Assembly (NCBI GenBank): GCA_025617745.1
Contig: CM046858.1
Coordinates: forward strand, 33,984,598-34,048,597
Length of the DNA: 64,000 nt
Direction: 5' to 3'
Source of the DNA: Heliocidaris erythrogramma
Lineage: Eukaryota > Echinodermata > Echinoidea > Camarodonta > Echinometridae
Shown here piece by piece: positions 1-64,000 of this stretch. The first letter of the stretch is position 1. Each line of letters starts with the position of its first letter. Below the pieces are notes generated by a model that worked only from the letters and a program-made list of their open reading frames with translations, was not told the origin of the DNA and searched no databases. A program made the position numbers and the translations under genes.

Positions 1-230
1 CTTTCGTTATGTTATTCCTTTATTCAAATTATCATCTTCTCTTCTATCTTTCCTTATGTTACTCTTAATATCTTTATCCTTCTATCATTTTATGTCTCTA
101 TCTTTCTTTATGTTATTCTTTGTTTTTATCCACTTATTTTTACTTTCCAACTTTCCTTTTGTTGTATTCTTTGTTTCCATTCATCATATTTTCTTCCATC
201 CTTCCTACCCTTCTATTCTCTCTTTATAGT
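1..230. repeat. Pyrimidine-rich low-complexity tract
   Basis: The + strand is strongly T/C biased, with loosely repeated words such as TTTATGTTATTCTT and CTATCTTTC. It looks like a decayed simple repeat. No coding signal is visible. Confidence 0.5.
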
Positions 231-836
231 TCATGTTTTCTTTGCATTATCCTTCTATTGTTTTCTTTATTCCCTTGTTTGTCGTTTTTAGCCTGAAAAC
301 GGGAAAAAATCATACTGAGATAGACTCTTTTTCAATTTGTCCCCTTGAAGACACCTTCCTGAAAAATGTTCGAAAATTTCTACCAACGCGACGCGACGTT
401 ACCCGACTGTTTAGCAAAAGCCCTACGGAAGTCGGTCAGAGTAATCTGTCTTGATACTATTTACAGTCTTTGGTATTAACTAATAATATTCAATAAAGTT
501 CCCCTGGTTTGTCATGTTATTTTTGTCATTTAATGTCATTTGTCGTTCGTTACCAAGCATATTAGTGTTATGAACATAAATTGACATCAGAGGTATCATG
601 TAAATTGAAATTTGGTCTGACTCACGCTCTAGTATAGGGCCTGCATATTGTTATATAATCATAATCATCAGATATTATAAATTCTTAGAAGTGGTCGGTA
701 AACGTATCGGACTTGCCCTATACAACTTAAAGGAAAAATTGAGTTCTTGGAAAGGTAAAAAATAATTTGTGAGCTTTCTCATTCTTTTTATGTTAGTTTG
801 GAAGATTATCATAGTAGATATGTCCCCTGAAAAGGA
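231..836. other. Unassigned AT-rich DNA
   Basis: Only short open frames occur, without recognisable domains or splice context. Nothing else could be supported here. Confidence 0.5.
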
Positions 837-1094
837 TTGCTCGTCAAATGCTCTCACATTCAAAATATCAGCTGAAGTATTCAGGCTGAACATGTGTATA
901 GTCCAATATACACATTTCTGTGTGCAGTGCATGCGACTCTCAGCAGGATTGGGTCAATTTCTATCATTTTGGTGATCCCAAAATCTTACAGCATACTCCA
1001 ATTCTTATGTGCTAAACAATCAATCTTTCCCATGCTTTGAGACAGTTTCTTTCACAATTCAATCTCATGACCAGAACTCAACTTTATCTTTAAA
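837..1094 (+). repeat. Dispersed repeat, copy A (partner at 24567-25064)
   Basis: This segment matches 24567-25064 in the same orientation, including shared words such as CAAAATAT, TGTGTGCAGT, CCAATTCTTAT and GAGACAGTTTCTTTCAC. The partner contains a poly(G)-bearing insert of about 280 bp that is absent here. Copies are diverged, so the duplication is not recent. Confidence 0.6.
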
Positions 1095-1558
1095 TAGAAT
1101 TCGGTTCACATTTTCAGCCGTTTAAAAAGAATTCTAGCTTATTATTTATTTAACTCTTTTTCGATGCTTAAACACGATCTTTTATAGATGACATATTGAG
1201 CAAATTCAATCAAGAAATGTATTTAAATACATGTTTATAAATATATATATTCAAAAAAGTGATTTTGATTTTATGTGTCATATCGAATTACCATAAACTT
1301 CTTATTCGTTAATGAATTAATTAACAATTGCTGGATAAGAATGCGTAAGATTGATCAAGATAATGTAGTGTATGATAGTAATATAACGAAAACAAACACC
1401 TATAGTATGGAATAAAAAATAATCCAGGTTAAGAAACATCAAATTAGATACTGAAGACATCTAAGAAATCTGTGACGATGATGATGTTCAAAGGACGCTA
1501 AACGTCGTCTCCCACTGTGAGGGTAAACTACAAGATACACTGAAAAAAACTCCTTGTG
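1095..1558. other. Unassigned AT-rich DNA
   Basis: AT-rich, with no convincing open frame and no repeat that could be recognised. Confidence 0.45.
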
Positions 1559-1824
1559 GAGGTGTCGTGGTATAGTGGTTTATTCACTTGACTTTCAATC
1601 CAAGGGTTGAGGGTTCGAATCTCAGCCCGACACTAGCGTCTTTTGGCAAGACATTAATCCACATTTTCCACTCTCCACCCAGGTGTAGTAAATTGATTAC
1701 GGCTGATTACGGCTGCCGGAGCTATAACCAGAGTAATAATATCCAAAAACCCTTTGGAAGCGCATAGGGACGTTATATCATAATGTGATATGCGCTATAC
1801 AAGAACAGTGGTATTATTATTATT
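1559..1824 (+). mobile_element. tRNA-derived SINE
   Basis: The first ~75 bases fold like a tRNA head. There is an A-box TGGTATAGTGG, a B-box GGTTCGAATCT and an anticodon-like loop CTTTCAA (TTC, Glu-like). A body of about 190 bp follows, ending in a GCGCTATAC motif and a short (TTA)n tail. A 3' body and simple-repeat tail make this a SINE and not a tRNA gene. It resembles the reverse-oriented element at 3461-3810 in layout. Confidence 0.75.
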
Positions 1825-2258
1825 GTAAAATTTTGACACAAAAGGTGTTTTAAAAACTTTACCAGCGTTCCGGGTTGATCGCATCTTATTACCTGGTGAA
1901 CTAATGCGATTATACACAGAAAATAATTTACCAGGCTTTTTTTGTGTGTATATTAATAACTAAATAAAACTCGACCTTTTCTACGATAAAAGCGATGAAA
2001 AAAGTAACAAATTGCGGACATACCACCAAAATAAGGAAAATGTCTCAGAATTCTTTCCGATAGAAACATGAGGAATAAAAAAACATCTGGAAACTTCGCA
2101 TAAACGCACATAACTATGATAACCTACCGTTCGATAAAGGTAGATTATCGCCCTTACAGAATACCATGAGAATATACATTTTTGTGAGGAAGGTATATTA
2201 TGTCGACAGTAGGGGACGAATGTGAGAAGTTCAGAGTAAGAAGAACAGTTTGTTGTCA
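1825..2258. other. Unassigned AT-rich DNA
   Basis: The longest open frame (107 codons, - strand) has no domain-like composition and no splice context. No feature called. Confidence 0.45.
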
Positions 2259-2421
2259 GGCTCGCAGAAGTTACGAAATAATTGTCTTTTTTTATTTCGT
2301 TCACACTGACATCATATCAAGAAAGGAGAAAACGATCGCAATTATTATAAAATGGTACATCAAATCAAATCTTCAAAACACTTATCACAACCGATTAGTC
2401 TTCACTCCAGGTCTATGACAT
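2259..2421 (+). repeat. Direct repeat, first copy
   Basis: 163 bp nearly identical to 2964-3129. The main difference is a 3 bp (ATG) length change plus a few substitutions. Two copies 700 bp apart with so few differences imply recent local duplication. Confidence 0.8.
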
Positions 2422-2635
2422 ATCTCCCCGACGAGAGAAAGTTTTGCCAATCAACGATTGTCAAAACTTTAACAAAACATCCTAGAAATGAATCGTTGTT
2501 CAATTGTTCTTCAAAAGTAATACAATCACTATCTTATATAAAATGTCAGCTGACACAAGAACTGTGCATAAAAACAAGGCTGCAAAAATGACATGTGCTC
2601 AAATATATAGTAATTTCAATAAAAGCTAATCATAA

Positions 2636-2789
2636 CTAGTCCAACTAGCCTAGAAACAGAGGCAACAAATGCCTCACCAAGCAATTGCCATGCAGCCAAC
2701 ACATGCAATCAAACTCTAAGACCTAGTCCAACTAGCCTAGAAACAAGCCTAGAAACAGAGGCAACAAACGCCTTACCAATTGCCATGCA
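2636..2789 (+). repeat. Two-copy imperfect tandem repeat
   Basis: A block beginning CTAGTCCAACTAGCCTAGAA occurs at 2636-2696 and again at 2723-2789. The second copy has its own small internal duplication of AAGCCTAGAAAC. Confidence 0.7.
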
Positions 2790-2963
2790 AAAACTTGAAA
2801 GTCCCTACAAAACTGCGGCAGCGTCTCAGGGAGACATACCACCAAAGCGAGTATATGGGATTGGAGTGGAATCAAAATTCCCTCGTGCGCATCGCATCGT
2901 TGTCATCAGCATAATAATAATGGCTTGGTTTCTACCCTTTTCGAACAAGCCCCCAATTGTCAT

Positions 2964-3129
2964 GGCTCACAGAAGTTACGAAATAATTGTCTTTTTTTAT
3001 TTCGTTCACACTGACATCATATCAAGAAAGGAGAAAACGATGATCGCAATTATTATAAAATGGTACCTCAAATCAAATCTTCAAAACACTTATCTCAACC
3101 AATTAGTCTTCACTCCAGGTCTATGACAT
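2964..3129 (+). repeat. Direct repeat, second copy
   Basis: Partner of 2259-2421; see that entry. Both copies end at the same word, CAGGTCTATGACAT. Confidence 0.8.
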
Positions 3130-3460
3130 TGTTTATTATCTTGAAAACATAAAAGTTGGGATTCATATAGTTATATAATGCCACTCAAGAAGACGCTCTT
3201 ATACAAGAATCTGCTAACTTTTTGCGGTATATACTATTGATCAACGTTGTAACGTTTAAATTGTTTGATCCAAGACATATCCATGTACAATGTATAATTA
3301 TGTCTTATCCTGTTCTTAATGTGTTTAAGGGCAAAGTATTGTCTATTTTTCTCCTGTTTGACAATCAGCACATAAGCCATTACATAATACTTGCCATTAA
3401 TATTTCAATCGCAAAATAATTTGCAATAGTTTCAAATTTAGCTTATTGTTTTTTTTTAAA
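3130..3460. other. Unassigned AT-rich DNA
   Basis: No coding or repeat structure recognised. Confidence 0.4.
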
Positions 3461-3810
3461 TAATAATAATAATAATAATAATAGCTTTTTCTTATTTAGC
3501 GCCTTACCAGTTACAATGTAACCGACCAAAGCGTTTACAGCATTATTTACCCCGGTCACTGGATCCAATTGCGATTCTGCACATTACAGTACACATTCCC
3601 CACTCCTCTGGGGAGCATTCCAGCCAAGCGCGCACATGCTTATCCAACCCAACCACATGACGTTCGCATCCTACTGAGTACCCATTAACACCTGAGTGGA
3701 GAGGAGCGATGTAGATAAAATACCAAGGGCATAAGTGCCGTGTCGAGGTTCGAACCCACGACCTTTGCATTAACATTCAAGTGATTAAACCACTCGACTG
3801 CGACACCTCT
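3461..3810 (-). mobile_element. tRNA-derived SINE, reverse orientation
   Basis: Read on the - strand, the element starts at 3810 with a tRNA-like head containing an A-box-like TCGAGTGGTTTAA and a B-box GGGTTCGAACC. It has a body of about 250 bp and ends at a (ATT)n tail at 3461-3482, just after a GGCGCTAAATAAG motif. The GCGCTA plus (ATT)n ending matches the SINE at 1559. It appears near full length. Confidence 0.75.
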
Positions 3811-3855
3811 ACTTTCTTTATATCGTATTTCATGACATCTGAACATCACAGCTGG

Positions 3856-3926
3856 ATCCCAATTGAAATTGGTTAAGGCGTTTGGCGTACAGTGCCAAAG
3901 ACCCGGGTTCGACTCCCGGCAGATAC
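3856..3926 (+). tRNA. tRNA-like sequence, probably a pseudo-tRNA or SINE head
   Basis: There is a perfect T-arm (CCGGG, loop TTCGACT, CCCGG) and a perfect anticodon stem (TTGGC/GCCAA) with a 7 nt loop GTACAGT. The D-arm region keeps GGTTAAGGCG as in tRNA-Leu/Ser. A T-run at 3928-3938 would terminate Pol III. The 5' acceptor strand does not pair with the 3' strand CAGATAC, and the implied anticodon is odd. A functional tRNA is therefore unlikely. Confidence 0.4.
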
Positions 3927-3938
3927 ATTTTTTTTTTC

Positions 3939-4711
3939 AAATCCTACAGTTATTTCCACAGAAAGGAAGTCAGTAAGGAGGAACAATGAATTCACCTTCG
4001 CAAATTATTTCTCTCGTTCAATTCAATTGATTTCTCACATTATATAAATATATTATACAGGCAGTGGTAACCGCTTTTGTGAAATTTTTTAAAAGATGAA
4101 TAAAAATATTTTACTAGTCTGTAAGCCATCAAGTAAAAAAATTGAACATTTTATTTTTTGAAATGTTAGTGCAATCACTAGTTGATAATAGCACAAAGTT
4201 GGATTACTGTTCCTGACTTGAGCCTTCCTTTCAGCTGCCTAATCTATACAACCATGATCATCTCGATTTTTTTGAAAATTATAAAGGGGTTTGGAAAAAG
4301 GACGCAATATATGCATCATTGCTATCCCCTTGACTTTGTTCTATTTTGATAATTCAAACTTTCTCCAATGATAAGGAGAAAATTATCTGAATATAATAAG
4401 TAATGTAACTTTAGATTATTTTATCGCTTTCGTTTTCAATATTCATATTGTTGTAGATAGCATATTGTAATAGGTCCTCCAAACTGAAAAAGGTGTTACC
4501 GTGCAAAACATTTTGAAAAAATGAAACTTAGTCATTTTGTAATTAGGAACAAATGGGAGAGCTGTCCGCCGGCACATCACAGAGGTTTTACCGATTTGGT
4601 CATTTTGAAATGTTCATATGTAAAGTGATTATAACTTTCATCTAGGCAATAGCCAGATTTTGTCTCGCCTACCTGTGACCAAATTACATGAATGGCGCCA
4701 AAGTGCATCAG
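3939..4711. other. Unassigned AT-rich DNA
   Basis: No open frame, repeat or RNA structure could be supported. Confidence 0.4.
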
Positions 4712-5368
4712 TATGCCTAGTTTACATTTGCTACGGCCATCGTACGATGGATTAGTCTACGATTTTCCTTGCGATTTGGGGGACATCGTAGGTGGCTACG
4801 GGCTACGATTTTTATGTTTACATTATTTACGGTCATCGTGCGATTTCATGTACTGGGCATCGTAGAGGGGCCAAAGACAAAGCCGTACAGAGGCTGTACG
4901 GAGATCGTACAGAGATTGTACGGAGGTCGTAGGGAGATCGTGCGATTTCTGCGCGGTTACAGTAACATATTCACGGAAATCGTACAGAGATCGTGCAATT
5001 TCCATACAGAGCCTATGCGATGATCGTTCGGATACCTTACGATCTTACGATTTCTTTACGATGCTTTTTTGCTCCCCTGTTGAAAAAAAATCGTACGCTC
5101 TCTGCATGATCAGCGCAAGGCCTCCGCACAATGACCCTGCGCTGATCGTACGATGCCACCTACGATGTTTTTAAGGGCTACGATCCTACGATTTTGAAAA
5201 ATTTGTATAACTCCGCGCTAAACAAAATCGTAGAGGCTACGGACCGTGAATCCGTACGAAAATCGTACGATCGTCTTATGCCACCCCAGGGAGATCGTGC
5301 GATTAGAGGGATACGATCAGTTTACGGTCACCCTACGATGATCGTAGACCAAATGTAAATGGGGCATA
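4712..5368 (+). mobile_element. TIR element packed with ATCGTACG-type motifs
   Basis: The ends are inverted copies. The left end reads TATGCCTAGTTTACATTTG and the right end, reversed, reads TATGCCCCATTTACATTTGG. TA may be the target duplication. The interior is unusual, with dozens of variants of ATCGTACGAT, GATCGTGCG and TACGATTTT in both orientations. A relative lies reversed at 55060-55574. No transposase frame is present, so it is non-autonomous; its superfamily was not assigned. Confidence 0.65.
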
Positions 5369-7341
5369 ACCAATGTTTGTTTTGTCGTACTTGGAACAAT
5401 GTATGGAAAGCTACTAGTTTAATATAAGAGAGTCTTGTTGGTAAAAACTTATATTTAACCTAAAAATGATATATGACCATACATGACATATGAACGTAGC
5501 ATGTGACCCTCGACAGCACCATAACATGAAGGTCCCCAAGTGCATCTCTAACCCAAGTTTGGTCACAATAGGATCAACGGTTGCCAAGTCATTTGTCATA
5601 AGACTTGGAAAATATGGTCCTGCATTATATAGAACACGATTGCAAAGGCTTTCAAGAAATCTACCTTAAGTCACTACAGTGACATATTACATGATCCGAA
5701 CATGATTTCTATATTATAGGCAAAGCAATCAACAATAGTATATTGAAATTGCACTTGAAACAGAAACTACATGAAGAACCATATTCATGTTATTGGAATT
5801 TGCATATGGGACGTACTTCACTTTTCTAGCCATGGCGTAACATATTAATGAAGAAAATAAAGTAACTGATACATATTCATTATTATTCAGTTCTTAAAAA
5901 TCTGAAGATATGAGATCATGCATGCTCTGGTACAATACTGGGTAACTGTTGAGTGCTATGTCTGGATGGTAATTATGTATTCCAAGTTAACCCCATGGTA
6001 GGATCCATAAGCCTGATGAACCCAAATTTTATCAACATTTCTTGGATGAGAAACCCACACAGCCTATATTGTGCCCGAACCTTGCCCACTCTGCAAACTA
6101 TTACACCCAGATGGGTCAAGTGGGCACCATAAAGGGCCTATCGATATTATATTACAATTGTTGCTTTGAAATTCTTGATAATGCCTTGTAATCGTATAGT
6201 TGATGACATATGACTACCTATTAACAAGCGAGTAAAGCGAGTGAACAGAATTTTATGGCTTTTATTCATGCCTGGAGTCAGTGATGGTGCGTCATCCACT
6301 CGTCATCTATCAGATCCATAAAGGATGGCGGAGTTTGAAATTAGAAAGAATTACATACATCTTACCGTGGCCTAATTATTCTTCGTGTTTTTGAATTTTC
6401 CTTATTGCTTTTGTAACTGTACTTGGTCCCATTTGATAACAGGTAGATTCTAGATTTCTTTTCTTCGTGTAAATCAATGATGGTCCACTAGCAGCAAAGC
6501 AGAACCAAACATGATTTTAGTTGTATTGCGACCAGCATTCTAGTGCTCTAAAAGACGAGGTTTCACCATTTCAATACCTAAATTATCTTACACGGTTGCT
6601 CTCACGCTCCCTCTACATACAGACATAAGCAGATGTAGAAATTCGTCCTACCAGTGGCACAAAATCGAGGGGCAAATTTTCCTTCATCAGGGGGGGGGGG
6701 GAGGATCGTACCCCCTCATAAAACCATAATTTTGCAGTATAACGAATACCTTTCTCGTACTGAGAAATACATAGTTTCTACATGCAGTAATATAAAGGGA
6801 AATCCAACCTTAAAGGAAAACCTGAATGGCAAGTTTTTCTGAAAGAAAGAGGTAAAATTCAGAGAAGCAGATTGCTAAAAGATTGAACAAAATTGGAAAA
6901 GGAATAAGAAAGTTATGATTTGGGACGGTTGTAATCACTATACATGTGGCTGCCCTCGTAAAACTTTCTACGAGGGAGTTTCGTCTACATATGTCCAACT
7001 GTTGCTATTTACAAGGCACGCCTACTCAATCAATGCTGGACACGATTTTGCTAAAATGCGACAAACTTTTGTTTATTCAGCTAAAACTCCAACATTGGTT
7101 TCATCACGAACATAACTTCAGTTCATACTCCGGTCGTACCTTCAGATAACAATCTGTAATGAAAATGAACAAACAAATAATAAACTAAATGTCTAAAGCT
7201 GCAAAGGGATTAACTAATACTGTTAATGTATCATAATGGTTTTTGTAATCTACCAAAAAACTGCTAATTTGAGATAAATTAATCACATTGATTTTAAAGG
7301 AAGAAATGTTGACTTTTGACTATAATAGTAATTTGTTTCAG
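5369..7341. other. Unassigned intergenic or intronic DNA
   Basis: AT-rich, with only short frames. A poly(G) run lies at about 6690-6702. No protein family, RNA or repeat was recognised in the rest. Confidence 0.4.
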
Positions 7342-7398
7342 TGATCAACAATGTCAGCAAGAAAAACCAGAATATTAAATGCTCTACGAAGACAAAAT
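7342..7398 (+). CDS. Possible tiny first coding exon
   Basis: A good acceptor (ATTTGTTTCAG, ending 7341) and an ideal donor (GTAAGT at 7399) enclose 57 bases. An ATG at 7351 gives MSARKTRILNALRRQN, which is basic and ends in phase 0. The protein was not recognised. Phase 0 would be compatible with the leader exon at 25308, whose sequence is open in phase 0 upstream of its own ATG, but the gap is 18 kb and joining them is speculation. A chance pairing of splice-like words is also possible. Confidence 0.25.
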
Positions 7399-8243
7399 GT
7401 AAGTTTGCTTCTTCCTAATTAAGTATAGTTATACTTGGATTATAATAAAACAACATAATAACACAAGATTAAAGTTAAACCGGATTAAAATGGCAATGTG
7501 AACGAACCCTGTATTCATAATGTACAGTAAACTACCTAGTCAAAGGAGGAAGTAAACGAGGATGAATGTGAAAGGGGCCACATTCCACAGTAATCCGCTC
7601 ATACACCCTTACGCTGAGGTAACTAATGTACAGACCCTCTTTGTTATCCTAATAAAAACCCAGGCTTGCTCTATGTACATCTATAATACATCACACAACT
7701 TAATATCACAATGATCCTCTTCTTTGCAGAACTATGGAACTATATAAGTATATCAACAACACTAAATTAAACTCAAATGCTTAATCAAAGACAAAGAAAT
7801 CAACCTTCGTATGCTACATATTATACGCTATACTCTCTATGTCTACCCATAACATAATATCTTCGTATGTTCTTCAACTAAAACACTTTTATTTTATCTT
7901 AAAGCTTCATATTCATTCTACAACAGATTTATATCAAAACTAGAAAGGCCGTCAAAGGCGGCAGACCCACGCCTTAACCCAATAGGTTTTGTTTTGTTGC
8001 GATTATTTTTGTAAGCAGTAGCCATTCAAAGGGGATAACAAGAGGCACATCTCCCCCCCCCCCCCCAACAAATTTTGCCATATCCAGGTCATAGCTTTGT
8101 GTGTCCCCACCCTTCAAAAAATTCTTCTGAAAAAGATATTTTATTATTGAAACATCCCTCCCCTAAAAGTAATTGATTAGACATGTCAGAGAGCGTGGCG
8201 TGGTGAGAAAAAAAATGTTAGCAATTTGTATTCAGTGTTCAGT
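7399..8243. other. Unassigned AT-rich DNA with a poly(C) run
   Basis: A poly(C) tract lies near 8051-8066. No gene was recognised. The word CCCACGCC near 7970 is mirrored by GGCGTGGG near 9440, possibly the ends of a decayed element that encloses the younger insertion at 8244-8418. Confidence 0.35.
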
Positions 8244-8418
8244 CCAAGGCCGTACGCAGAAATTTTTTTCCTGGGGGGGCAAGATGATCGCTTTCAAAGG
8301 AACCCATAACTTGAAGTCTAAAACCCGATTAAAAAAAAGTATGATTTTGAAATTTCTGGGGGGGGGGGGGGGGGGGGGCAACTGCCCCCCCCCCCCTGCC
8401 CGCTGCGTACGGCCTTGG
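8244..8418. mobile_element. 175 bp poly(G)/poly(C) MITE with 6 bp target duplication
   Basis: Perfect 16 bp terminal inverted repeats (CCAAGGCCGTACGCAG and its complement) bound the element. It is flanked by identical 6 bp direct repeats TTCAGT at 8238-8243 and 8419-8424. Inside are a G7 run, a long G run (about 8350-8369) and a C run (about 8384-8397). There is no coding capacity. Clean ends and a perfect target duplication suggest a fairly young insertion. Confidence 0.85.
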
Positions 8419-8424
8419 TTCAGT

Positions 8425-9119
8425 CATGTCAGTGTTAGTAAATGTATTCATGTTCTATCTTTACATTGCAATTCGGGTTGTTGTTTTTTTTCATCGGGCT
8501 TGGATAAAATAAATATGACGACAAAAGAAGTTGGATCTCGACTTGAAAATGACGTGCATGCGAGGCACAGAGCTTACTCACTCAGTACTACAGTCAGCCG
8601 GCCCCAGGCGCACTTCGCGACAGTGCTGTGTATAGTTATGTACGTACACTACAGCTACTCAGCCACTCACTCAGATCAACACATGCGACACTCGCGAGTG
8701 CGATAGACTCACTCACGTCGAACAAACGCACCAGATTTTCACCGAAAACAATTAAAATCACGTACTACACGTCCACCAGGATAAAATAAATCACAAAAAC
8801 TTCCACAACAAAGTGGAAAGAACCGGGGAAAATAAACAGAAATGCACAGAAGATAAGAAATAGGAGAAATTAGACGTGCTAGGCTATACGTATACCGTAT
8901 ACCTATAGCGGCTTTCGATTTCGCATACGAGAGTACAGTTCAAGCGCGAAAAATCCCTTGTTGCTGGGATACGTTGGCTTTGAATATTCATTGCAGGCTC
9001 GTGCGGATTTGAAGTGAAATAGCAAATAATGGGTCTAAAAGTCTTCTAAAATTCATAAACCTGAAATAGATTTTTGGTGAGACGAAGTAATGAGTGTTTT
9101 GATTGACCAAAATATTTCT
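8425..9119. other. Unassigned DNA
   Basis: The 177-codon + frame across 8173-8706 runs through the poly(G) MITE and is not a gene. Nothing else recognised. Confidence 0.4.
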
Positions 9120-9455
9120 GCATCGGCAGGCGAAGTTTGGGGTCATCAAACTTTCTAGTTTCTATCCTGTCACTCTCTGAACTGAAGTTCCTATACTTTA
9201 CTACAGGGTCAAAAGTTCAAGGTCACACAGAATTTGCAGGGGTCAACCAATCATCACCAAAATCTAATCGATTCTTTCCTGTCACTTTCTGAACATTCCC
9301 TGAAAATTTGGTGCAAATCCGTTCACCCGTTCTCTTGTTATCTTGTACACAAACAAACAAACAAACAAACAAACAAACAAAAAAAAAAAACAAAAAAACA
9401 TACGGAGCCCTTTACATAACCCTGCCGATTTCATCGGCGTGGGTAACAATAATAT
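9120..9455 (+). repeat. Dispersed-repeat-like segment ending in (CAAA)n
   Basis: The text contains two near-repeats of a CCTGTCAC(T/C)TCTGAA-type block and ends in ACAAACAAAC units followed by an A-rich run. It is bracketed by GCATCGGCAGG and GATTTCATCGGCGTGGG. Such tails mark dispersed repeats, but the family was not identified. Confidence 0.4.
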
Positions 9456-9535
9456 AGGAATATAGTGTTCTTACCGAATTGGGCTTATGTAGTTGTCCAC
9501 AAATAACTAAAACTTGAACTTTCTGCTACAGTATA

Positions 9536-10192
9536 TGTGACCCGCCGCCTCAAAACCTACAATAAGTCGCACGGACCACAAAGTAGCAAACAGCCCAAAA
9601 TAGAAAATTTGCTTGGATCAGTCGATTTTCTGTTTTTGATAGAAATGGGTAGTTTCATTATCATTCTATCATGTCTCAAGTTTGTGAGTCGTAATTCGAC
9701 TTAGAAATATGTTTTGGGGGCATTTTAAAATGACTCCTTTTTTTTCACCTGTATAGAGCTAATGAATGTTTGGAGAGCTTTTGTAATACTTTCATTCAAT
9801 GCCAAATTACTACTTTACCTCTAAAGGTATTAAATTGATTTTTGGAGTGAGTAATGAATAGGTCCTCCTGGAGCAGCTTGCCAAAATTCAGCCTAATCTG
9901 ATAATCCCTTCATACCAGTTGCTATGGCCATTTGAATACCCAGTTTTACTTGGGCGCACACAGAGAGCGAAGGCTTAGCACTCTTTTGTTCCGAACTTAA
10001 ATGGCCATTTTCTCTGAATAGGAGTTATTGATTGCTGGTTACATACTAATTCTAAATGTGATACGTTATCATTGAGTAAACTAGGCAAGTGATATACCAT
10101 TGGAAAGCTGAGAATCTCTACTTTCAGAAAATGTATAAAACAAAAAATATAATTTTGGCGACTTATTGTAGGTTTTGAGGCGTCGGGTCACA
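9536..10192 (+). mobile_element. TIR element, TGTGACCC family, full copy
   Basis: The ends are inverted copies: TGTGACCCGCCGCCTCAAAA at the left and the complement of TGTGACCCGACGCCTCAAAA at the right. The terminal repeats extend for about 35 bp to AATAAGTCGC. TA flanks both sides. 657 bp with no transposase. A second, reversed copy lies at 13463-13997. Confidence 0.8.
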
Positions 10193-10738
10193 TATGATTC
10201 ACACCTTACTGCATCACTTTGACTATGAGAATGACTGGTATCTTTACTTCTAAGAAGTTACTCTTGGGGAGAACAAAGAACTCATTATGAGTCATACCAA
10301 GGACCAACTGAGCAAATATATGCCCCTGGTAGTAGTCTTATGATCAGACTCCTTTAAAAACAGGTTACAAGGCATATTACAGTTCATCACTACACACTGC
10401 TGTAGTGACAATACATATGGGAATTTCAAATTAGCCGAATCGGTAATGTCACGGTATTCATGTGATGAAGTCACGGACAACCCCCCCCCCCCCCCCTCCC
10501 CCACCCCGCCCCCATTTTTGCTCTGACACACAAACTGACTAAAATGTCATTTGTTCAAAAGCACTTACTCAGTAGGATCTCTTTCTTTTATGATGACCTA
10601 TAACAATATGTTATCTACAGTATATTTGGAGTATTTCCCCTAGGAGAAAAGGGCGCTTTAACCGCAATTTAACGATATTTTAGTGTACGACAAACTGTAG
10701 TGTTAACCGTCAATATGTCAAAATCGACTCATCATATT
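10193..10738. other. Unassigned DNA with a poly(C) run
   Basis: The poly(C)-rich stretch at 10482-10504 is the only notable feature. No gene recognised. Confidence 0.4.
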
Positions 10739-10810
10739 GGCTTGTCTCGAATGGGTGGGTTGCGGGAGCGGGATGGGAGCGGAAACGGGCACACCCTTTC
10801 GAGACAAGCC
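10739..10810. repeat. Inverted repeat (hairpin)
   Basis: GGCTTGTCTCGAATGGGTG at 10739 is inverted, with small mismatches, at 10790-10810. A G-rich spacer separates the arms. A long poly(G) run follows at about 10879-10892. It may be the end of a decayed foldback element. Confidence 0.5.
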
Positions 10811-11611
10811 CCCGGTTATCTCGAATGGACGCGTTCCCAGCGAGAAGTTCAATGAACGCGCCACTTCGTGACAACCGGGGGGGGGGGGGGGAAGGGGCTT
10901 TCCTCGAATGGGTGTGTTGAGTAGACTTTTTTAACAGACGTTTTAGAAATTTTTGAAAAATGTACTCTTGCTGGTTTTTTCGTTTTTCTTTTGTCTAAGA
11001 TGTAGAAAATATAATAAAACAGTATCTAAAAAAAGCTTTTGACAAGGAAATCATTATTTGTGCAAAATAAATAGGAGAATTGAATAATTATGCATTAAAA
11101 CACACGGGGACGAAAGGGCAAGTGGCGTAGCTAGGATTTTTTATTTTTATTTTTTTTTTTTTTGGCGTGACCTGTTAAATATTGTGAAATTGTGTTACAG
11201 ACATGTGCTGACATAAGCCAAGGTGTGTTTATCATCTTTCCAAAGTTAGAAACACCTTTTAATGCCACTATCATTCTATCAATACCCACTATCAAAAGTC
11301 AAAACGCATATCAAAAGGTCGTTTGTATACCCGCCCCCCCCCCAACTCCCCATACAAGGGGTAGGCCTATATGCTCGTACCTCCTTTTCAAAAGTGACCC
11401 CTATCCCGCAGAAGTTGCAATTAAAGTAGAACGTTAATGATTTTAAATATTGGCTTAATACTTATTATTGCATAGATGGCATAAATTAAACAAGGTTATC
11501 CAAATTCAACGCTTGGAAACATTTGAAGTAATGATTATTATCAATTATAAAACGGTAAAATACAGCCCCCGATATAGCAGCTGAAGAGCTCCTCGAACGC
11601 TGCTGAGATAT

Positions 11612-12165
11612 GTGACGACACACCCTGGACCAGTCCTGTCTAAGCAGACGATGTCCCATAACATCTTACACATTTTTCAGAGCCTATTTTGTCATCTCCT
11701 CTTCACTTATTTCTCTTCCTTCACTAGCGTCAGTCTTAATGTTAGTCTGTTGCCTCACTCTTAACTTCGTGTATGGTATTATTTTGATGAAAAATGCAGC
11801 GTTAAAAAATAAAGGAATCAGTCACTTGTAAACAAAATAAGACGCCATTGTATTTTCAGCTGCTTGCACCGGGGCATGTTCGGCGTTTCAAGAGGGAACG
11901 AATACCATCCTGCTATTATTCGGAGGGCTTTTCAATTTGAAAGTGGGGTTTATTTCATTGATCACTGACCCTTCTCCTATGTTTTTACAATCAAACGGTT
12001 TTAGCTATCAGAATCAGTTTCACTTTCCCTTTATAATGGTGTGAAATAAGGTCACGTTTAAATACACCAAACTCTTTATAATTTGATAAATAATTGCATT
12101 GCAATTACGTTCATTCATTATAGGACGTCGTCTGCTTAAGCAGGATCGATCCCGAGTGTGACGAC
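11612..12165. mobile_element. Diverged foldback or TIR element
   Basis: The arms at 11612-11660 and 12119-12165 are inverted and imperfect, sharing CTAAGCAGACGA(T/C)GTCC and the TGACGACACA-like word. The interior has no open frame. Ends and target duplication could not be fixed. Confidence 0.45.
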
Positions 12166-12407
12166 ATCAAAACATCGCTATATTTCTGGCGAATCCTCGG
12201 ATATTCCAGATGCTGAGAAGAGCTTTTATTTGTGTTGTTTTTATAATCACCAGATACGCAGTTGACATAAAACTTATACGATTGCCATCTGTAAGCTTCC
12301 CAGTTTCTAGTGATAGATTAATTGCCATATTTGTGATTTTCTTTGAATATCTACTTTAATGTCCAGTACAACATTAGCAGGGAAGAAGTTGGCAGAAAAA
12401 ATTAACC

Positions 12408-12821
12408 TTATTTTATAGTTCCTATATTACGGGAAATTGTTCGACAAATTGTATCAATGTGTTCTTTCAATGAGAGTCTATTGTCTACTATCAAACCTAA
12501 AATTTTCATTGAAGAGACGACTTCAATATCAGTACTATCTAGTTTAATATTATGTGGTAAGTTGTCTATAGAATTGCTAAAGAACATACATTTTGTTTTT
12601 TGTAAATTTACTGACAACTTATTGGCTCTTATCCATTGTAACAATTTGTCTAATTCAATATTTAGGGTATTAATCAAAATATCAGGATTTGGATGTGAGA
12701 GGAGCACATACGAGTCATCTGCAAATAAGGTAAAAGAGAGGATATTAGATGAGTTGTGGATATCACTGATTTTTATCCCATTCATACAGTGAAATGAACT
12801 CTCAGGAATATGTGGGAGCAA
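12408..12821 (-). mobile_element. LINE reverse-transcriptase fragment (CR1/Jockey-like)
   Basis: The 137-codon - strand frame carries the catalytic FADD box in SFTLFADDSYVLL, then a NKLSVNLQKTKCMFF block and ILGLIVDNRLSLKEHID. These match the second half of the palm and the thumb of non-LTR reverse transcriptases. The upstream GVPQGSVLGP-type block is missing, so the copy is 5' truncated. It also stops before the C-terminal region. This is a dead fragment; the clade call is tentative. Confidence 0.8.
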
Positions 12822-13089
12822 TATAATTATTATGGATCGATAACTTAAAAACTACATGTTGAAATAAGTTATGTATTAAATTGGTCACAATTTGCACTGA
12901 AACTCGCATTATGTTGAATTTTGCGGCTTGAAGTAGGAAATATACATCCTTAATTCTTCAAAGTATTGTCTTTCAACAGGGCATGACAAAAAATTATTTA
13001 AAAAAAAAATGTCCAAAATGACTTTTGGCACACTTTGGTTTAGCCCTGGCCCACTGTGCGACGTAGGGGAGAATATATTTGTGGCAGCC

Positions 13090-13440
13090 ACTTTGAAAAT
13101 TAAAAATGGCCACCCTGTCCAATGAAGCGTTTTTCATTTAAGTTTTTGAGTTTTTCATTATGTCACTAATGGTTTTCCTGAGGAAACAAAGTACTAGCAT
13201 ATTCTGTTAAGTTGCTAGGCCATTTTTAAAATACAAAATGGCCGCCGTGTGCGATGGCACATTAAGATTAGAAGTCTAATTATGTCACCAATGGTTTTAT
13301 CGACCAAGAAAACGGAGAATTAGCATATCATTGCTAAGTTACTAGATAGACCAGAAGCAGAGTTAAGGCAACATATACAGTATAATTATTACACATATGT
13401 CATTTTGAAAATCCAAAATGGCCTCCATATGCGAGGAAGT
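13090..13440. repeat. Diverged tandem repeat with an AAAATGGCC core
   Basis: Three related blocks, centred near 13106, 13238 and 13418, share AAAATGGCC and TATGTCAC(T/C)AATGGTTTT-like words. The spacing is about 130-180 bp. No coding potential. Confidence 0.55.
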
Positions 13441-13462
13441 GTTAGAAGTAGATATCACCATT

Positions 13463-13997
13463 TGTGACCCGACGCCTCAAAACCTACAATAAGTCGCCAA
13501 AACTATCTTTTTTGTTTTATACATTTTCTGAAATGGTATATCACTTGCCTAGTTTACTCAATGATAACACCTTTAAAAATCACATTTAGAATCAGTATGT
13601 AACCAGCAATCAATAACTCCTATTCAGAGAAAATGGCAATTTAAGTTCTAAAGTGCTAAACCTTCGCTCTCTGCGTGCCCCAAAGTAAAACTGGGTATTC
13701 AAATGGCCGTAGCAACCGGTATGAAGGGATTATCAGATTAGGCTGAATTTTGGCACGCTGCTCCAGGAGGACCTATTCTAAAAAAATCAATTTAATACCT
13801 TTAGAGGTAAAGTAGTAATTTGGCATTGAATGAAAGTATTACAAAAGCTCTCCAAACATTCATTAGCTCGACAGGTGAAAAAAGGAGTCATTTTAAAATG
13901 CCCGAAAAACATATTTCTAAGTCGAATTACGACTCACAAACTTGAGACATGATAGAATGGTAATGAAACTACCCATTTCTATCAAAAACAGAAAATC
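13463..13997 (-). mobile_element. TIR element, TGTGACCC family, truncated reverse copy
   Basis: The sequence is the reverse complement of most of 9536-10192. It starts at an intact TGTGACCC end. Homology stops at 13997, so about 85 bp of the other end, including its inverted repeat, is missing. It is inserted next to the AAAATGGCC repeat block. Confidence 0.8.
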
Positions 13998-15515
13998 TAA
14001 ACTACTTTGGGGTGTGCTAAATTGTTCTCATTTCAAAGAGCGCGACAAAATATGAAATTTGGCAAAAATATCATCAAGATTGGATGAACGGTTCTCGAGA
14101 TATGATTCTGGAATGTTTCGGAAATAATCCCGAAAACCTGCCACAAATTGCCATTTTTGGCCAAAAATGTGTTTTTTTCAAAATTTTGCACACCCACAAA
14201 ATCCAAACCACTCACTTAAAACAACTGCAAATTACAGAATCAAGACACCTCTCATTGGTTTATCAAATTTGTATAACAGTAAGTATGTCACTAATCTCAG
14301 ATTTGTACAATAGATCCATGAAAATGCTGTTTTGTTCAAAATTTACACCCGCAACTTAGTAAATTGGCAAAAAATGACTAAGTCAGCTAATTAAATATGC
14401 ATAAAATGAATATCTCCACTTCTAAAAGTAGCACATGGCTGAAATTTGGTATGGTCATTAAGTCTCCCAAGTTGTATCCAAATATTTACTTTTAATGTGA
14501 TTATCACAGCTCTTACTCCCCAAATTTTGAAACTCTAACTTTATCCGCAATTTTAAAGCAATTTTCGTGTTATACTGCAAATATTTATAAATAATTTTGT
14601 TTATACAAGAGTATAGATTAGCAAAAGTTTATCAAACTTACCGGGACATTCTCCGTTTGTGATAAGGAGGTCGATTTCTTGTGCCGTCCATCCACACAGA
14701 TCGTGTAGTCTTGACGTGTGGTGAGCCATCTTCTCATTGAAGGGACACAAATTCAGTCAAGTCGGTGTTGCTGTTCAAATGTTTGAGCGAGTTTCATCAA
14801 GTGTTTCACTCATTGTATAAAAAATGAATTAGATAACAAGAAACTACAGACTTTCAGCTACAAGAGCATTATGTTCAAAATTAAAAGCGGAGCCAAGCAC
14901 AGTTTCTTGAAATCCATTCTAGCTATCGTAACTCTTCTTCTGAAGAAGCTATTGAAATTTCTGAACTGCCAACAGGTCAGGGGTCATTTTAGCTACCTTA
15001 GTAATATCAGTCTATTGTGATGAATGAAACACTTGAGGCTATTCCATTTTCTACAAGGGTTTTTTTCAAAGTGATGCAGCTCAACCAAGTGTCAAAATCA
15101 GTGTTTACGTTGCGTGTGCTGCACTGTGCGGCAGGCGTATGAAGCATGCACAGTGATATGCCTACTGTTAGAGCCCACGGGACAAATTTTGTCTGAAGGA
15201 AGTTATGGCCGTGCAGAACAATGATAAAGACGGACAAAATTTCCCATCGGGAAGGGGGTGCAGACCACCTGGAAGAAGAACATGAAAGTGCCCTTCGTCA
15301 AAGCTTTGCCTTCCCCAACAGTCTGAATTTAAACAAATTAAGAAAAAAGTTATACCTTCTACGTTCAATAACTCAAAACAAAATATCTTATTCACTTCAG
15401 ATTTACATAATTCAGTTCTGATTAATGTAATTTTCTTTACGTGCAATTTGTGTCAAAATAATGATCTTGTTATTAATGACTTATTGATGTGCCCTTTGGA
15501 AAAAATAGTAAAATA
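13998..15515. other. Unassigned AT-rich DNA
   Basis: Several short frames occur in both directions, none with a recognisable family. No splice-supported exon could be argued. Confidence 0.4.
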
Positions 15516-15571
15516 CATAAAATGACGATAATGATGACGATGATGTTGACGATGATGACGATGATGATGAT
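15516..15571. repeat. (GAY)n microsatellite
   Basis: Imperfect GATGAC/GATGAT units run directly into the hairpin at 15572. Confidence 0.8.
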
Positions 15572-15610
15572 GAGCCCCCGGCATAGGCTTTCCGCCTTTG
15601 CCGGGGGCTC
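15572..15610. other. Strong 39 nt GC-rich hairpin
   Basis: GAGCCCCCGGCATAGGC, then loop TTTCC, then the complementary arm: 17 stem positions with a single T-T mismatch. It stands alone in AT-rich DNA at the end of a GAT microsatellite. Histone 3' stem-loops are shorter and different, and no Helitron-type CTRR follows. It may be a repeat terminus. Confidence 0.7.
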
Positions 15611-15784
15611 ATGACGCTTGATCTTAAATGTATCTCACAAATTCAACGTCGGGTTCCAATCAAGAACAGTTACCATTCCATTATTATACCTAAAATTAAT
15701 TAAAACATAAAGTTCCTTTTTACAAATGGATCATACAACCTTATAATATCCAGTCCATTACCCGGGGAGAATTAGAGAATGATA

Positions 15785-16013
15785 CATTGAATACCCCCCC
15801 CCCCCCAAGAAAAAAATATATAAATAAAAAAATGTAAAAAAAATAATAAATAAATAAAATGAATAAATAAATAAATAAAAAAAAAATCAAACAAATTTAA
15901 AAAATAAGTAAATAAAAATAAATGAATAAAAAATAACCAAAAAAATAAAAATATGAAAAAAATAAAAAAGTAAAAAATAAAATAAAATAAAATAAAATAA
16001 AATATTTAGGGCT
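15785..16013. repeat. A-rich low-complexity tract with a poly(C) head
   Basis: A C13 run is followed by about 215 bp composed almost wholly of AAAT/AAAAT-type units, ending in regular AAAAT repeats. Confidence 0.85.
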
Positions 16014-16427
16014 TGATATTTGAATATGACAGTAAATTGAAGCTCCTAATAGCGCCATCTTTCATCAGGATTTGAAAAGTGGCGCAAATAATCTGAGGAG
16101 ATTGAAGAGCGCCATCATAAAGAAGAACCAACCAACCTGTGCCTCTAATTTTCCCATCATGCCCCATTTTACTTTGTAAATCGAAGCTTAGAATGTATCT
16201 GTAGGCAATTTTCCACATGTGCAATGTCAAAAATAATAGTTTAAAATATAAAACGTGCCTTTATTCCCAACAACTGATTGTCAAAATTCAAAATAATATG
16301 CAATTAATTTTCAAATTATAATCTCAATTTAGCACTTACTGTAAGGTGGCGCTGTTCAAGTTTTGCTACTTTAATGCCATTTTAAAGCCCTTGCTTTCAG
16401 ATTGCAGAAAAACCGTGTTTGAATTTC

Positions 16428-17310
16428 AGATTCAGGTTCAGATTCAGATTCAGATTCAGATTCTTTTTATTGATCCATATTTAAAAAACATAGAAATATG
16501 CCCTCCACTGGCAGTACATGAACAAAGTATTACAAAGAGTTACAATGTAATAAATACACTTTTATGACATATACAAAGCAATACATGCATTAAAAACAAT
16601 ATATAATAATGATGAATACATCTAAAATAGACCGGCTTTGTTGTGCGTGGCATACGGGAAAGGGAAGAGGGAAGAGGCAAGAATGGCCGGAGCACGAGGA
16701 CGGATTATAAAATATGAAATTTGAAGTATGAGTTGAACTCATACAGTGACAAGACACATTTATGAGTTATTATCAACAATGTTATAATTATTATTATTAT
16801 TTTTTTTTATTATGTTAATTATATCATTATCACAGCTATCAACTAATCATCATGATCATCATCATTGTCACTATTATCAATAAGGGTTAAATCACTGACA
16901 GGGCAAATGTGTCAGCGTCTAACTTGAACATTATACATGTGAATTGCATTCGGTACAAAGGATTGTCTGAAGCGACAGCGGTTACACTTAGGTACGCGAA
17001 GGCGAATGCCTGAGCGGTTAAATTAAAAAAGATGATATAATGGATGTGATGAGTCATTCATTATTGTATGTATTTTGAGTAACGTACGTTTCTCATACAG
17101 AGTACTGATGGGGGAAGATCTGACTGAGTCAACCGTTGTGCAATTTTCCTGGGCCTTTCCAATTTTTTTCTGATTTTGTTTTGAGAGATTACCAAAGATA
17201 CACAAAAAGTTGAATGTCAAGATACTCTGTATAAGAGATTGGTAGAACAGAACTAGGATCTTATTGTCAACACGGAACTCCTTGAGTTTCCTCAGAAAGC
17301 ATAACTTTCC
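16428..17310 (-). mobile_element. LINE 3' end: C-terminal ORF2 piece, 3' UTR and (TCTGAA)n tail
   Basis: Read on the - strand from 17310, the frame gives FLRKLKEFRV, ILVLFYQSLIQSILTF, SPISTLYEKRTLLK and SHPLYHLF, the conserved C-terminal region of CR1/L2-type LINE ORF2. A stop interrupts at about 17023, and the region beyond still codes IRLRVPKC and SFVPNAI. A 3' UTR follows, then AATAAAAAGAATCTGAA and (TCTGAA)n at 16428-16466. The element is 5' truncated, as is usual for LINEs. Confidence 0.8.
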
Positions 17311-18489
17311 TCAGAAAGTATAATTTGTGTGAGACAAATAATTGTTCCTATTCCCATATTGCTACAAATTATAACCATTTAAAAAAACCCACCCCCAGTT
17401 GTGTGTGTGTTTGTGTGTGTATTTTTAAAACTAATCTACATACATAAAAACTTAAAAAATATTTTGTTGATGATTCTCAGGTATAACCCCTGCTTCAAGC
17501 CCTCTCTTCAACCTATTTTTTCATTATTCTTTCTCTTCTTTGTTTTCCTGCTTATAGCTCTCCCCTTCTTACAGTCCTACTTCCTCTCATACTCTTCCTC
17601 ATCCTTTCCTTCCCTTTTCTCTGATCTATTTCTTTCTATCTTTTATGTTACTGTGGCTGCCAATGGGGGGAGGGGGTGGGGGTCTTCTATGATCCCATAG
17701 GCCTACTTGGTCAGAAAAAATTATAATGTATTTCTGGTGAAATACACAATTCAACCCATATGACACATTCTAACTATGTGATAGTGGTATGTCTTTTTGC
17801 ATACAGAGAGAGCAATAGAAATACAGTGCAGCCTTCTCTTACCAGAGTAAAATGCATGAACGAACAGAATTAAATTTTCTAGTTTCTTGTTTTTCTACCC
17901 TCCGTAAATTAAATTATTTAGGCCAGTCTTGTTGTCTTGTCAGGGAAAGTCAATAATATGAATATTATTCATCCCTACTCACCCTAAGATTTGAAGCCGA
18001 CGCTGTGGTTTCAGGCTTTTAGCTCGTTGGAAAGTTGAATTAAACAAAGGAAGTTTGATCGAATTAAGAGTTCCCTTTGTTTAACATGATCATTGTAATA
18101 GCCCTCTCATTAGCTTTCACCTGATTAAGTAGAATATAAGCAATATAGGTCATTGTGTGTGTCTCTGTGTGCCATATTTAAGTATTTTCATCAAGTTTTA
18201 ACCCTGTCTTACAATAAGCTTTATTAGAATATTGTTAGAGTATTGTTTGTTTTATACATAAAACAGGGCTACTTTTAAAGTCAGTTCAGTTCATCATTAT
18301 TAAAAGGCCTAGGGTTCATGCATGTACATGATGTATACGAATGTTCTGTTCACACTCGCATTTTGTACGCATTCACATTTCTAAAAAATTCATTTTCTGC
18401 CCTTTTATATGACACCTCAATATGGAAACATAAGCCGGGGATGACAAATCCCTGTTGGTGTAAATTGATGCGTGCATTTCTATGATTTA
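17311..18489. other. Unassigned DNA, partly pyrimidine-rich
   Basis: A short (GT)n lies at about 17400-17420 and a T/C-rich stretch at 17480-17660 resembles the tract at the start of the window. No gene recognised. Confidence 0.45.
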
Positions 18490-18491
18490 TA

Positions 18492-19362
18492 TAGGTTTTT
18501 CCATGTCAAATGTCCGTCGTGTCAGAGCAAGTGTCATATTAGGTAATTCAAATGTCAATAGGGAAATCAAATGTCCCCTTAGCAACACCAATATCACAAA
18601 AGGTACATAAGATGTCCATAGAGAAGTCAAATGTCCACACAATAAAAATTGTTGCGTAATCCTGCATAAATTAGAGCAGTAAGTCTTCCATGTAGGCAAA
18701 TCAAATGTCGTATAGGTAATTCATTATGTCAGTTGACAGTTATCAGTTTAAAGTGAGCGGAAAAGATGCCTTACGCATAGATATCAGAGGAAGATAAGCA
18801 GCGGTTGTTTGATGCATTTAGGCAGGGAAAAGACTATTTGGAAGTAGCAAGGCTTCTTGGCATCAAACGCGATACTGTATATTTTAGATGTATATTTTTT
18901 GTGATGTTTTTGAAAAGAAATATATATTCACAGAATATACTTTGAATTTTTTTAAAAACACATAAGTTTCACGAGAAAGCAGAAAAATTCCGTAGTCCTG
19001 TGTTTGATGTACCGTGATGTTTGCAATATATAAAAAATATTGTTAGAACGATGAGGGTATGATGTTCGAGAAAGCACTGTTCTAAACTATGGACAATTGA
19101 GATCACTATTCGACGTTTGTTTTCCCAAGTTGGATATTACTCTTATCTCTCTACATGGACATTCAGTTCCCTATATGACTTTTGGTCTCCCTAATCGGAT
19201 ATTTGACATGTACATACGGACATTTCGAACCTACATGGACATTTGAACTCCCTACATGGACATCCACATTCTAATGTGGACATTTATTAACATACATGGA
19301 CATTTGAACTTCCTATATGGATGATTGGTTCCAATCAGTGGACATTTGACCTGGAAAACCTA
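18492..19362 (+). mobile_element. TIR DNA transposon remnant with subterminal repeat arrays and an HTH fragment
   Basis: The termini are inverted copies of TAGGTTTTCCATGTCAAA-type sequence, flanked by TA. Each end carries an array of degenerate CAAATGTCC/GGACATTTG units, inverted relative to each other, over about 200 bp. At 18781-18891 a frame reads ISEEDKQRLFDAFRQG, then DYLEVARLLGIKRDTVY, a helix-turn-helix like that of IS630/Tc1-related transposases. The remainder of any transposase is gone, so this is an internally deleted copy. Confidence 0.7.
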
Positions 19363-19933
19363 TAAATATTAAAGGCTCCCAGATCGTCCCCTTTCTGTGA
19401 CCAGAAAATACCAGTTGCTCTGTTGTTTACTGCATGTTCGAGTAGGTTTAATGAAAACGTACCTCACTATCAATCAGCTTTTATCATTTTGTACTCACCA
19501 CTCCATTTTGTTGACGATCAGCCATGCATGAAGTCTTTTGTCTTGTTCGTTTATTACTAGGACAGGCAGCCATTAATTGCTAATGGATTCGTTTAGATGG
19601 GAATTTTTCTGCCATGGTCGCTCCGCTACCGCGAATCTTGTAAATAAGATAATTTGTGTGAAAGCAGAACAAAAATCAGGATGGTTTGAAAAAATTGGAC
19701 AGGGAATAAGACGTTTAATATGAATGTTTGAAATATGACAACACTAAATCTATGGGAGTCTCAAATCAGAAATTTGATTGCGATATATTGGCGGTTAACT
19801 CTCCCGCATGCCGTACACTAAAACATCATTAAATGTGCGGTTCTTCTTCAATGCGCATTTTTTTCCCCTCGGAGCAGTACTAAAAGTACGGAGCCCAGGA
19901 AGTGACATGGGAAAATTTTGTTGTTGTTGTTGG

Positions 19934-20010
19934 AGATATTATCTCGTTCCTACGAGATAACATAACATCTCGTGCCCTCGAGATAACTTCTCGTTCCCAC
20001 AAGATAACAT
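19934..20010. repeat. Short palindromic tandem repeat (TCTCGT..ACGAGA units)
   Basis: Three or four imperfect units of about 23 bp, each with the palindrome ATCTCGTTCCTACGAGAT or a variant, separated by AACA. A GTTAGAT triplet repeat follows at 20016-20038. Confidence 0.75.
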
Positions 20011-20259
20011 TAGTATGTTAGATGTTAGATGTTAGATGTAGCATGCAGCGCGTCGATCATGCAGTACTTGTAAAATGTCTACCGATCTTCTGGTTCTGGA
20101 TTATGTCAGTGCCTGCAGTACAGGACCGTTAAGACATGAATTGAACCAATTTGAATTTATTTCATAATACTGCAGAAATCTGCCATGAACTTTACAGTTT
20201 AAAGTATACCTAGGTTCAAATATCGAATACAGATATCATAATAAATAACAATTTAAAAA

Positions 20260-21176
20260 CAGTGCGCAAAAAAAAAGTTACACTTTTGAACAATCTGCCA
20301 ATATTTAATTTCTAAATATCTAGAAGATTTTTTCACGTCGAAAGATGCCCAATAGTCTCATCTATTAAGCGCCACTTCAAAACACAAATTTTTGTTCACA
20401 CTTGGGGAACACCGACTCTTTTTGTTCAGAGTGTGAAAAATAACCTGCACCAAATTGAAAGAAGAGGGAAGATTAAACAAGCAGTCCGAATAAGTACTCC
20501 CATTCTTACAAATTGCTCTTTGCCATAAATTTATGATTATGTTATGATAGTATAGGAATGTGGTGTCACTTTTATATCATTTTAACGATTTTATTGCTTT
20601 ATGCATGGCTGAGAATTATAATAATAGGGCCTATCTAATTACTTCAGCACAGTACTTTTCAGCACAGTATTCACAATTCACAGAAACACCAAATCCACAT
20701 GCCTGTCATTCAGTCAAGAAGAAAAATCAGTCCATTTTCCCCTCTTCTTTCAATTTGGCGCAAGCCATTTTTTACACTCTGGACAAAAGGATTTTGAAGT
20801 AATTACACATCATTAATTCTCACTCATGCATAAAGCAATGAAATCATTAAAATGATAGAAAAGTGACACAAAATTCCTAGACTATATCATAACCTAATCA
20901 TACATTTATTGTAAAGAGCAATTTGTATGAATGGGAGTACTTATTCGGTTTGCTGGTTTAATCTTCCCTGTTCTTTCAATTTGGCGCAAGCCATTTTTCA
21001 CACTCTGGACAAAACAGTCAGTGTTCGCCCAAGCCGGAACGAAAAATTGTTTTGTTAGTGGCACTTGATAGATGAGACTATTGGGCATTTATCTACATGT
21101 AAAAATCTACGGAATATTTCGATATTAAATTCTGACAAAATTTTCAAACATGTAAAAAAAATTTTTAAACGCGCTG
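20260..21176. mobile_element. Foldback element with ~400 bp inverted arms
   Basis: The left arm (20260-20640) and right arm (20790-21176) are imperfect inverted copies. Both carry GCCCAATAGTCTCATCTAT, the TACTCCCATTC block and the TCAATTTGG(C/T)GC module in mirror order. The ends resemble CAGTGCGC/GCGCTG. No transposase is present. The long arms suggest a Tc1/mariner-type or foldback element; the target duplication is unclear. Confidence 0.65.
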
Positions 21177-23499
21177 TATAATCAAGAGTGAATATTACAT
21201 TAGTCAATATCATTTAACAGGTTTAATGTTCAATCGACTTCAACATAATTATCTCCATTCATTTTTGTCAGAGTTATTATCTCACATTATTATCCACTTT
21301 CCTTTCTCTCCCCCCCCCCCCTTTCATCTTTTGCGCCCCATCCCTATCTAAGCCAGTTGGTATGGGCAGTTTTAAAATTTTAACCTAAACATCACTATTC
21401 TGATGTCACTTTGGATAATTTTTTCGCCTTATGATTCTTTTTTGTTTTGTTCAAGCAGATTTCTGCTCTCCAGCTTGGGGGGGGGGGGGGGAATGTTCGA
21501 ACCTCCGAATCCCCCCCCCCCCCCGTTACAGGTCTGCCGTGGACCTACTACAAATGAATTTGAATTTAATTCTTTGAATGACGCTTTGAAAATCGATTGC
21601 AACATGGCATAAAATTAATGTACAAATTCGCAAATGAATGGTGAAAGATGACATCGATTTATTATAGATAGGCCACATTAGCAAGTTATGGGACAACATC
21701 CAAATAAAATGTATTAAAATAGACGTGTCGTGGGAAAGGACTCATAAGAAAAAACCAAGGAGTATTGGTATGCCGTAGTAGTTGGTCATTTATTTCAGGA
21801 GAAATCAAAAAGAAAAACCTGTAAAGACAGGAAAAATACAATGAGTAAATACATGTACAGTGTACATTGTAATCACTTGTGCAATTTCAATGAATACAAT
21901 ACTAGAATCATGTATCATAATTTCAAAATTGAACAAAGTATCCAAAAATATTTCGGTGATTTAACTAAAATATGCCCAGTTGATAAACGTTAATATTATC
22001 TTCAGCTGAAATGACAGGTTATTCATTATTAAACACGTCTCATATTCTCAACCATAGACAATGAAATAACCGCCAAACCCGAGAACATCGTCACTATAAT
22101 ACTCCTAATGACAGGCAAATCATCTATTTGCTTCTCACAGCTAACTCTCGTTATCCCCTGATATCAGATCCTCGCTTTGCATAACTACAAGAGCACAATT
22201 AAATTCAATACTAATACTCGATTATTATATCCCATTCTATGAATGTTGAAGTACATCATCTCATAAGTTTTAGAAAACAAAACTGAACCTAAATGACACT
22301 AAGAAATACAAATATTTAAATACATAATGGCATTAAAATAACTGGATTCAGAGTACAATGTTACTCAAGAAATACTAACACTTGTCTTTAGTAGAATTGA
22401 AGACAGTGATTGCATGCAATAATTCATTATCTCAAGTGTTCTATGCTCATTTAATCTTGAGACACAAAACCAACAATGTCAATAATTTTATGAGTTTTAC
22501 AGCAAATACATGTAGTTACTGTAATTCATTACTCTGTAATCTACAAAGCATTTCATTAAAGCAACTAATTAATGCTCACCCAGGCTCAACACCAAACTTG
22601 GAGCCACAACCTCAGGACTCACTCGCAAACACTCAAACAAAGGCAACGCATCCAATCCAGATGACAGCTAGAATAAATTCAATCAAAATAATTATCATTT
22701 TGTAATGTTACCCACTTACTAGGATGCTACATGAACAATCCCAACGCCTAGAGTATAAAACATTTTTCCAAGGCTAAATTTAATAGGAAATAAACCTATC
22801 CTCAATATCTAGTTTCCCAGATTATAAAGGCAAAAATGGACATGGACATAATTATTCAGAATAAAAATTCATAAAATCTGCTGCCCTCTAAGGTCTATAC
22901 AAGAACATTCAAAACATTCAAATATCCCCTTACGAATGTACTCCTTGTTCAAATTCACTTTTAAATTGTCATTTATTATAAATCTCCCCTGAATATTGTG
23001 TCAAAACAAAGTTTAGTTGTCAATTTGATAAATACATGCACTCTATGTATTCATGATAAATCGTAATCATAATCTTGCATACATGTAGCAACACAGTCTA
23101 CGTACCCTATACTACAGTACCTAACGTTACATTTTAACGTTACGTTTTACACGCACAAGGAAATTACAGTTCATCCAAGTGTTCTCTTGCGTAAGATTGA
23201 GCTCAATATCTAGTGATACGGGGATTTTGCCCCCAAGGGCACTTTTTAATCTAAAGGAAAATCACAGAATATTTCAGAGTTATGATACGACTAGAGGGCA
23301 ACCTTGCTAAATATTTTATAATATAGACCAAATGATTGTCAAGATCCTGACCAAATAAATGTCATTGTTATGGTTATGCCATTGTTATGCTACGGTTGAA
23401 AATTCATAGACGGTACTTCTTGCTTGAACGTGGATACCCATAGAAAGAAATAGCATGTTGATGGAATGTGAGGACTGATTTTATTTCTTTTAAGTTTCA
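21177..23499. other. Unassigned DNA with poly(C)/poly(G) runs
   Basis: Poly(C) near 21311, G15 at 21477-21491 and C14 at 21511-21524 mark a further poly(G)-type repeat. The rest, including a 107-codon + frame at 22382-22705, has no recognisable family or splice support. Confidence 0.4.
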
Positions 23500-23830
23500 G
23501 TATTTAGGACTTATCGTAAGAACGATATTGTCAGTTTCATCCCAGTACAGACCGTCAGCCTATACGAGACCGATATTTACAAAAGGTTTACAAGCCTGAC
23601 AGCCTACGATTCCGATAAACAGAGAAATGTATAAGGGTAGATAAAAAAAAATTGTCGGTATCATCGGCTGTAGGTCTCGTGGACCGTCGGCCTAGTGCTA
23701 AAAGGGGCTAGAATGCCCATGGGACCGACTATGTTGGTCTAGATGGTTGTCGGTCTATTGAACCGTTCAAGAAAAGTTGTCAGAAGGCTTGCGAGATGGA
23801 CATTGTCGGTCTCGTGGGCTGTAGCCATAG
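23500..23830. repeat. Degenerate repeat of TGTCGGTCTCGTGG-like words
   Basis: Variants of GTCGGTCTCGT, GACCGTCGGCCTA and GAGACCGAT recur on both strands every 20-40 bp. It resembles in style, though not in sequence, the motif-packed element at 4712-5368. Confidence 0.4.
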
Positions 23831-24566
23831 CATCGGTTTAATAATCTAATTGTTTTACGCCTTCTATTTTAGTCAAGTTAAATAAATAGAAGAGAAATTT
23901 AAACTATTACGTCACACAGAATATTTGTATATAATTTTATTTCCATTTCAAACACCACCAGATATTTTATTTAAAACTGCATTTCTTTGTCATATTTTGA
24001 ACAGGTCAACATGAAATGTAGGATATGATGAGTACATTTTAATGGAACGTGGGAGAAAAAGGCCACCTGATTACTTTTGTATTTGCATTGCTGGATTCCG
24101 TTTTTGCTGAAGATTCTAACAATTCCGTGCTTACGGAAAACAAATGAGATACAGTAACTGTTGTTATTGACCACAAGAGTTTGTAATTGTGTAAAGTTTG
24201 GGCGTTAAGTACCGAGAGGGTACAATGGTCGAATCATGCGAAATAATTTAAACAAATATAAAATGTTATTTATTACATGTAATAACAAACATGATATTAT
24301 TTATATGTTTGATAACTTTTTAATACCGGCTATAAATATTAATATTCATATTGTCAATGATTGATGGAGTCTTCTGTTTATCTTGTTAATGGGTGTACCA
24401 AATGGCGAAATGATGACAAACTTTTTGCACTGATATGGTAGTCTTGTGTTCAAAAGATAACGTTTCAAAAGGTATTTTGGCAAACACCACACGAGTGATC
24501 TCCATTACATGAACTTAAAAAGTACTTCTACTAGAACTTTGTACTTAATCACAAGCATACCTCATT
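23831..24566. other. Unassigned AT-rich DNA
   Basis: No coding, RNA or repeat signal recognised. Confidence 0.4.
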
Positions 24567-25064
24567 TTGCTCCTCAATTGCCCTCATATTCAAAATATGA
24601 CCAGAAATAGCTGAAATTAATGTTCAGGCCGAACATTCATGCCACATTGTGTGTGCAGTCCCAGTGACGGATTTATTTTTTTATTTTTTTAATTTTTATT
24701 TTTTTTTGGGGGGGGGGAGGCAATCCCAGCCCGCGACCCCCCTTTTTGAAAGAAAAGTATGCGCTGTGCCCCCCTTATTTTAGAACGGAAAACCTTTTAC
24801 TTTTCTTCTTTTTCCTTTGCTTGTCAGTGATTTTTGGAGGGAAACTGGACCCTATAACCCCCCCCCCCCCCCCCCCCCCGAGCGACTTTGGGAGGGCTGG
24901 CGATTTTGTTGTCCCCCAACCCAACCCCCCGAACTCATTTTCATGATTTTAATGACAAGTATACACCAATTCTTATTTAGACATGATCACCCTTTCCCAA
25001 TTGTTTTGAGACAGTTTCTTTCACGATGTAATTTCATGACCATAACTCAAAATTATCTTTAACA
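24567..25064 (+). repeat. Dispersed repeat, copy B, carrying a poly(G) insert
   Basis: Matches 837-1094 on both sides of an insert of about 280 bp (about 24663-24945). The insert contains a T-rich tract, a G10+ run near 24709, a long C run near 24860 and the words TTGCTTGTCAG and GGGAAACTGGACCC, which are shared with 49358-49499. It lies about 250 bp upstream of the leader exon. Confidence 0.6.
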
Positions 25065-25307
25065 GCTTCACAAATTTTCATTCATAATTATGATTTCACA
25101 TCATATTTCAAGTTCTGTTATCATCTTCTAAACATCTGTTTTCCGACAATGGACTTCTGGTAAGGAGAATGGGTAGGCCTACACTTAGGAAAGGCCAATA
25201 CCCTAAGCTGAAATAGCGAGATAAGTCTAATGCATGCGTCTTTTTTGATATTTGAATATTCCTTCAACTTTATCGACTCCTTACTTTATCATTATCTTTT
25301 TACGCAG

Positions 25308-25885
25308 TGTCTTGATGTCACCATGCCTGTATCTCTCGGCGATTGGCGTGTGAGGATCGGCACATTCCTGCGACGGCAGAAGAAAGAATATGACTACAAC
25401 TACTTTCTGAGGAAACTTTTTAGTTTAATCAAAACATCTGCAACAGCTCAGTCACCCAAAGTTAACAACAACAATGACTGTAAAATTTCACCCTTTACGA
25501 GGTCTTCGAGTAATGTTAGTAGTTCTGATGGTAACAAAGCTCATCAAACTGGGTCTTCATGCAATGACAACAGTTCGCAGTGTGACCAAAACTCTCGCAC
25601 AGGACCCCCATGTGACGCCCATAATCCAATAGGGGATAACGCTGTTCATGAGAGCTCTCCATGTAACGTCGATGGATGTGATACTGACGGTGGATCTTCA
25701 TGTTGTGTCACTTGCCTAGGTCGTAGCACTGCTCCGCATTCTAAAGGTTCTACAACCCCATGTCCTGAGTCAGGAAAGACCTGTACTGAGGATGATGCAA
25801 CGGAAGACAGAGACTGTCCAGATATGACTAACATGCTGTTATTAAGATCTGGTGACGTAGAACTCAATCCTGGTCCAAATGATAC
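25308..25885 (+). CDS. NLR gene exon: cysteine/serine-rich leader ending in a 2A peptide
   Basis: An acceptor (TTTTTACGCAG) ends at 25307 and a GTAAG donor starts at 25886. I place the start at ATG 25323 (ACCATGC context). A 5' untranslated exon must precede it; a GTAAGG donor near 25164 is a candidate. The frame is also open upstream in phase 0. The leader begins MPVSLGDWRVRIGTF, then a basic stretch, then about 120 residues rich in Ser, Asn, Thr, Asp and 12 cysteines, with repeated (S/P)(S/P)C words. It ends MLLLRSGDVELNPGP, a canonical 2A (DxExNPGP). Known 2A behaviour is ribosome skipping between the last Gly and Pro, here residues 184/185. The exon ends in phase 2 and joins in frame to the Death exon. 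Urchin NLRs with 2A are known, but there the 2A is near the N-terminus; this long leader is unusual. Confidence 0.85.
25824..25877 (+). other. 2A-like translational recoding site
   Basis: The last 18 residues to the proline are MTNMLLLRSGDVELNPGP or close to it. All invariant positions (D, E, N, P, G, P) are present, preceded by the hydrophobic run MLLL. In this family the nascent peptide stalls the ribosome so that the Gly-Pro bond is not formed and translation resumes at Pro. The intron begins 8 nt after the final proline codon. Confidence 0.9.
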
Positions 25886-26041
25886 GTAAGTTTCTTACAA
25901 ACCAACCTTTCTGACATACTTGTTAACTATAAAAAGCGTTCACTTGTAAAACTATAGATTTAAAAAAGAATACGTGGCTGTACAAAATGACCCAAACGTG
26001 GTCATTTTTAACCCCGTTTGCGTTGTTAACTATATGCACAA

Positions 26042-26080
26042 ACCCCGCACGGTGTCAATGCGACACCGTTGTGTGGGTTA
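26042..26080. repeat. Short hairpin beside the Harbinger insertion
   Basis: ACGGTGTC and GACACCGT form a perfect 8 bp stem around AATGC, extended by AACCC/GGGTT. It belongs to palindromic ACGTGGTC/ACCCCGTT-rich DNA that continues on the other side of the Harbinger element at 29074-29305. Confidence 0.6.
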
Positions 26081-26081
26081 A

Positions 26082-29073
26082 TGCTGGCGTCACACTGTCC
26101 CGAACTTGAGACAACATGGCCATACGAATATGGAATTTTCAATTTCGCGCGAAGTTGGCCCCGAACTTGGTCAACAGCCAATCAACAACAGAAGTTCACA
26201 AGATGGCAACCGAACCACACACGAAGGCTACACGAAGATGTGAAATTTTATTAAGAAGTTTACCCGAATGACACACGACGGCCAAACGATGGTTACACGA
26301 CGTCGTATTGAGAGTACGATGCGTTCAACTAGGTCATGAAGAGGTCACGTGACCTCCCGATGGTATAAAATCTTCGGCCGATCGACCGTACTTCGGCCGA
26401 CCATACCGTATACATGGTATACACGTTGGAAATTCAATTGCTGATCGGTTGCTAGTATTTGGGAGGAGAAAACACATTGGTGTCAAGTTTGACATGCTAC
26501 CCAAAGCAGGGAGAGGCAAGGGGAAGAAGCTGGCCGGTAACAGAACTCAGAAGAGGAAATTAGAGGAAATTGGTAATTTAGTATTAGAGGTCCAAGAAGA
26601 CAGCAATGAGTCTCCGTGGTAAATATCCAGAAGTACTTTGTCATTTCTCCATGCCCCTGGGATGAAATTCTGGTTCTGGTCCTCCAAGTCCATCAGGTTG
26701 TTGTGCGTGACTGGATATCTCAGTCTGATGAGATTGTGAAGGATCACACAAGTTGTGATGACTTGTCTGCATGTCTCTGGCCTCTGGTTCATGGTCCTCC
26801 GCACAACTCGGAACTTGTGTGCCTGAATTCCAAATGCATTTTCTACTACACACCTATATCTGGAGAGTCTGTAGTTAAATATTTTCCAACTTTCTGATGG
26901 AAAACGGGTACATCAGGCGCTTGTTGACCCCCAAAGCATTGTCCCCTACTGTGTAGTATGGTACATTATTGAATAATTATGTTGTTCGGACTCTCCAGGC
27001 TTTCATTTAGTTCTGACCCATATTATAGATACTTGCATCGTTGCTGGAACCATCAGAGCCGACATCAATCCAGGAAAACTTGTAGTCTGCGTCGACCAGG
27101 GCCATGAGGACAATGGAGAAGAAGCCCTTGTAATTTCTGTACTCAGAGACAGTATTCCAAGGACAGGTGACCGCCTCATGCTTGCCGTCCAGAGCACCAC
27201 AGCAGTGTGGAAATTGCCATCTCTTCTCAAACTGATCAGCAATGGCGGTCCACTTTTCACCTCAACAGCAAACTCGGCTTTGATGGCATCGCAGATTTCA
27301 TTACTGATGAGGGAGATGGTGTTTGGAGAAAATATGAAGTTGTAGGACCGACTTGGATAATCGTCACCGCAGGTCAGGTGTCGTAGAGTGATGGACAGCT
27401 TGAGACCAGGAGGGATAGACTTTCTGTACCATGAGTCCTTCTTCTCTATTCTGCCCTCTACCCTTCGCAGGACGTCATCGTAGAGGACTCTGAGAAGTCT
27501 TGTGTAGTTGTAGAAGGTCTTCTCATCTTCTGTCTACAGCTTATCTAGTAGTGTGGTATAGTGGCCATAGCGTTCTCTTCTTTTGTCAACAATTTCCTGA
27601 CCCACATAGACTTCGGATTTGATCCTCCTTCGCCTCGGTTTGCCCCTGCCCTGGAAATTAGAAAGCAAAACAAGATAAGTACCTTGTCGAATGCTAGAAA
27701 GGCACGTACACTCACAAACAAGAATAAAATGTGATCATGGCAGGACCGGTCCATGATACATGACTGCACTGCATCTGCATGCATGATTTTTAAACCAAAG
27801 TTTAATCCCTTAACCTGTCCCTCCGCCATAACCTCATCCTAACTAAGTTTCATAATAAAAAAACTACAGAAAATTCAAGCTGTACTAAAATACTAAAGTA
27901 TTCTGTCATCAACGGCAGGGGACTTACCAATCCAATTCCATCGCCTTTTCACATTTAACAAGCTAATAATTTTGTCCTGGAAGTGAAATAAACACATTTT
28001 ACCTGTAAGAGGAGATGCTGGGCCTCATCATGCTCTCTGAGGTGCATCCAAAGAAGCAATACTGCTGCTTCTTTTTCCTGCTTGTCTCATCATCAAAGTA
28101 AGCCATTCCGCAGGAACTGCCTGTGAATAAAGCTTTGGGAGTTACACACGCCTCTGCTCTGTAGGGTTGCTCAGGACTGACTGAGGAAGATGCTCCGAGG
28201 TCGGCCTTTTATATGTCCACGTTACCATGACACATGGGAAACGCTTGAGCTACTCGAATTCGGCTGTCTTTGCCGACACCGTTGTCCCATCTCGATGTCA
28301 TCGTATGAAGGCTACACGCCGGCATTGCGAGGGCTTCACGTAGTCGTGTTGCCTTCCTATGACAATCGGGCAGCTTCTTGTTTCCTTTGTATTATCTTCG
28401 TAAAGCGAAAAATGTCCGATGCCACCGGTGATCACACGAAGTAAAGACGGAGATGACACGATTTGAATTAAGATGCCTTCACGATGGCCTTAAAGGGATT
28501 CGGTAACTTTGTGGAGGCTTGATATAATAAATTGTTGAATTTTGATATCTGTCTTGTTCAGAAGGATAAATAAATAACCAGGCATAGAAAGGTTTTCAAA
28601 TATATGATGCTATTATTAAGATATCTATGACTGAATACTTTTTTACGAAAGCCTATGGCCAATACGCTTTAGTCTAACACTGAGTCTATGGGGGATGATG
28701 AGTCTGGCATTTTTGGTCACTTGCATATGTTTACTTTTGTGAAGGAAATGATGATTTTGAAGTGCTTTTTTCCCCCTGGGCTTCATTTTTACACCATACA
28801 TACACTGATAGCATGTAAGGCCAGGCAGCTCAGATTTTATCAAGCCTCTACAAAGTTACCAAATCACTTTAAGAGGGGCAAAATTGACACGAATTCAACG
28901 CGAAAATGAACCTTGGCAAGGTCTTCGGGCACTTTTTTGGCATACCAAAGATTCACCGGCGGTCATACGATGGCTTAAGATGCCCTCACGAATGGCCCAG
29001 TGTTTATACGATCAGAGCCGAACCTTGATCGCGTGTCCATCTTTGATCAAGTTCGGGACAGTGTGACGCCTGC
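26082..29073 (-). mobile_element. PIF/Harbinger DNA transposon, nearly full length
   Basis: Terminal inverted repeats TGCTGGCGTCACACTGTCCC (left) and TGCAGGCGTCACACTGTCCC (right, reversed) extend to CGAACTTG. They are flanked by TAA at both sides (26079-26081 and 29074-29076), the 3 bp target duplication typical of the superfamily. The - strand carries a decayed DDE transposase (see 26640-27660). The second Myb-like ORF of the superfamily was not found. The element sits inside intron 1 of the NLR gene, antisense to it. Confidence 0.9.
26640..27660 (-). pseudogene. Harbinger transposase (HARBI1-like, DDE_Tnp_4), decayed
   Basis: Read on the - strand from 27660: RRRERYGHY-like N-terminus, FYNYTRLLRVLYDDVLRRV, IPPGLKLSITLRHLTCG, SPNTISLISNEICDAIKAEF, then the catalytic core WQFPHCCGALDGKH (first Asp), YKGFFSIVLMALVDADYKF, WIDVGSDGSSNDASIYN (second Asp), DNALGVNKRLMYPF, VENAFGIQAHKFRV (Glu) and the C-terminal VILHNLIRLRYP and FIPGAWRN. 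All catalytic residues remain, but the frame changes between blocks and in-frame stops occur (one just before TEDEKTFYN, others near 26870), so no intact protein is made. Nearest known relatives are invertebrate putative nuclease HARBI1 proteins. Confidence 0.85.
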
Positions 29074-29145
29074 ATAACTAAAATGACCACACACAGCGTG
29101 GTTATACATTCAACCCAAAACGTGGTCAAATTGTAACCACGTTGG

Positions 29146-29292
29146 GTGGTTATTTTGTGATAACCCCGTTGGACGGGGTTAATATTTCATACCACGCAAC
29201 ATAGTCGAAACGTGGTCACCTTCTACATTTTGACTATGATGCGTGATATGAAATGATAACCCCGTCCAACGGGGTTATCACAAAATAACCAC
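29146..29292. repeat. Long near-perfect palindrome (35 bp perfect core arms, ~70 bp in total)
   Basis: 29146-29180 (GTGGTTATTTTGTGATAACC onward) is exactly inverted at 29258-29292. Inside, TTTCATACCACGCAACATAG and its partner continue the pairing with a few mismatches almost to the centre. Each arm also contains ACCCCGTTGGACGGGGT, itself a small palindrome. Such cruciform-prone DNA marks a foldback repeat; the Harbinger element is inserted beside it. Confidence 0.85.
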
Positions 29293-29441
29293 GCAATGTA
29301 AGCATTTTTGGTAAACGAAACATGATTCCATAGTTTGGTCCAAGAAAACATGGAACAAACTGAAACTATATTCCGTAAGAAAAAAGCAATATATCTCTAT
29401 AAACTCAATCAAAATACATATTTTTTGTTGTTATGATTTAG

Positions 29442-29704
29442 ACCTGGTAACCTGACCGAGTTAGAGCTCTACCTCCTTGCTGATGGAATGGATCCATCGG
29501 ATTTCAGGAAGGTGGGGCTGGCTTTGGGATTCTCTGAAGCTCAACTAAGTCGGTTCGAGAAAGACCAGTCAAGCACCATGCAAGCTACCTATCAGATGTT
29601 GTACGAGTGGCGAAAGAGAGTGAGTGATACCGAGGCGAGGAAGATATTGGTCAGTACACTAAAACACATTCAGCTGATGCATCTTGCCGATAGTTTAGGC
29701 AAAG
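29442..29704 (+). CDS. NLR gene exon: Death domain
   Basis: The acceptor TTATGATTTAG ends at 29441 and the donor GTAAGG starts at 29705. Entered in phase 2 from the leader exon, it encodes about 88 residues. Successive blocks are LTELELYLLADGMDPSDFRK, VGLALGFSEAQLSRFEKD, ATYQMLYEWRKRVSD and ARKILVSTLKHIQLMHLADS. The helical pattern, the G(F)S..QL.RFE turn and the ML..W motif fit a Death-fold domain, the usual N-terminal module of urchin NLRs, which recruits adaptors or kinases through homotypic contacts. It ends in phase 1, matching the NACHT exon. It lies immediately after the 2A, so the receptor half would begin with Pro followed by a few residues and this domain. A satellite array starts only about 160 bp downstream. 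Confidence 0.85.
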
Positions 29705-29865
29705 GTAAGGTTTATATACATTGCGTATCAAAAATGTTTAGCTAGATGTGGTAGCCTTCGTTGAAATATTTTAAGTCCTCCATGACCTAAAGATTTATTT
29801 CATGACGGAGAGTATCATTCTGTCTTAAAATACACTAAAAGTAACTCTGCTGCCACCACTGGCGT

Positions 29866-29999
29866 AGACCGGAATTTTCAATAGAGGGTGGGGGGGGGGG
29901 GGGGGGGGTGCAGACGTGAAGGATCCTACCGCATAGCCAGGATCTCATTTTAAGGGGGCGGTTGTGAGCACGCGAAGAGTGCGAAATTGGTGGTGACGT
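29866..29999 (+). repeat. Terminus of the poly(G)/satellite mobile repeat
   Basis: ACTGGCGTAGACCGG, a G18-like run, GCAGACGTGAAGGATCCTACCG, CATAGCCAGGAT and GGGGGCGGTTGTGAGCACGC follow in order. The same series, reversed, closes the composite at 51430-51590, and part of it occurs at 46755-46830. In all three places satellite monomers lie directly inside it. I infer that this is one end of a dispersed element. Confidence 0.7.
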
Positions 30000-32900
30000 T
30001 ATCTTTTAGCACCTTTTTTATAGGCGGAATATTTGTTTCACGCCCTGGCAGCTTTTCAGTTATTTGGACGCAATACTGCACTCTATGTGACAGGGGTGGG
30101 TGCAGGCCGGGAAGGAAGTTTCCCTCTTCCCGCGCGAAGCGCAAAAGCTCTGACGTTTTAGCAAATTTGAGAGGAAGATAAACGGGTCGTAGCAAACAAT
30201 TACTTTAGGTGGAAAGTTATGGTTCGACGCCGTGACTGCTTTTCAGTTATATGAATGTAATACTGCACTGTATGTAATAGGGGTGGATGTCGGGAGAGGG
30301 AGTTTCTCTTTTCCCGCGCGGTGCTCGAAAACTTTTAGCACCTGTTTTATAGCTGGAATATTTGTTCGACGCCCTGGCTGCTTTTCAGTTATTTCATCGC
30401 AATACTGCACTGTATGTAATAGGGGTGGATGCAGGGAGAGGGAGTTTCCCCCTTCCCGAGCGAAGCGCAAGAGCTCTGACTTTAAGCAAATTTGAGAAAA
30501 AGATAAGGGCTAGTAGCAAACAATTTTTTTAGGTGGAAAGTTATGGTTCGACGCCGTGACTGCTTTTCAGTTATTTGGATGTAATACTGCACTGTATGTA
30601 ATAGGGGTGGATGCAGGGAGAGAGAGTTTTCCCCCCTCCCGCGGAAGACGGGAAAGCTTTTACGTTCTACAGTAAATTTGATAGAAAGATAACGGCTCCT
30701 AACACTTATTTTAGGCGGAAAGTTAGTTCGACGCCCTGGCTGCTTTTCAGTTATTTCATCGCAATACTGCACTCTATGTAATAGGGGTGGATGCAGGGAG
30801 AGGGAGTTTCCCCCTTCCCGCGCGAAGCGCGAAAGCTCTGACGTTTTAGCAAATTTGAGAGAAAGTTATAGTTCGACGCCCGGAATGCTTTTCAGTTATT
30901 TGGACGTAATACTGTACTGTATGTAATAGGGGTGGATGCAGGGAGAGGGATTTTTCTCCTCCCTGCTCGAAACGCAAAACCTCTGAAGTTATCCTTTAGC
31001 ACCTTTTTATAGGCGGAATATTTGTTCGAAGCCCTGGCTCAATTTCAGTTATTTGGACGCAATACTGCACTATATGTGACAGGGTTGAGTGCAGGGAGAG
31101 GCAGTTTCCCCTTCCCGCGCAAAGCGCCAAAGCTCTGACGTTTTAGCACCTATTTTATAGGCGGAATGTTAGTTCGACGACCTGGTTGCTTTTCAGTTAT
31201 TTGGACGTAATACTGTACTGTATGTAATAGGGGTGGATGCAGGGAGAGGGATTTTTCTCCTCCCTGCGCGAAACGCGAAACCTCTGAAGTTATCCTTTAG
31301 CACCTTTTTATAGGCGGAATGTTAGTTCGACGCCCGGAATGCTTTTCAGTTATTTGGACGTAATACTGTACTGTATGTAATAGGGGTGGATGCAGGGAGA
31401 GGGATTTTTCTCCTCCCTGCTCGAAACGCGAAACCTCTGAAGTTATCCTTTAGCACCTTTTTATAGGCGGAATATTTGTTCGACGCCCTGGCTCAATTTC
31501 AGTTATTTCATCGCAATACTGCACTCTATGTAATAGGGGTGGATGCAGGGAGAGGGAGTTTCCCCCCTTCCGCGCGAAGCGCGAAAGCTCTGACGTTTTA
31601 GCAAATTTGAGAGAAAGTTATAGTTCGACGCCCGGAATGCTTTTCAGTTATTTGGACGTAATACTGTACTGTATGTAATAGGGGTGGATGCAGGGAGAGG
31701 GATTTTTCTCCTCCCTGCGCGAAACGCGAAACCTCTGAAGTTATCCTTTAGCACCTTTTTATAGGCGGAATATTTGTTCGACGCCCTGGCTCAATTTCAG
31801 TTATTTGGACGCAATACTGCACTATATGTGACAGGGTTGAGTGCAGGGAGAGGCAGTTTCCCCTTCCCGCGCAAAGCGCCAAAGCTCTGACGTTTTAGCA
31901 CCTATTTTATAGGCGGAATGTTAGTTCGACGACCTGGTTGCTTTTCAGTTATTTGGACACAACACTGAATTTTATGCAGGAGGGGTGGGTGCAGGGAGTG
32001 TGTGTGGGGGGGGGGGGGGAAGTTCCCATTTTATAGTTCAACGCCCTGGCTGCTCTTCAGTTATTTGAACATAATACTACACTTTATGTAACAGGGCTGG
32101 GTGTAGGGAGGGGGTTCCTCTTTTCCTGCGCATGCGCGAAAGCTCTGCATGTTAGGAAATTTGAGAGAGAGATAACGGCTCATAGCACACAATTTTATTA
32201 GGCGGAAAGTATTGTTCGACGCCCGGAATGCTTTTCAGTTATTTGGACGTATAGTACTACTGCACTGTACGTAATAGGGGTGGATGCAGGGAGAGGGAGT
32301 TTTCCCCTTCCCGCGCAAAGCGCAAGAAACTCTGACGTTACCTTTTAGCACCTTTTTTATAGGCTGAATATTTGTTCGACGCCCTGGCAGCTTTTCAGTT
32401 ATGTGAATGCAATACTGCACTGCATGTAACAGGGTGGATGCAGGGAGAGGGAGTTTCCCCCTTCCCGCGCGAAGCGCAAAGGCTCTGACTTTTAGCAAAT
32501 TTGAGAAAAAGATAAGGGCTCCTAACACTTATTTTAGGCGGAAAGTTAATAGTTCGACGCCCTGGCTGATTTTCAGTTATTTCATCGTAATACTGCGCTG
32601 TATCTGGGGTGGATGCAGGGAGAGGGAGTTTCCCCCTTCCCGCGCAAAGCGCAAAAGCTCTGACGTTTTAGCCAATTTGAGAGAAAGTTAAACGGCTCGT
32701 AGCAAACATTTTTTCTAGGTGGAAAGTTATGGTTCGACGCCATGACTGCTTTTCAGTTATATGGATGTAATACTGTACTGTTTGTAATAGGGGTGGGTGC
32801 AGGGAGAGGGAGTTTGCCCCTTCCCGCGCGAAGCGCGAAAGCTCTGACGTTTTAGCACCCTTTTTATAGGCGGAATGTTAGTTCGACGCCCTGGTTGCTT

Positions 32901-33617
32901 TTCAGTTATTTTATCGCGATACTGCACTGTATGTAATAGGGGTGGCTGCAGGAGAGAGAGTTTCCCCCTTCCCGCGCGAAGCGCAAAAGCTCTGACGTTT
33001 TAGCAAATTTGAGAGAAAGATAAACGGCTCGTAGCAAACAATTATATTAGGTGGAAAGTTATGGTTCGACGCCGTGACTGCTTTTCAGTTATATGAATGT
33101 AATACTGCACTGTATGTAATAGGGGTGGATGTCGGGAGAGGGAGTTTCCCTTTTCCCGCACGGTGCTCGAAAACTTTTAGCACCTGTTTTATAGCTGGAA
33201 TATTTGTTCGACGCCCTGGCAGCTTTTCTGTTATTTGGGCACAATACTGCACTCTATGTGACAGGGGAGGGTGCAGGCCGGGTGAGGGAGTTTCCCCCTT
33301 CCCGCGCAAAGCGCCAAAGCTTTGACGTTTTAGCACCTTTTTTTATAGGCGGAATGTTATTTCGACGCCCTGGCTGCTTTTCAGTTATTTGGACGCAATA
33401 CTACACTGTATGTAACGGGGGTGGGTGCAGGGATGGGGGAGGGGGGAGGGGGGGGGGGGGTCCTCCTTTCCTGCGCAAAGCGCGAAAGCTCTGAAGTTTT
33501 AGGAAATTTGGGAGAGAGATAACGGCTCATAGCAAACAATTTTATTAGGCGGAAAGTTATAATTCGACGCCCGGAATGCTTTTCAGTTATTTGGACGTAT
33601 AGTGCTACTGCACTGTA
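30000..33617 (+). repeat. Satellite array, diverged part
   Basis: Tandem monomers begin at GTTCGACGCC, with recurrent blocks GCTTTTCAGTTATTT, AATACTGCACTGTATGTAAT, AGGGGTGGATGCAGGGAGAG, CCCGCGCGAAGCGC, GCTCTGACGTTTTAGC and GATAACGGCTC. Full monomers are about 175-181 bp; shorter ones lack the AAATTTGAGAGAAAGATAAC segment. A local higher-order unit of about 750 bp is visible (GGGTTGAGTGCAGGG at about 31082 and 31833). An older version of the 35799 higher-order unit lies at about 32340-33060. It is intronic (NLR intron 2). Open frames in it are by-products. Confidence 0.9.
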
Positions 33618-35239
33618 CAGTTAACAACAAAATTATTCATACCCCTTGGAAAATTATAGTTTTTTGCATTTTTCCTAAAAATGAATGGTTAAATGAAGTT
33701 ACTTGCACATCACTTGAATACATTTAGTTATCATCTGCAAATGAATGCCGTTTCCGGTTTCACCTCATTTGCATAACAATAGAAAAGGTGAGTTATCCAA
33801 ACTGGGCGATGTTCAAAATTATTCATACCCTTGGTGATTTATTGACTTTGCCAATCAGTATGAATCCGATCCTTGTGATTAATACTTGTAATTCACTTCA
33901 TTTTAATACACCATCACAAGGCTTCCAGAGGGGTCTCTGCTGGGATATCAGGCCAGTACCTGTTCTCCAATGGCTCATTCTCCTTGAGGATGTGTCCACA
34001 CATGCCTTCACCTGACCTTCAGGGAGTTCATTAGATTTCGTGTCCTACAGGTGATGCAGTTATCGACTTCATGATGACAGGACTATGATATTGAAATTTT
34101 CGGTCACTTATTCCATGCATTTTAATGAAAATTCTGTATCTACTTATGAAGCAAAGCACCATTCCTGAAGAGCCCTTCCCTTTTGCACTGCCTGTGGGAG
34201 GGTTCACCTTTATTCATTGGCCCCATTCTTAATCAGAGTGCTCAGGAAGGCCATGTTGGTGATATTAAAGTCATTGCATGACTCTAACGTCAGGTCACCA
34301 TGAATAACAGTATGTAACCTTTGAGTACCATACACATCCCACATTGACTGTTACTGTATATCAATCTTCATATGGTATATTCTTTGTATCTTTGGTATGA
34401 AAGCTACAATCCTTGATATCAAAATGAATGTAAACCAAATTTATACCATATGCCCTCCATGTTACCAGCTGCAGTGCACAAAATGCTACCACTTTGACAG
34501 TGCACTGGAAAATAAAGATCAGTATTTTAAGCTTCACTAGAGTACCCACTTGCAGGTGTCCATATCAAAAATGTGTCAATCAGTGTAACTGCATAAACTG
34601 ATAAAATTGGCACCATCCAACCCTTAGACAACTACCATGGCCTCCCTAAACATTCTTAATAATAATGGAACAAAAGTATCAGGAAATACCTTCCCTTGAC
34701 AGTGCAACAGTGAATGCCTCTAGGGAAGTCTCTCCAGGAAGAGTGCTTTGTTTCAACTTAGATACAGAATTGTCATTAAAATGTAAGGAATATTAACGAA
34801 AATATAAATATCATAGTCCTATCCTCTGACGTCTAAAACTACACCACCTGCAAACACAAAATCTGCTTTAAATCCATCGAATCCCCTGAAGACCAGGTGA
34901 TGGCATGTGTGGACAACATCCTCAAGGAGATTGGGCCATTGGAGACCAGGTATTGGCCTGATATCTCAGTAGAGACCTCCAGAAGCATTGTGACAGTGTG
35001 AAGAAAGTGTTACGAGCATTAATCACAAGGACTGGATTCATACTGATTGACAAAGTCAATAGATCACCAAGGGTATGAATAATTTTGAACATCACCCAGT
35101 TTGGATAATTCACCTTTTCTATTGTTATGCAAATGTATTCAAGTGATGTGCAACTAAATTCAGTTAACCATTCATTTTTAGGAAAAAATGCAAAAAACTA
35201 TAATTTTCCAAGGGGTATGAATAATTTTGTTGTTAACTG
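33618..35239. mobile_element. Tc1/mariner-like foldback element inserted in the satellite
   Basis: It begins CAGTTAACAACAAAATTATT and ends with the exact complement, flanked by TA (33616-33617 and 35240-35241). The duplication splits the satellite word ACTGTATGTAATAGG. The inverted arms are very long (about 33618-34190 and 34680-35239) and share ATTTATTGACTTTGCCAATC and the TCTCCTTGAGGATGT-like block in mirror order. No transposase frame was found, so it is non-autonomous. The 1622 bp copy looks complete. Confidence 0.9.
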
Positions 35240-35241
35240 TA

Positions 35242-35798
35242 TGTAATAGGGATGGATGCAGGGAGAAGGAGTTTTCCCCTTCCCGCGCAAAGCGCAAAAA
35301 CTCTCACGTTACCTTTTAGCACCTTTTTTATAGGCTGAATATTTGTTCGACGCCCTGGCAGCTTTTCAGTTATGTGAATGCAATACTGCACTGTATGTAA
35401 CAGGGTGGATGCAGGGAGAGGGAGTTTCCCCCTTCCCGCGCGAAGCCCGAAAGCTCTGACGTTTTAGCACCCTTTTTATAGGCGGAATGTTAGTTTGACG
35501 CCCTGGTTGCTTTTCAGTTATTTTATCGCGATACTGCACTGTATGCAATAGGGGTGGCTGCAGGGAGAGGGAGTTTCCCCCTACCCGCGCGAAGCGTAAA
35601 AGCTCTGACGTGTAAGGAAATTTGAGAGAGAGATAACGGCTCATAGCACACAATTTTATTAGGCGGAAAGTATTGTTCGACCCCCGGAATGCTTTTCAGT
35701 TATTTGGACGTATAGTACTACTGTATTGTACGTAATAGGGGTGGATGCAGGGAGAGGGAGTTGTCCCCTTCCCGCGCAAAGCGCAAGAAACTCTGACG
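35242..35798 (+). repeat. Satellite monomers between the Tc1-like element and the higher-order block
   Basis: The interrupted monomer resumes with TGTAATAGGGATGG, followed by about three monomers of the same family, leading into the first higher-order unit. Confidence 0.85.
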
Positions 35799-38700
35799 TT
35801 ACTTTTTTATAGGCTGAATATTTGTTCGACGCCCTGGCAGCTTTTCAGTTATGTGAATGCAATACTGCACTGCATGTAACAGGGTGTATGCAGGGAGAGG
35901 GAGTTTCCCCCTCCCGCGCGAAGCGCAAAGGCTCTGACTTTTAGCAAATCTGAGAAAAAGATAAGGGCTCCTAACACTTATTTTAGGCGGAAAGTTAATA
36001 GTTCGACGCCCTGGCTGATTTTCAGTTATTTCATCGCAATACTGTACTGTATGTAATAGGGGTGGATGCAGGGAGAGGGAGTTTCCCCCTTCCCGCGCAA
36101 AGCGCAAAAGCTCTGACGTTTTAGCCAATTGAGAGAAAGATAAACGGCTCGTAACAAACATTTTTTTTTAGGTGGAAAGTTATGGTTCGACGCCATGACT
36201 GCTTTTCAGTTATATGGATGTAATACTGTACTGTTTGTAATAGGGGTGGGTGCAGGGGGAGGGAGTTTGCCCCTTCCCGCGCGAAGCGCGAAAGCTCTGA
36301 CGTTTTAGCACCCTTTTTATAGGCGGAATGTTAGTTCGACGCCCTGGTTCCTTTTCAGTTATTTTATCGCGATACTGCACTGTATGTAATAGGGGTGGCT
36401 GCAGGGAGAGAGAGTTTCCCCCTTCCCGCGTGAAGCGCAAAAGCTCTGACGTTTTAGCAAATTTGAGAGAAAGATAAACGGCTCGTAGCAAACATTTTTT
36501 TAGGTGGAAAGTTAGTTCGACGCCCTGGCTGCTTTTCAGTTATTTCATCGCAATACTGCACTGTATGTAATAGGGGTGGATGCATGGGGGAGGGAGTTTC
36601 CCCCTTCCCGCGCGAAGGGCGAAAGCTCTGATGTTTTAGCAAATTTGAGAGAAAGATAACGGCTCCTAACACTTATTTTAGGCGGAAAGTTAGTCCGACG
36701 CCCTGGCTGCTTTTCAGTTATTTCATCGCAAAACTGTACTGTATGTAATAGGGGTGGATGCAGGGAGAGGGTGTTTCCCCCCCCCCCCCCCTTCCCGCGC
36801 GAAGCGCGAAAGCTCTGACGTTTTAGCAAATTTGAGAGAAAGATAACGGCTCTAATAACAAACTATTTTATTAGGCGGAAAGTTATAGTTCGACGCCTTG
36901 GCTGCTTTTCAGTTATTTCATCGCAATACTGTACTGTATGTAATAGGGGTGGATGCAGGGAGAGGGAGTTGTCCCCTTCCCGCGCAAAGCGCAAGAAACT
37001 CTGACGTTACTTTTTTATAGGCTGGATATTTGTTCGACGCCCTGGCAGCTTTTCAGTTATGTGAATGCAATACTGCACTGCATGTAACAGGGTGTATGCA
37101 GGGAGAGGGAGTTTCCCCCTCCCGCGCGAAGCGCAAAGGCTCTGACTTTTAGCAAATCTGAGAAAAAGATAAGGGCTCCTAACACTTATTTTAGGCGGAA
37201 AGTTAATAGTTCGACGCCCTGGCTGATTTTCAGTTATTTCATCGCAATACTGTACTGTATGTAATAGGGGTGGATGCAGGGAGAGGGAGTTTCCCCCTTC
37301 CCGCGCAAAGCGCAAAAGCTCTGACGTTTTAGCCAATTGAGAGAAAGATAAACGGCTCGTAACAAACATTTTTTTTTAGGTGGAAAGTTATGGTTCGACG
37401 CCATGACTGCTTTTCAGTTATATGGATGTAATACTGTACTGTTTGTAATAGGGGTGGGTGCAGGGGGAGGGAGTTTGCCCCTTCCCGCGCGAAGCGCGAA
37501 AGCTCTGACGTTTTAGCACCCTTTTTTTAGGTGGAAAGTTAGTTCGACGCCCTGGCTGCTTTTCAGTTATTTCATCGCAATACTGCACTGTATGTAATAG
37601 GGGTGGATGCATGGGGGAGGGAGTTTCCCCCTTCCCGCGCGAAGGGCGAAAGCTCTGATGTTTTAGCAAATTTGAGAGAAAGATAACGGCTCCTAACACT
37701 TATTTTAGGCGGAAAGTTAGTCCGACGCCCTGGCTGCTTTTCAGTTATTTCATCGCAAAACTGTACTGTATGTAATAGGGGTGGATGCAGGGAGAGGGTG
37801 TTTCCCCCCCCCCCCCCCCCTTCCCGCGCGAAGCGCGAAAGCTCTGACGTTTTAGCAAATTTGAGAGAAAGATAACGGCTCTAATAACAAACTATTTTAT
37901 TAGGCGGAAAGTTATAGTTCGACGCCTTGGCTGCTTTTCAGTTATTTCATCGCAATACTGTACTGTATGTAATAGGGGTGGATGCAGGGAGAGGGAGTTG
38001 TCCCCTTCCCGCGCAAAGCGCAAGAAACTCTGACGTTACTTTTTTATAGGCTGAATATTTGTTCGACGCCCTGGCAGCTTTTCAGTTATGTGAATGCAAT
38101 ACTGCACTGCATGTAACAGGGTGTATGCAGGGAGAGGGAGTTTCCCCCTCCCGCGCGAAGCGCAAAGGCTCTGACTTTTAGCAAATCTGAGAAAAAGATA
38201 AGGGCTCCTAACACTTATTTTAGGCGGAAAGTTAATAGTTCGACGCCCTGGCTGATTTTCAGTTATTTCATCGCAATACTGTACTGTATGTAATAGGGGT
38301 GGATGCAGGGAGAGGGAGTTTCCCCCTTCCCGCGCAAAGCGCAAAAGCTCTGACGTTTTAGCCAATTGAGAGAAAGATAAACGGCTCGTAACAAACATTT
38401 TTTTTTAGGTGGAAAGTTATGGTTCGACGCCATGACTGCTTTTCAGTTATATGGATGTAATACTGTACTGTTTGTAATAGGGGTGGGTGCAGGGGGAGGG
38501 AGTTTGCCCCTTCCCGCGCGAAGCGCGAAAGCTCTGACGTTTTAGCACCCTTTTTATAGGCGGAATGTTAGTTCGACGCCCTGGTTCCTTTTCAGTTATT
38601 TTATCGCGATACTGCACTGTATGTAATAGGGGTGGCTGCAGGGAGAGAGAGTTTCCCCCTTCCCGCGCGAAGCGCAAAAGCTCTGACGTTTTAGCAAATT

Positions 38701-41430
38701 TGAGAGAAAGATAAACGGCTCGTAGCAAACATTTTTTTAGGTGGAAAGTTAGTTCGACGCCCTGGCTGCTTTTCAGTTATTTCATCGCAATACTGCACTG
38801 TATGTAATAGGGGTGGATGCATGGGGGAGGGAGTTTCCCCCTTCCCGCGCGAAGGGCGAAAGCTCTGATGTTTTAGCAAATTTGAGAGAAAGATAACGGC
38901 TCCTAACACTTATTTTAGGCGGAAAGTTAGTCCGACGCCCTGGCTGCTTTTCAGTTATTTCATCGCAAAACTGTACTGTATGTAATAGGGGTGGATGCAG
39001 GGAGAGGGTGTTTCCCCCCCCCCCCCCTTCCCGCGCGAAGCGCGAAAGCTCTGACGTTTTAGCAAATTTGAGAGAAAGATAACGGCTCTAATAACAAACT
39101 ATTTTATTAGGCGGAAAGTTATAGTTCGACGCCTTGGCTGCTTTTCAGTTATTTCATCGCAATACTGTACTGTATGTAATAGGGGTGGATGCAGGGAGAG
39201 GGAGTTGTCCCCTTCCCGCGCAAAGCGCAAGAAACTCTGACGTTACTTTTTTATAGGCTGGATATTTGTTCGACGCCCTGGCAGCTTTTCAGTTATGTGA
39301 ATGCAATACTGCACTGCATGTAACAGGGTGTATGCAGGGAGAGGGAGTTTCCCCCCCTCCCGCGCGAAGCGCAAAGGCTCTGACTTTTAGCAAATCTGAG
39401 AAAAAGATAAGGGCTCCTAACACTTATTTTAGGCGGAAAGTTAATAGTTCGACGCCCTGGCTGATTTTCAGTTATTTCATCGCAATACTGTACTGTATGT
39501 AATAGGGGTGGATGCAGGGAGAGGGAGTTTCCCCCTTCCCGCGCAAAGCGCAAAAGCTCTGACGTTTTAGCCAATTGAGAGAAAGATAAACGGCTCGTAA
39601 CAAACATTTTTTTTTAGGTGGAAAGTTATGGTTCGACGCCATGACTGCTTTTCAGTTATATGGATGTAATACTGTACTGTTTGTAATAGGGGTGGGTGCA
39701 GGGGGAGGGAGTTTGCCCCTTCCCGCGCGAAGCGCGAAAGCTCTGACGTTTTAGCACCCTTTTTTTAGGTGGAAAGTTAGTTCGACGCCCTGGCTGCTTT
39801 TCAGTTATTTCATCGCAATACTGCACTGTATGTAATAGGGGTGGATGCATGGGGGAGGGAGTTTCCCCCTTCCCGCGCGAAGGGCGAAAGCTCTGATGTT
39901 TTAGCAAATTTGAGAGAAAGATAACGGCTCCTAACACTTATTTTAGGCGGAAAGTTAGTCCGACGCCCTGGCTGCTTTTCAGTTATTTCATCGCAAAACT
40001 GTACTGTATGTAATAGGGGTGGATGCAGGGAGAGGGTGTTTCCCCCCCCCCCCCCCCTTCCCGCGCGAAGCGCGAAAGCTCTGACGTTTTAGCAAATTTG
40101 AGAGAAAGATAACGGCTCTAATAACAAACTATTTTATTAGGCGGAAAGTTATAGTTCGACGCCTTGGCTGCTTTTCAGTTATTTCATCGCAATACTGTAC
40201 TGTATGTAATAGGGGTGGATGCAGGGAGAGGGAGTTGTCCCCTTCCCGCGCAAAGCGCAAGAAACTCTGACGTTACTTTTTTATAGGCTGAATATTTGTT
40301 CGACGCCCTGGCAGCTTTTCAGTTATGTGAATGCAATACTGCACTGCATGTAACAGGGTGTATGCAGGGAGAGGGAGTTTCCCCCTCCCGCGCGAAGCGC
40401 AAAGGCTCTGACTTTTAGCAAATCTGAGAAAAAGATAAGGGCTCCTAACACTTATTTTAGGCGGAAAGTTAATAGTTCGACGCCCTGGCTGATTTTCAGT
40501 TATTTCATCGCAATACTGTACTGTATGTAATAGGGGTGGATGCAGGGAGAGGGAGTTTCCCCCTTCCCGCGCAAAGCGCAAAAGCTCTGACGTTTTAGCC
40601 AATTGAGAGAAAGATAAACGGCTCGTAACAAACATTTTTTTTTAGGTGGAAAGTTATGGTTCGACGCCATGACTGCTTTTCAGTTATATGGATGTAATAC
40701 TGTACTGTTTGTAATAGGGGTGGGTGCAGGGGGAGGGAGTTTGCCCCTTCCCGCGCGAAGCGCGAAAGCTCTGACGTTTTAGCACCCTTTTTATAGGCGG
40801 AATGTTAGTTCGACGCCCTGGTTCCTTTTCAGTTATTTTATCGCGATACTGCACTGTATGTAATAGGGGTGGCTGCAGGGAGAGAGAGAGAGTTTCCCCC
40901 TTCCCGCGCGAAGCGCAAAAGCTCTGACGTTTTAGCAAATTTGAGAGAAAGATAAACGGCTCGTAGCAAACATTTTTTTAGGTGGAAAGTTAGTTCGACG
41001 CCCTGGCTGCTTTTCAGTTATTTCATCGCAATACTGCACTGTATGTAATAGGGGTGGATGCATGGGGGAGGGAGTTTCCCCCTTCCCGCGCGAAGGGCGA
41101 AAGCTCTGATGTTTTAGCAAATTTGAGAGAAAGATAACGGCTCCTAACACTTATTTTAGGCGGAAAGTTAGTCCGACGCCCTGGCTGCTTTTCAGTTATT
41201 TCATCGCAAAACTGTACTGTATGTAATAGGGGTGGATGCAGGGAGAGGGTGTTTCCCCCCCCCCCTTCCCGCGCGAAGCGCGAAAGCTCTGACGTTTTAG
41301 CAAATTTGAGAGAAAGATAACGGCTCTAATAACAAACTATTTTATTAGGCGGAAAGTTATAGTTCGACGCCTTGGCTGCTTTTCAGTTATTTCATCGCAA
41401 TACTGTACTGTATGTAATAGGGGTGGATGC
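35799..41430 (+). repeat. Dimeric higher-order satellite: five alternating long and short units
   Basis: Unit starts at 35799, 37007, 38036, 39245 and 40273 give lengths of 1208, 1029, 1209, 1028 and about 1160+ bp before identity is lost near 41430. The 179 bp difference is one monomer: long units carry ATAGGCGGAATGTTAGTTCG plus a TTTTATCGCGATAC monomer that short units lack. Long units read GGCTGAATATTT and short ones GGCTGGATATTT at their start. Units are otherwise almost identical, apart from a poly(C) tract of 15, 17, 14, 16 and 11 bases. This implies recent amplification of a dimer of about 2237 bp. Confidence 0.9.
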
Positions 41431-41578
41431 AGGGAGAGGGATTTTTCTCCTTCCTGCGCGAAGCGCGAAAACTCTGGCGTTTTAGCACCTATTTTATAGG
41501 CTGAATGTTAGTTCGACGACCTGGTCGCTTTTCAGTTATTTGGACACAATACTGAACTTTATGTAACAGTGGTGGGTG

Positions 41579-41580
<2 letters not shown>

Positions 41581-41610
<30 letters not shown>

Positions 41611-42083
41611 TGTTGTTGTTGTTTTAAAATAGGCAAACTAGTCAATTTTGACTATTGTTGCCTTACTAAATTGCTCTTTTCACTTATACTTTGTTTGTTG
41701 ATCCGTGGGTCTAACTTTAGTTTTTGTTAGAAAGGTACAGATTCCAGGATACCATGCTGGACCGCCACTCCTGCCCTGATTTTACAACGTTATCCTGACA
41801 AGCCCGCTCGAGGTACATTTCGAGGGCGTCTTAGGAATACAAGTACTCCCTATGTCTCTCAAACGTGAGCAGGGGGCGCTCTTTCTGATTCCTCATAGAA
41901 CCTGATTAGAAAATCCGAATATATAAAAGCAAAATAAATACGTACACAGATTTTCTTTCTGTTTTTTTTTTAAAGTAGAGTATATACTGACATTAAAGGG
42001 CCTTTCAATTAAGTGAAATTACAAGAAAAGTGCACCTATACCTATAGTTAGTATATAACTAAGTGCTTCGTCTTTGAGCAGCG

Positions 42084-42128
<45 letters not shown>

Positions 42129-42381
42129 TACAGTATGATTGTACACATTAACATTCAATGGTCACAACCTAAATCCTATCCGATTTACTTCGATTCCGTT
42201 CTCTTTATTTGGTTACACCTTACTATCACGGTTGCCCTCTTGGCAACCAATTACAAATCGACGAGTCCTTTTGAAATATCTGACGAGTGCACCTTGTGTC
42301 TTGACACTGAGATTCTCCACTTTGCGTTCCGCCTCTGAGACATTGCTCACATTTAATTCAGCAAGTAACAGGGCGCGTTGT

Positions 42382-42416
<35 letters not shown>

Positions 42417-42424
42417 CCCCTTTT
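41581..42424. other. Non-satellite insertion within the array
   Basis: The array is broken by a (GT)n/(GTT)n tract (about 41584-41625), then about 450 bp of unrelated AT-rich sequence, an A run of about 35 or more at 42088-42124, about 250 bp of unrelated sequence and a G33 run (42382-42414). No family was recognised. The A run could be the tail of a retroposed + strand sequence, but no source gene was identified. Confidence 0.6.
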
Positions 42425-43660
42425 ATAGTTCGACGCCCAGACTGCTTTTTAGTAATTTGGACGTAATACTGCAATGCATGTAACAGGGGTGGGTGCAGGG
42501 AGGGGGAGTTTCCCCCCTCCTGCGCGAGACGCGAAAGCTTTTACGTTTTACAGTAAATTTGAGAGAAAGATAACGGCTCCCTACACTTATTTTAGGCGGA
42601 AAGTTAGTTCGACGCCCTGGCTGCTTTTCAGTTATTTCATCGCAATACTGCACTGCATGTAATAGGGGTGGATGCATGGGTGAGGGAGTTTCCCACTTCC
42701 CGCGCGAAGTGCGAAAGCTCTGACGTTTAAGCAAATTTGAGAGAAAGATAACGGCTCCTAACACTTATTTTAGGCGGAAAGTTAGTTCGACGCCCTGGCT
42801 GCTTTTCAGTTATTTCATCGCAATACTGCACTGTATGTAATAGGGGTGGATGCAGGGAGAGGGAGTTTCCCCCTTCCCGCGCGAAGCGCAAAAACTCTGA
42901 CGTTTTAGCAAATTTCAGAGAAAGATAAACGGCTCGTAGCAAACATTTTTTTAGGTGGAAAGTTAGTTCGACGCCCTGGCTGCTTTTCAGTTATTTCATC
43001 GCAATACTGCACTGTATGTAATAGGGGTGGATGCATGGGGGAGGGAGTTTCCCCCTTCCCTCGCGAAGGGCGAAAGCTCTGATGTTTTAGCAAATTTGAG
43101 AGAAAGATAACGGCTCCTAACACTTAATTTAGGCGGAAAGTTAGTCCGACGCCCTGGCTGCTTTTCAGTTATTTCATCGCAATACTGTACTGTATGTAAT
43201 AGGGGTGGATGCAGGGAGAGGGTGTTTCCCCCCTTCCCGCGCGAAGCGCGAAAGCTCTGACGTTTTAGCAAATTTGACAGAAAGATAACGGCTCGTAGCA
43301 AACGATTTTATTAGGCGGAAAGTTATAGTTCGACGCCCGGAATGCTTTTCAGTTATTTTGACGTAATACTGCACTGTATATGTAATAGGGGTGGATGCAG
43401 GGAGAGGGATTTTTCTCCTTCCTGCGCGAAGCGCGAAAACTCATTTTAGGCGGAAAGTTAGTTCGACGCCCTGGCTGCTTTTCAGTTATTTCGTCGCAAT
43501 ACTGCACTGTATATAATAGGGGTGGATGGAGGGAAAGGGAGTTTCCCCCTTCCCGCGCGAAGCGCTAAAGCGCTGACGTTTTAGAAAATTTGAGAGAAAG
43601 ATAATTAAACGGCTCGGAGAAAGATGACAGCTTGTAGCGCCTTTTTATGCCTTTTTCTCT
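42425..43660 (+). repeat. Satellite array, distal part, and other terminus
   Basis: About seven monomers of the same family, in the same orientation. The array ends with CTTGTAGCGCCTTTTTATGC and TTTTTCTCTC. A similar ending (CTCGTAGCACC, TTTTTCTCT) closes the small copy at about 47075, so this is probably the other end of the parent element. Confidence 0.85.
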
Positions 43661-44515
43661 CATTTACACCCGCTTTACATACAAAAAGAAAAAAACAAAA
43701 CAAAACAAACAAAGCTGTAATTGACCACAGCTTTGTTTAATTTGACCGTACCATTTTCTAATAAATTGGTAATATTTTACATGACATGGTGGTATCAAAA
43801 GAATTTTCATAGGGTTATGTACGCGACCACGTGTGAAGCGGAAACGCAATGAATGATGCGTGTGTTGACATCTGCCAAAGAAATTGACAGTGACTGTAGT
43901 GAAACAGATGACATCCCAACTAAGCTTTGTCCACAGACTGTGAATAACTCAATGAACATCTATGTAATTGGGCATAAAATGTTGATTTCATTTCCATCAA
44001 TGGCGCACTCCCATGCATATCAATGAGCTGTTTCAGAATTTCTGAAGTTCATTATAAGTTATATTGATTTACTGTGAGGCAGTTTATTAGTCAATTTGTT
44101 GACGCAGTAATCCCTAGGTATTTTTGTATTTATTTATTTTTTTAATCACGTTATATAGTTCTTGAGCTTAGCCCATTATGGGTGACCCTCTATCATGGGT
44201 GAATCTTTTTTTATGCAGGTTGTTCTTCCATCATTTGCACGAGACTTTTGAACGATTGCCTACTTGTTAGTAGATCCTTGCCGTTAAAGTCATGGACCTG
44301 ATATCATGCCTTGTGAGCAGGTTTACATGGTTTATATGGTACACCTTCTTGTCCCTTTGTCCATTGCTTTGGGCATTTTATTTTGTGTTAATTTCAACAC
44401 CTTAAAGAGATATCCAGAACATGATGTACCAGTCTCTCCCCCTCCCCCCTCCCCACCCCATCGCGATGAATTGACTATAGTGTTAATGACAATTTTCATT
44501 ACATTGTCATTACAG
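43661..44515. other. NLR intron 2, distal part
   Basis: AT-rich DNA with an AAAAC-type tract near 43685 and a short C/T-rich stretch near 44440. No further feature. It ends in the acceptor TTGTCATTACAG. Confidence 0.6.
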
Positions 44516-46101
44516 GTCATATTGGTGAACACATTCCATCATTAACAGAGGAGGAGATCCAACAAGTTGCAGACGATATCAAACACCATTTCTCCATTGA
44601 GCTGTGTCAGATACAAGCCGATCCGTTAAACAGCGAACTTCTACTTCAATTCGAACGTATATTCACCAATCTAACGTTGATGGAAGAGAACAAAGGCACA
44701 AAGCATAAGGCACCTCTACTCTACGATGACCTTCTCAAGACCAAAGTCAACGGGGTCTATCCGAAGCGCTTGTTAGTGGAAGGGGAAGGTGGTGTGGGGA
44801 AGACAACTCTTTGCGCCAAGATCGCTTGGGATTGGATCCATGGAATAGGCTACCATGATTTCAAACTGGTTCTTGTTATTCTACTCCGCAAGGCAAAAGA
44901 CAAGACTATTGGAGAAATAGTCAAATCATATCTTTCTGACAACAATCCTGTCACAGCCAAGCAACTAGACAAGTATATCCTTACGAATGCCGATAAAGTC
45001 TTTCTTGTTCTTGATGGCCTAGATGAGTTTGATGTGGATTTTACTAGCATGCAGGAAATCATGCAGATCACTCTCAATCGGTTATTCAAGTCAGGTACAG
45101 TCGTAATCACATCGCGACAATGGAGATCAGATGAAATTAGGAAGGTCGTCGATCTAAGAAAGGCATTTGCTTTCATTGCCGTGGAAGGATTCTCTGCTGA
45201 AAACCTCGCCTCCTATGTCACGAAGTTCTTTCAGCCCGATTTAGCTTCCTCTGAAGAACTTAACCGATTCATATCAGGTAATGATGTGATAAGAGAGAAC
45301 ATGGCCCCCTTCCCTATATATACAGCCATGCTGTGTATCATGTGGAAAGAGTTTGATGGAGAACGCCGAGAAGCAATGTGCAAGCTGCAAACGTTTTCTC
45401 AGCTCTTCGATGAGATGGTTAACTTTTTGGTTTACCACTACCTAGCAAAGGATCTTGCGTCCTCTGCTAGTGCTTCACTGGACAATCGTCGTTTGGATGT
45501 TGTTGACCATCTAACTGTCATTGGTTCGATTGCCTTCCAGGGACTGAAAGGGAGACAGCTGCTGTTTTCAGAAGAGGAATTTTCGAATTGTCGGGAATCA
45601 ATGAACATGGGTTGTAAAGTTGGAGTGCTCACTCGGGAAAAACGTATTCCCGTCATGCGAGAAAGGAGACAGTCATTGTCGGCAGTCTCCACGGTGCAGT
45701 TCCCTCATAAACTATTTCAGGAGTATCTATCAGGGATGTATCTTGCATCCCTTTACAACTCAAATCGGCGTGATGAATATGACAGGTTGATAGCGGATAT
45801 CATAAACAGAGCAAGGGAATACCAATACCTACTGTATTTCACCTCGGCCCAGAAGAAGGAAGTTGGCTTGGACATCGTATCTCGTCTGACACGTCTAATG
45901 GCCCTGAAAGAGCGTACATACATGCGCCCCATTGATAACAACTTCATCGTAGATGTAGCATACGAGAGCCAGGATCAAGTAGTGGCTAAAGCAGTGGCGC
46001 ACCATCTCTCGACTAAGTCCAGCAGGACACTGAACATCACGGAGTGGATGCAGGCACACACAGTATCAGCTCATATTTTCGTCGTAGATCATCGTGAAGT
46101 G
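44516..46101 (+). CDS. NLR gene exon: NACHT ATPase and winged-helix region
   Basis: The exon enters in phase 1 and is open for 528 codons to a GTAAGA donor at 46102. A helical linker (IGEHIPSLTEEEIQQ onward) precedes the NACHT domain. Walker A is GEGGVGKTT (44782-44808), Walker B is VFLVLDGLDEF (about 44998-45030), and sensor 1 is VVITSRQWR. These are followed by VEGFSAENLASYVTKFF, PFPIYTAMLCIMWKE and the NLR hallmark FPHKLFQEYLSGMYLASL near codon 405. NACHT proteins use nucleotide-driven oligomerisation for innate signalling. Catalytic motifs are intact and the exon has no stop. A single large exon for the NACHT is typical of urchin NLRs. It ends in phase 0 after HREV. Confidence 0.93.
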
Positions 46102-46588
46102 GTAAGAATGACAACAGGCTTATCACATCAACATAGGCTCTAATTCATGAAGGTTATTCAATTTTGTATAAAAGTATAAATAAACGAAATGTAACACATT
46201 CATGACATGGAAATGCGAAATTGATTTCATAAGGATTTGATATGATAGTTATGTTTGTCCATTTAGTACCAAGTACGAACTTGATCTTTAATGATGAGCT
46301 TGAGTGCGATAAAGCAATAAATTGTAGCATTATCCAAGGGATAATTATTACAGATGGGACGATGACATTGATTTTTATATTCTGTGGCGTTTGAAACCGC
46401 TAAATCCTTTATGTTATCATAGACATTGTTCAAAAATTTGCTTATGTTTTTTTTTAAGTGGGGTTAGAGAATGCCAGTTGCAAGAATTGATGATGATGTA
46501 AATAAAGATGCATTGTTTGGTTCAATTTTAATATTTTAGTGTTTCTACGTTTACAATGTAACCCTGTTTTAATCTGTGTGTACTGTAG
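46102..46588. other. NLR intron 3
   Basis: AT-rich, with GTAAGA at the 5' end and TGTACTGTAG at the 3' end. No insertions recognised. Confidence 0.7.
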
Positions 46589-46744
46589 GATAACCTGGTT
46601 ATCGAGAAGTCATGTGGAAGGACCGCTTCAGAAGACCTGGCTGAATTCATGTGCACATCACCATCTCTGAGATCAGTGACGATCGAAACAACTATGCATG
46701 ATGTTTTCTACGCCGTGCTTGCTACTAAAGTAGTGCATTCCAAG
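46589..46744 (+). CDS. NLR gene exon: leucine-rich-type module 1
   Basis: 156 nt, phase 0 on both sides, open, with donor GTCAGT. It encodes 52 residues starting DNLVIEKSCGRTASEDLAEF and ending TKVVHSK. The pattern A(S)xDLAxFxC, then a hydrophobic strand, then (H)DxFYxxL and SK, aligns with the exon at 53993-54166. Such phase-0 exons form the C-terminal LRR-like region of urchin NLRs, thought to sense ligands or restrain the NACHT. It is less canonical than the later module, so a diverged repeat. Confidence 0.8.
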
Positions 46745-46749
46745 GTCAG

Positions 46750-47075
46750 TATAAAACAACCGCGTAGCCAGGATTTAATTTTAGGGGGCGGTTGTGAGCA
46801 CGCGAAGCGTGAGAAATTGGTGATGAGCACGCTTCGTATCCTCCCCAGGGTGGTGGGTGCAGGGAGATAACAGCTCGTAGCATCTCTTTGGGGGCGGAAA
46901 GTTAATTCGACGCCCTGACTGTTTTTCATTTATTTTCGACGCAATGCTGTATTGTATGTAACAGGGGTGGGTGCAGGGAGAGGGAGTTTCCCGTCCTCTC
47001 CGGGCGTTTTAGCAAATTTTGAGATAAAGATAACGGCTCGTAGCACCATTTTAGCCATTTTTCTCTTGGGTCGAA
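46750..47075 (+). repeat. Short copy of the poly(G)/satellite mobile repeat
   Basis: GCGTAGCCAGGATTTAATTTTAG at its start (read as GCGTAGCCAGGATTT then AATTTTAG), GGGGGCGGTTGTGAGCACGC, a reduced monomer with TTCGACGCCCTGACTG and GGGTGGGTGCAGGGAGAGG, and the ending TTTTTCTCT. About one and a half monomers are present. It lies in the NLR intron immediately after the exon at 46589-46744. Confidence 0.75.
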
Positions 47076-48277
47076 ATTGATGGGTCAAAATTGATGGAGC
47101 ATATTTATTTAAATGCTCATTTAAGTATAGGAACGACCTTCCAGATTTTTTTAATATCATAGATATTTTAAAAATGTTTTTATGGATAATATCATAGCGC
47201 CCTCGAGAATTCTTCTGTTTCACTCGTCTCTGGAAGATTTTCTTTCAGATAACTCAGGGGCGGCGGAGTGTCTTTCAAAGTGGGGGGGGGGGGGGTGGGG
47301 CACCAGCCAAAAAGGGTACTTTTGGGGAAAAGGGGCACGTACAAGGGGTGACCATTTTGTGACATTGGTATAACCCTACAGTCCATGATCAATACATTAT
47401 CAAACATCATCTTTTTCCTTTTTATTGTCGTCCTGGACACTGCTTCAGCTTCCCCAATTAGCAGTTGTGTGTGATGGTCTAATGACTCATGTGCAAGCGA
47501 GCGAGCAAAATTTTTCAGACTTTTTTCTAATGCTGAATTCCTTTGGTTGAGAAATAATCATAGCAGCAAATTAATTGGGGGAATGGCGAATTATCCCTAG
47601 TTCTTCTTTAGGATTACATCGATATCAACATACTTAATGCGATCTTCTTAATTTCATTATAAATGATAAGAGCTGGCGAACGTAGCGAGCGAGCTTTGGG
47701 GAGATTTTCAGAAAATATTGCCCTTAATATGTGTAAATTGTGTTACATTCGAGCGAGCGGAATAAGAAATCCTTTGCGGGGGGGGGGGGGATAGGCATTA
47801 TGCCCCTCTTGCCTCTAGCTCCACTGCCTTACATTGTAGTAATAATGTGTACATGTTACTACATAAAGCCGCAGCGATTCTTTGAAGTTAGATATGGCCC
47901 TTTTTGTAAGAATCAGTGGGAAATATAGGTAAAAGGGGGCATTTATCCGAAGAGGGGAGCGTGCTTATCAGAGATTGAATGGGGCACTTATAAGAAGTGA
48001 AAAGGCGCACTCATAAGAACAGGGAAAGGGCACATATTGGTAACAATGAACAACCTTGTTGTAGAACCAAAGCCCCCCCCCCCCCCCCCCCAATCCCCCC
48101 GTTCACAACTTCAACAGTTCATATCAATATTATCCCCCGAAGAGCACGGTGGTTTATACCTCTAACACTAACACTCACGGGTGGCGCGCCCGGGGGACCG
48201 GGGGCACAGTGACACCACTTTTTCATGTACCCCAAAAGTGCACGTTTTACATCTGAAGAAATTCCCCCTTTCTCTCT
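47076..48277. other. NLR intron, mosaic of poly(G)-type repeats
   Basis: G runs at about 47282 and 47780, a C run at about 48072, and recurrent GCGAGCGAG words (47496, 47676, 47754) mark decayed dispersed repeats. No exon was recognised. Confidence 0.5.
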
Positions 48278-49355
48278 ACGTTTGTATAATTATGTGGTGC
48301 ACTCGGTGTTGTTTGACCCTATTTCAGGGCGCAAATCTATTTTGAAATGCAGGGGTGGTGGAGGGGGGGGGGGGGGGCACCGCATGATTTAACTTTTGTA
48401 AGACTTGGCTATTAAGGAAGTTGATAAAAAGGGGCCCCGGCATTTGCTCCTGCGACATTTGTACCACAGTCCATATCTCGAAAGGTCTGAGGTTAAGGTC
48501 AAGGTCATAATTTTTTTTTGTTTTGGTTCAGGACAATGTAAAGATTATAGGATTAGGGTTAGGATTAGGTTTAGGTTTAGGATTAACATGGCATAGTTAG
48601 AGCAGAGCAATTGTCGCAGGAGCAAATGTCAAACACCGAAATAAAAAAAAATTGTGACCTTCGTACCCCCCCCCCCCTCCTTTAGATTACCGTGGTCGAC
48701 TGGGCGCTGAACTATCCAAGGTAAATTCAACTTCAAAGCAGCTCTTCATAATCATCTTAGCAAGCAAAGATTCAAAATGAGTTCTTCTCTCTCGGCGCTA
48801 TTTTCATCTGCGCACCACACACCTGTCTGATTGGAATATGGGGCGATATTATATTTGAAGAAGAAAAGTAAAGTTTTCTAATTATATCCAATATCTGACA
48901 TTCATTTAGACATACAGACACATACAAAGACTCACCGACCATCCCCTGCATGTGGTTTGGAATAAGATTAGGTTAACCTGGGAGGTGGAAGAGAGATCTC
49001 TCTTCCACCCCCCTGGGAAAACAAAATGCAAAAAAACCAAGCGTTTGGTGTTGCTTGATTGATTGTATACACATTTATTTCCTATCCATAATTAATAACG
49101 AAATTTACAAAGCAAAGGAAAATACAACATTTTGAAATGAAAATGGAAACCAGTGGAAAACACAGCATTATTTTGTAAGTTCCCTGGAATAAATATAATA
49201 ACATATTTTTCATAAAATATAATTTTAAGGCGTCTGTGTAAACAGAACACGATTATTAATTTTTTGATGAATTTTTAAAGATGTTTTAATAAAGAGAGTA
49301 TGGTACACGAAATAACAAATAAAATAAGATAGGACACGACAAGACATGACAGAAC
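48278..49355 (+). repeat. Duplicated block, copy 1, proximal half
   Basis: Matches 57253-58860 in order and orientation, from ACGTTTGTATAATTAT to AAGACATGACAGAACA. It includes the telomere-like TIR element and an untouched GATTGGAA site where copy 2 carries a hAT-like insertion. Confidence 0.85.
48440..48630. mobile_element. Small TIR element with telomere-like core, copy 1
   Basis: CATTTGCTCCTGCGACA (48441-48457) is perfectly inverted at 48612-48628. Between them lies a GGATTAGGGTTAGGATTAGG run (48549-48584). The partner copy is at 57399-57585. Confidence 0.7.
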
Positions 49356-49356
49356 A

Positions 49357-51590
49357 CAGTGGCGGATCCAGGGGGGCACTTCCGGCCCGGAAGTATCCGC
49401 CCTTTTGTCGATTGTGCCCCCCTTTTTTTTTTTGCTTGTCAGAAAATTATGGAGGGAAACTGGACCCCCATACCCCCGCCCTTTTGTCGATCAGCCACTA
49501 AAAAAAAAGCGAGAGCGAAAAAGCGGGAAAAGTGAGAGGAATTATGTCTAAAAGGCGCTACAAGCCGATATCTGGCTCTCAAAATTTGCTAAAACGTCAA
49601 AGTTTTCGCAATTCGCGCGGGAAGGGGGGAATAACTCTCCTTTCCCTGCACCCACCCCTCTTACCATGGGTCGATCCCTGGTGGAGGGGGTGGTGGTGGT
49701 ATATATCAACAACAAAAAAAATTGAGAGGGGGATGGCCTGTATTATCACCCCCCCCCCCCAATATTTCTGGATAAAATAAATAAGAATGATTAGAAGTAA
49801 GGAAATAAGAAATGCCATAATTTCAATGCGAAATTATCGAAAAAATTCGTTCGCTCGCATTGTTATTCTCAATTAAGGGATAATGAAGGGATAAAGCATT
49901 ATGGGATGCTCTAAAAAGCAAGTTTTATAGACAGATTTTTGAAAAATTCCCTGATGTAGAAGGGGGATATCCCCTCCCACGCCCGCTTTGTCTCTTTGCT
50001 CAGTGGTGTATCTGGGGGGGGGGGGCAGGGGGCACGTGCACCGGGCAGCACTTGGAGGGGACAAAAAATCGCAAAGGAGAGAAAGAAAAATAGAGGCAAC
50101 TGAAGAAAAATCATAATCTTTACGGATAACGCGCCCCCAAATCCGGAGGGTAAGTGGACTAGAAATCTAGTTTTTGAAGGTTTGAAATGCGAAAATTTTC
50201 CAAAGCTCGGTCGCTTTGCTCCCTCGCATAATTACTTTCTTTCAGGTCAGGATCTCGTAATTTGCTCCCCCAGTATATAGTTCTTAAATAGCTTAAAGGG
50301 TTCAAAATGTTTGAAAATATGAAGATGTAATTGTTTTGCTCGCTATATTATATATTAAAGTTTCATAAGACTTCTGCATGAAGTGTATGAAACAGCATTT
50401 GCAAAGGTTCATCTTTTGAAAGAAATCTCAACTTCATGTCGCCTTGCTGAGTTTCTCTACTCTTTCTCAAGCTTATAGAGTTTTCGTTAGTTCTTCTCCC
50501 GATTGTAGAAGTGAGTGAATAGAAAACCGTTGATCAATGTATAAAATTCGAGCTTCTCTACCGCTCAACTGCGGTGGTCAAATGCAAAATTTCCTTGATA
50601 AAATTTCCTTGGCGTTAAAAATTGAAAAATTGGCCGCTCGGTCGCTTAGCTCCTTCGCTTGTACAATAACGTAGATAAGTTTGGGCACTCGGGGGGGGGG
50701 GGGGGGGTGGGCCTAATACGCCACTGGCTTTGCTCCCTCGCATGTGGTGACATGTTGAGTCCAAATAATTGAAAAGCCAGTCCGAGCGTCGAACTATAAC
50801 TTTCCGCTTAAAAAATGTTTTGCTACAAGCCGTTATCTTTCAAATTTGCTATAAGGTCAGAGCCCTCCCTGAACCCACCCCTGTTACATACAGTGCAGTA
50901 TTGCGTCCCAATATCTGAAAAGCAGTCCGAGCGTCGAACTATAACTTTCCGCTTAAAAAATGGTTTGCTACAAGCCGTTATCTTTCAAATTTGCTAAAAG
51001 GTCAGAGCTTTCCCTGCGCCCACCCCTGTTACATACAGTGCAGTATTACGTCCAAATAACTGAAAAGCAGTCAGGGCGCCTAAAAAATTGTTTGCTCCGA
51101 GCCGATTATCTTTCTCTCAAATTTGCTTAAACGTCAGAGATTTCGCGCTCCCTGCACCCACCCCTGTTACATAGAGTGCAATATTGAGTCCAAGTAATTA
51201 ATAAGTAGACGGGGAGTCGAACTATAATTCTTTCGCAATTCGCGCGGGAAGGGGGAAACTTCCCCTCTCTGCATCCACCCATGTTACATATAGTGCAAGT
51301 ATTGCGTCCAGAATAACTGAAAAGCAGCTAGGGCAGTAACCTAACATTCCGCCTAAAAAAAAAATGCTACAACGTCAGAGCTTTCGCAATTCGTGCGGGA
51401 AGGGGAAACTCCCCTTCCCTGTACCCACCCCCTGGGGAGCACGCTTTGCGTGCTCATCACCAATTTCGCACTCTTCGCGTGTCCCACAACCCCCCCCCCC
51501 CCCTAAAATGAAATCCTGGCTATGCGGTTGGATCCTTCACGTCTACCCCCCCCCCCCCCCCCCCCCCCTATTGAAAAATCCTGGCTACGC
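49357..51590 (-). mobile_element. Composite of poly(G) repeat and reversed satellite monomers
   Basis: Copy 2 of the duplicated block has only about 110 bp of unrelated DNA here, so this 2.2 kb was added to copy 1 or lost from copy 2. Its right end (51430-51590) is the reverse of the 29866-29999 terminus. Inward lie about five reversed satellite monomers (50760-51420) and one near 49590-49665. The rest holds G runs (50016, 50691), C runs (49750, 51490, 51547) and GGTCGCTT(A/T)GCTCC words. Confidence 0.65.
49358..49499. mobile_element. 142 bp poly(G)-family repeat with short TIRs
   Basis: Starts AGTGGCGGATC and ends with the complement of AGTGGCTGATC. It contains TTGCTTGTCAG and GGGAAACTGGACCC, which are shared with the insert at about 24663-24945. 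Confidence 0.5.
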
Positions 51591-51869
51591 ATGTGGTGGG
51601 AAGTCTCCCTATACACTGTCAGTTTGACCAATAGGTGACTTAATTATATCTTGGATCAAATTCATTTTGAACCCTCTACTAAAAATACAATCTGTGAGCA
51701 TAGGTTTATCTTAAATTAGATGTGAATGAGATTTCCAAACTTTTGAACCAGTAAATATAAATGTTTCTTTTTTCTTGTAAGCAATGTTCTCGTTTTTGGA
51801 AAGTGGAAAAGTGTTCAGGCTGATTAAAAAAATGCTCCTTTATTATCTTTGGTCCAGTCATATCATGTA

Positions 51870-51896
51870 TAAATAATAATTATAATAATAATAATT

Positions 51897-51930
<34 letters not shown>

Positions 51931-51934
51931 TAAC

Positions 51935-51981
<47 letters not shown>

Positions 51982-51986
51982 TAATA
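51870..51986. repeat. (AAT)n microsatellite
   Basis: More than 100 bp of AAT units with a few interruptions. Only about 35 bp are present at the same place in copy 2 (59242-59276). Confidence 0.9.
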
Positions 51987-53401
51987 GTTGGTTCTTGTAT
52001 CAATAGAGATGTAATCGCTAAAATTGCAAAGCAATACTCAGATATTAACAACAGTACCCATTTTCGTGAATATAACACCAGTTCCCAGCATAACTGAATC
52101 GGTGTCTAATGTTAATGATTGTACACGTACTCTCCTAAAGTTGTGAAGCGTTGTAAAGCGCTATGAGCCTCACGGGAAAAGCGCTATATGAAAATTACCT
52201 ATTATTAACATTATTGAAGTTTCATAGACATATTTTCTCTTGACTATTACATAATACGTGTTTAATTAAACTATAAAAATGAACCATGTGGTGAAGAAAA
52301 ATATTTACATACAATTGCTATGATATCTATTTTTGGGAAAGGGGTGCCAAATCGCATTGCTGAAGTATTTTTAAAGGAAATTTTTAACAAGACGTAACTG
52401 TTAACTAGGTAAAAGAGGGCCAAATTTGAAAATAGTAAATAATTCAATAATAACCCTTCATCCCATCAGCCACGGGCCCATGTCACTATAGTACCGACTT
52501 CATGATACATAGGCCTACTATTTTCTTCATTTGTTCATTCTCATATTATACTCTCAAAAGCACTTGAATGAAATGTTTTACCTGATTAGAATATTTCATT
52601 GTTTCATACAAGAAAACAGAAACACCTCTGTGTGGTTATGTACACCTATAGGCTAAATTATATGTTTATATACATGTATTTATGAGCCATATGCTATACA
52701 TTCATGTGTCTGAGTGTTGGACACATCTATCGAAGACTAAGTTCTGTTGCAGCATTTTGAAATGCAACAAAACAACTCTAAACTCAAATTAAGGGATTAA
52801 GGTGAACAAGTGCTATTCACAATTATTCAGTTAACTAGTTCAAAGGAAAAAGAAGAAAACTCACATATTGTAGCTTTTCAAAGTCTGGGTATATTCAGTC
52901 ATTCAGATCATCAGGACATAAAAAATGATGCTTAGGTAATCCAGACCTGTTTTAGGCTATATCATGAGAGAACAATTGTCATGATTTCTATAAATACTGC
53001 AATGATTCATAAACACTTTTTCTTCACAGATGAAATATCATTCCCATTATTCTCAATATTCATTAGCACAGATTACCTGGCATTGTAGTTTACAAAGTTA
53101 GGTTTTTAATTTTTAAAAAGTAGTCTTCATCAAAGTATAGAGTCTTATCAAAGCATGTGTAGATATAGAACAGGAATATGGGTGTTCAGGCTGTCTACAA
53201 AATGGTAAGGTAAGCTTTACCTGGTATTATCAATTAAGCATCAAGAGGAACTGGAAATAATTATATCACATAGTAATTCCAAAAATGTAGTCAAAATCGT
53301 GATCTTTGCAAGACGAATGATATGTAGATCGGTACATAATACTGCACTGTGATTTCTGTTGCAGGAATCCAATCTGTTAATTTACTATAACTATTTTGTA
53401 G

Positions 53402-53530
53402 ATTGATTGTGCACACGTGACTAAAGTTACCAATCTTTTATCACAAAATCTTCTTGCTACATTGAGAGGTCAGTTACATATTGATGGGCAACAAGACCTT
53501 TTTCATTGGATGGCAGAATTCAAATTGTGA
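53402..53530 (+). pseudogene. NLR LRR-type exon, damaged duplicate
   Basis: After the acceptor TATTTTGTAG a phase-0 frame reads IDCAHVTKVTNLLSQNLLA and RGQLHIDGQQDLFHWMAEF, but stops at TGA 53528. The twin at 60813 lacks about 14 bp present here just before the stop and stays open. This copy is therefore probably skipped or nonfunctional, unless the short form is used as an alternative terminal exon. Confidence 0.55.
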
Positions 53531-53992
53531 AAAAGCTTTCCATTGTCACGAGTTATATGCCTTGCCGATTGATTCAATGATTAGTGATTAACCCTTTAAC
53601 ATCAATATTATCGCCTAGTGAAAACACAATAGCGTTTACCTAAATTATTTTGCCGCAAAAATTTATCTCTATACTCGTCAAAAGGAGGTAGACTAAGCGC
53701 CCTTTTGGCTCTCAACGGACGATAGGAAAGCTTCACCAAATGTCATTTATGCCTTGTCTGGTTGGGTATAGTATAACTTGTATAATGCCATAATATAGAA
53801 GATACAAAAACGAGTGTTTTCTTTATATACAATTGATTAGTCATAACATTTGATTGTTTATACCCCTAGAGGGTGCAGACTGTACAGACGAAGGTCCAAT
53901 TTGTGCAGGATTTGGGTCCTTAATAATCGTTAAAAAGTGTTTAGTTTTCAGTAATTGTGCTAAATCTAGCTTTATCGACAATTATTTAACAG

Positions 53993-54166
53993 ATTGAGAC
54001 CTTTGACATTTGGGAAGTGAATCTCAGTGAACGCCCCTCAGCATCACGTGATCTCGCTAAGTTCATCTGTAAGATGTCTCATCTGAAGAAGCTGACGCTG
54101 CTCTATGGGGTATTGCTACACGATGACTTCTACTCATCATCATCATCGATGGCATCGTCTGCAAAG
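53993..54166 (+). CDS. NLR gene exon: leucine-rich-type module 2
   Basis: 174 nt, phase 0 at both ends, acceptor AATTATTTAACAG, donor GTACTG. It encodes IETFDIWEVNLSERPSASRD, LAKFICKMSHLKKLTLLYGV and LHDDFYSSSSSMASSAK. I recognise the RPSASRDLAxFICKMxxLxxLTL and LHDDFYS.SSSMASSAK pattern as a standard LRR-region exon of sea urchin NLR proteins. It can follow 46589-46744 in frame. Confidence 0.88.
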
Positions 54167-54182
54167 GTACTGATAAGGTCAT

Positions 54183-54645
54183 ATCCTTCTAGTATCTAAC
54201 AATATCAACCTCATTTTTTTTAGTTACAACGGAGGAGTAGTCACTAGTTACGGATAGAAATAAGTTCATTTCACTGCCCATTTATCACGCCGCTAGGACG
54301 AGGCAGGTAAACAAAGTTCATTCTTTATGTCAACGAATATGTTTAGAGTGATGAAAACCTAACGGTTTTGTTGGGTTCCATTTAGCTTTAGAAATGGGGA
54401 TTTTTTTTTAGTGTCCCGGTGTTTGATCTTCGTTTTTCAAACATAATACGTTAACATCTTTCTAGAACTCTAACGATGTTAACCTAATTTAATTCTGTTA
54501 TTTTTTTTTTTTTTTTTGGTTACAATGGAAGAGTAGTCACTTCTAATCATAAAGCAGTTAATAACCGCCCAGTTTATTACACCGCTTGGACAAGGCAGGT
54601 AAAGAAAGTTAACCTTTTTATATGAAATAATATTTATAGAACTAT
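54183..54645 (+). repeat. Intronic tandem duplication after the LRR exon
   Basis: 54183-54360 and 54460-54645 share (T)n, GGTTACAA(T/C)GGA(A/G)GAGTAGTCACT, CGCCGCT(A/T)GGAC and AAGGCAGGTAAA-like blocks. The period is about 275 bp and divergence is moderate. Confidence 0.6.
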
Positions 54646-54739
54646 AAAAACTTGGCGACATTTGTATTTAAAACTTTAAAGCAATCAATGCATAAATTCT
54701 CAATGGATTGTTTGATCGTATCGCAGCCGTATCTCACCT

Positions 54740-54960
54740 TGTAATAGGTATAGTTTTATCATTATTTTTTATTATATTATTTATTGATATTTCTTCAGGG
54801 TAGCCCATTCAACAAAAGTTGATCTTCCATATAAGAATTATTATACACTTAAAATTATGTGAAATACAATCAGGGAAGCATACATATATCAAATGAGCAA
54901 TAACATTGAGTAGTTATAAACGAATTCAATCAAATTAAAACCAAAGTAAACCACAATAAA
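54740..54960 (-). mobile_element. Possible LINE 3' end
   Basis: Read on the - strand, the segment contains GGGCTACCCTGAAGAAATAT, then an AATAAATAATATAATAAA tail, a style seen at CR1-like LINE ends. No coding part is attached, so the call is weak. Confidence 0.35.
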
Positions 54961-55059
54961 TATTCAGTGTCAATAATCCTAACTTTTAAACTTGCTGATG
55001 TGAGTAAGGATAAACAATGAAAATATAAAGGATGAGAAACAGAGAAAGGAAATTGAGCC

Positions 55060-55574
55060 ATCGCGTTGATCGTGCAGCAAACGCACGATTTTTCGGTGAA
55101 CATGAGGGCAATTTTTTTTTATACTCGTACAGTAATTGTACACTCGTGTGACATTCGCACGACCATCGCACAGCTATCGCAAGGTTGCCGCTCGCTTCCC
55201 GTGCAGTACGCGGGATAGTAAGCAGTTATCCCGCGGCAACCCCACGGCTCCCGCACCATAGCCGTGCAGCCACCTTGAGACGGGCCAAACATTTTTCAGA
55301 TGGGCGCCGTATGATTTCTGTGCGGAGGCTGCAGAGACTGCACGGCAGCTGCCCTGAAATTGCACGATTTCCGTACAATCTCCGAGCAGCTAGCCTCTGT
55401 ACTGATTTGCCTCGGCCTGCCCTCGAGGGCCAATACAAGAAATCACACGATGCTCGTAGATAATGTAAACACAAACACCATAGCCCATAGCGCTAAGATG
55501 CCCCCAAAATCGCACGGAAAATCGTAGACTAATTTATCGTACGTCGCCCCGGGCAAATGTAAACTAGGCATTAC
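55060..55574 (-). mobile_element. Relative of the ATCGTACG-packed TIR element, reverse orientation
   Basis: Reversed, it begins TAATGCCTAGTTTACATTTG, then GATTAGTCTACGATTTTCC, GTGCGATTTTGGGGGCATC and GTGTTTACATTAT, matching 4712-4860 step by step. The interior has GTGCAG/GCACGAT-type motifs in place of TACGAT. The far end is not clear, so it may be truncated. Confidence 0.6.
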
Positions 55575-56180
55575 TGTAGCGTACGCTATTGACATGAGAA
55601 CATAACTAAGATATGATCATGGAGTGGCTTCGTGATATGATACGGAGAAGTAAAGAGAAGGAGATTTGGAGAACAGAGACAGAGGTTGGAAGAGAGAGAG
55701 AGAGAGAGAGGAAAGAACTAATAGGACAAATTATAGGGCAATATGCGAATTAAAATTGATTTGCTCTTGTGATGTTGCTTAAGTGTATTTGCCGCGAAAA
55801 CATATCTCTAGACTCGTGAAACATGGGTTTAAAAATTCAATCTGTAAGTTATTTATGATATAGCAGGATAATGCTGATCCAATATAATAAATGTGGGGGC
55901 CTCACAGGCTTGGGTATCCTGGTGGAGGCAGGGATGGAGCAATTTCCCCGTCATTGAGTCCCCTTTTCCCTCTGGGAATTTGAAACAGCGAACGCATCGA
56001 CTCTCACGGATCATGCCCTGTAAGTAAATTATTGAGGGGGGCATAGTTCCCAGCCCCTCCCTTTTCTTACCCTTTAGGTTTCTCAACCTGAGGCGGGACG
56101 GCCGTGGACCCCCTCCCCGATCCAATGTTGTTGTTTTTTCCTTTTCTTCCTCTGTCTACTTCTTTCAATTTCATATTCTT
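55575..56180. other. Unassigned intronic DNA
   Basis: An (AG)n run lies at about 55694-55712. No exon recognised. Confidence 0.4.
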
Positions 56181-56310
56181 TGGGGGGGGGGGGGGGTAAA
56201 TAGATGAGTTGTGGTGGCGGTACCATGGGGGGAAATAAATGAGTCGCGGTGGCGGTACCTTGGGGGGGCTAAATAGATGGGTTGCGGTGGCGGTACCATG
56301 GGGGGATGGG
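56181..56310 (+). repeat. Minisatellite, about three ~40 bp units
   Basis: Units of the form TAAATAGATGAGTTGTGGTG followed by GCGGTACCATGGGGGG recur near 56198, 56235 and 56270, preceded by a G14 run. Confidence 0.75.
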
Positions 56311-57252
56311 GTGAGTGTCTCCGTATCTCGCGATCAGAGCAATTTTCTGATACCCTGTTCGAGAGGAAAATTAACAGTTTCTGGAGGGGTGGTGCTTAAT
56401 TTGTTTGTTTTCTTTCTTTCTTTCCTTCCGCCATTGATCGTGCGTGTGGGTTGTACTAGCTGGAGAGAATAGAGGGAAGAAGTTATCCCCGGTCCTAAGT
56501 CTTTGCTTTCAAAATCCGTGCGTATAGATGGTTGGAAAACGAGCCTAAGGTCGGGGTTTATCTTGTGCATCCTCCTCCTGTCTCCACTATTTTTTTCTCT
56601 CTCTCCATGCACACCGACTATAAGCGGAAAAAGAAAAGATAGTTTTAAGAAGCGGGTGGGGATTTTTTTATGTGTCTCTTTTCCTTTTTTTTTTTTTTTT
56701 TTAGGGGGGGGGGGTGTGTCCGTGTCTTTCAAACACCCACACACAGATTTGGAAAAACGAACACCGAACACGGGAAATATTCTTTCCTCCTTTCTCCAAT
56801 TGAATCTCTTGCTGTCATTGCTATACCGAAAACATATTGCGATAGGGGAAAGGATGAAGGAAACAGATCCTGGGTATCCAGTCTTAGTTTCCCAAACACC
56901 CCCGGGGAAACGCAAATAAGATCGAACTCTCTCACATTCTGTGGATTTGCAACTACCGACGTTTGTGGTAAAATCCAGGGGCGTAGTTGGGGGGGGGGAT
57001 GCATCTCCCGAGAATTTTAGGTAGAGGGGTGGCGTGTACAATCATTCCCATGTTCCGATGAAATAAAAAGATCGAATATGGCAATTATGATATGCAATGC
57101 TAGTTATAAAAACAATAATAATTACTGTCGTATAGGAATTATTAGACGTTTATCTAGTCAATCATACAGTTACAAGGTAAAAACTCTCTTGCTTCTCGTC
57201 GTAAATTCCAGGATCGTAAAAAGATTCACGACAGTACTGCGTGTTTGCAGGT
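56311..57252. other. Unassigned DNA with long overlapping open frames
   Basis: Frames of 235 (-), 138 (+) and 116 (+) codons overlap here. They cross T and G homopolymers and show no family signature. I see no gene. Confidence 0.4.
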
Positions 57253-57398
57253 ACGTTTGTATAATTATATGGTGCACTCGGTGTCGCTTCACTCTCTTTC
57301 AGGGGCGCAAATCTATATTGAAATGCGGGGGGGGGGGGACACCATATGATTTATCTTTTGTAAAACTTGGCCATTTTGGAAGTTGATAAAAAGGGGCC

Positions 57399-57585
57399 CG
57401 ACATTTTTGCTCCTGCGACAGTCCATATCTCGAAAGGTTAAGATCAAGGTCATAATTTGTTTGTTTTTTTTTTGTTCAGGACAATGTAAAGTTTATAGGA
57501 TTAGGGTTAGGATTAGGGTTAGGTTTAGGTTTAAGATTAACATGGCAAAGTTAGACCGGAGAAATTGTCGCAGGAGCAAATGTCA
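57399..57585. mobile_element. Small TIR element with telomere-like core, copy 2
   Basis: TTGCTCCTGCGACA near 57408 is inverted at 57565-57584 (TTGTCGCAGGAGCAAATGTC). The core at 57498-57540 has GGATTAGGGTTAGGATTAGG-type repeats, longer than in copy 1. Confidence 0.7.
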
Positions 57586-57808
57586 TACACCCGGAAAAAA
57601 AATTGTGGCCTTCGTTCCTCCCCCCCCCCCCCCCCCCCCAAACAATAGATTGCCGTGGTCGACTGGGCACTGAATTTGTCTACAATCCAAGGTAAAGTCA
57701 ACTTCAAAGCAGCTCTTCATAATCATCTTAGCAATTAAGCAAAGATTCAAAATGAGTTCTTTCTCTGAGCTATTTTCATCTGCGCACCACACACCTGTCT
57801 GATTGGAA

Positions 57809-58284
57809 CAACCCAGTCTCACACTTAATGGGATGTGACCTAGGCTTTAAATAGACGAATAGGGTCATAGTACCAATCACCGTTAATATGACGCTCTTGG
57901 TCAATTTAAGGGACATTTATATTGGCGCCATCTACGTTTGCAATCATGATATTGGTTTCGGCAGAGTTGAGGACTGGAATGAAGTCACTAAAGCGTTGTA
58001 CGGAATAAACCGAAACTCTGAGGAGAGAATGAGGGGCGATTTATTTTACGATAACGCCACTGTTTTACCCATTTCCATTAAATAACTTTGAAAAACAAGA
58101 CATACTTTTAATGCAAAAATGGACACAAATATTTATGATCGATTCAGCTTTCTTGGGTAACTCGGCCACGATTGCAAACGTAGATGACGCCATTATAAAT
58201 GTCCCTTAAATTGACCAAGAGTTTCATATTAACGGTGATTGGTACTATGACTCTATTCGTCTATTTAAGTGTGAGACTGGGTTG
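57809..58284. mobile_element. hAT-like non-autonomous element with 8 bp target duplication
   Basis: CAACCCAGTCTCACACTTAA at the left is inverted at the right; the arms remain similar for about 150 bp. GATTGGAA flanks both sides (57801-57808 and 58285-58292). The matching site in copy 1 (near 48830) has a single GATTGGAA and no insert. The 8 bp duplication points to the hAT superfamily. No transposase. Confidence 0.88.
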
Positions 58285-60255
58285 GATTGGAATGTGGGGC
58301 GATATTATATTTGAAGCAGAAAAGTAGAGTTTTTCTAATTATCTCTAAATATATTCATAGCTGACATTCATTTATACATACAGACACATACAAAGACTCA
58401 CCGACCACCCCCTGCATGTGGTTTGTAATAAGATTAGGTTAACCTGGGAGGTAGAAGATAGATCTCTCTTCCATCTCCCTGGGTTAACGAAAAGGGTGTC
58501 TACAAGCCATAAAAGCAAGAAAACAAAATGCCAAAAAACACCAAGCGTTTGGTGTTGGTTGATTGATTATATACACATTTATTTCCTATCCATATTTAAT
58601 AATGAAATTTAAAAAGCAAAGGAAAATACAAAATTTTGAAATGAAAATGGAAACCACGGAAAACACAGCATTATTTTGTAGGTTCCCTGGAATGAATATA
58701 ATAACATATTTTTCATAAAATATAATTCTAAGGCGTCTGTATAAACAGAATACAATAATTACATTTTCAAAGTTGAATTTTAAAGATGTTTTAATAAACA
58801 GAGTACATGAAAGAACAAATAAAATAAATAAGATAGGACATGACAAGACATGACAGAACATAACAAAAATGACAAAAAATAAGACAAAACAAGACAAGGC
58901 TGCACAAAAATTAAAAGGAGAGAGTAAGAGAGAGAGAGAGTGTGAGGGAGAGAGGGTTGAACAGTGGAGATGTGGGAGGTCTCCCTATATACTGACAATT
59001 TGACTAATAGGTGACTTATATCTTGGATTAAATTCATTTTGAACCCTATACTAAAACTACAACGTGTCAGCACAGGTTTATCTTAAATTAGAACTAATAG
59101 AGATTTCCAAACTTTTGAACCAGTAAATATAAATTCTTTTCTTTTTTGGAAGCAATGTTCTCGTTTTTGGAAAGTGGAAAAGTGTTCAGGATGATTAAAA
59201 AATTATCCTTTATTTTTGGTCCAGTTATATCATGTATACATAATTGTAATAATAATAATAATAATAATAATAATAGTTGGTTCTTGTATCAATAAAGATA
59301 TAATCACTAAAATTGCAAAGCAATACTCAGATATTCACAACAGTACCCTTTTTTAGTGAATATAGCACCAGTTCCCAGCATAACTTTGAATCGGTGTCTG
59401 ATGTAAATGATCGTACACGTACTCTCCTCACGGGAAAAACGCTATATTGAAATTAGCTATTATCATTATTGAAGTTTCATAGACATACTTTCTCTTGACT
59501 ATTACATAATTAGTGTTTAATTAAACTATAAATATGAACCATGTGGTGAAAAAAAATTACTCACATAATTACATGCAATTGCTATGATGTCTATTTTGAG
59601 GGACGGGGTGCCAAATTGATTGCTGAAGTATTTTTAAAGGAATTTTTTTAACAAGACGTAACTGTTAACTAGGTAAAGGAGGGCCAAATTTGAAATAGTA
59701 AATAATACAATAATAACCCTTCATCCCGTCAGCCTCGGGCCCATGTAACTATAGTACCGACTTAATGATACATATGCCTACTATTTCCTCCAGTTGTGCA
59801 TTCTCATATTATACTCTCAAAAGCACTTGAATGAAATGTTACCTGATTATAATATTTCTTTGTTTCTTACAAGAAAACCCAAACACCTCTGTCTGGTTAT
59901 GTATTCCAATAGGCTAAAATGATATGTTTATATTTATGAGCCATATGCTATACATGTATGTGTCTGAGACTCTGAGTGTTGGACAAATCTATTGAAGAAA
60001 ACTCACATATTTTAGCTATTGAAGACTAAGTTCTGTTGCAGCATTTTAAAATGCAACAAAACAACTCTAAACTCAATTTAAGGGGTTTAGGTGAACAAGT
60101 ACTATTCACAATTATTCAATTAACTAGTTCAAAGGAAGAATAAGAAAACTCACATATTGTAGCTTTTCAGAGTCTGGATATATTCAGTCATTCAGATCAT
60201 CAGTACATAAAAAATGATGCTTAGGTTATCCAGACCTGTTTTAGGCTATATTATG

Positions 60256-60375
60256 AGAGAATAATAATAATAAATCATTTATAGAGCGCAGAAACTATAT
60301 TTATATATTCTACTGCGCTGCAAGAGCTCCTAGATGCTATTCTAATGGAAAATGGTAGGCCTATATATTATTTAA
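60256..60375. mobile_element. Short insert with SINE-tail-like sequence
   Basis: About 120 bp absent from copy 1 (near 52965), starting with AATAATAATAAATCATTTATAG (read as AATAATAATAAATC then ATTTATAG) and GAGCGCAG. The GCGC plus (ATT)n signature, reversed, resembles the tails of the SINEs at 1559 and 3461. Confidence 0.5.
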
Positions 60376-60812
60376 TGCATGAGAACAATTGTCATGATTT
60401 CTATAAATACTGTAATGATTCATAAACACTTTTTCTTCACAGATGAAATATCATTCCCATTATTCTCAATATTCATTAGCACAGATTACCTGGCATTGTA
60501 ATTTACAAAGTTAGGTTTTTAATTTAAAAAAAGTAGTCTTCATCAAAGTATAGAGTCTTATCAAAGCATGTGTATATATAGAACAGGAATATGGGTGTTC
60601 AGGCTGTCTACAAAATGGTAAGGTAAGCTTTACCTGGTATTATCGATTGAGCATCAAGAGGAACTGGAAATATATCACATAGTGATTTCAAAAAAATTAT
60701 ATAGTCAAATCGAGATCTTAGCAAGACAAATGATATGTAGTTCGGTACATAATACTGCCCTGTGATTTCTGTTTCAGGAATCCAATCTGTTAATTTACTA
60801 ACTATTCTGGAG

Positions 60813-61028
60813 ATTGATTGTGCACACTTGACTGAAGTTACCAATCTTTTATTACAAAATCTTCTTGCTACATTGAGAGGAGGTCAGTTACATATTGATG
60901 GGGAACAAGACCATTTTCATTGGATTGCGAAAAAGCTTTCCATTGTCACGAGTTATAGCCTTTCCGGTAACGGGTGCATGGGCATTCTCAGAGGGTGGGT
61001 CACAATTTGTGAAATCCCACTCCTAGTG
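60813..61028 (+). CDS. NLR gene candidate exon: leucine-rich-type module from the duplicated block
   Basis: 216 nt, phase 0 at both ends, with donor GTAAAT. It reads IDCAHLTEVTNLLLQNLLAT, GQLHIDGEQDHFHWIAKKLS, then a less LRR-like tail ending ICEIPLLV. The acceptor after CTATTCTGGAG has a branch-like TACTAAC but a poor pyrimidine tract. A stronger acceptor at 60777 would give a different incoming phase, so the exact start is open. If it is not spliced out, translation would end at TAA about 6 codons later, inside a small TIR element. The identical reading frame in the damaged twin supports descent from a real exon. Confidence 0.5.
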
Positions 61029-61038
61029 GTAAATATCT

Positions 61039-61167
61039 GGGGCCTGTAACATAAAGAGATACAATCAATCTTACGATCAATTGTACTTCTTCAGTACATG
61101 GTTTGCCATAGACTTATGATTGATATCACTCGTAAGATTGATTGTATCTCTTAATGTTGCAGACCCC
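61039..61167. mobile_element. 129 bp palindromic MITE
   Basis: GGGGCCTGTAACATAAAGAG at the left is inverted at the right as GGGGTCTGCAACATTAAGAG. Pairing continues through ATACAATCAATCTTACGA. It starts 10 nt after the exon end at 61028. Confidence 0.8.
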
Positions 61168-62275
61168 TGGAATCTTTACAGTGAAGATATTTTCAGTCAG
61201 TCGGCGCGGTGAGCGAGCTAGGCGTAACTCTATGGCCATGCGCGATGGGTCTACAAACATTTAAAGCGAGGGTGTGCTTGTAGTTTTACTGTCAAAACTA
61301 GCTCGGCAAAAGTGTACACGTGCTTTAGGTCCGTGTGGGGTATGCTCAATCCCCAAGAGCCAAGACTTAATTTTTTCACCAAAAATTAAAAACAAAACAA
61401 AAACAAAAACAAAATTAAACAAAAACACAACAAAAAACAAAACAAAACAAAACAAGAAAACCTGGCTATTATTTGATATATTACAGTATTATAAGGCTCA
61501 GCTATGTAGTACCTGTGTCCTATTCCTGAATATGTGTGGGGGTGCATGGGGCATTAGCCTATCTTCACATTCGGGGGGGGGGGGGTGTCCCCCTGTCACC
61601 CTGGACTTGCGCCCATGCTCTATTTCATAGCACGGGAATCATGATGAAGATAAATTTGCATCTAAAGTAAACCGCCTCCACTTTTAGGAGAAATCCAATC
61701 ATAAAGTCGTACGAACTGCAAACAGACACAGAAGCCACCACAGCATTTTACGCTGCAAGTGAGGAACTCGAGATAATTAAATCTAAACTTATAGGGCTCA
61801 CATAAGTAATTCACGGCCCCATTCACTCACGTGTTATAACGTAGGTTGTCTATAAATCATATTTTGAACACCCCTCGGTAGAAATCGTTTAAATTCACAG
61901 AATAGAAACACAGAATAGAAACAAAATATAAATATCTCTCAAATAAAGTACCTAATTTGGGCACTTTCCCGGCGTTAAAAAAAGATATTTAGGCTGAAAC
62001 AAGGCTAGCCGAAATTTCAGCCCATTTGCACATAGAAACAGTGGAAGTGCATCAGTGATAAAATAAATCCTTTAAAAATAATAAAAAGCTAGCCAACTTC
62101 GGCTAAGGTGTCGAATTGAAAAGAGTATGTCTATTAAACACCATTTACGCTTTTTAAATTTACTGAGGACAATCAATCGATTTTATATGAATATTTCTAA
62201 TCAATTAATTTCAAATAATCTTTGCTCCGCCTCACCGGCATGCATTGCGAGCGGATGAATTACTTATGTGTGGCC
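61168..62275. other. Unassigned DNA
   Basis: An (AAAAC)n-type tract lies at about 61385-61460 and a G12-13 run at about 61574. GCCAAGACTTAATTTTT and CCTGGCTATTATTTG flank the AAAAC tract and may be poly(G)-family ends. No exon recognised. Confidence 0.4.
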
Positions 62276-62746
62276 TATAGAGTAGGTCAATTTTATAATC
62301 TGAATAATTTCAGCCGTAAATGGTAGAGTTGCATCTACTGATAAAATTGATACCAATTTCTCATTATCTAATCAAGGGTAATGAGGACAGGCAAGTGAGA
62401 ACGGTCCCAGTGACATCACTCACTATTGTCAATTTGCGTGCATGAAACTACGGTTGTCGTGTAGATGCGGGAGTGTGATTCTTTATAGTGAATACTGTTT
62501 CCTTTGCACCCTGAATGAAGTGTCGGCCGATTGATGATGTTGAATGGCACCTGTTGGATCAAAATAGAGAATTTCAATTTTTTGTCTTTATCTTTTAAAA
62601 ACAAAGAATATAAAAGAAAAGGCTGCATATTCACTTTTCCTTCATATTCTCGCAATTTATTTATAGTATTATTCAGTCTATAATAAGGATAGAAAGGGAG
62701 ATTGGGACGTTTCACATAATTACCCATGGATGTTGTGTGTGAGTCT

Positions 62747-62782
<36 letters not shown>

Positions 62783-62999
62783 AGAGAGAAGAGAGAGAGA
62801 TTTTAAAGAATGAGACTGCTCTGAAAAGAGATCGAGGAGAGCGAAACGAACCGGCTCGAACGAGAGGCGTGCTAAGCGTTTTGTAATGGTGATAGTTAAT
62901 AAATTTAAATTTCCCTAGCTTAGTAAACGTCCGAGCAGAAAGTGAACCTGAATAACTTTGATCGACAGAAAATCCTAGCTCAGATTCTCAACCGACTGA
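62276..62999 (+). repeat. Tandem duplication, first copy
   Basis: Nearly identical to 63279-64000 (period about 1003 bp). It contains G33 (62747-62779), followed by an AG-rich tract. A C22 run (63003-63024) follows this copy. No gene recognised. Confidence 0.9.
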
Positions 63000-63278
63000 C
63001 AACCCCCCCCCCCCCCCCCCCCCCAAATGTTGGAAATACAAGATACACGTTTTCCACATAGAAAGACGCGGGTATGAATCATTCCTTTGGTGTTTGGTGT
63101 TACCTGTCCAAAGCAAAGACAAATGCTGTATGTTTTTATTAAGGATGGCTCTCAACTTACCTCAAAATGATACTTTAAGCAGTTAAGCATCCAAAAAGAG
63201 TAATGTACATCAATTTAAACGCAACCCAGACCAACAAAAGCAGACGACATTTCCATAACAACGCTGAGCTAGGTTTCG

Positions 63279-64000
63279 CTATAGAGTAGGTCAAAATTTT
63301 ATAATCTGAATAATTTCAGCCGTAAATGGTAGAGTTGCATCTACTGATAAAATTGATACCAATTTCTCATTATCTAATCAAGGGTAATGAGGACAGGCAA
63401 GTGAGAACGGTCCCAGTGACATCACTCACTATTGTCAATTTGCGTGCATGAAACTATACGGTTGTCGTGTAGATGCGGGAGTGTGATTCTTTATAGTGAA
63501 TACTGTTTCCTTTGCACCCTGAATGAAGTGTCGGCCGATTGATGATGTTGAATGGCACCTGTTGGATCAAAATAGAGAATTTCAATTTTTGTCTTTATCT
63601 TTTAAAAACAAAGAATATAAAAGAAAAGGCTGCATATTCACTTTTCCTTCATATTCTCGCAATTTATTTGTAGTATTATTCAGTCTATAATAAGGATGGA
63701 AGGGGAGATTGGGGACGTTTCACATAATTACCCATGGATGTTGTGTGTGAGTCTGAGGGGGGGGGGGGGTGGCAGAGAGAGAGAGAGAGAGAGAGATTTT
63801 AAAGAATGAGACTGCTCTGAAAAGAGATCGAGGAGAGCGAAACGAACCGGCTCGAACGAGAGGCGTGCTAAGCGTTTTGTAATGGTGATAGTTAATAAAT
63901 TTAAATTTCCCTATCTTAGTAAACGTCCGAGGCAGAAAGTGAACCTGAATAACTTTGATCGACAGAAAATCCTAGCTCAGATTCTCAACCGACTGACAAC
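63279..64000 (+). repeat. Tandem duplication, second copy (runs off the window)
   Basis: Same sequence as 62276-62999 with few substitutions, but only G13 where the first copy has G33, and a more regular AG tract. It ends at the window edge exactly where the first copy enters poly(C). Confidence 0.9.

Follow-up and report, generated by a model that had tools for sequence, protein, structure and literature searches.

A putative 2A-released leader with a conserved N-terminal motif in a sea urchin NLR gene family

Known 2A-bearing genes and the locus analysed

Roulston et al. 2016 (PMC4981915) reported that 85 of 241 NLRs of Strongylocentrotus purpuratus carry a 2A in or close to the N-terminal position, where the element was studied as a signal-sequence device: the 14 tabulated SpNLR2A elements occupy 26 residues at the extreme N-terminus, and 12 of them are predicted signal sequences. 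Recoding of host genes by 2A is considered rare (PMC12846837). While sea urchin NLRs with a 2A are thus known, a long leader, a conserved leader motif and a genome-wide coupling of both to 2A and NACHT are apparently new, as far as literature searches show.

The 64-kb stretch of genomic DNA analysed here (the window) resembles the SpNLR2A genes (PMC4981915) in having a 2A in the N-terminal region with Death and NACHT domains downstream. It differs from them in that the 2A is not the first 26 residues and includes no signal-like segment, but belongs to a 184-residue leader with a conserved motif, such that the released product would end at residue 184. No such leader is described in the portions of the SpNLR2A paper covered, and a text search of the literature for the motif strings found no paper.

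With the StopGo/2A sequences of RNA viruses the window element shares the core DVELNPGP and an L-rich context (LLLRSG in the window, against an LLLLSG-like group in PMC12846837). Unlike these, it lies in a host gene, and its upstream product is a leader peptide rather than a viral protein. The same motif also occurs in dispersed copies in this genome, as in non-LTR retrotransposons; Odon et al. are said to have described 2A in those of the APE type in 2013. Two dispersed copies (L051 and L052) differ from the window in that a PHD-like Cys-rich stretch and an endonuclease-like sequence, both recognized by eye, follow their 2A, and the stretch read in each contains no WRVRIG-like match. The window 2A is followed by Death and NACHT, not by an endonuclease/RT frame. 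A retrotransposon origin of the leader was rejected on the two dispersed 2A copies sampled, neither of which has it, and may still hold for other copies.

Exon structure and the 2A element

All features of the gene model lie on the plus strand unless stated otherwise. The model opens with a fused leader/2A exon at 25308..25885 (578 nt), bounded by the acceptor CTTTTTACGCAG and the donor GTAAGT and ending in phase 2. Because the open frame continues through the upstream acceptor, the leader ATG (25323) was assigned by the conserved MP[VI]SL start; from there to the G of NPG the leader measures 184 residues, in agreement with the approximate length given in the first-pass annotation. Intron 1 (25886..29441), which contains a minus-strand transposase piece (26547-26912), leads to the Death-domain exon at 29442..29704 (Pfam PF00531, E 2.2e-11), and intron 2 (29705..44515), consisting mostly of tandem repeat arrays, leads to the NACHT exon at 44516..46101 (acceptor CATTACAG/GTCAT, donor at 46102; Pfam PF05729, E 4.9e-22).

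The leader exon ends with the first 2 nt of a split codon, which the Death acceptor (GATTTAG/A) completes with 1, and the Death exon ends 1 nt into a codon that is completed by the 2 nt opening the NACHT exon at 44516; joined, the three exons give 804 codons in frame with no stop. The Death acceptor phase is the same in the window and in seven of eight paralogous loci checked by script, and in the eighth, L050, by eye. At the homologous Death donor, GT is present at the same place and phase in all eight paralogues (consensus score 5-7 of 9; the window donor scores 8 of 9). These in-phase splice sites, repeated in paralogues, support a model in which one gene would carry leader, 2A, Death and NACHT, and the in-frame Death exon proposed in the first-pass annotation is recovered with matching phases.

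A probable next exon with approximate ends lies at 46589..46729. Since homologues of this piece sit after NACHT in seven other loci (L036, L038, L040, L041, L043, L048 and L050), the gene probably extends past 46101, and a weak candidate for a further exon, again with approximate ends, was found at 54038..54133 (tblastn E 0.002). A Pfam search of both post-NACHT pieces gave no match, LRR included, and the first is LRR-like only by eye; of the Death-NACHT-LRR receptor claimed earlier, Death and NACHT stand, and the LRR has no profile match.

The 2A element, LLLRSG-DVELNPG/P, spans 25836..25877, with a predicted skip site between 25874 and 25875. Its core at 25854-25877, the complete DVELNPGP that had been reported to close the leader exon, conforms to the D(V/I)ExNPGP pattern, and DVE-x-NPGP has this single match in the window even with one mismatch allowed, where shuffles expect 0.01. 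Genome-wide, D[V/I]ExNPGP has 398 matches and the reversed pattern 0. The dN/dS of the core is 0.07, compared with about 0.7 for the stretch preceding it, in exons that were selected by the motif and hence biased toward conservation; the presence test was redone using a query whose core was masked, and 26 of 26 exons reaching the core position carried it (20 distinct places in the C6, C21 and C2 families, with 3 further exons cut by locus ends). On the shuffle expectation, the genome counts and the masked query, a chance 2A was rejected.

By reading, the upstream context LLLRSG falls among permissive contexts, comparable to the LLLLSG-like group and to R11, L13 and L14 of SpNLR2A6; these three residues, named for the SpNLR2A6 mutant series, are identical in the window 2A. 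SpNLR2A6 skips at about 80% in vitro (PMC4981915), and L-rich contexts upstream of 2A constitute an active class (PMC12846837). By analogy with such published assays, ribosomes would be expected to skip at the window 2A.

Fused leader/2A exons occur at seven places in the genome, the window included. In the other families read, leader and 2A are split between two exons, and the seven-gene clade of the window is a fused, shortened version: relative to the two-exon locus L036, the exon A/exon B junction falls at 25733..25768, and the 2.4 kb of L036 2754-5176 is absent. Of 21 exon-B loci checked, 15 have an acceptor in phase 0 at a distance of 108-129 nt from the core, on its upstream side, and 16 have a phase-2 donor, several of the loci showing additional candidate splice sites.

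Composition and conservation of the leader

The leader begins with the conserved motif MPVSLGDWRVRIGTF (25323..25367; family consensus MP[VI]SLx[ED]WR[VIM]RIGx[FY]), continues with a basic stretch that is probably helical (residues 16-40, 25368..25442), and then enters a Ser/Thr/Asn/Cys-rich middle (25443..25835) that is fast-evolving by dN/dS. Residues 1-40 are under strong constraint, with dN/dS of 0.05-0.29, compared with 0.52-0.99 for the exon beyond residue 40 (2A included in fused copies). Homogenisation among tandem copies may depress dN and dS together. Selection spares both ends of the leader, residues 1-40 and the 2A core, and not its middle.

The first 15 residues match one consensus in eight representative leaders that are otherwise diverged; of 28 aligned leaders, an alignment that left out L014 (which contains 500 N) and L030 (represented by exon B alone), L010, L021 and L028 deviate at one or two places. 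The motif pattern has 129 matches in the genome, against 31 for its reverse, and among 100 matches listed, 28 were discarded as unlike a leader, including two with an in-motif stop and two reading WRVRIGYF. Since the first fifteen residues are almost invariant across many receptor genes, the leader probably serves a function in its own right. The motif, which is better conserved than any other part of the leader, was missing from the first-pass annotation.

RHIM and similar elements are short N-terminal signalling motifs of receptors, the RHIM core being (V/I)Q(V/I/L)G. The leader motif is likewise short, conserved and located on a signalling receptor gene, and its V-R-I-G resembles the tetrad in outline, but arginine replaces the central glutamine and the window motif would be cut off from the receptor. 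With VRIG in the window and V/I/M-R-I-G in eight leaders, glutamine is absent, and an RHIM-like amyloid motif was rejected.

The leader had been described earlier as a Cys-rich module and possibly a secreted factor, neither of which the data support. Because the Cys/Ser-rich part is the fast-evolving middle, with 9-13 cysteines per copy in six fused copies counted, a cysteine-rich secreted factor is not supported; a conserved Cys-rich fold is rejected by the varying cysteine number, the high dN/dS of the middle and a search of Pfam and PDB that found no relative of the leader. A secreted companion was rejected for want of any hydrophobic segment in the window copy (maximum KD19, over 19-residue windows, of 0.34).

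The constraint on residues 1-40 is compatible with a leader acting either in cis or in trans. In the former case, the uncut minority of the product would matter, the leader relocating the receptor or holding it inactive, with 2A efficiency setting the split. Sea urchin NLRs provide a direct precedent in their 26-residue 2A signal sequences (PMC4981915), and leaders of two other families, L042 and L033, do contain hydrophobic segments (maximum KD19 of 1.98 and 3.04). The published 26-residue type is itself present in this genome: L056 holds such a 2A, with Met26, D25, M12, R11, L13 and L14 in the numbering of PMC4981915, and for 17 of 48 exons of this type the upstream 5 kb holds a leader-like exon, with 0 on the other strand. 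However, its lack of a hydrophobic stretch excludes the window leader from the published signal-sequence mode, and the strong conservation of the 2A suggests that separation is the chief outcome. We regard the fused product as an unlikely, though not negligible, explanation.

The weakly constrained middle would also suit a leader that is functionless once released, serving as a removable cap whose 2A either yields an N-terminal proline or makes production of the receptor depend on elongation conditions. Roulston et al. (PMC4981915) proposed that stress controls how much product a 2A gives, and an N-terminal proline was raised as a possible destabiliser in PMC12846837. Such a cap leaves unexplained why conservation is best at residues 1-40, about 130 residues ahead of the 2A, and we regard it as improbable.

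Genome-wide recurrence and a model for the leader

Leader-like exons number at least 90 in the same genome and are spread over eight contigs. Among the matches listed, 79 of these 90 are followed within 30 kb by a 2A on the same strand and 11 are not, and 66 are followed by a same-strand NACHT within that distance and 24 are not, the NACHT count drawing on 91 of 115 entries with second halves of split matches omitted; for both features, the opposite strand gave 0/90. Viewed from the receptor, a 2A precedes 65 of 101 Pfam-scored NACHT places, and in 54 the 30 kb upstream contains leader and 2A alike, among the matches listed, the 2A list omitting dispersed copies judged retrotransposons and 298 of the 398 pattern matches having no listed position. 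The arrangement, earlier held to be unusual for an NLR, is thus that of over half of the scored places. The 36 of 101 places with no listed 2A indicate that the receptor does not require one.

Long introns filled with repeats, together with a stop within the motif in two leader-like matches, might suggest that leader/2A exon and NLR belong to separate transcripts, or that in the leader we see a nonfunctional remnant in phase by chance. Against this stand an order and strand shared by dozens of loci, with no case on the opposite strand, phases that agree in the loci checked, and purifying selection at both leader ends, and we consider it very improbable.

A single mRNA with 2A release and a leader acting in trans is the explanation that we favour as a whole, at a probability of about 55%. 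One spliced mRNA would encode, in a single frame, leader, 2A, Death and NACHT, probably followed by a C-terminal part made of repeats. Most ribosomes would skip one peptide bond at NPG/P and then continue, each such round yielding a leader of 184 residues that terminates in NPG, together with a receptor starting with PNDTPGNL, and a minority of product would remain fused. Given the repeated in-phase splice sites and a 2A core that is present wherever read, leader and receptor in fixed ratio, as first proposed, appears to be the best reading. The leader would then be a family-wide accessory part, in which a conserved N-terminal motif with a basic stretch is followed by a spacer under weak constraint and by the 2A as release device. 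Beside the observed anatomy, phase, recurrence and selection at both ends, this account includes the expected skipping and a step that we infer: the freed leader most likely acts in trans, its N-terminal motif engaging a partner common to all these receptors, as a cofactor or brake delivered in fixed ratio.

More tentatively, and with the odds against it, a large clade of animal NLRs may be a two-protein system in which each receptor comes with a motif-bearing leader, the 2A ensures one leader for each receptor, all leaders compete for one partner, and the cell senses or restricts its summed NLR output in trans. If so, a leader exon missed by annotation may lie ahead of some published 'N-terminal' 2A signal sequences, which would then be internal exons. 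A motif-led leader and 2A upstream of more than half of one genome's scored NACHT places, and selection on both leader ends, warn that NLR gene models may lack leader exons and make the question of what 2A is for in animal immune receptors directly testable with few constructs.

Gene anatomy and the reality of the 2A motif

The window occupies C6:33984598-34048597 of a 1.06 Gb genome in 26 contigs. Its leader/2A exon (25308-25885) is open, with coding from the ATG at 25323, and ends in LLLRSGDVELNPGPND and two bases of a codon; the phase is continued by the Death exon (29442-29704; Pfam Death, E 2.2e-11) and from there by the NACHT exon (44516-46101; Pfam NACHT, E 4.9e-22). On this anatomy, the observation made in the first-pass annotation, a leader exon ending in a 2A motif with an in-frame Death exon next, is borne out. 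The gene probably extends past 46101. Seven other fetched loci carry, after their NACHT, a counterpart of the piece at 46589-46729, and another piece near 54038 is a weak match; neither matches a Pfam family, and both are LRR-like by eye only.

A script found the window's Death-exon acceptor phase in seven of eight paralogous loci, and the remaining locus shows it on inspection by eye; a GT occupies the homologous donor place in all eight, with a weaker consensus than the window's. Three loci (L034, L035 and L044) carry a Death-sized open exon between 2A and NACHT with no Pfam Death match; tblastn of the window Death exon gave E-values of 8e-9, 0.002 and 0.65, respectively, and by sequence those of L034 and L035 are probably a diverged Death fold.

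We found one 2A-like site in the 64-kb window against 0.01 expected, and 398 genome-wide matches to the 2A pattern against none for the reversed pattern, which rules out a chance origin of the window 2A. Two dispersed 2A copies that we read were both non-LTR retrotransposon-like, the 2A being followed by a PHD-like stretch (domain names by eye). Within the window, intron 1 holds a minus-strand DDE transposase piece (26547-26912; Pfam DDE_Tnp_4, E 1.1e-9), which we take to be Harbinger/PIF-like, and intron 2 is packed, at 30003-43442, with related tandem arrays with periods of about 150-360, whose minus-strand open frames are probably repeat artefacts. A minus-strand reverse-transcriptase fragment lies at 12408-12851 (RVT_1, E 1.9e-5, under the curated cut-off).

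Constraint along the leader and its possible action

Selection is uneven along the leader. In the six closest fused copies, dN/dS was 0.06 over residues 1-40 and 0.56 over the remaining exon, and against the more distant L007 the values were 0.05 and 0.52 (one pair); two-exon genes gave 0.29 and 0.68 (nine from C6), 0.14 and 0.67 (14 from C6), and 0.27 and 0.99 (seven from C21). In 18 motif-picked exons, the 14-codon 2A core showed a dN/dS of 0.07 at a dS of 0.77, compared with 0.67-0.76 for the sequence preceding it, and a search whose query had its core masked still showed the core in 26/26 exons reaching it, at 20 distinct places. On these substitution patterns, the leader is conserved at both ends and freer to change in between. 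The first 15 residues fit MP[VI]SLx[ED]WR[VIM]RIGx[FY] in eight representative leaders from contigs C2, C6, C11, C12 and C21, and only 3 of 28 aligned leaders (L010, L021 and L028) depart from this consensus, at one or two places.

Published 2A assays make ribosome skipping at the window 2A likely by analogy. SpNLR2A6, a sea urchin 2A that agrees with the window at R11, L13 and L14, the residues named in that study, was cut at about 80% by a qualitative estimate (PMC4981915), and L-rich upstream contexts form an active class among viral 2A elements (PMC12846837). Skipping would leave a receptor beginning PNDTPGNL and a leader that may act in trans through its N-terminal motif, a reading we favor because it best accounts for constraint at the leader end far from the 2A. 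The main rival is a cis role of the leader in the uncut minority of the receptor, for which the sea urchin study offers a precedent (PMC4981915).

The window leader had no match in the Pfam search that found Death and NACHT, and a PDB search gave a best hit of only E 1.7. Its cysteine content is 6.4%, versus 2.2-6.1% across seven leaders from elsewhere in the genome. It has no hydrophobic segment (no 19-residue window above 0.34); the maxima of 1.98 in L042 and 3.04 in L033 mark likely membrane segments, as judged from sequence. On C11 (47.5-49.8 Mb), the leader open frames of L031-L033 reach about 1000 codons and contain long NNTPTQSTIKE repeats and, as judged by eye, two hydrophobic stretches; their gene model is uncertain.

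Fused, two-exon and 26-residue forms

Using the 188-residue leader as a genome query, we obtained 115 matches, with leader and 2A in a single exon at seven places, the window included. In the other families read, the leader exon starts with MP[VI]SL and WR.R.G, varies in length from about 90 to more than 1000 codons, and is followed by a separate exon of about 40-50 codons bearing the 2A. Most leader exons of the C6 and C21 families close with a GTAAGA donor in phase 0. Among 21 separate 2A exons checked, a phase-0 acceptor lies 108-129 nt ahead of the 2A core in 15, and 16 share the window's phase-2 donor; one (L056) has a phase-1 donor candidate only, four have no donor candidate, and several have additional acceptor candidates in other phases. 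Aligned with its two-exon relative L036, which lies 280 kb away, the window exon matched the leader exon up to 25732 and the 2A exon from 25769, and lacks the 2.4 kb between them. Because leader and 2A occupy two exons in the other families read, the fused exon is most simply seen as derived within the window clade. That clade also misses a DDDELDCREIT-like motif present in most C6 and C21 relatives. An acidic motif of this kind, DDDELDCR[EK]IT, was noted in C21 leaders L013, L015, L018, L019, L022, L024 and L027 and in most C6 two-exon leaders, and C21 leaders hold a second, diverged copy.

In published work, 2A was reported in 85 of 241 NLRs of Strongylocentrotus purpuratus (Roulston et al. 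2016, PMC4981915), and a 26-residue form of this pattern also occurs in the present genome (L056). Of 48 exons of the 26-residue type, 17 have a leader-like exon upstream within 5 kb and 22 within 50 kb, with none on the other strand. At L054, the position of the 26-residue form's start Met is taken by Leu, which excludes a protein start at that residue for this gene at least.

Genomic coupling of leader, 2A and NACHT

We merged motif matches (72 of the 100 listed, 28 being dropped and 29 of 129 unlisted) with 18 leaders from protein searches into a set of 90, itself a lower bound, and compared it with 120 listed 2A places and 91 listed NACHT places; the coupling counts are lower bounds. At least 79 of the 90 leaders are followed by a same-strand 2A within 30 kb, and at least 66 by a same-strand NACHT. 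On the opposite strand the listed places gave 0 and 0, as they did upstream on the same strand at 30 kb; at 60 kb upstream, there were three of each.

The Pfam NACHT model was chosen as query so that the count would not be seeded by the window's own NACHT; of 312 candidates, 101 places were scored, and all of them lay above the curated cut-off (in 14 control prokaryotes, this loose search also gave matches in 11, over the cut-off in 3). At least 65 of the 101 have a 2A within 30 kb upstream and at least 54 have both leader and 2A. This co-linearity is short of proof of splicing. On C2 (40.1-40.9 Mb), a leader and DVEVNPGP-type 2A precede a second, GFCHLYL-type 2A and a NACHT on the same strand by some 50-75 kb (for example 40202494, 40197853, 40151969 and 40144003), either two alternating gene types or one gene with two 2A sites.

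For 28 of the 101 scored NACHT places, neither a listed leader nor a listed 2A lies within 60 kb; several such places cluster by themselves on C9 and at the start of C3. These clusters, at 38.6-41.3 Mb of C9 and 0-2.3 Mb of C3, free of listed leaders and 2A within 60 kb, constitute a natural control set inside one genome.
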